NCBI RefSeq assembly: GCF_000576575.1
Contig: NZ_AWQS01000021.1
Span: forward strand, 1 to 34,680
Source: Intrasporangium chromatireducens Q5-1
GTDB lineage: Bacteria; Actinomycetota; Actinomycetes; Actinomycetales; Dermatophilaceae
Direction of reading: 5' to 3'
DNA length: 34,680 nt
The notes beneath the pieces are model-generated. The model was not told the origin of the DNA. It did no database searches and saw only the letters and a list, made by a program, of their open reading frames with translations. The translations under genes were made by a program, and so were the position numbers. Positions 1 through 34,680 of this stretch are shown here, piece after piece (positions within the stretch are counted from its first letter, which is position 1; every line of letters begins with the position of its first letter).

Positions 1-455
1 TGATCCGCCAGAAGTCGATCAGCTCGCACGCGGCGTCGATCTCGGCCTGGTAGGCGGTCTTGGACTGGCCGAGCATCGTCGCGGCGTTGAGCCGGGCGCG
101 CCACGGGCCGGAGAGCAGCTCGGCCGCCTTGAGCAGGATGGCCGCACGGTCGTCGAAGGCCAGCTCACGCCAGCCGGGCGCTGCGGCCTTCGCTGCGTCG
201 ACGGCGCGACGAGCGTCGTCCACCGTCGCGCCGCGCAGCGTGCCGAGGACCTTGGCGTGAGCGTGCGGCTGGCGGACCTGGAACTCGGCGCCGCCACCCA
301 TGACGCGCTCGCCGTTGATGGTCTGGGGCAGGTCGCGCGGGGCGCTCTGCAGCTCGGCGAGGGCCGCCTCGAGCCGCGCACGCTCGGGCGAGCCGGGGGC
401 GTAGTCGAGGACCGGCTCGTTGGCCGGCGCGGGCACGTGGGTCACGGCATCCATG
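1..455 (-). CDS. pruA: L-glutamate gamma-semialdehyde (1-pyrroline-5-carboxylate) dehydrogenase, N-terminal part, cut by window edge
   Basis: This is the second enzyme of proline catabolism, oxidising glutamate semialdehyde/P5C to glutamate with NAD+. Reading from the ATG at 453-455 gives a protein starting MDAVTHVPAPANEPVLDY. It continues into the P5CDH N-terminal region, with INGERV followed by PHAHAKVLG, and reaches YQAEIDAACELIDFWR at the window edge. That last segment is typical of P5CDH. A purine-rich GAAGGA lies just upstream of the ATG. About 150 of an expected ~540 residues are present; the catalytic Cys and Glu lie outside the window. It starts 32 bases after the stop of the proline dehydrogenase gene on the same strand, so the two are probably cotranscribed. 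Family assignment is firm; completeness cannot be judged. Confidence 0.93.
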
Positions 456-487
456 GGTCGATCCTTCGTGAGGTGGTAGGGGTGAAA

Positions 488-1414
488 TCAGTTCGAGACG
501 AGGCTGCGCAGGAAGAAGCCGACGTTGGCCGGGCGCTCGGCGAGGCGACGCATGAAGTAGCCGTACCAGTCCTGGCCGTAGGGCAGATAGATCCGCATCT
601 GGCGGCCCTCGGCGACCTGCCGCTCCTGCTCGCTCGTGCGGATCCCGTACAGCATCTGCAGCTCGTAGTCCGAGGAGCACCGATCGTACTGTGCCGCAAG
701 GCGGTTCGCCTCGTCGATCATTGCCTGGTCATGGCTCGCGACCATGGGGTAGGCGCCGCCGGCGAAGAGCACGGCGAGGCTGCGCTTGTACGCAGCGTCG
801 ACGTCGGCCTTCTTGGCATGGGCGACCGTCCTCGGCTCGGCGTAGGCGCCCTTGACGAGCCGGACCCGTGAGCCGGGATGGGCGAGGTCTCGCACGTCAC
901 CCTCGGTGCGGAACAGGCTGGACTGGACGACCGCGCCGACCCACGGGAAGTCGGCGCGCAGCTCGCGCAGGATCGACAGCGTCGAGTCGACCGTCGTGTG
1001 GTCCTCCATGTCGAGCGTGACGGTGGTGCCGGCCTGCTGGGCGGCGGTGCAGATGACGCGCGCGTTCTCGAGCGCGAGGGCCGTCCCGTCGTCGGGCAGG
1101 GCCTGCCCCAGGGCGGAGAGCTTGACGGAGACCTCGGCGCGGGGCGCGAGGCCCTCAGCCGCCAGGCGGTTCAGCAGTGTGCTGTAGGCGTCCCGGGTCG
1201 CCTCGGCCTGCGAGCGCTCGGTGGTGTCCTCACCGAGGTGGTCGATCGTGACTGAGAGGCCCTTGGTGACGAGCCCGTGGACCGCCGCGGCGGCGGCGTC
1301 GAGCTCGTTGCCGGCGATGAAGCGGTTGACCAGCCCGCGTGAGACGCGGGACGTCGTGACGAAGTGGCGGATCCGAGGGGTCTTCGAGGCGGCCAGCAAG
1401 GCGGGACCGAGCAC
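488..1414 (-). CDS. putB: Proline dehydrogenase (PRODH), monofunctional
   Basis: An FAD-dependent enzyme that oxidises L-proline to 1-pyrroline-5-carboxylate and passes electrons to the quinone pool at the membrane. It is 308 residues, the size of stand-alone PRODHs (Bacillus/Deinococcus type; called pruB in mycobacteria) rather than bifunctional PutA. The beta-alpha barrel is visible through SVKLSALG near residue 100, the LDMEDH strand, the VRLVKGAY lysine segment around residue 185, and the C-terminal substrate-binding signature YGYFMRRLAERPAN. The start is GTG at 1412-1414, preceded by AAGGAG at five bases' spacing. It is upstream of pruA and divergent from the PucR-type regulator. Here it is the likely sink for any proline made by the AcnX/OCD genes nearby. 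Confidence 0.96.
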   Translation of the reverse strand: MLGPALLAASKTPRIRHFVTTSRVSRGLVNRFIAGNELDAAAAAVHGLVTKGLSVTIDHLGEDTTERSQAEATRDAYSTLLNRLAAEGLAPRAEVSVKLSALGQALPDDGTALALENARVICTAAQQAGTTVTLDMEDHTTVDSTLSILRELRADFPWVGAVVQSSLFRTEGDVRDLAHPGSRVRLVKGAYAEPRTVAHAKKADVDAAYKRSLAVLFAGGAYPMVASHDQAMIDEANRLAAQYDRCSSDYELQMLYGIRTSEQERQVAEGRQMRIYLPYGQDWYGYFMRRLAERPANVGFFLRSLVSN

Positions 1415-1462
1415 TGCAGCTCCTTGGGGTGAAAGGTGTCCGTGAGCGGCGACGAAGCGACG

Positions 1463-1472
1463 GTATGCCGCT
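1463..1472 (+). repeat. Copy of the over-represented 10-mer GTATGCCGCT (intergenic)
   Basis: This copy lies in the putB-pucR divergent intergenic region. The match to the intergenic copies at 31024 and 32500 extends to 18 bases (consensus GTATGCCGCTSRGCCGGS). It sits inside a CGTGAGC/GCTCACG inverted repeat (1441-1447 and 1479-1485). Function unknown. Confidence 0.6.
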
Positions 1473-1520
1473 GAGCCGGCTCACGTCATCAGCCAACCGT
1501 CACGCGTGGCCGCGCTGAGC

Positions 1521-1538
1521 GTCATACACTTGTACGAC
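1521..1538. promoter_or_regulatory. Near-palindrome, candidate operator of the PucR-type regulator
   Basis: GTCATACACTTGTACGAC pairs with itself at 7 of 9 positions (GTC.TACA/TGTA.GAC). It lies 22 bases before the regulator's GTG, in the 146-base region between the divergent regulator and putB-pruA. A site here could control both directions. It is a candidate only: one copy was seen and no binding data exist. Confidence 0.4.
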
Positions 1539-1560
1539 CTTGGGCGATAGGGAGGCGAAC

Positions 1561-2739
1561 GTGGCGCTCGACCTGCAGGAGATCGTCGACCTCGCCTCAC
1601 GGCTGCTCGAGCAGCCCGCGCTCCTCGAGGACCGCGACTTCAACCTCGTCGCCTTCCACAGCCAGAACCCCGGCATCGACGTCGTCCGACAGCGCTCGAT
1701 CCTCGAGCGCGGCTCCTCGGTCGAGGTCCGCGCCTGGTTCGAGCAGTTCGGCATCGCAACGGCTGCCGGACCGGTGAGCACCCCTGTCGACCCGGAGCAC
1801 GGGACGCTCGGGCGGCTCTGCGTTCCCGCCCGGTGGAACGGCGTCAACCACGGCTACCTCTGGGTGCTCGACCCGGACGGCCGCGTGGCACGGCTGCCCG
1901 CCGTCGCCGAGGTGCAGCAGCTGGCCGTCCATGCCGGGGCTCTGCTCGCGCAGCGCGCGATGGGCCGCTACGACGTCTCGATGCTGCTCGACTCGCTCCT
2001 GTCGCCGGACCCGTCCCGCTCGAGCGGTGCGGCGGACGAGATCATCGAGCGCACCCTCGTCGGCCCGACCGACCCGGTGGTCGTCGTCGACGTGCGGCTG
2101 CACCCGGCCGAGGACGCCGTGCCGCTCAACGTCTGGTCGCTGCCCCGGGGCGTCGTCGCGGCGGTCGGCCCGGGGCACGCGACGCTCCTGGTCCGGTTGC
2201 TCGAGGACGGCGACCTGTCGGTCGCGACGAGGATCGCGGCCGAGATCCGGCGCCAGCACGAGGCAAGGGTCGGGTCCGGCTGGCCGGGACGGCTCGTCAT
2301 CGGGATCGGGGATGCGCAGCCGTCCGTGCGCCTGGCGCGGGCCAGCCACCGCCAGGCGACGCTGGCCGCGCGGGTCGCCGGCCTCGAGGACGGGCCGCGA
2401 ACCGCCGCCTGGCCCGACCTCGGTGTCTACCGCCTACTGGGCTGCGGCCCCGAGGGGGAGCTGGCCGCCGCCGTCCTCGACGACCGGGTCCACCGTTTGC
2501 TGGAACGGGGCGGCGACGAGCTCGTCCGGACCGCACAGGTCTTCCTCGACGAGGCCGGCAGCATGCAGCGGACGACGGCCCGCCTCGGCGTCCACCGGCA
2601 GACGGCGTATCACCGGATCCGGCGGATCGAGCAGCTGACCGGCCTCGATCTGGCGCGGGGGAGCGACCGGCTCGTCCTGCACCTCGGACTCACCCTCGCG
2701 CCGCTGCTGCGGACCGATCCGGCGAGGGGTCAGCGCTGA
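1561..2739 (+). CDS. PucR-family transcriptional regulator, probable regulator of proline degradation
   Basis: A 392-residue cytoplasmic DNA-binding protein. The C-terminal ~60 residues carry the PucR-type helix-turn-helix (residues about 335-390), including TARLGVHRQTAYHRIRRIEQ and then LHLGLTLAPLL. The N-terminal half resembles a GAF-like sensor (HSQNPGIDVVRQRSIL). GTG at 1561 is chosen because GGGAGG lies seven bases upstream; an in-frame TTG 21 bases earlier has no ribosome site. It is divergent from putB-pruA, the usual arrangement for actinobacterial proline-catabolism regulators of this family, so proline-responsive control of putB/pruA is inferred. The 3' end overlaps the acnX small-subunit gene by 10 bases, tail to tail. 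Confidence 0.88.
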   Translation: MALDLQEIVDLASRLLEQPALLEDRDFNLVAFHSQNPGIDVVRQRSILERGSSVEVRAWFEQFGIATAAGPVSTPVDPEHGTLGRLCVPARWNGVNHGYLWVLDPDGRVARLPAVAEVQQLAVHAGALLAQRAMGRYDVSMLLDSLLSPDPSRSSGAADEIIERTLVGPTDPVVVVDVRLHPAEDAVPLNVWSLPRGVVAAVGPGHATLLVRLLEDGDLSVATRIAAEIRRQHEARVGSGWPGRLVIGIGDAQPSVRLARASHRQATLAARVAGLEDGPRTAAWPDLGVYRLLGCGPEGELAAAVLDDRVHRLLERGGDELVRTAQVFLDEAGSMQRTTARLGVHRQTAYHRIRRIEQLTGLDLARGSDRLVLHLGLTLAPLLRTDPARGQR

Positions 2740-2741
2740 CC
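2728..2741. other. Perfect 14-base palindrome containing the stop codons of two convergent genes
   Basis: GGTCAGCGCTGACC is a perfect palindrome. The pucR stop TGA (2737-2739) and the acnX small-subunit stop (complement of 2730-2732) both lie in it. The two coding regions therefore overlap by 10 bases, and both proteins end in Gly-Gln-Arg. Confidence 0.8.
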
Positions 2742-3212
2742 GTCGGGTCGCGGCGGTGTCGCCACGGTGATGACGGCGCCGTCGGGGGTGGCGTCGATGG
2801 CGGCCAGTGCGCCCGTCCTCAGGGCGTGAAGGTCGTCCGGCGCCACCATGACGACCGGGACGGCCCGCTCGTACAGCTCGGCAGCGACGATCGTGCCGAG
2901 GGTGACGATCGCGTCGGGCTCCGACATGACGATGGCCGCAGGCCCGGTGCCGACCCGGAGCTGCTCGGCCAGCACGTAGGAGCTCGAGCTCGAGCCGCGG
3001 CCGCTGCGCATGACGAGGACGACGCCGGCGACCGACTCGCCGCACTGTGGATGGTGCTGGTCGATGATCCGGCCGGAGTGGTCCGTGCCGCCCCAGAACG
3101 ACAGCGGTTCGTCGAGGTGCAGGACCGCTCCCCGCGCGGCTCCGCTGTGGAGGCAGCGACCCGCGATCGGCTCCGGCCGCCCAGGGCCGGGGTCAGCGAA
3201 GCTGCGCGTCAT
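2730..3212 (-). CDS. Aconitase X small (swivel) subunit, probable cis-3-hydroxy-L-proline dehydratase component
   Basis: 160 residues matching the AcnX swivel domain (formerly DUF126). It shows LHLDEPLSFWGG near residues 31-42, then G.IIDQHHPQCGESVAG, then VLVMRSGRGSSSSSYVLAEQ with the conserved serine loop, and VVAAELYERAVPVVMV. Bacterial AcnX enzymes dehydrate cis-3-hydroxy-L-proline to 1-pyrroline-2-carboxylate. In the two-chain type this domain is a separate polypeptide, as here. The ATG (3210-3212) lies inside the end of the large-subunit gene, a 20-base overlap that implies translational coupling and complex formation. Archaeal relatives act on mevalonate 5-phosphate, but the proline-gene context favours hydroxyproline. 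Confidence 0.88.
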   Translation of the reverse strand: MTRSFADPGPGRPEPIAGRCLHSGAARGAVLHLDEPLSFWGGTDHSGRIIDQHHPQCGESVAGVVLVMRSGRGSSSSSYVLAEQLRVGTGPAAIVMSEPDAIVTLGTIVAAELYERAVPVVMVAPDDLHALRTGALAAIDATPDGAVITVATPPRPDGQR

Positions 3213-4518
3213 CGATGACGACCCTTCCGGCCCGGGCCGACTCGACGCATTCGGGAAGGCTGGCCATGACGACCTCCACTCCGAGGTTGCCGGGCGCGTA
3301 GTGGGCCCACTTGCCGCTGTTCGTCATGACGGTGCGGGCGCCCGGCCGCAGCACCGAGGTGACGTAGGTACAGGTGTCCACGACGACTCGGACCCCGCTC
3401 CTCGTGAGGATGTCGAGGAAGCCGAGCCGCTCTGCCTCGGCCAGGACCGACCGGCCGGTCGAGAGGTAGAAGTCGACGTGAGGGGCGACCGGTCGGCCGC
3501 CTTCGAGGAGGCGGGCCAGGGCGGCGATCTCGTCGACCGAGGCATGCGGGGTGCCGACACTGACCACGTCGAGGCGGGAGTCCGTGGCCGTGGACAGCTC
3601 GCGGCGGGCCGCCACGAGGTCGTCCGAGGTCAGCGCGATCGTCTCCCGCGGCGGGGACCCGCCGAGGGCCGCCTCGACGGTCGGCGCCTCCGGAGTGACG
3701 CCGACGACGTGGAACATCGCGACGCCACCGGAGGACGCCGCCGCGGCGCCGAAGGCCTTCAGCTGGTCCTCTGTGGTGGCGGTCGGCAGGCCGAGCAGGA
3801 CGGGGTTGCGGGTGCCGACCCTGGAGCCGACGAGATAGCCGAGCAGGGGCGCGGTGAGGTCGAGGCCGAGCACTCGCGTGGGGATGGCGGTGCAGTCGAC
3901 GAGGACCTCACCGGCCCGTGCTGCGTCCGTGTGCAGCCCAGCGAAGGGGGCCCGACCGGTGATCGCGGCGCAGATGTCGAGGAAGTCTCCGTAGCGGTCC
4001 GTGCGCGCGCCAAGCACACTGTTGCAGAAGGCAATTGCGTTGGACTCGGCCCAGGCGACGTGTTCACCGAAGGCCGGCCGTGCGGCGAGCTGGTAGGGAG
4101 CGCAGGTCCAGGTCGGGCGGGCTCCGAGAGCCACGTAGGCGTCCATGAGTGCCCGACCGTTCTGCGCGACCTCGCGCTCGTGGTCGGTCTGCTCGCGCAC
4201 CAGTCCCGGGTGGAGCAGGTCGAGGGACCCGACGTTGAGGGTCGTCGGGACCGTCACGCGGGCCCCGAGGGCGTGCAGCCGAGTGGCGAAGTCGAGCCCG
4301 GCCTGACCGTGGTAGAGGCAGCCGTCGATGTGAGCCGACTGGACCTCGACGAGGCGCTGGGCGCCGCGCACCGTCGCCAACGACGTGACGACGCGCATGG
4401 CCATCGCCACGCCGGGTCCCCGCCGGCCCGCGAGCATCTCCTGCTCGACGCTGCTGAGGACGAGCCGGTCGTCATCGACCCCGGACGAGGCGTCTGTGGA
4501 AGCGGGTGCCGTCATCAC
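3193..4518 (-). CDS. Aconitase X catalytic (large) subunit, probable cis-3-hydroxy-L-proline dehydratase
   Basis: 441 residues of the AcnX catalytic family (formerly DUF521), an aconitase-superfamily dehydratase. Visible signatures are the opening LSSVEQEMLAGRRGPGVAMA, SAHIDGCLYHG near residue 61, WAESNAIAFCNSVLGARTDRYGD, FYLSTGRSVL, DTCTYVTSVL with a conserved Cys, and NSGKWAHYAPGNLGVEV near the C-terminus. With the small subunit it should convert cis-3-hydroxy-L-proline to 1-pyrroline-2-carboxylate, which an OCD-family reductase can turn into L-proline. Such a reductase lies at 7370-8320. The first codons are GTG-ATG; GAAGG lies 7 or 10 bases upstream, so either could start. It follows the gntR stop by 21 bases, so gntR-acnX is probably one operon. 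Confidence 0.9.
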   Translation of the reverse strand: MMTAPASTDASSGVDDDRLVLSSVEQEMLAGRRGPGVAMAMRVVTSLATVRGAQRLVEVQSAHIDGCLYHGQAGLDFATRLHALGARVTVPTTLNVGSLDLLHPGLVREQTDHEREVAQNGRALMDAYVALGARPTWTCAPYQLAARPAFGEHVAWAESNAIAFCNSVLGARTDRYGDFLDICAAITGRAPFAGLHTDAARAGEVLVDCTAIPTRVLGLDLTAPLLGYLVGSRVGTRNPVLLGLPTATTEDQLKAFGAAAASSGGVAMFHVVGVTPEAPTVEAALGGSPPRETIALTSDDLVAARRELSTATDSRLDVVSVGTPHASVDEIAALARLLEGGRPVAPHVDFYLSTGRSVLAEAERLGFLDILTRSGVRVVVDTCTYVTSVLRPGARTVMTNSGKWAHYAPGNLGVEVVMASLPECVESARAGRVVIDDAQLR

Positions 4519-4539
4519 GTGCCTGCCTTCTGCCGGGCC

Positions 4540-5220
4540 TCAGGCGCCCTGGCGCGTGGCGGTCGGGGTGCCGCCGTACCAGTCCTGCTGGATGTGCTCG
4601 AGATGCCGTCGCATCACGTCCTCCGCTCCGGCGGCATCACCGTGCAGGATCTTCTCGACGAGCTCACGGTGCTCCCGAGCGGCCTCGACCCGCAGCTGGC
4701 GATTGGCCCCCGGGCCCAACCCGTAGAGCCGGGTCTGGTCCCGCAGCACCCTCACGATGTCGACCAGGCGTGCGTTCCCGCGCAGCGCCAACAGGTAGAG
4801 GTGGAAGTCGCGGTCCCGGGCCAGGAACTCGGTGGCGTCGTGAACCGTGTCCTCCGTCGCCACCACGAGGCGCTCGAGCTCGGCCTGCGCATCGTCAAGG
4901 TCCATCCCGGCCAGTCGACCCATGCTGGGCACTTCGAGCAGGAGGCGCAGGTCGAAGACCTCGGCCAGGTCCTGCTCGGTGAACTCCGGGATCCGGAAGC
5001 CCCGATTGCGCACCGCCTCGAGCGCCCCCTCGTTGACGAGGGTGAGCATGGCCTCACGCACCGGGCTCACCGAGACGCCGAGCTCTTTCGCGAGGGCCGT
5101 GGCCGAGTAGAGCTCGCCGGGGGCGATCTGGCCGGTGACGATCGCCTGACGCAGGATCTCGAGCGCCTTGTCGCGCAGGCTCTGGGTCGGAGCGAGGCGT
5201 TGGGCGGCGAGGTTTGACAT
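4540..5220 (-). CDS. GntR-family regulator, FadR/FCD subfamily
   Basis: A 226-residue repressor-type regulator. The N-terminal winged helix-turn-helix includes ALAKELGVSVSPVREAMLTL (about residues 43-62). The C-terminal FCD ligand domain carries the expected acidic/His positions in DRDFHLYLL, EHRELVEKIL and MRRHLEHIQ. The ATG at 5218-5220 is chosen because AGAGGTGA precedes it; longer in-frame starts lack a site. It is the first gene of the gntR-acnX operon and divergent from the catabolic run starting at 5302. It therefore probably controls both, using an effector such as hydroxyproline, its betaine or pyrroline-2-carboxylate. The ligand is inferred only. Confidence 0.9.
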   Translation of the reverse strand: MSNLAAQRLAPTQSLRDKALEILRQAIVTGQIAPGELYSATALAKELGVSVSPVREAMLTLVNEGALEAVRNRGFRIPEFTEQDLAEVFDLRLLLEVPSMGRLAGMDLDDAQAELERLVVATEDTVHDATEFLARDRDFHLYLLALRGNARLVDIVRVLRDQTRLYGLGPGANRQLRVEAAREHRELVEKILHGDAAGAEDVMRRHLEHIQQDWYGGTPTATRQGA

Positions 5221-5301
5221 GTGGCTCACCTCTTGACAGTGATGGGTAATGCCCACACGATAGCCGGTAATCGACTACCGGTCACGCAAAGGAGCGTCTG
5301 G
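5221..5301. promoter_or_regulatory. Divergent control region: TTGACA -35-like box and 18-base palindrome
   Basis: The region separates gntR (minus) from the DgcA/StcD-like gene (plus). A consensus TTGACA occurs at 5233-5238 with only a weak -10 about 18-19 bases later. The imperfect palindrome CCGGTAATCGACTACCGG (5264-5281) sits just downstream, where a bound GntR-type repressor would block transcription. A second small dyad, GGGTAATGCCC, lies at 5244-5254. AAAGGAG (5288-5294) is the ribosome site of the plus-strand gene. Confidence 0.5.
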
Positions 5302-7350
5302 GTGAGCCTCGCGTCGCACGACCCCCTGCTGCAGCCCTTCACGATGAAGCACCTCACGTTGCGCAATCGCGTTGTCAGCACCTCCCACGAGCCGGCCTAC
5401 GGCGAGGACGGGATGCCGAAGGACCGCTACCGCCTCTACCACCTGGAGAAGGCGCGCGGCGGCGTCGGGCTCACGATGATCGGTGGCTCAGCCATCGTCT
5501 CCCCGGACAGCCCACCGTCCTTCGGCAACCTCGTGCTCTACAAGGACGAGGTCGTCAGCTGGCTGCGTCGCCTCAGCGACGATGTGCACGCGGCGGGCGC
5601 GGCCGTCATGTGCCAGGTGACCCACCTCGGGCGCCGGACGAGCAACTACACAGGGGACTGGCTGCCGGTCCTGTCCGCCTCACCGCTGCGGGAGCCTGCT
5701 CATCGGGCCTTCCCCAAGGAGGCCGAGAGCTGGGACCTCGACCGGATCGTGCGCCACTACGCGGAGGCGGCCGCCCGCTGCCAGGCCGGCGGCCTCGACG
5801 GCATCGAACTGCAGTCATACGGGCACTTTCTCGACAGCTTCCTCTCACCCTGGACGAACCACCGTGACGACGAGCTGGGCGGGGACCTGGAGGGCCGGAT
5901 GGCCTTCCCCCGGCGGGTGATCCGGGCAGTACGCGAGGCCGTCGGGCCCGACTTCATTGTCGGCATCCGGATGATGCTCGACGAAGACCGCGCCGGTGGC
6001 CTGGCCCAGGACGAGGCGATCAGCGCGCTCAAGGCCTACGTCGCCGACGGGATCGACTTTGTCAGCACGATCAAGGGCTCGATCGAGAGTGACCACACGC
6101 TCTCCAAGGTCATTCCGTCCATGGGCCAGCCCTCCGCTCCGTTCCTCGAGTGGACCGGTCGGATCAAACAGGAGCTCGACATCCCGGTGATGCACGCGTC
6201 ACGGATTGCCGATGTGGCGACGGCCCGCTACGCGGTGCGGGAGGGGCTGGTCGACCTGGTCGGGATGACGCGCGCCCAGATCGCGGACCCGCACCTCGTC
6301 AACAAGATCGCGGCGGGTGAGGAGGACCGGATCCGGCCCTGCGTGGGAGCCAACTACTGCCTGGACGCGATCTACCAGAGCGGCGACGCGAAGTGCATCC
6401 ACAACCCCGCGGCCGGCCGCGAGCAGACGCTCGTGCATGAGATCGGCCGCCGGAGCGGGGCCCCCCGACGGGCGGTCGTCGTCGGCGCCGGCCCGGCTGG
6501 GCTCGAGGCGGCCCGGGTCCTCGGCGCGAGGGGCCACCATGTCGTGCTGTTCGAGGCCAACGACGAGGTCGGCGGCCAGATCCGCCTCACCTCGCCGTCG
6601 CCGCACCGCCGTGACCTCATCGGGATCGTCGACTGGCGCCTCGCTGAGGCCAAGCACCACGGGGTCGAGATCCGGTTGGGCCGCTTTGCGGAGGCGGCCG
6701 ACGTCCTCGCCGAGAACCCCGACGTCGTCATTGTCGCGACGGGGGGCATGCCGAACCGGGAGTTCCTCGGGGAGGGAGCGGAGCTGGTCCACGACGTCTG
6801 GGACGTGATGGACGGGTCGCTGCGGCCACGTGGAGACGTCCTCGTCTTCGACGACCACGGCGGCTACCCCGGCATGGACGCGGCCGAGGCGCTCGCCATG
6901 CGCGGCACCCCGGTCGAGTTCGTCACCCCCGAGCGCGTCATCGCCCCCGACGTCGGTGCGATGAACTCACCGGCCTACCTCAGGAGCTTCGCCGAGCACG
7001 GTGTGAAGGTGACCCTGCCGTACTACCTCCGCCGGGTCCGACGCTCGGCCGACGGGCGCCTCGAGGCCGTCCTGTGGAGTGAGTACGCCGACCTCGAGGT
7101 GACTCGGCTGGTCGATCACGTCGTCGTCGAGCACGGCACGCTGCCCGTCGCCGACCTCTACCACGAGCTGCGCCCGGGTTCCCGCAACGGGGGAGAGGTC
7201 GACCAGGAGGCGCTTCTCGCCGGCCGGCCCCAAGAGGTGACGCGCAATGCCGACGGCCGCTACCAGCTCTTCCGCATCGGTGACGCGGTGACGAGCCGCA
7301 ACATCCACGCCGCCATCTACGACGCGCTGCGCCTGTGCCTCGCGCTGTGA
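5302..7350 (+). CDS. DgcA/StcD-like NADH:flavin oxidoreductase, probable N-methyl amino acid demethylase
   Basis: 682 residues with the trimethylamine-dehydrogenase/dienoyl-CoA-reductase architecture. The N-terminal FMN barrel (about 1-340) contains GHFLDSFLSPWTNHRDDELG. An iron-sulphur segment follows, with Cys at residues 347, 353 and 365. The C-terminal FAD/NAD domains begin with VVVGAGPAGLEAARVL near residue 394. Homologues of this subfamily remove N-methyl groups from dimethylglycine (DgcA) or are needed for stachydrine use (StcD). GTG at 5302 is selected because AAAGGAG lies seven bases upstream. The usual second cluster cysteine is Ala here (CVGANYC). It is the first gene of the plus-strand run and is followed after 19 bases by an OCD-family gene. 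Substrate (N-methylproline type) is inferred from context. Confidence 0.83.
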   Translation: MSLASHDPLLQPFTMKHLTLRNRVVSTSHEPAYGEDGMPKDRYRLYHLEKARGGVGLTMIGGSAIVSPDSPPSFGNLVLYKDEVVSWLRRLSDDVHAAGAAVMCQVTHLGRRTSNYTGDWLPVLSASPLREPAHRAFPKEAESWDLDRIVRHYAEAAARCQAGGLDGIELQSYGHFLDSFLSPWTNHRDDELGGDLEGRMAFPRRVIRAVREAVGPDFIVGIRMMLDEDRAGGLAQDEAISALKAYVADGIDFVSTIKGSIESDHTLSKVIPSMGQPSAPFLEWTGRIKQELDIPVMHASRIADVATARYAVREGLVDLVGMTRAQIADPHLVNKIAAGEEDRIRPCVGANYCLDAIYQSGDAKCIHNPAAGREQTLVHEIGRRSGAPRRAVVVGAGPAGLEAARVLGARGHHVVLFEANDEVGGQIRLTSPSPHRRDLIGIVDWRLAEAKHHGVEIRLGRFAEAADVLAENPDVVIVATGGMPNREFLGEGAELVHDVWDVMDGSLRPRGDVLVFDDHGGYPGMDAAEALAMRGTPVEFVTPERVIAPDVGAMNSPAYLRSFAEHGVKVTLPYYLRRVRRSADGRLEAVLWSEYADLEVTRLVDHVVVEHGTLPVADLYHELRPGSRNGGEVDQEALLAGRPQEVTRNADGRYQLFRIGDAVTSRNIHAAIYDALRLCLAL

Positions 7351-7369
7351 CGACCGGACGGAGCCAGCC

Positions 7370-8320
7370 GTGAGCGCAACGCGGATCCCGTGGATCGACG
7401 CCGCCTCCCTGAGGCAGGCGCTGCCCTGGCCGCACGTCGTCGACACCCTGGAGTCGGCCATCCGGGACGGGGCCAGCCGCAGGGACCTGCCACCTCGCAC
7501 CGGCGTCCCGGTCACCGCGGGTGAGCTCCTCCTCATGCCTGCCGAGGTGGGCGTGGACGTCGGCGTCAAGGTCGTGGCGGTGCACGATGGCTCCGCAGGA
7601 CCTGCCGTGCCACGGATCCAGGGCGTCCATGTCGCCTTCGACGGCGTGACGCTGGCACCGACCGCCGTGCTCGAGGCACGCACCCTGACGCTGCTCCGGA
7701 CAGCGGGCCTCTCCGCTCTCGCGGTCCGCCATCTCGCGCCCGGCCCGGCACGGTCGCTCGCGCTGTTCGGGACGGGACCGCAGTCGGTCGCGCATGCCCT
7801 GGCCATTGACTCGGTGCGCCCCCTCGAACACGTGTGGGTCATCGGGCGCCGGCCCGAGTCCGTCGAGACCGTCGTCGAGCAGCTCGGCGACGCCGGCATC
7901 GCTGCCGTATCCGGCACGCCCGCGGACATCGCCTCGGCAGACATCGTGGCTTGCTGCACCACCGCTGCCGACCCGCTGTTCGACTCTCGCGCGCTTCGTC
8001 CACAGGCCACGGTCGTGGCGGTCGGCTCGCACTCGCCCACGAGACGGGAGGTCGATGCGGCCCTGGTCCGAAGGGCAACCGTCATCGTCGAGTCCCGTCC
8101 GTCCGCGCTCACCGAGGCGGGAGACATCGTCATCGCCATCGATGACGGCGTCCCGGCGGGCACCGCGATCGACGGCGACCTCGGCGACCTCGTGCGAGGC
8201 GACGTGACCATCCATACCGACCGGCCGCGGCTCTTCAAGAGCGTCGGCGAGGCGTGGGCCGACGTTGTCGTCGCCTCCGCCGCCGTCAGGGAGGTGCTGG
8301 CCTCCACCGCCGTCGTATGA
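7370..8320 (+). CDS. Ornithine cyclodeaminase/mu-crystallin family protein, probable pyrroline-2-carboxylate (ketimine) reductase
   Basis: 316 residues with a Rossmann segment LFGTGPQSVAHALAI (about residues 128-142). The family's substrate Lys is in VGVKVVAVH and its Arg in LLRTAGLSALA. The catalytic Asp of true ornithine cyclodeaminase (in GGDCPGKTEL) is replaced by His in AVGSHSPTRREVD. That argues for an NAD(P)H-dependent imine reductase. Next to acnX, reduction of 1-pyrroline-2-carboxylate to L-proline is the best reading, as in known trans-/cis-3-hydroxyproline pathways. It starts with GTG at 7370, 19 bases after the flavoprotein stop, so the two are cotranscribed. An amino acid dehydrogenase role cannot be excluded. 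Confidence 0.83.
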   Translation: MSATRIPWIDAASLRQALPWPHVVDTLESAIRDGASRRDLPPRTGVPVTAGELLLMPAEVGVDVGVKVVAVHDGSAGPAVPRIQGVHVAFDGVTLAPTAVLEARTLTLLRTAGLSALAVRHLAPGPARSLALFGTGPQSVAHALAIDSVRPLEHVWVIGRRPESVETVVEQLGDAGIAAVSGTPADIASADIVACCTTAADPLFDSRALRPQATVVAVGSHSPTRREVDAALVRRATVIVESRPSALTEAGDIVIAIDDGVPAGTAIDGDLGDLVRGDVTIHTDRPRLFKSVGEAWADVVVASAAVREVLASTAVV

Positions 8321-8332
8321 CCGACTCCGCAG

Positions 8333-8352
8333 GCCGGGGCAGCGACCCCGGC
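8333..8352 (+). terminator. GC-rich hairpin between the OCD gene and proV
   Basis: GCCGGGG (8333-8339) and CCCCGGC (8346-8352) form a perfect 7-pair stem with a 6-base loop, 13 bases after the OCD stop. No T-tract follows, so it may be a weak terminator or an mRNA processing/attenuation structure separating enzyme genes from the importer. Confidence 0.35.
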
Positions 8353-8390
8353 TCATCTCAGCCCCTCCCACACCCCCGAGGTGATTCGCC

Positions 8391-9569
8391 ATGGCACCGA
8401 TGATCGAGGCCCGAGGCCTGACCAAACGATATGAGCCGGCCCGCTCAGAACGCAGGCTCGCCCGACGTGGAGAACCGACGTCGGAGGGCACCCTTGCCGT
8501 CGACGACGTGAGCTTCACCGTCGAGGAGGGGGAGCTGTTCGTCATCATGGGGCTGTCCGGGTCGGGCAAGTCGACCCTGCTGCGCATGCTGAACCGGCTT
8601 GTCGACCCGACCTCGGGCTCGCTGCAGATCGGCGGTCAGGACCTCCTGTCGATGGACGACGGACAGCTCCGGGACGTCCGCAACTCCACCATCAACATGG
8701 TGTTCCAGCACTTCGCGCTCTTTCCCCATCGAACCGTGCGGGAGAACGCGGCCTACGGCCTCCAAGTGCGCGGTGTGCCCGAGAAGGAGCGCCTCGAGCG
8801 CGCTCAGACTGCCCTCGACACGGTCGGCCTCGGACAGTGGGGACACGTCCGGCCCCAGGAGCTGTCCGGCGGCATGCGTCAGCGGGTCGGGTTGGCGCGC
8901 GCGCTGGCGACCGATGCCCCGGTGCTGCTGATGGACGAGCCGTTCAGCGCGCTCGACCCGCTGATCCGCCGGGACATGCAGGACCTGCTCCTCGGCCTGC
9001 AGGCGGAGATGCGCAAGACCATCGTCTTCGTGACACACGACCTCAACGAGGCCATGCGGCTCGGTCACCGGATCATGGTCATGCGCGACGGACGCGTCGT
9101 CCAGCTCGCCTCCGGCGCCGAGATCCTGGCCGCACCGGCGGACGACTACGTCGCCAACTTCGTCTCGGACGTCGACCGGTCCCGCGTCGTGACCGCGGAG
9201 CACATCATGCGGCCGCCCATCATCACGGCGCGCACCGGGGAGGACCCCCGTTCGGTGCTCGACCGGATGGGCAACGCGGAGGCGATCGGTGTCTATGTGC
9301 TGGACGAGGCCGGCAAGCTCATCGGTGCGGTCGGGGACCAAGACCTTGCCGACGGCATCGAGGCTGGCTGCCCACGCATCGAGTCGCTGGCCTCCGGCAC
9401 CTTCGCGACCACGTCCCCGGAGGCCCGTCTCATCGAAGTCATGCCGCTCGTCGGCCGCCACTGCGTGCCGCTGGCCGTGACCGACGACGACGGCAAGCTG
9501 CTCGGGGTCATCCCACGAGCGTCCCTGCTCAACACCCTCGCGGACCAGAGGAGGCCCGCTCATGCCTGA
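8391..9569 (+). CDS. proV: Betaine/quaternary-amine ABC transporter ATP-binding protein (ProV/OpuAA type)
   Basis: A 392-residue ATPase of a betaine importer. It shows Walker A GLSGSGKST near residue 54, a Q-loop VFQHFALFPHRTV, signature ELSGGMRQRVGLARAL, Walker B VLLMDEPFSALDP and the H-loop VFVTHDLNEAM. After residue ~270 come two C-terminal CBS domains (HIMRPPIITAR; LASGTFATTSPEARLIEVM), typical of ProV/OpuA. An unusual insert of about 15 residues (ARSERRLARRGEPTS) lies before the Walker A region. GAGGTGA precedes the ATG. It overlaps proW by eight bases. In this cluster the importer probably feeds the Rieske demethylase rather than only supplying osmoprotectant. Confidence 0.93.
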   Translation: MAPMIEARGLTKRYEPARSERRLARRGEPTSEGTLAVDDVSFTVEEGELFVIMGLSGSGKSTLLRMLNRLVDPTSGSLQIGGQDLLSMDDGQLRDVRNSTINMVFQHFALFPHRTVRENAAYGLQVRGVPEKERLERAQTALDTVGLGQWGHVRPQELSGGMRQRVGLARALATDAPVLLMDEPFSALDPLIRRDMQDLLLGLQAEMRKTIVFVTHDLNEAMRLGHRIMVMRDGRVVQLASGAEILAAPADDYVANFVSDVDRSRVVTAEHIMRPPIITARTGEDPRSVLDRMGNAEAIGVYVLDEAGKLIGAVGDQDLADGIEAGCPRIESLASGTFATTSPEARLIEVMPLVGRHCVPLAVTDDDGKLLGVIPRASLLNTLADQRRPAHA

Positions 9570-10449
9570 GTTCCACATCGGCGATGTGGTCGCCGCCATC
9601 ATCACCTGGCTGCAGGACAACATGTCCGGCTTCTTCGACGGCATCGCCGCCGTCATGCAGACACTCATCGACGTGGTCCTCGCTGCGCTGACCGCGCCAC
9701 ACCCGTTCGTGATCGTGGCGCTCGCGGCGGCCCTCGCCTTCTGGGCGCGAGGCATCGGCTTTGCTGTGTTCAGCCTCCTCGGTCTGCTCCTGGTGGACTC
9801 CATGCAGCTGTGGGGCCAGACGATGGAGACGCTCGCGATCGTCCTCGTCGCGAGCATCGTCGCGGTGCTCGTCGGAGTGCCGGCCGGGATCTGGGCGGCT
9901 CGCAGCAGCCGCGCCAGCACCGTCATCCGCCCGGTCCTCGACTTCATGCAGACCCTGCCGGTGTTCGTCTACCTCATCCCGGCCGTGTTCCTCTTCGGTA
10001 TCGGGGTCGTGCCTGCCGTCGTCGCGACGTTCATCTTCGCGATCCCACCAGGCGTGCGCCTCACCGAGCTCGGCCTGAGGCAGGTCGACCCTGAGATGGT
10101 CGAGGCCTCCATCGCCTTCGGCGCGAAGCCGTGGCAGCTGCTGCGCCAGGTCCAGCTGCCGCTCGCAGTCCCGTCGATCATGGCGGGCATCAACCAGGTG
10201 ATCATGATGGCGCTGTCCATGGTGGTCATCGCCGGCATGGTCGGTGCCGGGGGCCTCGGCGCCGTCGTCGTCCAGGGCATCAGCCGTCTCGACATCGGGG
10301 TCGGCTTCGAGGGCGGTCTGGGTGTCGTGTTCCTCGCCATCTTCCTCGACCGGCTCACGAGCGCCTTCCCTCGGCCTCGCCGTCGCCCCCGAACAGAAGC
10401 CATCGAAGCGCTTGAGCCGGAGGCCGAGCCGGCCCCGGCCGCCGCCTGA
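9562..10449 (+). CDS. proW: Betaine/quaternary-amine ABC transporter permease (ProW/OpuAB type)
   Basis: A 295-residue inner-membrane permease with an N-terminal amphipathic stretch and about six hydrophobic segments between residues 48 and 280. The permease EAA loop is visible in VEASIAFGAKPWQLLRQVQL, followed by SIMAGINQVIMMALSMVVIA and MVGAGGLG, which are characteristic of ProW. The C-terminus is a charged, Pro/Ala-rich tail (PRPRRRPRTEAIEALEPEAE) longer than needed for the fold. The ATG at 9562 overlaps the end of proV, indicating coupled translation. proX follows 58 bases later. Confidence 0.93.
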   Translation: MPEFHIGDVVAAIITWLQDNMSGFFDGIAAVMQTLIDVVLAALTAPHPFVIVALAAALAFWARGIGFAVFSLLGLLLVDSMQLWGQTMETLAIVLVASIVAVLVGVPAGIWAARSSRASTVIRPVLDFMQTLPVFVYLIPAVFLFGIGVVPAVVATFIFAIPPGVRLTELGLRQVDPEMVEASIAFGAKPWQLLRQVQLPLAVPSIMAGINQVIMMALSMVVIAGMVGAGGLGAVVVQGISRLDIGVGFEGGLGVVFLAIFLDRLTSAFPRPRRRPRTEAIEALEPEAEPAPAAA

Positions 10450-10507
10450 CCAGTCCGATCCCGTGCCAACCCGCTCCACGTCAGCCCGTCACCAAGGAGA
10501 GTCCCCC

Positions 10508-11410
10508 ATGCTTTCTCGCCGTCTCACCACCAGCATCATCGGCGCCACCCTCGCCATCGCGACGACCCTCTCGGTCTCCGCCTGCAGCTCGTCCGGCCCC
10601 GCCAGCGCCGACGCCGGCGGCAGCGCGAGCAAGACGATCAACATCGGCTACATCGCCTGGGACGAGAACATCGCCAACAGCTACCTGTGGAAGGAGCTGC
10701 TCGAGCAGCAGGGCTACCAGGTCAAGCTGAGCCAGCTCGAGGTGGCCGGGCTGTACTCCGGCGTCGCGGACGGGCAGCTCGACCTCTTCATCTGCGCCAC
10801 GCCAAAGACGCACTCCGACTACTGGAAGCGGTTCGACAACAAGTTCACCGTCCTCGGCCAGTGGTACGACACCCTCACCCAGGCGGTTGCCGTGCCGGAC
10901 TACACCGGGCTGAAGTCCATGGCGGACCTCAAGGGCAAGGCGAACGAGTTCAACGGCCAGATCGTCGGTATCGAGGCCGGCTCCGGCCTGATGCGCCAGC
11001 TGCACGACAACGCGGTCAAGGACTACGACCTGTCGGGCTACAAGATCCTCGACGGCAGCACTCCGGCGATGCTGGCCGCGCTCGACAAGGCCGTCAAGGA
11101 GAAGAAGCCGATCGCCGTCACGCTGTGGCAGCCACACTGGGCCTTCAGCAAGTACCCGATGGTCCTGCTCGAGGACCCGAAGGGCAGCTTCGGCGGGATG
11201 GACACGTACAAGACCATCGCGAGCAAGAAGTTCGCCGAGGGCAACCAGAAGGTCTCCGCCGAGCTCGCCAAGTTCCACATGACGCCCGAGCAGCTGCAGA
11301 GCCTGGAGCTGATGATCTCCGAGGCCGGTCAGGGCAAGGAGCAGGCGGCGGCCAAGGCGTGGATCGCCAAGAACGAGTCCGTCGTCAAGGCCTGGACCGG
11401 CACCAACTGA
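10508..11410 (+). CDS. proX: Betaine-binding lipoprotein of ABC transporter (ProX/OpuAC type)
   Basis: A 300-residue extracellular lipoprotein. The signal peptide MLSRRLTTSIIGATLAIAT ends in lipobox VSAC with the lipidated Cys at residue 26. The mature part has OpuAC features: INIGYIAWDENIANSYLW at the first binding loop, a central GIEAGSGLM and, near residue 210, VTLWQPHW. The Trp residues are of the kind that form an aromatic cage around quaternary ammonium groups. AAGGAG lies 8 bases upstream of the ATG. It completes proVWX and directly precedes the Rieske oxygenase gene (67 bases). Ligand could be stachydrine, a hydroxyproline or pipecolate betaine, or glycine betaine. Confidence 0.92.
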   Translation: MLSRRLTTSIIGATLAIATTLSVSACSSSGPASADAGGSASKTINIGYIAWDENIANSYLWKELLEQQGYQVKLSQLEVAGLYSGVADGQLDLFICATPKTHSDYWKRFDNKFTVLGQWYDTLTQAVAVPDYTGLKSMADLKGKANEFNGQIVGIEAGSGLMRQLHDNAVKDYDLSGYKILDGSTPAMLAALDKAVKEKKPIAVTLWQPHWAFSKYPMVLLEDPKGSFGGMDTYKTIASKKFAEGNQKVSAELAKFHMTPEQLQSLELMISEAGQGKEQAAAKAWIAKNESVVKAWTGTN

Positions 11411-11477
11411 TCACCGCGCTCGCCCAGGACTGAGGCGCAGCGGCCACCCCACCGAACGAACAGGAAGGAAGACGGCG

Positions 11478-12734
11478 ATGACACTCTCCGAGACCCCCGT
11501 GCACGACCCCTTGGACGAGCTGTTGGCTCGCCGCGAGCCAGGTCGCAGCCTGGAGGCGGCCTTCTACACGAGCCCGGACATCTTCGACGTGGACGTCCGC
11601 CGGATCTTCGCCCAGCACTGGATCTTCGTGGGCACCGCCGCGGAGGTCCGTGAGCCGGGTGACTTCTTCACGGTGACGGTCGGACCGTGGTCCGTGATCG
11701 TCCTTCGTGACGATGACGAGCAGGTGCGGGCGTTGCACAACGTCTGTCGCCACCGCGGGGCACGGGTCCTGACCGAGGAGCGCGGCTCGGTGGGCAACAT
11801 CGTCTGCGGCTACCACCGGTGGACCTACGCCACGGACGGCTCGCTCCTGCATGCCGAGTCGCAACCGCCCGGCTTCGACCCGTCGTGCTTCGGCCTCAAG
11901 CAGGTCCACGTCCGCAATGTGGCAGGCCTCATCTTCATCTGCCTCGCGCAGGAGCCGCCCGCCGACCTGGAGGAGGTGGCGAACGTCGTCACGCCGTACC
12001 TCGCGCCGCACCAGCTGGAGCGGACCAAGGTCGCGGCCCAGATCGACATCGTCGAGCAGGGCAACTGGAAGCTCGTCATGGAGAACAACCGTGAGTGCTA
12101 CCACTGCGACGGGCACCCCGAGCTGATCGCCTCGCTCTTCCCCCTCTTCGGCTACACCGAGGAGGACATCACGCCGCGGCTGCGACCGGTGCTCGAGAGG
12201 TACGAGCGCGCCAAGTCGGACCTCCACGACACCTGCCGGGCTCGGCAGGTGCCGATCGAGGTCCGTGAGGAGCTCGACACCCGCGCGACGGGATTCCGGG
12301 TGGAGCGCATGCCCCTGGACCTCGCCGGTGAGTCCTACAGCGCAGACGGCTCCCGGTTGTGCCAGAAGCTGCTGGGTGACTTCACCACGGCCCGGTTCGG
12401 CGACCTGTCCCTGCACATGCAGCCGAACAGCTGGTTCCACTTCCTCGCGGACCACGCGGTGACCTTCTCGGTCATCCCGGTCGCTCCCGGGGAGACGCTG
12501 CTGCGCACGACCTGGCTGGTGCACGAGGACGCGGTCGAGGGGACCGACTACGACGTCGACTCGCTCACCGCGGTCTGGCGCGCGACGAACGCCCAGGACA
12601 GCGCGCTGGTCGCGCGCACCCAGGCCGGGGTCAGCAGTCCCGCCTACGTGGGTGGCCCCTACTCGCCGACGGAGAACCAGGTCGAGGCGTTCGTGTCGTG
12701 GTACCTCACCCGGCTGCGTCAGACGACGGCATGA
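11478..12734 (+). CDS. Rieske-type N-demethylating oxygenase, GbcA/Stc2-like catalytic subunit
   Basis: A 418-residue Rieske non-haem iron oxygenase. The [2Fe-2S] ligands are Cys90 and His92 (CRHRG) and Cys110 and His113 (CGYHRW). The mononuclear iron site is in MENNRECYHCDGHPEL, with His209 and His213 as likely ligands. Glu206 takes the place of the bridging acidic residue, a feature shared with quaternary-ammonium oxygenases rather than aromatic dioxygenases. This signature is seen in stachydrine demethylase Stc2 and glycine betaine monooxygenase GbcA. The expected reaction is oxidative removal of one N-methyl as formaldehyde, using O2. GGAAGGAAG lies six bases before the ATG. Translation is coupled to the reductase through an ATGA overlap. 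Stachydrine-type substrate is inferred from neighbouring proline genes. Confidence 0.9.
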   Translation: MTLSETPVHDPLDELLARREPGRSLEAAFYTSPDIFDVDVRRIFAQHWIFVGTAAEVREPGDFFTVTVGPWSVIVLRDDDEQVRALHNVCRHRGARVLTEERGSVGNIVCGYHRWTYATDGSLLHAESQPPGFDPSCFGLKQVHVRNVAGLIFICLAQEPPADLEEVANVVTPYLAPHQLERTKVAAQIDIVEQGNWKLVMENNRECYHCDGHPELIASLFPLFGYTEEDITPRLRPVLERYERAKSDLHDTCRARQVPIEVREELDTRATGFRVERMPLDLAGESYSADGSRLCQKLLGDFTTARFGDLSLHMQPNSWFHFLADHAVTFSVIPVAPGETLLRTTWLVHEDAVEGTDYDVDSLTAVWRATNAQDSALVARTQAGVSSPAYVGGPYSPTENQVEAFVSWYLTRLRQTTA

Positions 12735-13873
12735 TCAGTCCTCAAGGCGTCGGCGGGTCCGCCCTGCAGACAGACGGCACCCTCGAGCTGCTGCTCGTGG
12801 ACCGGCCGATCTGGGACGGGGACGTGGACGGCGCGCTCGTGTGTCACCAGGTGCAGCAGGTCATCCATGACGTCCGCACGTTCGTGCTGGGCAGCCGCGG
12901 GCGACACCGGTTCCGCCACCTGCCCGGACAGTACGTCACCGTGTCGGTCGAGGTCGACGGCAAGACGTTGAGCAGGTGCTACACCATCACCTCGCCGCCG
13001 ACGCGCCCTCACACCCTGTCCATCACGGTCAAGCGCGTGCCGGGCGGGATCGTCTCGAACCACCTGCACGAGCACCTGCACCCCGGCGGGGAGCTGCGGG
13101 TCGACGGGCCGTTCGGCACGTTCAGCATCGCGCACCACCCGGCACCGAGGTACCTCTTCATGTCAGCGGGGAGCGGGATCACGCCGTTGATGGCGATGAT
13201 GCGCACCCTCCATGACCTGGGATCGTCCGCCGACGTCACCTTCGTGCACTTCGCCCGGACGCCTGCGGACATCGTGTTCCGTACCGAGCTGGACGCCATC
13301 GCCGCCGGCAATCCCGGGGTGCGGCTCCTGCACGTGGTCGAGGACGAGGGCGGCGAGGGCGGCTGGAGCGGGCTGCGGGGCCGAGTCGGCACAGCCCTGC
13401 TGTCGGCCGCCGTCGCGGATGCGGCGGAGCGTGAGACGTTCGTCTGCGGGCCGGGACCGTTCATGGCCGCGGCCCAGGCAGCACTACGCGCGCTGGGCCT
13501 GCCTTCGACCCGATACCACGAGGAGACGTTCGTCTTCGAGGACCTGGCTCGTGACCTGACTCCGTTGGCCGTCTCCTCAGGGGAAGGGTCTGCGTCGCAG
13601 ACGGAGCCCAACGGATACGAGGTCTCCTTCCGCAAGAGCGGTCGCACCGTCACCTGCCGGCCCGACCAGTTCGTCCTCGACGCCGCACTGGAGGCCGGCC
13701 TGACGCTGCCCTCCTCCTGCGGCCTCGGGATGTGCGGCACCTGCAAGACGACCCTGCTCGATGGGACCGTCGACATGACCCATCAGGGCGGCATCCGGCA
13801 ACGCGAGATCGACAACGGCAAGATCCTCATCTGCTGCTCCCGCCCCACCTCACCCCTCGTCGTCGACTCCTGA
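12731..13873 (+). CDS. Flavin/ferredoxin reductase partner of the Rieske oxygenase (GbcB/Stc-type)
   Basis: A 380-residue electron-transfer protein passing NAD(P)H electrons to the Rieske oxygenase. Order of domains: FAD-binding barrel (about 40-140) with RCYTITSPP, NAD-binding domain with SAGSGITPLMAMM and FVCGPGPFMAAA, and a C-terminal plant-type [2Fe-2S] ferredoxin. The ferredoxin has SCGLGMCGTCKTTLLDG and a last Cys in ILICCSRP. The ATG at 12731 overlaps the oxygenase stop (ATGA), which selects this start over one 33 bases upstream. A roughly 40-residue N-terminal extension before the flavin domain is unassigned. This fused reductase-ferredoxin layout matches GbcB-like partners of betaine oxygenases. 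Confidence 0.92.
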   Translation: MISPQGVGGSALQTDGTLELLLVDRPIWDGDVDGALVCHQVQQVIHDVRTFVLGSRGRHRFRHLPGQYVTVSVEVDGKTLSRCYTITSPPTRPHTLSITVKRVPGGIVSNHLHEHLHPGGELRVDGPFGTFSIAHHPAPRYLFMSAGSGITPLMAMMRTLHDLGSSADVTFVHFARTPADIVFRTELDAIAAGNPGVRLLHVVEDEGGEGGWSGLRGRVGTALLSAAVADAAERETFVCGPGPFMAAAQAALRALGLPSTRYHEETFVFEDLARDLTPLAVSSGEGSASQTEPNGYEVSFRKSGRTVTCRPDQFVLDAALEAGLTLPSSCGLGMCGTCKTTLLDGTVDMTHQGGIRQREIDNGKILICCSRPTSPLVVDS

Positions 13874-13884
13874 AAGGCAGCACC

Positions 13885-14271
13885 GTGACAGACAACCGAC
13901 CCAGGGTGATCCGACCCGAGACCGTCGGCCCCACGCTGTACACCCGGCCCGCCCGTTCGGGCCCGGTCGATCGCTTCGAGCCCGGTGACGCCCTGGTCCG
14001 CACCCTGATCGACACCGATCGCTTCGAGGTCGGCATCTGGGAGGCGCTCCCGGGCGAGTCCTTCTGGGTGGACGAGCACGAGCTGGACGAGTTCCAGTAC
14101 GTGATCTCCGGGGAGGCCACGGTCGTCCTGCCCAACGACCGCACCGCGATGGTCGCTCGCGCCGGCGAGGTCGTGTACATGCCCGCCGGCACGGCGCACC
14201 AGACGATGAACCGGGGCGCGGAGCCGCTGCGTGTCCTCTACTGCGCGCCGCCCAACGCGATCGCCACCTGA
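13885..14271 (+). CDS. Small single-domain cupin protein
   Basis: 128 residues forming one cupin barrel. The first motif region reads ELDEFQYVISGEATVVLP, so the usual HxH metal ligands are absent. The second motif is intact around MPAGTAHQTMN with one His. It starts with GTG at 13885, eleven bases after the reductase stop, with AAAGG upstream. Such cupins (DUF861-like) often accompany amine or ureide catabolic genes. An accessory, sensor or isomerase role is possible but cannot be chosen. The missing histidines argue against a typical cupin dioxygenase. Its place between reductase and flavoprotein genes indicates a role in the same pathway. Confidence 0.8.
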   Translation: MTDNRPRVIRPETVGPTLYTRPARSGPVDRFEPGDALVRTLIDTDRFEVGIWEALPGESFWVDEHELDEFQYVISGEATVVLPNDRTAMVARAGEVVYMPAGTAHQTMNRGAEPLRVLYCAPPNAIAT

Positions 14272-14315
14272 TTCTTCGCTACCCACCATCCCGACCAAAC
14301 ATGGAAGAAGGAGTC

Positions 14316-15632
14316 ATGTCGGACCAGAGAGTGACGACGGACGTCGTCGTCATCGGTGCCGGCGTCATCGGCTGCGATGTCGCCTACGAGCTCGCGCGGC
14401 GCGGTCGTCGCGTCGTCGTCGTCGACCGAGGACCGGGTGCCGGACACGGCTCGACGAGCGCTTCCTCGGCCTGCATCCGGTTCAACTACTCGACCTTCAC
14501 GGCGGTCGCCGTGGCGTGGGAGGCGAAGCAGCTCTGGGCGGACTGGGAGCGCTACCTCGAAGGCACGGACGATGGGCAGCTCGCTCACTTCGTGCAGACC
14601 GGGGCCCTCTGCCTCGAGTCGCCGGGACAACAACGATCGAAGGTGCTCAGCTTCTTCGACCGTGCGGGCGTCCCCTACGAGGAATGGGACAGCGACACCG
14701 TCCGCGCAAAGCTGCCGGCTCTCGAACCCGGCCGGTTCTGGCCACCCAAGCCGGTCACCGACGAGGCGTTCTGGGATCCGCCGGAGGGGTCGCTGACGGC
14801 GTACTGGACACCGGACGGTGGCTTCGTGGACGACCCGGTGTTCGCGGCCCACAACCTCATGGCCGCTGCAGTGCGCCACGGTGCCGACTTCCGGTTCCGC
14901 GCTCAGGTCACCGGAATCGTGCGCGACGAGCACGAAGTCCGTGGTGTCGAGCTGGCCGACGGGACGACCGTGCTGGCACCGGTCGTGGTCAATGTCTCCG
15001 GGCCGCACTCCGGTGTCATCAACGAGATGGCCGGAGTGCTCGACGACTTCAGCATCAGCACGCGGCCCATGCGTCAGGAGGTGCATCACCTCGCGGCGCC
15101 ACCCACCTGGAACCACGAGGTGCCGGGGCCCATGGTCGCCGACCTCGACCTCGGCACCTACTTCCGTGGCGCCCCCGCTGGCGGGTTCCTGGTGGGCGGT
15201 GCAGAGCCGGAGTGCGATGAGCTGCAGTGGCTCGACGACGCGGACCGCTATGCGCCGACCGTGAGCAAGGAGGTCTACGAGGCGCAGGCGTATCGCGCCG
15301 CCCGCCGGCTCCCGGAGCTCACGGTCCCCAACCGGCCGTCGGGCGTCGTCGGCGTCTACGACGTGTCCGATGACTGGGTGCCCATCTACGACCGCACCAG
15401 CCTGTCCGGCTATTACGTCGCGATCGGCACGAGTGGCAACCAGTTCAAGAACGCTCCCGTCGTCGGCCAGGTGCTGGCCGCGATCATCGAGGCGAGCGAG
15501 GCGGGCCAGGACCATGACCGGGTGCCCACCCGGCTGACCCTGCCCGTCACCGGGCTCACGGTTGACCTCAGCGACTACAGCCGGCTCCGACCGGTCGACC
15601 GGACGCGGAGCAGCTTCAGCGTCTTCGCCTGA
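14316..15632 (+). CDS. FAD-dependent amine/amino acid oxidoreductase (DAO, sarcosine-oxidase-like)
   Basis: 438 residues of the DAO family. FAD binding is shown by DVVVIGAGVIGCDVAYELARR near residues 11-31 and GSTSASSACIRF after it; GYYVAIGTSGNQFKNAPVVG near the C-terminus closes the FAD site. It lies at the end of the Rieske operon. It could oxidise a secondary or tertiary cyclic amine: demethylate N-methylproline, or dehydrogenate the ring. The start is uncertain. ATG at 14316 has AGAAGGAG very close upstream (two bases from GGAG); ATG at 14301 has no site. No SoxA/D/G partners are nearby, so it is probably a monomeric-type enzyme. Confidence 0.8.
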   Translation: MSDQRVTTDVVVIGAGVIGCDVAYELARRGRRVVVVDRGPGAGHGSTSASSACIRFNYSTFTAVAVAWEAKQLWADWERYLEGTDDGQLAHFVQTGALCLESPGQQRSKVLSFFDRAGVPYEEWDSDTVRAKLPALEPGRFWPPKPVTDEAFWDPPEGSLTAYWTPDGGFVDDPVFAAHNLMAAAVRHGADFRFRAQVTGIVRDEHEVRGVELADGTTVLAPVVVNVSGPHSGVINEMAGVLDDFSISTRPMRQEVHHLAAPPTWNHEVPGPMVADLDLGTYFRGAPAGGFLVGGAEPECDELQWLDDADRYAPTVSKEVYEAQAYRAARRLPELTVPNRPSGVVGVYDVSDDWVPIYDRTSLSGYYVAIGTSGNQFKNAPVVGQVLAAIIEASEAGQDHDRVPTRLTLPVTGLTVDLSDYSRLRPVDRTRSSFSVFA

Positions 15633-15640
15633 GACCGCCG

Positions 15641-15676
15641 CCCCGACCTCTTCGCCGTCACGCGGAGAGGTCGGGG
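15641..15676. terminator. Bidirectional hairpin between convergent genes
   Basis: CCCCGACCTCT (15641-15651) and AGAGGTCGGGG (15666-15676) form a perfect 11-pair stem with a 14-base loop. It lies between the flavoprotein stop and the lysR 3' end, overlapping the last lysR codons. Position and symmetry suit termination of both transcripts. Confidence 0.75.
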
Positions 15677-16581
15677 TGGTCCTCGGCGACCTGGGCGGCG
15701 GCGGCGTGCAGCGACTGCACGAAGTCGGCGACGGCGGGATTGAGCATGCGCGAGCGCACCAGCACGTGGACGTGGCGCCGGGCGGTCACTCCGTCCAGTC
15801 GCCGACTCCGGATGCCGGAGCTCGGTGTGTGGCTCAGCGCCGGGATGAGGGCGATGCCGAAGCCCCGCCGGACGAACTCGTGGATCACCGCATAGTCGTT
15901 GCTGCGGAAGGAGATCCGGGGCGCGAAACCGGACTCGGCGCAGAGCCGGTGGAGGCACTCGGTCCCGGGAGTGCCCACGCGGGTGGTGACCCAGGTCCGC
16001 TCCTGCAGGTCGGTCAGTGCAATGGCGTCGGCATCGGCGATGGGGTCGTCGGCCGGCAGCAGGAGGAGCAGCTCCTCGTGCAGCAGCCGTTCCGAGCCCA
16101 GCCCGTTGGGCAGCGATCGCGGCACGAGGTCGTAGCGATAGGCGAGGGCGAGATCGCCCTGGCCATCGGCGACGCGGGCGGCGAGAGTGTCGGCCTCGGC
16201 CTCGTCCAGCTCGATGTGCACGCCCTGGTGCCGGTCCTGGTAGTGCGCAAGGGCGACTGGCAGCAGCCGTTGGCTCGCGGTCGGGAAGCTGCCGACCCGC
16301 AGCACCCCGAGTCTTCCCTGCGCGAGGCCGGTGACCTCCTCGTCGAGGACGTCGAGTGCCGAGAGCGACTCGCGCGCACGTTCGGCGATCATCACCGCGG
16401 TCGGCGTCGCGGTGACGCTGCGGGGCGACCGGTCGAAGAGCGGCATCCGGACCTGCCGCTCCAGCAGCGCCATCTGTTGGGAGACGGCCGAGGCCGTGTA
16501 GCCGAGCTCCCTCGCTGCGTCCGCGAAGGAGCCGGTCCGGACGACCGTCATCAGCGTGCGCAGATGGAGCGGGTTGAGCAT
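15658..16581 (-). CDS. LysR-family transcriptional regulator
   Basis: 307 residues. The N-terminal helix-turn-helix is typical of the family: LRTLMTVVRTGSFADAAREL and then YTASAVSQQMALLERQV (residues about 7-46), with LFDRSPRSVTAT completing the wing. The C-terminal periplasmic-binding-like effector domain starts near residue 90 (LGVLRVGSFPTASQRLLP). ATG at 16579-16581 fits the family's usual length; an upstream ATG at 16606-16608 is possible, and neither has a clear ribosome site. It lies 97 bases downstream of the second DgcA/StcD-like gene on the same strand, so it may be the last gene of that operon. It is convergent with the Rieske operon. Regulation of imino acid catabolism is inferred from position. 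Confidence 0.88.
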   Translation of the reverse strand: MLNPLHLRTLMTVVRTGSFADAARELGYTASAVSQQMALLERQVRMPLFDRSPRSVTATPTAVMIAERARESLSALDVLDEEVTGLAQGRLGVLRVGSFPTASQRLLPVALAHYQDRHQGVHIELDEAEADTLAARVADGQGDLALAYRYDLVPRSLPNGLGSERLLHEELLLLLPADDPIADADAIALTDLQERTWVTTRVGTPGTECLHRLCAESGFAPRISFRSNDYAVIHEFVRRGFGIALIPALSHTPSSGIRSRRLDGVTARRHVHVLVRSRMLNPAVADFVQSLHAAAAQVAEDHPDLSA

Positions 16582-16678
16582 GGCGCCCAGAGTATCGGCC
16601 GCAGCCATGCCCAGGCCGCCCCGACTCACGTGGTCAGCCGAGGGCGTGGGTGCCGGCACCGGCGGAGCGACGAGAGCG

Positions 16679-18628
16679 TCACGAGACGAGTTCCGACTGC
16701 CTGGCCGTGATGGTCGAGACGGCCTCCTTGGCGTCGGCGACAGCGTCCGTGGTCCGTCGCGGACGCAGGGCATCACCGATCAGGTGGCTGTTGCGGCCGG
16801 CGCCGGTCAAGGTCCCGTGCAGGTCGAGGACCGGCTCACCGCCGGACCACCACACGAGCGCGTCGGCCGGCACCCGCCGGGCCGGACCGCCGAAGACGCC
16901 GGCCAGGTGGACCTCGCCGTCGCGCACCGCGACGGGCCTGACCCGTTCGATCGTGGGCACTCCGGCGTCGCCCAAGGTGCGGAGCATCGGGTAGAGCGTG
17001 TTGATGCCTTCGCCCTCGCCCACGTGGAGCCGGGAGGTGGCGAGAACGACGGTCGTGCCGGCCGCGTGAAGGAACTCCGCGATGAGTGCACCGTCGAGCT
17101 GGCCGACCTCATCGAACACGAGGACGGTTCCAGTGGGTGGCTCGGAGAACGCCCGAATGGGGTCGACGAGGGCCACGGTGCCGTCGTCGTGCTGGAGCAC
17201 GAGCCCGGACGGGACGGCGCCTGTGGCCACGATGACGTCATCGGGCTCGAGGTGTTGCACGAGGTCGAGGTCGGCAGTCGTGCCCAGCCTGATGTCGACC
17301 CCCAGCTGGCGCAGCTGGCGCTCCTGCCAGGTGAGGAAGTCCCGCACCTCCAGCCGGCTGGGAGCGGCCGTCCAGCCGGCCATCTGCCCCCCGATGGCCG
17401 ACGCTCGATCGACCAGGGTGACCGCGCTGCCCCGCTCTGCCAGGCGGCGAGCCGCTTCGAGGCCGGCGGGGCCGGCGCCGACGACGACGGAGCGGTGGCC
17501 CTGGAGGTCGCGTGCCGCAGCCGCTCCCGGGTCGCCCGCATCGGGGTTGACCATGCAGGTCAGCGTGCGCCCGGCGAGCAGCCCGTTGGTGCAGACGTTG
17601 ACGCCGACGCACGGCCGCACGTCCGAGGCGCGGCCCGCCCGGGTCTTGATGATGAGGGCCGGGTCCGCGATGTGGCCCCGGACGATGCCGACCAGGTCGG
17701 CGTCACCGGCGGCCACGATGTCGTTGGCCAGCGAGAGGGTGGTGACCCGCCCCACCATGGCGACCGGCACGGAGACTGCCGCCTTGACGGTGCGAGCGAC
17801 GCCCCGGAAGAGACCCGGCTGTGCCGGCGTCGGCGGCCAGTGCCGCACCCGGGCCTCCAGCCGGTTGTTGTTGCCGACCATGACGCTGATGTAGTCCACA
17901 TCGGACTCGAAGGCCTGGGCGATCCGCGCGGCGTCGACGGGCGTGAGCCCGCCCTCGACGAGGTCGTCCGAACCGAGCCGGATGCCGAGGATCAGGTCCG
18001 GGCCGACCGCCTCGCGCACCGCTCGCAGCACTCGGCGGGGTAGCTCGAGACGACGCTCGAAGTCGCCACCGAACTCGTCGTCTCGGTGGTTCGTGAGGGG
18101 AGACAGGAACGCGGCGAGCAGCAACCCGTGCGCCATGCTGATCTCCACCCCGTCGAGGTCGCCCCGCCGGCACCGCTCCGCAGCCTCGGCGTATTGCTCG
18201 ACGACTCGGGCGAGCTGCTCGGCCGTGGCCGGCACCGCCACCTGTCGCGTCACCTCGGAGAAGACCCGGGAGGCCGAGATGACCTCGGGCCCCTCGAACT
18301 CGGTGGGGCCGGGATGGGCCAGCTGGGCGAGCATCGTGCCGCCCTCTTCGTGGACGGCCCGGGCGAGACGCCGGTAGCCGGGGACCACGCTGTCGTCGAT
18401 GTTCCAGAGGCAGATGTCGGACCACTCCACCGACGGCGCGACGGGGGTCGCGCCGGTGATCTGCATGGCCACCCCGGCGCGGGCTCGCTCGCGGTGGTAG
18501 GCGACATACCGGTCGCTCACCCGACCGCCCTCGGCGAGGCCGGGCTGGTGGGGTGGGAGGAAGACCCGCCCCCGGAGGCTTCGTGGACCGACCTGCAGAG
18601 GTTCGTCCAGCAGCCACTCGCTCATCAT
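16679..18628 (-). CDS. Second DgcA/StcD-like flavin oxidoreductase
   Basis: 649 residues, paralogous to the protein at 5302-7350 but clearly diverged. The FMN barrel contains HGLLLAAFLSPLTNHRDDEF. The iron-sulphur segment has Cys340, Cys346 and Cys358, with Val where the usual second Cys would be (CVGVNVC). The FAD/NAD part starts at VVVGAGPAGLEAARRLAERG. The start ATG at 18626-18628 overlaps the stop of the OCD-family gene (ATGA), with AAGGGA upstream, so they are translationally coupled. It sits in the operon with an amino acid importer rather than the betaine importer. It may act on an N-methylated or other cyclic amine; an imino acid dehydrogenase role is equally possible. Confidence 0.82.
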   Translation of the reverse strand: MMSEWLLDEPLQVGPRSLRGRVFLPPHQPGLAEGGRVSDRYVAYHRERARAGVAMQITGATPVAPSVEWSDICLWNIDDSVVPGYRRLARAVHEEGGTMLAQLAHPGPTEFEGPEVISASRVFSEVTRQVAVPATAEQLARVVEQYAEAAERCRRGDLDGVEISMAHGLLLAAFLSPLTNHRDDEFGGDFERRLELPRRVLRAVREAVGPDLILGIRLGSDDLVEGGLTPVDAARIAQAFESDVDYISVMVGNNNRLEARVRHWPPTPAQPGLFRGVARTVKAAVSVPVAMVGRVTTLSLANDIVAAGDADLVGIVRGHIADPALIIKTRAGRASDVRPCVGVNVCTNGLLAGRTLTCMVNPDAGDPGAAAARDLQGHRSVVVGAGPAGLEAARRLAERGSAVTLVDRASAIGGQMAGWTAAPSRLEVRDFLTWQERQLRQLGVDIRLGTTADLDLVQHLEPDDVIVATGAVPSGLVLQHDDGTVALVDPIRAFSEPPTGTVLVFDEVGQLDGALIAEFLHAAGTTVVLATSRLHVGEGEGINTLYPMLRTLGDAGVPTIERVRPVAVRDGEVHLAGVFGGPARRVPADALVWWSGGEPVLDLHGTLTGAGRNSHLIGDALRPRRTTDAVADAKEAVSTITARQSELVS

Positions 18629-19692
18629 CGAGTCCCTTCTGTCGGTTCGTGACCGTGCGACACCGCTCGGTGCGCTGCTCCATCGGTTGACCCCGTGGTG
18701 CCAGCAGGCCCCGGGGCGGCGAGGGAGATGCGGCTGATGCCGCTCGCGACCCGCCCGCTCTCGACGGCACGGAGGACCTCTCGCGCCGTGAAGTAGTCGA
18801 GGTGGCTGCCGCCACCGTTCTTCATCATGGTGATCGCCGCGGGACTGCTTCGGCCGGCCGAACCGGTGGCCAGGGCGGTGAGGTCACCGGCGATGTCTTC
18901 GAGGGAGAACACTCCGCGTGCACAGGGGTCGACGAAGTCGCCCGAATGCTCCGTCGCGCCGTAGGAGTCGACGAAGACCTCGGACCGGTGCAGCAGGGCA
19001 TCGTCCGCTTCTCGCATCTGTGGCGTGAACGAGCCGACGAGGTCCACATGGGTCCCGGGTCGCAGCAGGGCACCCTTGATGATCGGGTCGCTGGACATCG
19101 TGGCGGCGCTGACGATGTCGGCCGACCCGAGCGCGTCGTCCAGCTGGTCGACGACGAACGCGTCCACGCCCGTCGCGACAAGATCAGCGACGAGCGCTTC
19201 TGCCGAGACGAGGGTGCGGTTCCACACCCCGACGTGACGCAGGCCGGGTCGTGCCACGAGGTGGGCCCGGACCAGGTGGGGGGCCAGTGCCCCGGCGCCG
19301 ACCATGAGCAACGTCCTCGAGTCGGGCCGTGAGAGGAACCTGGATCCCAGTGCGGAGTCGGCCGCCGTCTTCCGGAAGATCAGCGCCTCGCCGTCCATCA
19401 GTGCGACGGGCACTCCGGTGCGCGGGTCGAACCAGACATAGAGGGAGTGCACGGTCGGCAGGCCGTGCTGCTCACGGTTGTTCGGGAAGGACGAGACGAG
19501 CTTCACGCCGAGGCCGTCCTCCGGCAGCCAGGCCGGCAGGCTCAGGAACGCCTGCCGGCCGGCTGCGGCCGGTTGTTCGAGCACCTGCCAGGCGTGGTCC
19601 GGCATCGGACCACGGTGCGCCTCCTCGAGTGCGTCCATGAGCAGCTCGATGTCCAGCGCCGCATGCACGGCGCTCGCCTCGATCAGGAGCAC
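18625..19692 (-). CDS. Ornithine cyclodeaminase/mu-crystallin family protein (second of three)
   Basis: 355 residues. The nucleotide-binding loop is LLMVGAGALAPHLVRAH (about 130-146). The substrate Lys lies in GLGVKLVSSFPNN and the Arg in LIFRKTAADSALG. The ornithine cyclodeaminase catalytic Asp position is Phe (VGSFTPQMREAD), the arrangement of mu-crystallin-type ketimine reductases. Likely activity is reduction of pyrroline- or piperideine-2-carboxylate, or the reverse amino acid dehydrogenation. A low-complexity tail of about 35 residues (from APGPAGTTGSTDG) follows the fold. GTG at 19690-19692 is the start, with AAGG upstream. It is cotranscribed with the transporter genes upstream and coupled to the flavoprotein downstream. 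Confidence 0.82.
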   Translation of the reverse strand: MLLIEASAVHAALDIELLMDALEEAHRGPMPDHAWQVLEQPAAAGRQAFLSLPAWLPEDGLGVKLVSSFPNNREQHGLPTVHSLYVWFDPRTGVPVALMDGEALIFRKTAADSALGSRFLSRPDSRTLLMVGAGALAPHLVRAHLVARPGLRHVGVWNRTLVSAEALVADLVATGVDAFVVDQLDDALGSADIVSAATMSSDPIIKGALLRPGTHVDLVGSFTPQMREADDALLHRSEVFVDSYGATEHSGDFVDPCARGVFSLEDIAGDLTALATGSAGRSSPAAITMMKNGGGSHLDYFTAREVLRAVESGRVASGISRISLAAPGPAGTTGSTDGAAHRAVSHGHEPTEGTR

Positions 19693-19719
19693 GGCTCAGC
19701 CTTGGTCACACTCGGGCGC

Positions 19720-20559
19720 TCAGGAGATGAGGCGGGCTTCGCCGGTGTCGGCCGCCGAACCGTCGAGACCGTTCTTGACGAGGATCTCCTTGAGCTTGCC
19801 GTTGTCCCGGAGCGTCTTGAGGTCCTCGTTGATGGCCTTGAGCAGGTCAGCGTTGGCCGACGGGACCGGGAGGGAGGCCTGGGCAGCCTCCTGCGAGGCG
19901 GCAACGGCGGGGTCCGGCTTGGCCACCATGATCTTCATCGTCGGGTTGGTGACCTTCTGCGACCCGTAGGAGTCGACGGCGATGTCGATGCGCCCTGACT
20001 TGAGGTCCTGGTTCATGTTGACGGTCGAGGGGTAGATCCGCAGCGAGTCGCCGAGGTACTTCTTCAGGTCCTCGACCCAGAGGTAGCCATCGACCGTGCC
20101 GACCTTCTTGCCCTTGAGAGCAGCAACCGTCTCGACGCCGTCCTTGGAGGAGATGCCCATCTGGTCGACGTAGATCGGGTCACTCAGGCTCACGATCTTG
20201 GCTCGTGCCTGGGTGCGGTACCAGTCGCCGACGGCGAGGTCGGCGCGGTTGCTCTGGACGGTCGGGATCACGGCGGCGGGCGCCATCCACTTCGCCTCGA
20301 CGGTCAGGCACTCCATCTTGGCGATCTCGGCGACGATGTCGGGGTCGACTCCCGTGAGCTTGCCGCCGCTCTGGGCCGCGTACGGCGGCAGGTCGTAGCC
20401 GGCAACCGTCAGCTTTCCCTCCGTGACCGTCGAGAACTTGTGGGCGGGCTTGCAGTCCTTCGCGACGTCAGCAGAGGAGCCCTGGCTTCCGCAGGCGGAG
20501 AGGGGGAGCGCGGTGAGGATCGCGACTCCCACGATGGTGGCGCGTAGACGCATGAGCAT
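19720..20559 (-). CDS. Polar amino acid ABC transporter substrate-binding lipoprotein
   Basis: 279 residues of the family 3 solute-binding proteins (HisJ/GlnH type). The signal peptide begins MLMRLRATIVGVAILTALP and ends in lipobox LSAC (Cys near residue 23). The mature protein has KLTVAGYDLPPYA, LTGVDPDIVAEIAK, an ADLAVGDWYRTQAR strand and KGKKVGTVDGYLWVEDLKKY. AAAGG lies close to the first ATG and at better spacing (nine bases) to a second ATG two codons in. It binds an amino acid outside the cell for the permeases encoded just upstream. Ligand is unknown; an imino acid such as pipecolate or an N-methyl derivative is inferred from the operon. Confidence 0.9.
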   Translation of the reverse strand: MLMRLRATIVGVAILTALPLSACGSQGSSADVAKDCKPAHKFSTVTEGKLTVAGYDLPPYAAQSGGKLTGVDPDIVAEIAKMECLTVEAKWMAPAAVIPTVQSNRADLAVGDWYRTQARAKIVSLSDPIYVDQMGISSKDGVETVAALKGKKVGTVDGYLWVEDLKKYLGDSLRIYPSTVNMNQDLKSGRIDIAVDSYGSQKVTNPTMKIMVAKPDPAVAASQEAAQASLPVPSANADLLKAINEDLKTLRDNGKLKEILVKNGLDGSAADTGEARLIS

Positions 20560-20649
20560 GTGCCTTTCAGTCCGCCTCCGGCATCGGTGCCGGAGGTGCG
20601 ATGGGGTGCTGGGTGTGGTGGATCGACGGTGTGCGGAGGTCAGGTCCGG

Positions 20650-21306
20650 TCAGGCGAGGTGGCGGGACATCCGCCGCTCCACCCGGTCGGTCAGCAGGCT
20701 GGCGGGGATCGTCACGGCGGCATACATCAGGCCCGCCAGTGCGAGCACCGAGAGGTACTGGAAGGTGCTCGACCCGATGCTGTAGGCGCGTCCGAGCAGC
20801 TCCGGCAGGGCGATCGTGTAGGCGAGTGAGGTCGCCTGGAAGATCAGGACGCCGAACCCCATGAGGGGCGGGATCGCGACGCGGATCCCTTGTGGGATCA
20901 CGACGAAGCGCAGCGCGTCCGGTCGTGACATCCCGAGCGCCTCGGTCGCTTCCAGCTCTCCCCGGGGGACTGCCTGCAGGCCACCTCGGATGATCTCCGA
21001 CGTGTAGGCGGCGGTGGTGAGGGCGAGCGCGAGACAGGCCGCCATCGTGGACGACAGGGTCAGCCCTGCACTCGGCAGACCGAAGTAGAAGACCTGGAGG
21101 ACGACCAGTGCGGGTGCTCCTCGCCCGATCTCCACGACCGCGATGGCGGGCCATCGCAAGGCCCGGCTCCCCGCGCTCGACCCGAGGGCGAGGGCCAGCC
21201 CGAGCGGCAGCCCGACGACGATCGCGGCAAGGCAGACGACGACGCTGACCCACAGGCCCGACGCGAGCTGGGGCAGGAAGCCGAGCCAGTCCTGGAGCAC
21301 GGTCAT
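20650..21306 (-). CDS. Polar amino acid ABC transporter permease (second subunit)
   Basis: 218 residues of the HisMQ-type permease family with about five membrane segments. The N-terminal part shows VSVVVCLAAIVVGLPLGLAL and IGRGAPALVVLQVFYFG. The cytoplasmic EAA loop is GELEATEALGMSRPDALRFV and then VIPQGIRVAIPPL. The ATG at 21304-21306 is chosen because it overlaps the stop of the neighbouring permease gene (ATGA). Codons further upstream belong to that gene's region and lack a ribosome site. It forms a heterodimer with the other permease. Confidence 0.92.
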   Translation of the reverse strand: MTVLQDWLGFLPQLASGLWVSVVVCLAAIVVGLPLGLALALGSSAGSRALRWPAIAVVEIGRGAPALVVLQVFYFGLPSAGLTLSSTMAACLALALTTAAYTSEIIRGGLQAVPRGELEATEALGMSRPDALRFVVIPQGIRVAIPPLMGFGVLIFQATSLAYTIALPELLGRAYSIGSSTFQYLSVLALAGLMYAAVTIPASLLTDRVERRMSRHLA

Positions 21307-21941
21307 GACGCGATCCTCACGCGGAGGCGGCGATCGACCGAGCGGGCGAACCACGCGCAGGGCACGGTGAGGATGATGTAGGCTGCGGCCGCCACGAGGT
21401 AGGGCGTCAAGGCATCCGAGGACTGCTTCGCCTGGCTGTCGGCGAAGAAGAGGATCTCCTGGGCGCCGATGGTGAAGGCGATCGAGGTGTCCTTGAGCAG
21501 GCCGATCGCGTAGGTGGCCGCAGCCGGGATGGAGTAGCGCATGACCTGGGGGCCGATGATCCGGGCGAGCTGGTCACCGTGGCTGAGGCCCAGCGCGACG
21601 CCTGCCTCCCATTGCCCCCGGTGCACGGCCGACAGGCCGCCGCGGTAGATCTCGGCAAGGTACGCGCACGAGATGAGCCCGAACGCGACGATGGCGGCCG
21701 GCACCGGCTCCACCTTGATCAGGCCGTTGCCGATGCCGAAGTAGACGAGGAAGATCCACACGATCGGCGGGATGCCGCGCAACAGCTCGATGATCGAGCG
21801 GCTGATGAACCGCACCGAGCGGAGCCGCGACCTTCGCATGAGTGCGAGCGGGATGCCGCCCACGGCGCCGATGGCGAAGCCGAGCACCGTCAGGAGCAGC
21901 GACATCGGTATGCCGCTCGCAATCGGCCCGACGTAGTCCAT
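21303..21941 (-). CDS. Polar amino acid ABC transporter permease (first subunit)
   Basis: 212 residues, HisMQ type, with a clear hydrophobic N-terminal segment (GIPMSLLLTVLGFAIGAVGG) followed by IELLRGIPPIVWIFLVYFG. Its EAA loop reads RGQWEAGVALGLSHGDQLAR and then IIGPQVMRYSIPA. The start ATG lies one base beyond the stop of the ATPase gene, and the end overlaps the next permease gene by four bases. Transport direction is inward, as set by the binding-protein-dependent family. A copy of GTATGCCGCT falls inside this gene at 21908-21917, where it encodes Ser-Gly-Ile using the rare ATA codon. Confidence 0.92.
   Translation of the reverse strand: MDYVGPIASGIPMSLLLTVLGFAIGAVGGIPLALMRRSRLRSVRFISRSIIELLRGIPPIVWIFLVYFGIGNGLIKVEPVPAAIVAFGLISCAYLAEIYRGGLSAVHRGQWEAGVALGLSHGDQLARIIGPQVMRYSIPAAATYAIGLLKDTSIAFTIGAQEILFFADSQAKQSSDALTPYLVAAAAYIILTVPCAWFARSVDRRLRVRIAS
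21908..21917 (+). repeat. Copy of the over-represented 10-mer GTATGCCGCT (within permease gene)
   Basis: In the coding strand it reads AGCGGCATAC and specifies Ser-Gly-Ile with an ATA isoleucine codon, which is rare in high-GC genes. Confidence 0.55.
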
Positions 21942-21942
21942 G

Positions 21943-22731
21943 TCAGCGCTCCAGCACCGCGCGCAGGAACCGACGGGTCCGATCCGTGGCGGGATCCGTG
22001 AAGATCTTCTCCGGCTGGCCTTCCTCGAGGACGGTGCCGTGCCCCATGACGATGAGGTGGTCGGAGACGTCGCGAGCGAACTGCATCTCGTGCGTCACGA
22101 CGATCATGGTCATGCCCTCGTCGGCCAGCTCGCGCATCACGGCGAGCACCTCCAGACCGAGCTCCGGGTCGAGCGCGGAGGTGGGCTCGTCGAAGAGCAT
22201 CACCTTGGGGTCGAGGGCGAGGGCGCGGGCAATGGCGACGCGCTGTTGCTGGCCGCCACTGCAGCGTGACGGGTACTGGGCAGGCTTGTCACCCAAGCCG
22301 ACTCGCTGCAGCAGCTCCATCGCCCGGTCCTCCGCCTCCGCGCGGCTGCGCCCGAGGACCCGCTCCTGCGGCAGCGCGATGTTGCGCAGCACCGTCAGGT
22401 GGGGAAAGAGGTTGAACGACTGGAAGACCATGCCGACCTGCCGACGCAGGCCGTGCAGCTGCTTGCCCCCGACCTCCTGGCCGGCATCGATCGTCGTGTC
22501 GCCGACGCGGATGGTGCCGCTGTCGGGACGCTCGAGCAGGTTGATGCAGCGCAGCAGGGTCGACTTGCCGGCACCGCTCGGGCCGATGATCGCGCAGACC
22601 TCGCCCTCGCGGACCGACAGGGAGACGTCATCGAGGACGACGTGCTCTCCGTACGCCTTGACGATGTGCTCGAGGCTGACGTCCATGCCAGTGGACTTCG
22701 CCGCGGCGGGATCAGTGACAGGCTGGGCCAC
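21943..22731 (-). CDS. Polar amino acid ABC transporter ATP-binding protein
   Basis: 262 residues of the GlnQ/HisP type. Visible are Walker [17 protein letters not shown]-loop [14 protein letters not shown], signature [17 protein letters not shown] (Cys replaces the usual Leu before SGG), Walker [21 protein letters not shown] and [12 protein letters not shown] at 22729-22731 is preceded by AAAGGAGGTG at six bases, one of the strongest ribosome sites in the window. That rejects an in-frame start 153 bases upstream. It energises the adjacent permeases. The 149 bases between it and the OCD-family gene hold only this ribosome site and no other clear structure. Confidence 0.93.
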
Positions 22732-22880
22732 GGTGCCCACCTCCTTTCGTCCGGGAAACCCGAGGTGCCGCAACCTTGCCCGAGCCGCGGCGTCGTTGTG
22801 TACCTCTCTGAGCCCCACCGATCCGAGGGGTAGGCCCACCGTCTCTGTGGCTGTCGCCCCGGCTGCTCCTCGTGACGGCG

Positions 22881-23876
22881 TCACAGCTCGATGGCCTTGC
22901 CGAGCCCGTGCTCTCGGGCACGGCGCACGAGGAGCGTTGCTGCTGCGGCGTCCTGCACGCCCACGCCGACGCTGTTGTAGTAGACGATCCCGTCGTCGGT
23001 GCGCCGACCCGGCTGCTGGCCCGTCACGACGGCACCGAGCTCGACCACCGCACCGAGATCGAGCACGCCGTCCGCCACCGCCTGCACGACCGGCCCGGCG
23101 TGCTCACCGGCCACCTCTCGGTGGTCGACGACGACGGACTCGGCGGCGAGCACGGTGTCCCGGGGGACCTCGCACCGTCCTGCCGCATAGGAACCGACGC
23201 TGATCACGGTGGCCCCGGGGGCCAGGTCGGCGTGGTCGAAGACCGGCGACTGCGACGTCGTCGCCGTGACGACGACGTGGGCCCCGCTGAGGGCCTCCTG
23301 GGCGGTGGCGACGGCCCGGACGTCGAGGTCGAGCTCGTCCCTCAGCCTGCCGGCCATCGCTTCGGCGGAGGGCCGGGTGCGGCCGACGAGACGCACCTGC
23401 CGAAGCGGCAGGACATGACGCATGAGCCGGACGTGTGCCTCTGCCTGGACACCCGAACCGACGATGGCAAGGACGGACGAGCCGGGCGCGGCGAGGTGCT
23501 CGGCCGCGACCGCGCTGGCCGCCGACGTCCGGATGGTGGTGACGGAGGTGCCGTCGACGAGGGCTGCCGGGATCCCGGTGTCGGGGTCGAGGACCACGAT
23601 CACTGCGGAGATGCTCGGCAGCCCGCGGTCGACGTTGCCCGGCACGACGCCGCCGAACTTGCAGACAGCCCCGCTGGTCGCATCCACCTGGGCGGCGTAG
23701 CAGAACGTGCTCGTGTTGTCGGGTCCCTCCATGAGGATGCGGCCCGGCTGCTGGGCCTGTCCCAGGCCGAGGGCCCGGAACGCGTGCCGCTGCGACTCGA
23801 GGGCGGTCGCCTCGTCCAACAGCTGACGGACATCCTGCTCGGACAGGGCAAGCAGACCCGGTTGGGAACCACGCAT
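22881..23876 (-). CDS. Ornithine cyclodeaminase/mu-crystallin family protein (third of three)
   Basis: 331 residues, first gene of the minus-strand transporter operon. The dinucleotide loop is [17 protein letters not shown]. The substrate Lys is in [12 protein letters not shown] and the Arg in [16 protein letters not shown]. At the ornithine cyclodeaminase Asp position it has Tyr ([12 protein letters not shown]), so cyclodeaminase activity is doubtful. It is most likely an imine reductase or amino acid dehydrogenase for a cyclic substrate such as 1-piperideine-2-carboxylate. The ATG at 23874-23876 follows GAGG by five bases; an in-frame start 105 bases upstream is less likely. It is divergent from the amino acid dehydrogenase gene at 24083. 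Confidence 0.84.
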
Positions 23877-24082
23877 CGTGACCTCGTTGTCGGTTGGCGC
23901 TGACGTCGTCGCCAATCTGCCTGCGGTGGCGGTCTGCTCACCACCTCTGGAGGACCAGTGTTGCTGGGGCAGACCCAACAACTTGGCGCTCTCAGGAACT
24001 GGTGGACGCCGCTGCCGATGTCACATCGTTTCCCTGTCGGAGCTGTCCCGAGGGGACACGACCACATCGAAGTGAGGTAGCT
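23877..24082. promoter_or_regulatory. Divergent control region with two inverted repeats
   Basis: 206 bases between the minus-strand OCD-importer operon and the plus-strand dehydrogenase operon, more AT-rich than its flanks. GTTGCTGGG (23960-23968) and CCCAACAAC (23974-23982) form an 8-of-9 inverted repeat with a 5-base spacer. TGTCCC/GGGACA (24044-24058, 3-base spacer) is perfect and ends 24 bases before the GTG. Both are operator candidates; no confident -35/-10 pair was found. Confidence 0.45.
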
Positions 24083-25261
24083 GTGCCAGACACTGACGTC
24101 TTTGACCTGATGGATGCCTGGGGTCCGGAGCGGGTCGTCTGCGTCTCCGACCGGCGGACGGGGATGCGCGGAGTCCTCGTGCTGGACAACACCGCACGCG
24201 GCACCGGCAAGGGCGGCACCCGGATGAGCGCGAACCTGACGGTTCGCGAGGTGGCCCGGCTCGCTCGCACCATGACATGGAAGTGGGCCGCAGTGGACCT
24301 CTTCCATGGCGGCGCCAAGGCGGGGATCCTCGGTGACCCCAACGCGCCGAACAAGGAGGAGATCCTGCGCGCGTTCGCCCGGGCCCTGGCCGACCAGGTG
24401 CCCGAGCACTACGTCTTCGGCCTCGACATGGGGATGGCGGAGTCAGATGCCGCCATCTTCGTGGACGAGCTGCGCAGCCGCGGCGTGTCGACGGGGCTGC
24501 CCCGCTGTCTCGGCGGCACGCCGTACGACCAGCTCGGTGTGACCGGGTTTGGGGTGGCGGAGGCCGTGGACGCGGCGACGCGTCACCTCGGGGGCGAGCT
24601 GACCGGCAGCCGGGTCGTCATCCAGGGCTTCGGTGCCGTCGGAGCCCATGCGGCCCGCCGCCTCGTCGAACTGGGCGCCACCGTGGTCGGTGTCTCGAAC
24701 GCCGAGGGCACGGTGAGCGACCCCGACGGTCTCGACGTCGAGCGGCTCCTGACGCTGCGCGCGGAGGCCGGCGACAGCGGCATACGCGACTACGGCCTGC
24801 GACTCGCCCCCGTGGACGACGCCCTCCTGCTCGACTGCGACGTCCTCGTGCCGGCCGCGCGCCAGGACGTCATCGACCGTGACCTCGCCGGGCGCCTCAG
24901 CGCCCGGCTCGTCGTGGAGGGGGCGAACCTGCCGACGAGCCCCGAGGCCCGGGAGGTGCTGCACGCCCGCGGCGTCGCCGTGGTGCCCGACTTCATCGCC
25001 AACGCCGGGGGCATCATCGCGGCGGCCTACTCCATGGACGCACGCAACTCCGCCTTCACGGTGGACGAGTCGCGCATCTTCGACATGGTCTCGGCGAAGC
25101 TGCGGCCCAACGCCGTCGCCGTGCTCGAGGACAGCGTCCGTCGCCAGTGCACGACCTACGACGCCGCGCTCGCGATGGCCCAGGACCGGGTCCGGGAGGC
25201 GATGCGCATGCGTGGACAGCTGCGCCGGGACGGGCAGGCAGTGAGGAGACTGTCGGCATGA
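24083..25261 (+). CDS. Glu/Leu/Phe/Val-type amino acid dehydrogenase
   Basis: 392 residues. The dimerisation/catalytic domain has RGTGKGGTRMSANLTVREVA, then MTWKWAAVDLFHGGAKAGI with the conserved lysines, followed by FGLDMGMAESD. The NAD(P) domain begins near residue 180 with RVVIQGFGAVGAHAARRL; VEGANLPTSPEAREVL and PDFIANAGGIIAAAYSM are standard for the family. It removes the amino group of an L-amino acid, giving a 2-oxoacid. GTG at 24083 has GAGG at five bases. The stop overlaps the ATG of the 2-oxoacid dehydrogenase gene (ATGA), so product hand-over is likely. Glutamate is possible. Given the antiquitin-family gene downstream, 2-aminoadipate is an attractive alternative; branched-chain amino acids remain open. 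Confidence 0.85.
   Translation: MPDTDVFDLMDAWGPERVVCVSDRRTGMRGVLVLDNTARGTGKGGTRMSANLTVREVARLARTMTWKWAAVDLFHGGAKAGILGDPNAPNKEEILRAFARALADQVPEHYVFGLDMGMAESDAAIFVDELRSRGVSTGLPRCLGGTPYDQLGVTGFGVAEAVDAATRHLGGELTGSRVVIQGFGAVGAHAARRLVELGATVVGVSNAEGTVSDPDGLDVERLLTLRAEAGDSGIRDYGLRLAPVDDALLLDCDVLVPAARQDVIDRDLAGRLSARLVVEGANLPTSPEAREVLHARGVAVVPDFIANAGGIIAAAYSMDARNSAFTVDESRIFDMVSAKLRPNAVAVLEDSVRRQCTTYDAALAMAQDRVREAMRMRGQLRRDGQAVRRLSA
24776..24785 (-). repeat. Copy of the over-represented 10-mer GTATGCCGCT (within dehydrogenase gene)
   Basis: The minus-strand copy reads AGCGGCATAC on the coding strand, again giving Ser-Gly-Ile with the rare ATA codon. Confidence 0.55.
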
Positions 25262-27528
25262 GCGGGCCGATCGACGAGCACTTCCTGCAAGAGGTGCGCA
25301 GCTGGACCGGTCACCTGACCGGTCACACGGCCGACCCCGGGACCGTCACCGACTCAGGGACCGCCGCGGAGCCGGGGGACACCGCCCGGACGGGGGTCTC
25401 CGACGCGCTCCTGCTCGACCTCTTCGAGGCGCAGCTGCTCTCGCGCCACCTCGACTTCGCGGCACGCTACCTGCAGGCGCAGGGGGAGGGGTTCTACACG
25501 ATCGGTTCGAGCGGGCACGAGTCCAACGCCGCGGTGGCTCTGGCCCTGCGGCCGAGCGATCCCGCCCTGCTGCACTACCGATCCGGCGGGTTCTACTGTG
25601 CCCGGGCCGGCCAGGTGCCCGGCAGCGACGCTGCGGCGGACATCCTGCGCAGCCTGACGTGCTCGGTCGACGACCCGATCTCCGGCGGCCGGCACAAGGT
25701 GTTCGGCCACCCCGAGCTGATGGTGATCCCGCAGACCTCGACGATCGCCTCGCACGTGCCGCGGGCGCTCGGGATGGCTTTTGCGCTCGACCGGCGAGGC
25801 CCCCTCGGTGTCGCCACCCCCGTCCCGGGCGACGCCGTCGTGGTGACCAGTCTCGGGGACGCGTCGGTCAACCACTCCACCGCGATCGGCGCCCTCAACG
25901 CGGCCGGGCAGCTCGCCCACCGCGGCGTGCCGTTGCCGCTGCTGGTCCTGTGCGAGGACAACGGCATCGGCATCAGCGTCCGCACGCCGAGCGGGTGGAC
26001 CCGACGCACCTTGGAGTCGCTGCCCGGCTTCGACTACGTCGCGGCGGACGGCACCGACCCCGAGCAGTGCCTCGCCGTGGCCGCCGAGGCGGTCGAGCGG
26101 GTCCGGACCGAGCGCAAGCCGGTGATCCTGCACCTGTCGACGGTCCGACTCATGGGGCACGCCGGCTCGGACGTCGAGCTGGCCTACCGGAGCCGCCGCG
26201 AGATCGAGCGCGACTATGCCGCTGACCCCCTCGTCGCCACGGCGCGCGCCCTCCACGCACGCCGGGTGCAGACCACGGACGAGCTCGTCGAGCGCTACGA
26301 GCAGGTCCGCAGGCAGGTCGAGGAGCGCGCCAAGCGGCTCATGCCCGTCCGGCGCCTCGACTCCGCGGAGGCCGTGATGCGGCCGCTCACCGAGCGCAGT
26401 CCCGCACAGGTCCGTGCCGCGTCCGCTGCGTCCGCGCCCGCCGCCGGCCGGGAGGCGGCCTTCGGTGGGAAGCTGCCGGAGGACTCCGGCCCGCTCACGC
26501 TGGCCCAGTCGATCAACGCCGCCCTGACCGACCTGATGGCCCTGCACCGCGAGGTCGTCGTCTTCGGCGAGGACGTCGCTGCCAAGGGCGGTGTCTACGG
26601 GGTGACCCGCGGGCTGCGCAAGCGCTTCGGTGCCCAACGGGTCTTCGACACCCTGCTCGACGAGCAGACCATCCTCGGCACCGCCCTCGGCTCGGCGCTC
26701 GCCGGGTTCCTTCCCGTGCCGGAGATCCAGTACCTCGCCTACCTGCACAACGCCGAGGACCAGCTGCGCGGGGAGGCGGCCACGCTCCGGTTCTTCTCCA
26801 ACGGCCAGTTCGGCAACGGCATGCTCGTGCGGGTCCAGGGGCTCGCCTACCAGAAGGGTTTCGGCGGGCACTACCACAACGACAACTCCGTGGCCGTGCT
26901 CCGGGACATCCCCGGGCTCGTCCTGGCCACCCCGTCGAGTGCCGCGGAGGCCCCGCGCCTCGTCCGCGCCATGGCCGCCTTCGCCCGCGAGGAGAGCCGG
27001 GTCTGCGTGCTCCTCGAGCCCATCGCGCTCTACCACACGCGCGACCTCGCTCCCGGGGACGGAGCGTGGACAGCGCCATACGCGCCCCCCGAGACATGGG
27101 GCCACGACCGCGCGGAGCCCGGCGTCGGCGCGACCCACGGCGAGGGCGGCGACGTGCTCGTCGTGACCTTCGGCAACGGCGTCCCGATGAGCCTCCGAGC
27201 GGTCGCCGCGGCCGAGGAGCGGGCCGCCCGCCATGGCCGATCGGCTCCGCGCACCACGGTCTACGACCTGCGCTGGCTCGCCCCGCTGCCGGTCGACGAC
27301 CTGCTTCAGCGAGCCCGCGGATTCGACCGGGTCCTCGTCGTCGACGAGACGCGCCGCAGCGGAGGCGTCTCCGAGGGCGTCGTCACGGCCCTCGTCGACG
27401 GCGGTTACCGGGGCGCGATTTCACGAGTCACGAGCAAGGACAGCATCATTCCTCTCGGTCCCGCAGCGAGCACGGTGCTCCTGTCTGAGGAGGACATCAT
27501 CGACGCCCTGCTAGGAGGGACCCTGTGA
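25258..27528 (+). CDS. Fused alpha-beta 2-oxoacid dehydrogenase E1 component (thiamine diphosphate-dependent)
   Basis: 756 residues joining both E1 chains of the branched-chain/pyruvate type. The alpha part (about 40-400) has FYTIGSSGHESNAA, HYRSGGFYCARAG and the thiamine diphosphate motif GDASVNHSTAIGALN (about residue 198) ending at LCEDNGIGIS. After an Ala-rich linker (~390-410) the beta part begins LTLAQSINAALTDLM, with VVVFGEDVAAKGGVYGVTRG and LDEQTILGTALG. The N-terminal 45 residues are a Thr/Gly/Asp-rich extension with a short DNA repeat (25306-25326). Translation is coupled to the dehydrogenase (ATGA) and to the flavoprotein (GTGA). No E2 or E3 gene is present, so a shared cellular acyltransferase is needed. 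2-Oxoadipate is the substrate suggested by context; a branched-chain oxoacid is the classical one. Confidence 0.87.
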   Translation: MSGPIDEHFLQEVRSWTGHLTGHTADPGTVTDSGTAAEPGDTARTGVSDALLLDLFEAQLLSRHLDFAARYLQAQGEGFYTIGSSGHESNAAVALALRPSDPALLHYRSGGFYCARAGQVPGSDAAADILRSLTCSVDDPISGGRHKVFGHPELMVIPQTSTIASHVPRALGMAFALDRRGPLGVATPVPGDAVVVTSLGDASVNHSTAIGALNAAGQLAHRGVPLPLLVLCEDNGIGISVRTPSGWTRRTLESLPGFDYVAADGTDPEQCLAVAAEAVERVRTERKPVILHLSTVRLMGHAGSDVELAYRSRREIERDYAADPLVATARALHARRVQTTDELVERYEQVRRQVEERAKRLMPVRRLDSAEAVMRPLTERSPAQVRAASAASAPAAGREAAFGGKLPEDSGPLTLAQSINAALTDLMALHREVVVFGEDVAAKGGVYGVTRGLRKRFGAQRVFDTLLDEQTILGTALGSALAGFLPVPEIQYLAYLHNAEDQLRGEAATLRFFSNGQFGNGMLVRVQGLAYQKGFGGHYHNDNSVAVLRDIPGLVLATPSSAAEAPRLVRAMAAFAREESRVCVLLEPIALYHTRDLAPGDGAWTAPYAPPETWGHDRAEPGVGATHGEGGDVLVVTFGNGVPMSLRAVAAAEERAARHGRSAPRTTVYDLRWLAPLPVDDLLQRARGFDRVLVVDETRRSGGVSEGVVTALVDGGYRGAISRVTSKDSIIPLGPAASTVLLSEEDIIDALLGGTL

Positions 27529-28682
27529 GCACGCGACTTCCCAGCCGCGCGGACGTCGTCGTCATCGGCGGTGGCGTGATCGGCCTCAGCACCGCCTACA
27601 ACCTCGCCAGAAGCGGCGCAGGCAGCGTCCTGCTGCTCGACCAGGGCTCGTTCGGGGCCGGGTCGACGTGCAAGGCGGCCGGCGGCGTGCGGGCCTCGTT
27701 CAGCGACGAGGCCAACATCGTCATGGGCAACTACGGCCTCGACGTCTTCGAGCGGTTCGACGAGCTGTTCGACCAAGAGATCGACCTCGTCCAGAACGGC
27801 TACCTCTTCCTGCTCGACGACCCGGCCGACGTGGCGGACTTCGAGCGGAGCGTCGCGCTGCAGCAGTCGCTCGGCGTGGACGCCCGCATGATCGACCCGG
27901 CGGAGGCGAAGCGGCTCGCCCCGATCATCAGCACCGACGGGGTCCTCGCCGCCGCCTACGCCCCTCGGGACGGACACTGCACGCCCGAGTCGGTCGTTCT
28001 GGGCTACGCGCGCGCTGCCCGCCGGGCCGGGGCCACCCTCGTCCCGAACTGTCGGGTGACCGGCGGCGTCGTCGTCGACGGGACGATCCGCGCCGTCGAG
28101 ACGGAGGCGGGAACGGTCGAGACCGGGACGGTGGTCTGCTGTGCCGGCGCGTGGTCCCGCACCGTCGGCGAGTGGTTCGGGGTCGACCTGCCGGTCGACC
28201 CGGTCCGGCGCCAGATCGTCGTCACCGAGCCCATCGCGGACCTGAACCGCACCATGCCGATGACGATCGACTTCTCGACGACCTTCTACTTCCACGAGGA
28301 GGGCCCGGGCATGCTCGTCGGCATGTCCGACCGCAACGAGACGCCGGGCTTCAAGCTGAGCCGGGGCGACGAGTGGCTGCCCGGCCTGGCCGAGGCCATC
28401 GAGCGCCGCGCCCCCTCGCTCGGCGAGGTCGGGATCGCGAGTGGCTGGGCAGGCCTATACGAGGTCACCCCGGACCACAACGGCCTGATCGGCGAGGCGC
28501 CCGACGTGAGCCGATTCCTCTACGCGACCGGGTTCTCCGGGCACGGCTTCCTGCTCGGCCCGGCGATGGGTGAGGTGATGTGCTCGCTCTGGCGCGGCGA
28601 GGCGCCGTTCGTCGACGTGTCGGCGTTCGACGCGCGACGGTTCGAGCATGCCGTGCTCCACCACGAGAAGAACATCGTCTGA
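27525..28682 (+). CDS. FAD-dependent oxidoreductase (DAO; SoxB/pipecolate-oxidase-like)
   Basis: 385 residues. FAD binding is shown by DVVVIGGGVIGLSTAYNLAR near residues 10-29 and GSTCKAAGGVRASFSDEANI after it. The C-terminal GWAGLYEVTPDHNGLIGEAP and ATGFSGHGFLLGPAMGEVM are strong hallmarks of sarcosine oxidase beta, proline dehydrogenase beta and related imino acid oxidases. It starts with GTG overlapping the E1 stop (GTGA). Next to the antiquitin-family dehydrogenase it could oxidise L-pipecolate to 1-piperideine-6-carboxylate (the AmaA/PIPOX reaction); N-methylpipecolate or sarcosine are alternatives. Partner subunits of heteromeric enzymes are not encoded here. Confidence 0.84.
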   Translation: MSTRLPSRADVVVIGGGVIGLSTAYNLARSGAGSVLLLDQGSFGAGSTCKAAGGVRASFSDEANIVMGNYGLDVFERFDELFDQEIDLVQNGYLFLLDDPADVADFERSVALQQSLGVDARMIDPAEAKRLAPIISTDGVLAAAYAPRDGHCTPESVVLGYARAARRAGATLVPNCRVTGGVVVDGTIRAVETEAGTVETGTVVCCAGAWSRTVGEWFGVDLPVDPVRRQIVVTEPIADLNRTMPMTIDFSTTFYFHEEGPGMLVGMSDRNETPGFKLSRGDEWLPGLAEAIERRAPSLGEVGIASGWAGLYEVTPDHNGLIGEAPDVSRFLYATGFSGHGFLLGPAMGEVMCSLWRGEAPFVDVSAFDARRFEHAVLHHEKNIV

Positions 28683-28769
28683 CTGACCACGACGCGAGAC
28701 GGTCACCGCGCTACCCGCGGCGCACGACGTGCCAGCAGCAGTACCGAGCATCATGACGAAGGAGTCCCC

Positions 28770-30341
28770 ATGACGAGCAGCACCCCCACCCAGGACCGGA
28801 TCGAGACGACCAGCGCCACCCTGCCGGCAGCCGAGGAGCTGCGCCGCAGGGCCGCCGAGGCGGCCGGTCGCTGTGGCGTGGACCTCGACGCCGTGGCCGG
28901 TGACCGCGAGGGGACGTCCCCGGTCAACGGCGCGACGGTCTCGTCCCTGCGCTGGGCGCAGGTGTCGGAGGTCGACGAGGCGGTGGCCCGCGCCCACGCC
29001 GCCTTCAAGGAGTGGCGTCTCGTGCCGGCTCCGGTGCGCGGGGCAGTCGTCAAGCGGCTGGGCGAGCTGCTGACCCAGCACAAGGAGGACCTGGCCACCC
29101 TGATCAGCATCGAGGTCGGCAAGATCACCTCGGAGGCGCGTGGCGAGGTGCAGGAGATGATCGACATCTGCGACTACGCCGTCGGGCTCTCCCGGCAGCT
29201 GTTCGGGCGCACGATGACGTCCGAGCGTCCCGGGCACCGGCTCATGGAGACCTGGCACCCGCTCGGGGTCGTCGGAGTGATCTCCGCGTTCAACTTCCCG
29301 GTCGCGGTCTGGTCGTGGAACACCGCCGTCGCGCTGGTCTGTGGCGACACCGTCATCTGGAAGCCGTCCGAGACGGCACCGCTCTGTGCGCTCGCCGCCA
29401 ACGCGCTGCTGCAGCGGGCCCTCAGCGAGGCGGGCTATTCCACCGACGTGTCGCAGGTCGTCATCGGCGGGGCGGAGGTCGGCGAGGCGCTCGTCGACAA
29501 CCGGCGCGTGGCCCTCGTCAGCGCGACCGGCTCGACGCGGATGGGCCGCGCGGTCGGGCCGCGCCTCGCCGAGCGCTTCGGGCGCAGCCTGCTCGAGCTG
29601 GGCGGCAACAACGCGGCGATCGTCGCTCCGAGCGCCGACCTCGACCTCACGACCCGGGGCATCGTCTTCGCCGCTGCCGGCACGGCGGGGCAGCGGTGCA
29701 CGACCATGCGCCGGGTCATCGCGCACGAGTCGGTCATCGACAGCGTCGTGGAGCGGGTCGCGGCCGCTTACGAGAAGCTGCCGATCGGCGACCCCATGTC
29801 GGACGGGACCCTCGTCGGCCCGCTCGTGAACGAGCGGGCGTATGAGGCCTACGCGGCCGCGATCGAGAAGGCCCAGGCGGCCGGGGGCGAGGTCGTCGCC
29901 GGCGGCGACCGTGTCTTGGCCGATGCGGCGCCCGACGCGTTCTACGTCCGGCCCACCGTCATCCGGATGCCGGAGCAGACCGAGGTCGTCCACCAGGAGA
30001 CGTTCGCACCGATCCTCTATGTCATGCCCTACACGACGTTCGCCGAGGCGATCGAGCTGAACAACGAAGTCCCGCAAGGACTCTCGTCGAGCGTCTTCAC
30101 CAGCGACCAGGTCGAGGCGGAGCTGTTCATGTCTGCGGGCGGCTCCGACTGCGGCATCGTCAACGTCAACATCGGCACGTCGGGCGCGGAGATCGGCGGC
30201 GCCTTCGGTGGCGAGAAGGAGACCGGAGGCGGACGCGAGTCGGGCTCGGACGCCTGGCGGGCCTACATGCGCCGCGCGACGAACACCATCAACTACTCCG
30301 GTGAGCTGCCCCTCGCGCAGGGCGTCACCTTCGACGTCTGA
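28770..30341 (+). CDS. amaB: Antiquitin-family (ALDH7) aldehyde dehydrogenase, probable 2-aminoadipate semialdehyde/P6C dehydrogenase
   Basis: 523 residues. The catalytic Cys lies in GTAGQRCTTMRRVI and the Glu in LLELGGNNAAIV. The nucleotide fold has SAFNFPVAVWSWNTAVAL and WKPSETAPL. The C-terminal block GGAFGGEKETGGGRESGSDA, followed by WRAYMRRATNTINYS, is almost invariant in ALDH7/antiquitin and distinguishes it from betaine aldehyde or succinate semialdehyde dehydrogenases. The family oxidises 2-aminoadipate 6-semialdehyde, the open form of 1-piperideine-6-carboxylate, to 2-aminoadipate with NAD+. This is the clearest pointer to lysine/pipecolate metabolism in the window. GAAGGAG lies five bases before the ATG. 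A ~30-residue N-terminal extension is unassigned. An 87-base gap separates it from the flavoprotein gene. Confidence 0.9.
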   Translation: MTSSTPTQDRIETTSATLPAAEELRRRAAEAAGRCGVDLDAVAGDREGTSPVNGATVSSLRWAQVSEVDEAVARAHAAFKEWRLVPAPVRGAVVKRLGELLTQHKEDLATLISIEVGKITSEARGEVQEMIDICDYAVGLSRQLFGRTMTSERPGHRLMETWHPLGVVGVISAFNFPVAVWSWNTAVALVCGDTVIWKPSETAPLCALAANALLQRALSEAGYSTDVSQVVIGGAEVGEALVDNRRVALVSATGSTRMGRAVGPRLAERFGRSLLELGGNNAAIVAPSADLDLTTRGIVFAAAGTAGQRCTTMRRVIAHESVIDSVVERVAAAYEKLPIGDPMSDGTLVGPLVNERAYEAYAAAIEKAQAAGGEVVAGGDRVLADAAPDAFYVRPTVIRMPEQTEVVHQETFAPILYVMPYTTFAEAIELNNEVPQGLSSSVFTSDQVEAELFMSAGGSDCGIVNVNIGTSGAEIGGAFGGEKETGGGRESGSDAWRAYMRRATNTINYSGELPLAQGVTFDV

Positions 30342-30352
30342 GGGGGCCTGCC

Positions 30353-30952
30353 GTGAAGATCCTCCATGTCGGGGCGTCGGGCACGGTCGGTGAGGCCGTG
30401 GGTCGTGCCTTGCGTGCGCGCGGGCACGACGTCGTCGCGGCCCACCGCACCTCTGGGACCCACCCGGTCGACATCACCGACCCCGGGTCGATCAGCGAGC
30501 TGCTCGCGGGCCTGAGCGGGCTCGACGCGATCGTCTCCACGGCCGGAGGGACGCCCTTCGGCCCGTGGGACGAGCTCGGCCGCGACGAGTGGCGGGCAGG
30601 CTTGGACAACAAGCTGCTCGGCCAGATCGAGCTGGTGCGGCAGGGGTCCGCCGTGGTCCGCCCCGGCGGCTCGTTCACCCTCATCACCGGCATCACGGCG
30701 CGAGAGCCGGTGCCCGAGGCGAGCATCGCGGCGGCCGTCAACGGGGCCCTCGAGTCGTGGGTGCGCACCAGCGCCGCGGAGCTGTGGGGCCGGTTCCGCA
30801 TCAACGCCGTCAGCCCGACGGTGCTGACCGAGTCCCGGGAGCACTACGCCTCGGTGTTCCCCGGCTTCCCCTTCGTCGACGGCGACCGGGTCGGCGACGC
30901 CTACGTCCGCTCCGTGGAGTCGATGGACACCGGCGCCGTATACGTCCTCTGA
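30353..30952 (+). CDS. Atypical short-chain dehydrogenase-like protein
   Basis: 199 residues with an SDR fold. The N-terminal nucleotide loop is ILHVGASGTVGEAVGRAL, followed by VDITDPGSI and the NAG-like STAGGTPFG. The active-site region is unusual. Where the family has Tyr-x3-Lys, this protein reads ASIAAAVNGALESW, so alignment puts Ala at Tyr and Asn at Lys. RINAVSPTVLTES after it is normal. It starts with GTG 11 bases after the aldehyde dehydrogenase stop, so it is the last gene of that operon. It is either a reductase with a changed mechanism or a non-catalytic nucleotide-binding protein. Substrate unknown. Confidence 0.8.
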   Translation: MKILHVGASGTVGEAVGRALRARGHDVVAAHRTSGTHPVDITDPGSISELLAGLSGLDAIVSTAGGTPFGPWDELGRDEWRAGLDNKLLGQIELVRQGSAVVRPGGSFTLITGITAREPVPEASIAAAVNGALESWVRTSAAELWGRFRINAVSPTVLTESREHYASVFPGFPFVDGDRVGDAYVRSVESMDTGAVYVL

Positions 30953-31001
30953 CGGAGGCCGCTTCACGCCACGCGCCCGCCGCGCGGACGCTCGAAGGAA
31001 A

Positions 31002-31036
31002 CTCAGCGGCATACGGTCATTCCGTATGCCGCTGGG
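31002..31036. terminator. Long intergenic hairpin built from two inverted GTATGCCGCT copies
   Basis: CTCAGCGGCATACGG (31002-31016) and CCGTATGCCGCTGGG (31022-31036) pair over 15 positions with a single G-T wobble and a 5-base loop (TCATT). It lies 49 bases after the SDR stop and 24 bases before the treT-like start. It is the strongest hairpin in the window and probably ends the 24083-30952 operon. Its arms carry the repeated 10-mer, so it may also be a dispersed palindromic element. Confidence 0.7.
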
Positions 31037-31060
31037 CCGGCACCGGACCACCATGGAGGT

Positions 31061-32479
31061 GTGGAGGCGGTCGAGATCCAGGCCCAGCCGCTCGCGGCGC
31101 TCGTGGAGCTGCTCGAACCGGAGCGGGCGGGGCGGTTCCTCGCCGCCGCGGAGCATGGGCGCGGGGCGCTCGCCGGTCGGGTGGTGTGGAACGTCAACTC
31201 GACGGCCTCCGGCGGCGGTGTCGCGGAGATGCTGCAGACCATGCTCGCCTACGCGCGGGGGGCGGAGGTCGACACCCGGTGGCTGGTCCTCAAGGGTGAC
31301 CCGACGTTCTTCGAGATCACGAAGGCGATCCACAACGCGCTGCACGGCTCCCTCGTCGACCGCGAGCGGTTCGGGCCGCAGGACCGCGCCCACTACGAAC
31401 GGGTCATGCAGGCGAACCTCGAGCAGCTGCAGGGACTGGTCCGTGCCGGCGACTTCGTGCTGCTGCACGACCCGCAGACGGCGGGTCTGGGCGCGGGGCT
31501 GCGCCAGCTCGGGGCCCATGTCGTGTGGCGCTGCCACATCGGGCGCGACGACACGAACGAGAGCACCGAGCGGGGCTGGCAGTTCCTGCGCGAGTACGTC
31601 CTGGCCGCCGAGGCCTTCGTCTTCTCGAGGGCGAGCTACGTGCCCGACTGGGTCCCCCGGGAGCGGGCGGTCGTCATCCAGCCCTCGATCGACCCGTACT
31701 CGACGAAGAACCGCCCGATGGACGACCGGCAGACCAAGCGGGTCCTGCTCGAGGTCGGCCTGGTCCGTAACCGTCTGGAGCCCGACGGCATCCACTTCCA
31801 CCGGCGGGCCGGGCACGAAGGCGTGCTGCGCCGGCACGTCGACCTCGTCACGAACGCGCCGCCGCCGGTCACGGCGCCACTCGTCGTGCAGGTCAGCCGG
31901 TGGGACCGTCTCAAGGACATGACCGGGGTGCTGACCGGCTTCGCCGACCACGTCGCTCCCCACCTGCCGGACGCGCACCTGCTGCTCGCCGGTCCGGAGG
32001 TCCGCGGCGTGACCGACGACCCGGAGGGTGCGGTCGTCTACGCGGAGTGCCGCGCCGTCTGGGAAGCGATGCCCGCGCAGGTCCGCAGCAGGTGCCACCT
32101 CGCCACCCTGCCGATGGACGACGTCGACGAGAACGCCTTCATCGTCAACGCCCTCCAGCGGCACGCGACGGTCGTCGTCCAGAAGAGCCTGGCCGAGGGG
32201 TTCGGGCTGACGCTGACCGAGGCGCTGTGGAAGGCCCGGCCGGTCGTCGCGAGCGCCGTCGGCGGGATCCGCGACCAGGTCACCGACGGGACCGAGGGCT
32301 TCCTCCTCGACGACCCGGCCGACCTCGCCCACTTCGGCGCCCGCGTCGTCGAGCTGCTCCGGGACCCCGGGCTGCGCACCTCGATGGGTGGGCGCGGGCA
32401 GGCGCGGGTCCACCGCGACTTCCTCGGTGACCGGCAGCTAATCCAGTGGGTCGAGCTGCTCATGAGCCTCGTGGCCTGA
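31061..32479 (+). CDS. treT: Glycosyltransferase family 4 protein, TreT-like trehalose synthase
   Basis: 472 residues. The N-terminal half has VWNVNSTASGGGVAEMLQTM (about residues 44-63), the sugar-acceptor loop typical of trehalose glycosyltransferring synthase, which joins NDP-glucose and glucose. RCHIGRDDTN and IQPSIDPYSTKNRPM follow. The C-terminal donor domain has VVQVSRWDRLKDM, the catalytic acidic segment EGFGLTLTEALWKARPVVAS and VGGIRDQV. GTG at 31061 is the only in-frame start near the N-terminus, but GGAGGT directly abuts it, an unusually short spacing. Function is unrelated to the catabolic operons upstream except possibly through compatible-solute balance. Trehalose phosphorylase-like glycosyltransferases are alternatives. 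Confidence 0.82.
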   Translation: MEAVEIQAQPLAALVELLEPERAGRFLAAAEHGRGALAGRVVWNVNSTASGGGVAEMLQTMLAYARGAEVDTRWLVLKGDPTFFEITKAIHNALHGSLVDRERFGPQDRAHYERVMQANLEQLQGLVRAGDFVLLHDPQTAGLGAGLRQLGAHVVWRCHIGRDDTNESTERGWQFLREYVLAAEAFVFSRASYVPDWVPRERAVVIQPSIDPYSTKNRPMDDRQTKRVLLEVGLVRNRLEPDGIHFHRRAGHEGVLRRHVDLVTNAPPPVTAPLVVQVSRWDRLKDMTGVLTGFADHVAPHLPDAHLLLAGPEVRGVTDDPEGAVVYAECRAVWEAMPAQVRSRCHLATLPMDDVDENAFIVNALQRHATVVVQKSLAEGFGLTLTEALWKARPVVASAVGGIRDQVTDGTEGFLLDDPADLAHFGARVVELLRDPGLRTSMGGRGQARVHRDFLGDRQLIQWVELLMSLVA

Positions 32480-32499
32480 GGCGCCCTACCCGCCAGCTT

Positions 32500-32509
32500 G
32501 TATGCCGCT
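32500..32509 (+). repeat. Copy of the over-represented 10-mer GTATGCCGCT (intergenic)
   Basis: Located 21 bases after the treT-like stop. It reads on into CAGCCGGG, part of the inverted repeat between the convergent genes, much as the copies at 1463 and 31024 continue into GCCGGC. Confidence 0.6.
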
Positions 32510-32576
32510 CAGCCGGGTCCGCGTATCGGGCCCGGCTCGCGCGTCGGGCGCGGCTCCCGCGTGCCCGGCTCAGCGG
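32505..32576. terminator. Inverted repeats between convergent genes
   Basis: CCGCTCAGCCGGG (32505-32517) pairs with CCCGGCTCAGCGG (32564-32576) at 12 of 13 positions. An inner alternative pairs AGCCGGG (32511-32517) with CCCGGCT (32531-32537). The structure spans the space between the treT-like gene and the hydrolase gene and covers the hydrolase stop, suiting bidirectional termination. Confidence 0.55.
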
Positions 32577-33706
32577 AGGTGCTCGTCGAGGAAGGCTGCG
32601 GTGCGGCGGATCGACAGCGGCCACTGGCTCGTGAAGGTGTGCGGCTGGCCCGGGTAGACGTCGAAGGTGACCTGCTTGCCAGCGGCCCGCAACGCCGCGA
32701 CGGTCTCCTCGGACCACTGGATCGGGCACTCCGCGTCGGCCGTGCCGTGGTGGATCAGGATCGGGGCGGTGATCCGGCTGAAGTAGGTGCGCGGGCTCGT
32801 GGTGGCCCACCTCGCCGGCTGCGCCTCGGGCGTGCCGAGGCGCGCCAAGATCTCGCGGACCGCGCTCGAGTGGGACCGGTCGGGCCGGATCCACTTGGTG
32901 AAGGTGTCGACGGTGTCGGAGCTGACCGGGCTGTAGGCGACGCCGGCCCTGAACAGGTCCGGCCGGGCGACGAGGGCCCCATAGACGACCCCCCCACCCA
33001 TCGACCTGCCGATGATCCCGATCCGTTCTGGATCGACCGAATTGAACTGGCGCAGAGCCAGGCCCGCGTTGATGGCGTCCTTGACATAGCCCGTGCGCAG
33101 GTCGGCCTCGAGCCGCGGGTCGTCGCTCGACTGGGCGTGGTTGCGATAGTCGATGTGCAGCGTGACGTAGCCGTGGCGGGCGAGGTAGTCCCGCTCGCGC
33201 AGCATCGTCGCGCCGTTGGTGTAGTCGGCGATCGGGACGTAGCCGTGGGCGAGGACGACCGCGGGGAAGGGGCCCGGGCCGCGGGGGATGTTGATGCGCC
33301 CGGAGATCGTCAGGCCGTCGCCCTGGTACGTGACGAAGTACTGCCGGTAGGCGGCGGTGCTGCCGCCCTCGCGCCCAAGGCGCAGGTTGCGCCCGTCGTA
33401 GTGCGCGTCGACGAGCGCCTCGATGCTGGCGGGGTCGGGGGTCGCGGGGGAGCGCGTCGCGCTCGAGGTGGCGCGGGTGGGCGTGACGGCCGGTGGTGTG
33501 GCAGTTGGTGGCGTCGTGCCGCTGGTGTCGCCGGCCCGCTGGCTGGCGTGGGTGTTCGACATGGTCCTCGCCGTGGTCGTCAAGGTCGCGCCCGGCCGGG
33601 GAGCGGCGGTGCAGCCGCTGATCGCGAGCATCGCCGCCACGAGCGCTGTGGCCGCGGTCGTCCTTGCCGTCGATCGCGCGAGGATCGCTGTCGTGATGGC
33701 GGGCAC
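32570..33706 (-). CDS. Secreted lipoprotein alpha/beta hydrolase (prolyl-oligopeptidase/dienelactone-hydrolase-like)
   Basis: About 378 residues if it starts at GTG 33704-33706. A signal peptide with LVAAMLAISGC gives a lipidated Cys, followed by a Thr/Pro/Ala-rich linker of about 60 residues (TTPPTATPPAVTPTRATSSA). The hydrolase domain has VVLAHGYVPIAD (oxyanion region), nucleophile GRSMGGGVVYG, acid in LIHHGTADAECPIQWS and catalytic His in YPGQPHTFTSQWP. It is predicted to be an extracellular peptidase or esterase anchored to the membrane. Start choice is uncertain: GTG at 33739 is also in frame, and neither has a clear ribosome site. It is convergent with the treT-like gene and divergent from gntR. 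Substrate unknown. Confidence 0.82.
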   Translation of the reverse strand: MPAITTAILARSTARTTAATALVAAMLAISGCTAAPRPGATLTTTARTMSNTHASQRAGDTSGTTPPTATPPAVTPTRATSSATRSPATPDPASIEALVDAHYDGRNLRLGREGGSTAAYRQYFVTYQGDGLTISGRINIPRGPGPFPAVVLAHGYVPIADYTNGATMLRERDYLARHGYVTLHIDYRNHAQSSDDPRLEADLRTGYVKDAINAGLALRQFNSVDPERIGIIGRSMGGGVVYGALVARPDLFRAGVAYSPVSSDTVDTFTKWIRPDRSHSSAVREILARLGTPEAQPARWATTSPRTYFSRITAPILIHHGTADAECPIQWSEETVAALRAAGKQVTFDVYPGQPHTFTSQWPLSIRRTAAFLDEHLR

Positions 33707-33840
33707 CCGGCCCCGGGGTGCGCTCGTCGTGGTCCGCACCTCTCGAGTGTCCCGGCGGCACCGGCACGGTGCCAAGAGCGACCGTTGGCGCCCGCGCCGC
33801 GGAGCGGCAGCATGGGCGTACCGAGGACGGCACGCGGTGG

Positions 33841-33870
33841 AACATATACTGTTCATTCAAATCGTGCACG
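33841..33870 (+). promoter_or_regulatory. AT-rich promoter region of the second gntR
   Basis: A short AT-rich island in otherwise GC-rich DNA, with a -10-like TATACT at 33845-33850, about 39 bases before the ATG. The following TGTTCATTCAAATCG may hold an operator. No convincing -35 box is visible. GTGAGG (33875-33880) is the ribosome site. Confidence 0.5.
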
Positions 33871-33888
33871 AAAAGTGAGGCTGGTGAC

Positions 33889-34614
33889 ATGGCATCGTCG
33901 AAGTCGGAGGGCAGGGAGTACGGCGCGACGGTCACCCGGGTCTACACCGCGTTGCGCGTGCCGATCGTCGATGGCGAGATCCCGCCGGGCCAGCGGATGA
34001 ACATCGACGCCATCGCGCGGCGTCTCGGCGTCTCCCAGACACCCGTGCGTGAAGCGCTCCAACGCCTGGAGGCCGACGACCTGCTCGTCTACGCCCCGGG
34101 CCGGGGCTATCGCACCACGCCGGTCCTCGATCTCGCGGGGCTCCGCTCGGTCTTCGAGTTCCGGCTGCTCGTCGAGCCGTGGGCCGCCCGCGCCGCAGCC
34201 ACCGACCGTCTCTCCAACCCCGGCGCGGGGCTCGACGCCGAGCTGCGGACCTTCGCCGAGGTGGCCGGCGGCGAGAACGTGCGCCAGGAGCTGCTCGGCC
34301 ACGACACCCGGTTCCACGCGATGATCCTCGCCGCCACCGGCAACGAGGTGGTCCAGTCGGCCTACGCGTCGTCGCACTGTCACCTGCACGTCTTCCGGCT
34401 CTCCGCGGTCGACGTCAACGGCGAGCGCACCATCGAGGAGCACCGGCGCATCCTCGACGCGATCCGGGAGTGCGACCCGGAGGCGGCCGAGGCCGCGATG
34501 GTCGAGCACATCCGCAGCTCCTACGGTCGCTCGGCCCAGGTCTTCCACACCCCGCGACCGGACCTGCGCGTCGACGCCGCCGGCGGCGTGCACGCGAGCC
34601 GCATCCTGGGCTGA
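33889..34614 (+). CDS. GntR-family regulator, FadR/FCD subfamily (second)
   Basis: 241 residues. The winged helix-turn-helix includes AIARRLGVSQTPVREALQRL (about 43-62) with the wing at GRGYRTTPV. The FCD effector domain begins at VFEFRLLVEPWAAR and carries its metal/ligand residues in HDTRFHAMIL, EHRRILDAI and MVEHIRSSYG. ATG at 33889 is chosen for GTGAGG eight bases upstream; the long upstream reading frame is non-coding. It is divergent from the lipoprotein hydrolase. Its targets are unknown. It is too far from the catabolic operons to assign, though FCD regulators commonly sense organic or amino acids. The last 66 bases of the window after it show no feature. Confidence 0.9.
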   Translation: MASSKSEGREYGATVTRVYTALRVPIVDGEIPPGQRMNIDAIARRLGVSQTPVREALQRLEADDLLVYAPGRGYRTTPVLDLAGLRSVFEFRLLVEPWAARAAATDRLSNPGAGLDAELRTFAEVAGGENVRQELLGHDTRFHAMILAATGNEVVQSAYASSHCHLHVFRLSAVDVNGERTIEEHRRILDAIRECDPEAAEAAMVEHIRSSYGRSAQVFHTPRPDLRVDAAGGVHASRILG

Positions 34615-34680
34615 GGCCGCTGCGGCCCGCCACGCGCGGGGTGCCGGCGGGCTCAATGCCGTCGATCGACCGCGCCGGCC

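Follow-up and report, generated by a model that had tools for sequence, protein, structure and literature searches.

A fused PDH/BCKDH-type E1 as a candidate 2-oxoadipate dehydrogenase in a lysine/pipecolate gene module of Intrasporangium chromatireducens Q5-1

Gene organization and proposed pathway

Four adjacent genes of Intrasporangium chromatireducens Q5-1 probably encode the lower part of lysine/pipecolate catabolism, the branch through 2-aminoadipate, in which a fused E1 of the PDH/BCKDH type would make glutaryl-CoA. They lie in a window of 34,680 nucleotides (the whole stretch of DNA analysed), where five genes follow one another head to tail on the + strand at 24083-30952: an AADH of the Glu/Leu/Phe/Val-dehydrogenase type (24083..25261), the fused E1 with its alpha part preceding its beta part (25258..27528), a DAO-family FAD oxidoreductase (27525..28682), an ALDH7/Pcd (28770..30341), and an SDR (30353..30952). 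The AADH/E1 and E1/DAO junctions each overlap by 4 bases, while DAO and ALDH7 are separated by 87 bp and ALDH7 and SDR by 11 bp. A hairpin with a 13-bp stem lies 3' of the SDR (31004..31034, found on the - strand) and may represent a terminator, to which the two terminator-like sites found, against 1.3 expected in shuffles, lend weak support; a promoter scan found none. Because the order AADH-E1-DAO-ALDH7 recurs in a second genome of the same family (G305), where AADH, E1, DAO, Pcd, and GcdH form a single run, the grouping goes beyond chance. The initial annotation had described a five-gene module, and all five genes are indeed present, but the SDR (223.8 bits to NF005754, cut-off 167) is not conserved: across the 80 named E1 loci, a few of them truncated by the end of a contig, a search at E 1e-15 recovered no copy. 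It was therefore rejected as a module member, so that the conserved module comprises four genes and the SDR is probably a passenger.

Gene order, protein families, the ALDH7 assignment, neighbours, and co-occurrence are read directly from the sequence; beyond these, we infer the direction of flow, the E2 partner, and every substrate except that of ALDH7, for which a curated model exists. Pipecolate would enter the cell through the neighbouring ABC transporter or arise from P2C through a ketimine reductase of the OCD family, and the DAO, as a proposed L-pipecolate oxidase/dehydrogenase, would convert it to P6C/2-aminoadipate semialdehyde. ALDH7 would oxidize this compound to 2-aminoadipate, which the AADH, a putative 2-aminoadipate dehydrogenase, would deaminate to 2-oxoadipate. 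The fused E1, proposed from its domains, fold, and neighbourhoods to be a 2-oxoadipate dehydrogenase E1, would then decarboxylate 2-oxoadipate and transfer the glutaryl moiety to the lipoyl arm of an E2 whose gene lies outside the locus. There are two candidates for this E2, one next to E1a/E1b at G000:C165 and the other next to an E3-like gene at C241, and the resulting glutaryl-CoA would be used by glutaryl-CoA dehydrogenase (G000:C282).

The earlier proposal that an antiquitin-family dehydrogenase points to 2-aminoadipate semialdehyde agrees well with the predicted role of ALDH7, which reaches 812.6 bits to NF050084 (L-piperidine-6-carboxylate dehydrogenase), above the curated cut-off of 730, and 775 bits to the Pcd structure 6RTR. 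The assignment of the DAO as pipecolate-oxidase-like fared less evenly. The protein carries PF01266 (244 bits), has 1y56_B as its best PDB match (220 bits), and falls outside the AmaA pipecolate-oxidase model NF050086 (69.3 bits, cut-off 600), yet by analogy it may nonetheless function as a pipecolate oxidase. Among the 80 named E1 loci, 10 have a DAO gene next to either Pcd or the LAT-linked ALDH. Excerpts of PMC5653290 name a pipecolate-oxidase candidate from Phaeobacter; among the 40 matches listed in a comparison of the DAO with plasmids, identities are 31-39% and none is from Phaeobacter.

Distribution and genomic context of the fused E1

Orthologues of the fused E1 were detected in 63 of 394 genomes of the class, and the corresponding 63 loci were compared together with the 80 named loci. 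Within the class sample, GcdH lies nearby in 27/63 loci, LAT (lysine 6-transaminase) in 26/63, and a LAT-linked ALDH in 27/63; at least one pathway gene is found near E1 in 33 loci and none in the other 30, and 55 of the 80 named loci likewise lack a nearby pathway gene. One family (f27) dominates these counts, supplying 21 of the 27 GcdH loci and 21 of the 26 LAT loci; the other GcdH loci are spread over four further families, and the other LAT loci over three. In G211, the genes for LAT, ALDH, E1, and GcdH follow in this order and touch or overlap. Two LAT copies that were scanned score 685 and 697 bits to TIGR03251 (cut-off 520.8), and the GcdH of L057 scores 648 bits to the PDB glutaryl-CoA dehydrogenase 3SF6 and 376 to human 1SIQ. 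The LAT-linked ALDH, at 347 and 358 bits, falls below the NF050084 cut-off of 730, which leaves the neighbouring genes as the basis for its proposed role. A P6C-dehydrogenase-type ALDH is encoded in 60/63 of the class genomes with E1 (Pcd in 16, the LAT-linked ALDH in 44), and co-occurrence of E1 with either enzyme gives a Fisher p of 1.2e-21 with relatedness ignored.

The fused E1 and the dioxygenase HglS (PF07063) are near-exclusive. HglS occurs in 33/394 class genomes, with zero overlap with the 63 E1 genomes, and none was found in the Q5-1 genome. In one genus (g45), the 12 genomes with Pcd divide without overlap into eight that carry HglS and four that carry E1. Both are present together in three of the 50 named E1 genomes, all outside the 63; one of the three is Amycolatopsis sp. 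GM8 (L056), a strain with one of the most complete E1 clusters. The presence of GcdH failed as a discriminating test, being recorded in 36 of 47 tested E1 genomes versus 20 of 33 HglS genomes (p 0.14), which does not separate the two groups.

At the thresholds used, none of the 63 class loci has an E2 gene next to E1, which counts against the proposal in that an E1-containing complex has to be assumed. The same observation favours a reading in which the E1 acts on 2-oxoadipate outside a complex, either releasing glutarate semialdehyde in the manner of a KGD-like decarboxylase or yielding a product that is hydrolysed to glutarate. GcdH is missing from 11 of the 47 tested E1 genomes. All four E1 genomes of genus g45 lack it, and in the two cleanly called loci of that genus (L158 and L160) a gene with an MBL-hydrolase motif, recognized by eye, abuts E1. 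The gcdH genes near E1, sometimes overlapping it, nevertheless call for glutaryl-CoA, as do the GcdH-like genes beside proteobacterial homologues. These homologues, from Ruegeria (two), Shewanella, and Legionella, are 45-50% identical to the fused E1 over 91-96% of the chain and each adjoin an acyl-CoA dehydrogenase gene; the three acyl-CoA dehydrogenases compared are 47-50% identical to GcdH. Since both halves of the protein also match the alpha and beta chains of complex-forming E1, a complex-free enzyme appears unlikely, and glutaryl-CoA formation within a complex is the preferred reading.

Structural features of the fused E1 and the AADH

The fused E1 is a single 756-aa chain, encoded in one open frame, that combines PF00676 (E1_dh), PF02779 (Transket_pyr), and PF02780 (Transketolase_C). 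It thus has the alpha-then-beta domain order of the PDH/BCKDH kind, without separate alpha and beta chains. In the structure model (pLDDT 88), the alpha half is predicted to resemble BCKDH alpha (Z 34.5) and the beta half PDH/BCKDH beta (Z 32-33). The protein does not score as an E1 of the OGDH/DHTKD1 type: an OGDH-type model is absent among its seven NCBIfam matches at E 0.001, and its identity to KGD is 15% over the fold. A viral-contig scan returned no relative.

The nearest folds being BCKDH and PDH, a branched-chain or general 2-oxoacid E1, accompanied by a branched-chain amino acid dehydrogenase, has to be considered. In three Rhodococcus loci, moreover, the E1 lies directly behind the branched-chain bkd genes E1a-E1b-E2, with a leucine-dehydrogenase-like gene upstream. 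Excerpts of PMC12655727 give F85, M87, Y113, M146, and L164 (alpha) as side-chain pocket residues of human BCKDH, and these correspond to Y80, I82, Y107, H146 or K147, and I163 of the fused E1 in a mapping made by eye from alignments, without coordinates, that hinges on a one-residue gap. When the alpha half was aligned by profile with actinobacterial E1a, the substrate loop lost definition and the counterpart of M146 stayed ambiguous; R145, H146, and K147 are invariant in 38/38 sequences.

The AADH (PF00208, 188 bits; PF02812, 72 bits) has glutamate dehydrogenases as its best PDB matches, and its two plasmid matches, at 42-44%, come from Burkholderia and Photobacterium. A Lys of the GKGGTR motif, which we take to be the residue by which glutamate dehydrogenase binds the side-chain carboxylate, is present in 5/5 aligned AADH sequences, versus Leu in 3/3 leucine-type comparators. 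The Ser380 position, presumably the second carboxylate contact of glutamate dehydrogenase, is Ala in all five, versus Ser in Q5-1's own GDH. In addition, Q5-1 carries another E1a/E1b/E2 set away from the module, at C165, and we know of no role of LAT, Pcd, or GcdH in branched-chain breakdown. On these three grounds (the separate set, the AADH Lys, and the LAT/Pcd/GcdH neighbours), the branched-chain reading was rejected as very improbable.

The LAT and GcdH neighbourhoods, the near-exclusion of HglS, and the AADH residues instead support the central claim of the initial annotation, namely that P6C would be converted via 2-aminoadipate and 2-oxoadipate to glutaryl-CoA, the final conversion being due to a fused PDH/BCKDH-type E1. 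As far as is known, KGD is near-universal in these bacteria, which would leave the linkage of E1 with LAT, Pcd, and gcdH and the near-exclusion of HglS unexplained, and on these grounds the idea that OdhA/KGD alone handles 2-oxoadipate, with the fused E1 serving another role in the same regulon, was rejected as barely credible. It draws on a KGD-like gene at G000:C77 (a single 1395-aa frame carrying both E1_dh and 2-oxoacid_dh) and on PMC10415282, excerpts of which mention post-decarboxylation intermediates from 2-oxoadipate.

Flanking genes

The following genes, upstream of the module, lie on the - strand. An OCD/mu-crystallin family protein whose start is not fixed (22881..23900) is divergent from the module and has relatives beside it in L048 and L138. 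It is followed by an amino-acid ABC transporter consisting of a substrate-binding protein, two permeases, and an ATPase (19720..22884), which has relatives close to the module in L048, L138, and L064, and by an OCD-family protein close to the P2C/Pyr2C ketimine reductase model (18625..19692; 305 bits, cut-off 322). An OYE-type enzyme (16679..18628) has a relative (65%) in L064, next to the ABC transporter and, like it, ahead of the module, and a LysR-type regulator named by eye (15658..16776) has one (57%) near the module in L048. The case for homostachydrine as a natural substrate is weak, its basis being this neighbourhood and one other locus (L064). Among the matches listed, the homostachydrine literature consists of metabolite and disease papers, and that on stachydrine/Rieske and proline betaine contains no comparable gene cluster.

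Comparison with known systems

The pathway itself is already known; what appears to be new is the enzyme class for the 2-oxoadipate step, previously ascribed in bacteria to enzymes of a very different kind. No paper among the matches listed (titles and abstract openings, most subscription papers lying outside the scope) assigns a function to the fused E1, and to our knowledge activity on an acidic 2-oxoacid has not been described for the alpha/beta-type E1 class. If the proposal is correct, such an acid would be handled by an E1 of this type, the reaction consuming 2-oxoadipate could be given a named gene in those actinomycetes that lack HglS and derive 2-aminoadipate from lysine or pipecolate, and database entries called "thiamine pyrophosphate-dependent enzyme" would gain a testable function.

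The AmaA, AmaB/Pcd, and HglS branch of Pseudomonas putida shares with the module a pipecolate-type oxidase, P6C dehydrogenase, 2-aminoadipate, and 2-oxoadipate. It differs in using HglS, which according to excerpts of PMC7286885 converts 2-oxoadipate to D-2-hydroxyglutarate, whereas Q5-1 has the fused E1 in its place and a DAO outside the AmaA model. The reaction proposed for the fused E1 is that of the human DHTKD1 complex, although DHTKD1 is of the OGDH kind and the fused E1 an alpha-beta fusion of the PDH/BCKDH type. That complex shares subunits with the 2-oxoglutarate complex, as stated in excerpts of PMC10415282. Both halves of the fused E1 share their fold with the branched-chain E1 (alpha2beta2; Z about 31-34), from which it is distinguished by its single chain, its lysine-pathway neighbours, and, in the by-eye mapping, polar or basic residues at some pocket positions. 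The actinobacterial LAT/Pcd route leads from lysine to 2-aminoadipate and is treated in several papers as antibiotic precursor supply, among them PMC8967036 in the excerpts considered; in contrast, the fused E1 would supply the step after 2-oxoadipate. The homologues in Ruegeria, Shewanella, and Legionella, annotated as fused "alpha-ketoacid dehydrogenase subunit alpha/beta" or "thiamine pyrophosphate-dependent" proteins, have a GcdH-like neighbour; the annotation within 9 kb lists neither Pcd nor LAT nor DAO, and the Ruegeria and Shewanella loci add an ACP S-malonyltransferase-like gene. Taken together, the fused E1 is likely to represent a third, hitherto unrecognized bacterial solution for 2-oxoadipate, with the alpha-beta architecture of PDH/BCKDH and not that of OGDH, present in Actinomycetota and Pseudomonadota, working with a borrowed E2, and substituting for HglS in many of the lineages without this dioxygenase.

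The module and its assignment

The fused E1 encoded in the window most likely serves these bacteria as the E1 of a 2-oxoadipate dehydrogenase. This role, the formation of glutaryl-CoA from 2-oxoadipate put forward in the initial annotation, is favoured at the sequence level by lysine-pathway gene neighbours, co-occurrence with dehydrogenases of P6C (2-aminoadipate semialdehyde), near-exclusion of the known 2-oxoadipate dioxygenase HglS, and residues of the adjoining amino acid dehydrogenase. The window corresponds to contig 21 of a draft genome (4.8 Mb, 660 contigs), and its gene calls at 24083-30952 (+) comprise a Glu/Leu/Phe/Val-type dehydrogenase (AADH; ELFV_dehydrog by family scan), the fused E1 (E1_dh, Transket_pyr and Transketolase_C on a single chain), an FAD oxidoreductase (DAO; PF01266), an aldehyde dehydrogenase (ALDH) and an SDR; AADH/E1 and E1/DAO each overlap by 4 bases. 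The ALDH exceeds the cut-off of NF050084 (L-piperidine-6-carboxylate dehydrogenase; 812.6 bits against 730) and scores 775 bits against the PDB Pcd 6RTR, which upholds its placement as an antiquitin-family P6C dehydrogenase (Pcd). The top NCBIfam models for the DAO, proposed for L-pipecolate, are soxB-like and glycine-oxidase-like, all below their cut-offs, as is the AmaA model (69 bits, cut-off 600). The module, first described as five genes, is real and conserved as a set of four among close relatives, but the SDR was found at none of the 80 named E1 loci (the best 80 of at least 570 confirmed E1 matches).

Distribution and fold of the fused E1

The class sample of 394 genomes has E1 orthologues in 63, which represent 31 of 138 genera (E 1e-60). 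In an AlphaFold model built from 38 sequences (pLDDT 88, pTM 0.89), the alpha half resembles human BCKDH alpha (Z 34.5, 22% identity) and the beta half PDH beta (Z 33.3) and BCKDH beta (Z 31.8), so that the protein is of the alpha/beta type in one chain; most of the chain also aligns with mycobacterial KGD (Z 28.4, 15% identity). In two genomes (G361 C1:5827220-5829682; G031 C86:18020-20389) the E1 match falls in two pieces inside a single open frame, which would fit a longer alpha-beta linker.

Gene neighbourhoods

Genes at the named loci were called by a simple script, and ten representative loci were scanned for families. E1 neighbourhoods were also taken from all 63 class genomes, mostly over 19-20 kb, some ended by contig ends, with the window standing for its own genome. 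These 63 contained glutaryl-CoA dehydrogenase (GcdH) at 27 loci, L-lysine 6-transaminase (LAT) at 26, a LAT-linked ALDH at 27, and Pcd, AADH and DAO at three each; 33 of the 63 held at least one pathway gene and 30 none. A single family, f27, accounts for 21 of the 22 loci at which LAT, its ALDH and GcdH stood together; in other families GcdH was present at six loci (four families) and LAT at five (three families). Among the named loci (best 80 of at least 570), 25 carried one or more pathway genes and the other 55 lacked any, counts that include self-matches of the query sources L057, L098, L086 and L141.

Individual loci illustrate these arrangements. One Amycolatopsis locus (L056) has Pcd, AADH, E1 and LAT (697 bits, cut-off 520.8), together with an acyl-CoA dehydrogenase gene that shares 4 bases with E1; LAT, ALDH and E1 co-localize at L068, L073, L124 and two Streptomyces loci (L098, L112); and LAT-ALDH-E1-GcdH form a tight series in G211. 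In G305, of the same family as the window genome, the order is AADH-E1-DAO-Pcd-GcdH, with an OCD gene and an ABC transporter on the far side of a divergent promoter region. The acyl-CoA dehydrogenases at the scanned representatives fell below every NCBIfam cut-off; the L057 copy matched PDB glutaryl-CoA dehydrogenases 3SF6 (648 bits) and human 1SIQ (376 bits). L086 combines DAO, Pcd, a kinase-like gene (by eye), E1 and an aminotransferase matching part of PRK06148 below cut-off, a set that may represent a hydroxylysine route. At L048 (Mobilicoccus caccae; 13425-15120) Pcd is seemingly interrupted after about 169 codons by insertion-sequence-like genes (by eye), and that genome gave no Pcd match at E 1e-80.

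Plasmid homologues of the E1 came from five records: two Ruegeria, Shewanella aestuarii, Legionella adelaidensis and Nonomuraea, the last unannotated around the homologue, and neighbours were compared in the other four. There the homologues (45-50% identity) directly adjoin an acyl-CoA dehydrogenase gene. Of these acyl-CoA dehydrogenases, the three compared with L057 GcdH (one Ruegeria, Shewanella, Legionella) share 47-50% identity with it and contain a stretch, RSxxSVQSSL, that resembles RSLVSVQGSL of L057. Pairing of E1 with GcdH is thus seen in two phyla. In Ruegeria and Shewanella, a gene annotated as ACP S-malonyltransferase overlaps E1 (L202 11055-12092; L204 11235-12308).

Co-occurrence across genomes

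Among the 394 genomes, Pcd was present in 76 (E 1e-130), the LAT-linked ALDH in 94 and HglS in 33. The 63 E1 genomes included 16 with Pcd, 44 with the LAT-linked ALDH and three with neither (one of them 72% complete); association of E1 with either ALDH gave a Fisher p of 1.2e-21, relatedness ignored. Two copies of the LAT-linked ALDH score 347 and 358 bits, under the NF050084 cut-off of 730, and its role is therefore read from its neighbours. Pcd and this ALDH never shared a genome among the 394, as if they replaced each other; the L091 genome apparently has both (matches of 66% and 40%).

E1 and HglS showed zero overlap in the class sample; the probability of this arising by chance is 3.8e-5 when Pcd genomes are considered, and 8.9e-6 or 1.5e-8 after stratification by genus or family, respectively. 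In 29 of its 33 genomes, HglS lay no more than 2 kb from Pcd. A second sample consisted of the first 50 named genomes out of the 80; 28 of these matched Pcd strongly (Pcd query, E no higher than 1e-130), and HglS appeared in three (those of L056, L074 and L075), so the exclusion is a tendency rather than a rule. The resulting 6% is near the 8% found across the class sample, and lower than the proportion (32 of 110) in class genomes encoding either ALDH but no E1. GcdH presence, a weaker test of the E1 role, was seen in 36 of 47 E1 genomes (47 of the 63 covered) versus 20 of 33 HglS genomes; the 11 E1 genomes lacking it include all four of genus g45. At two loci of that genus an MBL-hydrolase-motif gene abuts E1 (L158 10777-11508; L160 7880-8611).

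Candidate substrate-determining residues

The Lys of the GKGGTR motif, present in glutamate dehydrogenases, is kept in AADH and four orthologues; three leucine-type enzymes encoded next to Rhodococcus bkd genes carry Leu there. Just after NAGG, the window genome's own glutamate dehydrogenase has Ser and all five AADH sequences Ala. At both positions, which we take to be substrate-binding, the residues fit a dicarboxylic amino acid, perhaps one longer than glutamate. For the E1, residues R145, H146, K147, H106 and H497 are invariant in 38 sequences. The human BCKDH side-chain contacts listed in excerpts of PMC12655727 appear to fall on E1 Y80, I82, Y107 and I163, and the remaining one on H146 or K147, depending on one gap (positions mapped by eye from an alignment).

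Remaining steps and a possible E2 partner

In the window genome, Pcd, AADH and E1 lie within the window; GcdH is at C282 (70% to the L057 copy), adjoining a CaiB-type CoA-transferase (named by eye), and no HglS was found in the genome. E2 genes occur at C165 (with E1a and E1b), at C241 (with a dihydrolipoamide-dehydrogenase-like gene, by eye) and at C77 (inside a KGD-like frame). At three Rhodococcus loci (L063, L070, L085; about 6.3-12.1 kb) the fused E1 directly follows branched-chain E1a-E1b-E2. This placement could reflect a branched-chain role of the fused E1, or hint that the branched-chain E2 may serve as its shared partner. The shared partner is preferred because the remaining evidence points to lysine. 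Actinobacterial OdhA, which uses a borrowed E2p lipoyl arm according to excerpts of PMC10415282, is a precedent for E2 sharing.

Betaine genes upstream

The betaine island (window 5221-13873) comprises an OYE-type enzyme, OCD, ProV-type transporter genes and a GbcA/GbcB-like Rieske pair, with a proline-dehydrogenase-like gene nearby (488-1414; 225 bits, below cut-off); in the window as a whole, OYE-type enzymes number two and OCD-family genes three. Within the Rieske pair, the betaine-type oxygenase and the reductase resemble GbcA and GbcB at 407 and 306 bits, both below cut-off, and the ProV-type ATPase, with transport genes alongside, exceeds its own. These genes would suit demethylation of a betaine, with proline betaine the simplest candidate. 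The initially suggested link to pipecolate betaine (homostachydrine) may hold, its one support outside the window being L064, which has an OYE relative and the same ABC transporter ahead of DAO, Pcd and E1.

Relation to known lysine catabolism

Assignment of an alpha/beta-type E1 to 2-oxoadipate was not found in the literature searched, including excerpts of PMC8967036, PMC4334477 and PMC6265302. According to the parts of the sources consulted, HglS is the 2-oxoadipate enzyme (PMC7286885), lysine breakdown in Phaeobacter involves pipecolate and 2-aminoadipate (PMC5653290), and Agrobacterium resting cells form biotin from lysine, 2-oxoadipate or glutarate, with glutarate converted to glutaryl-CoA (PMC7645780). 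The pathway is already known; the enzyme class for its 2-oxoadipate step would be new.
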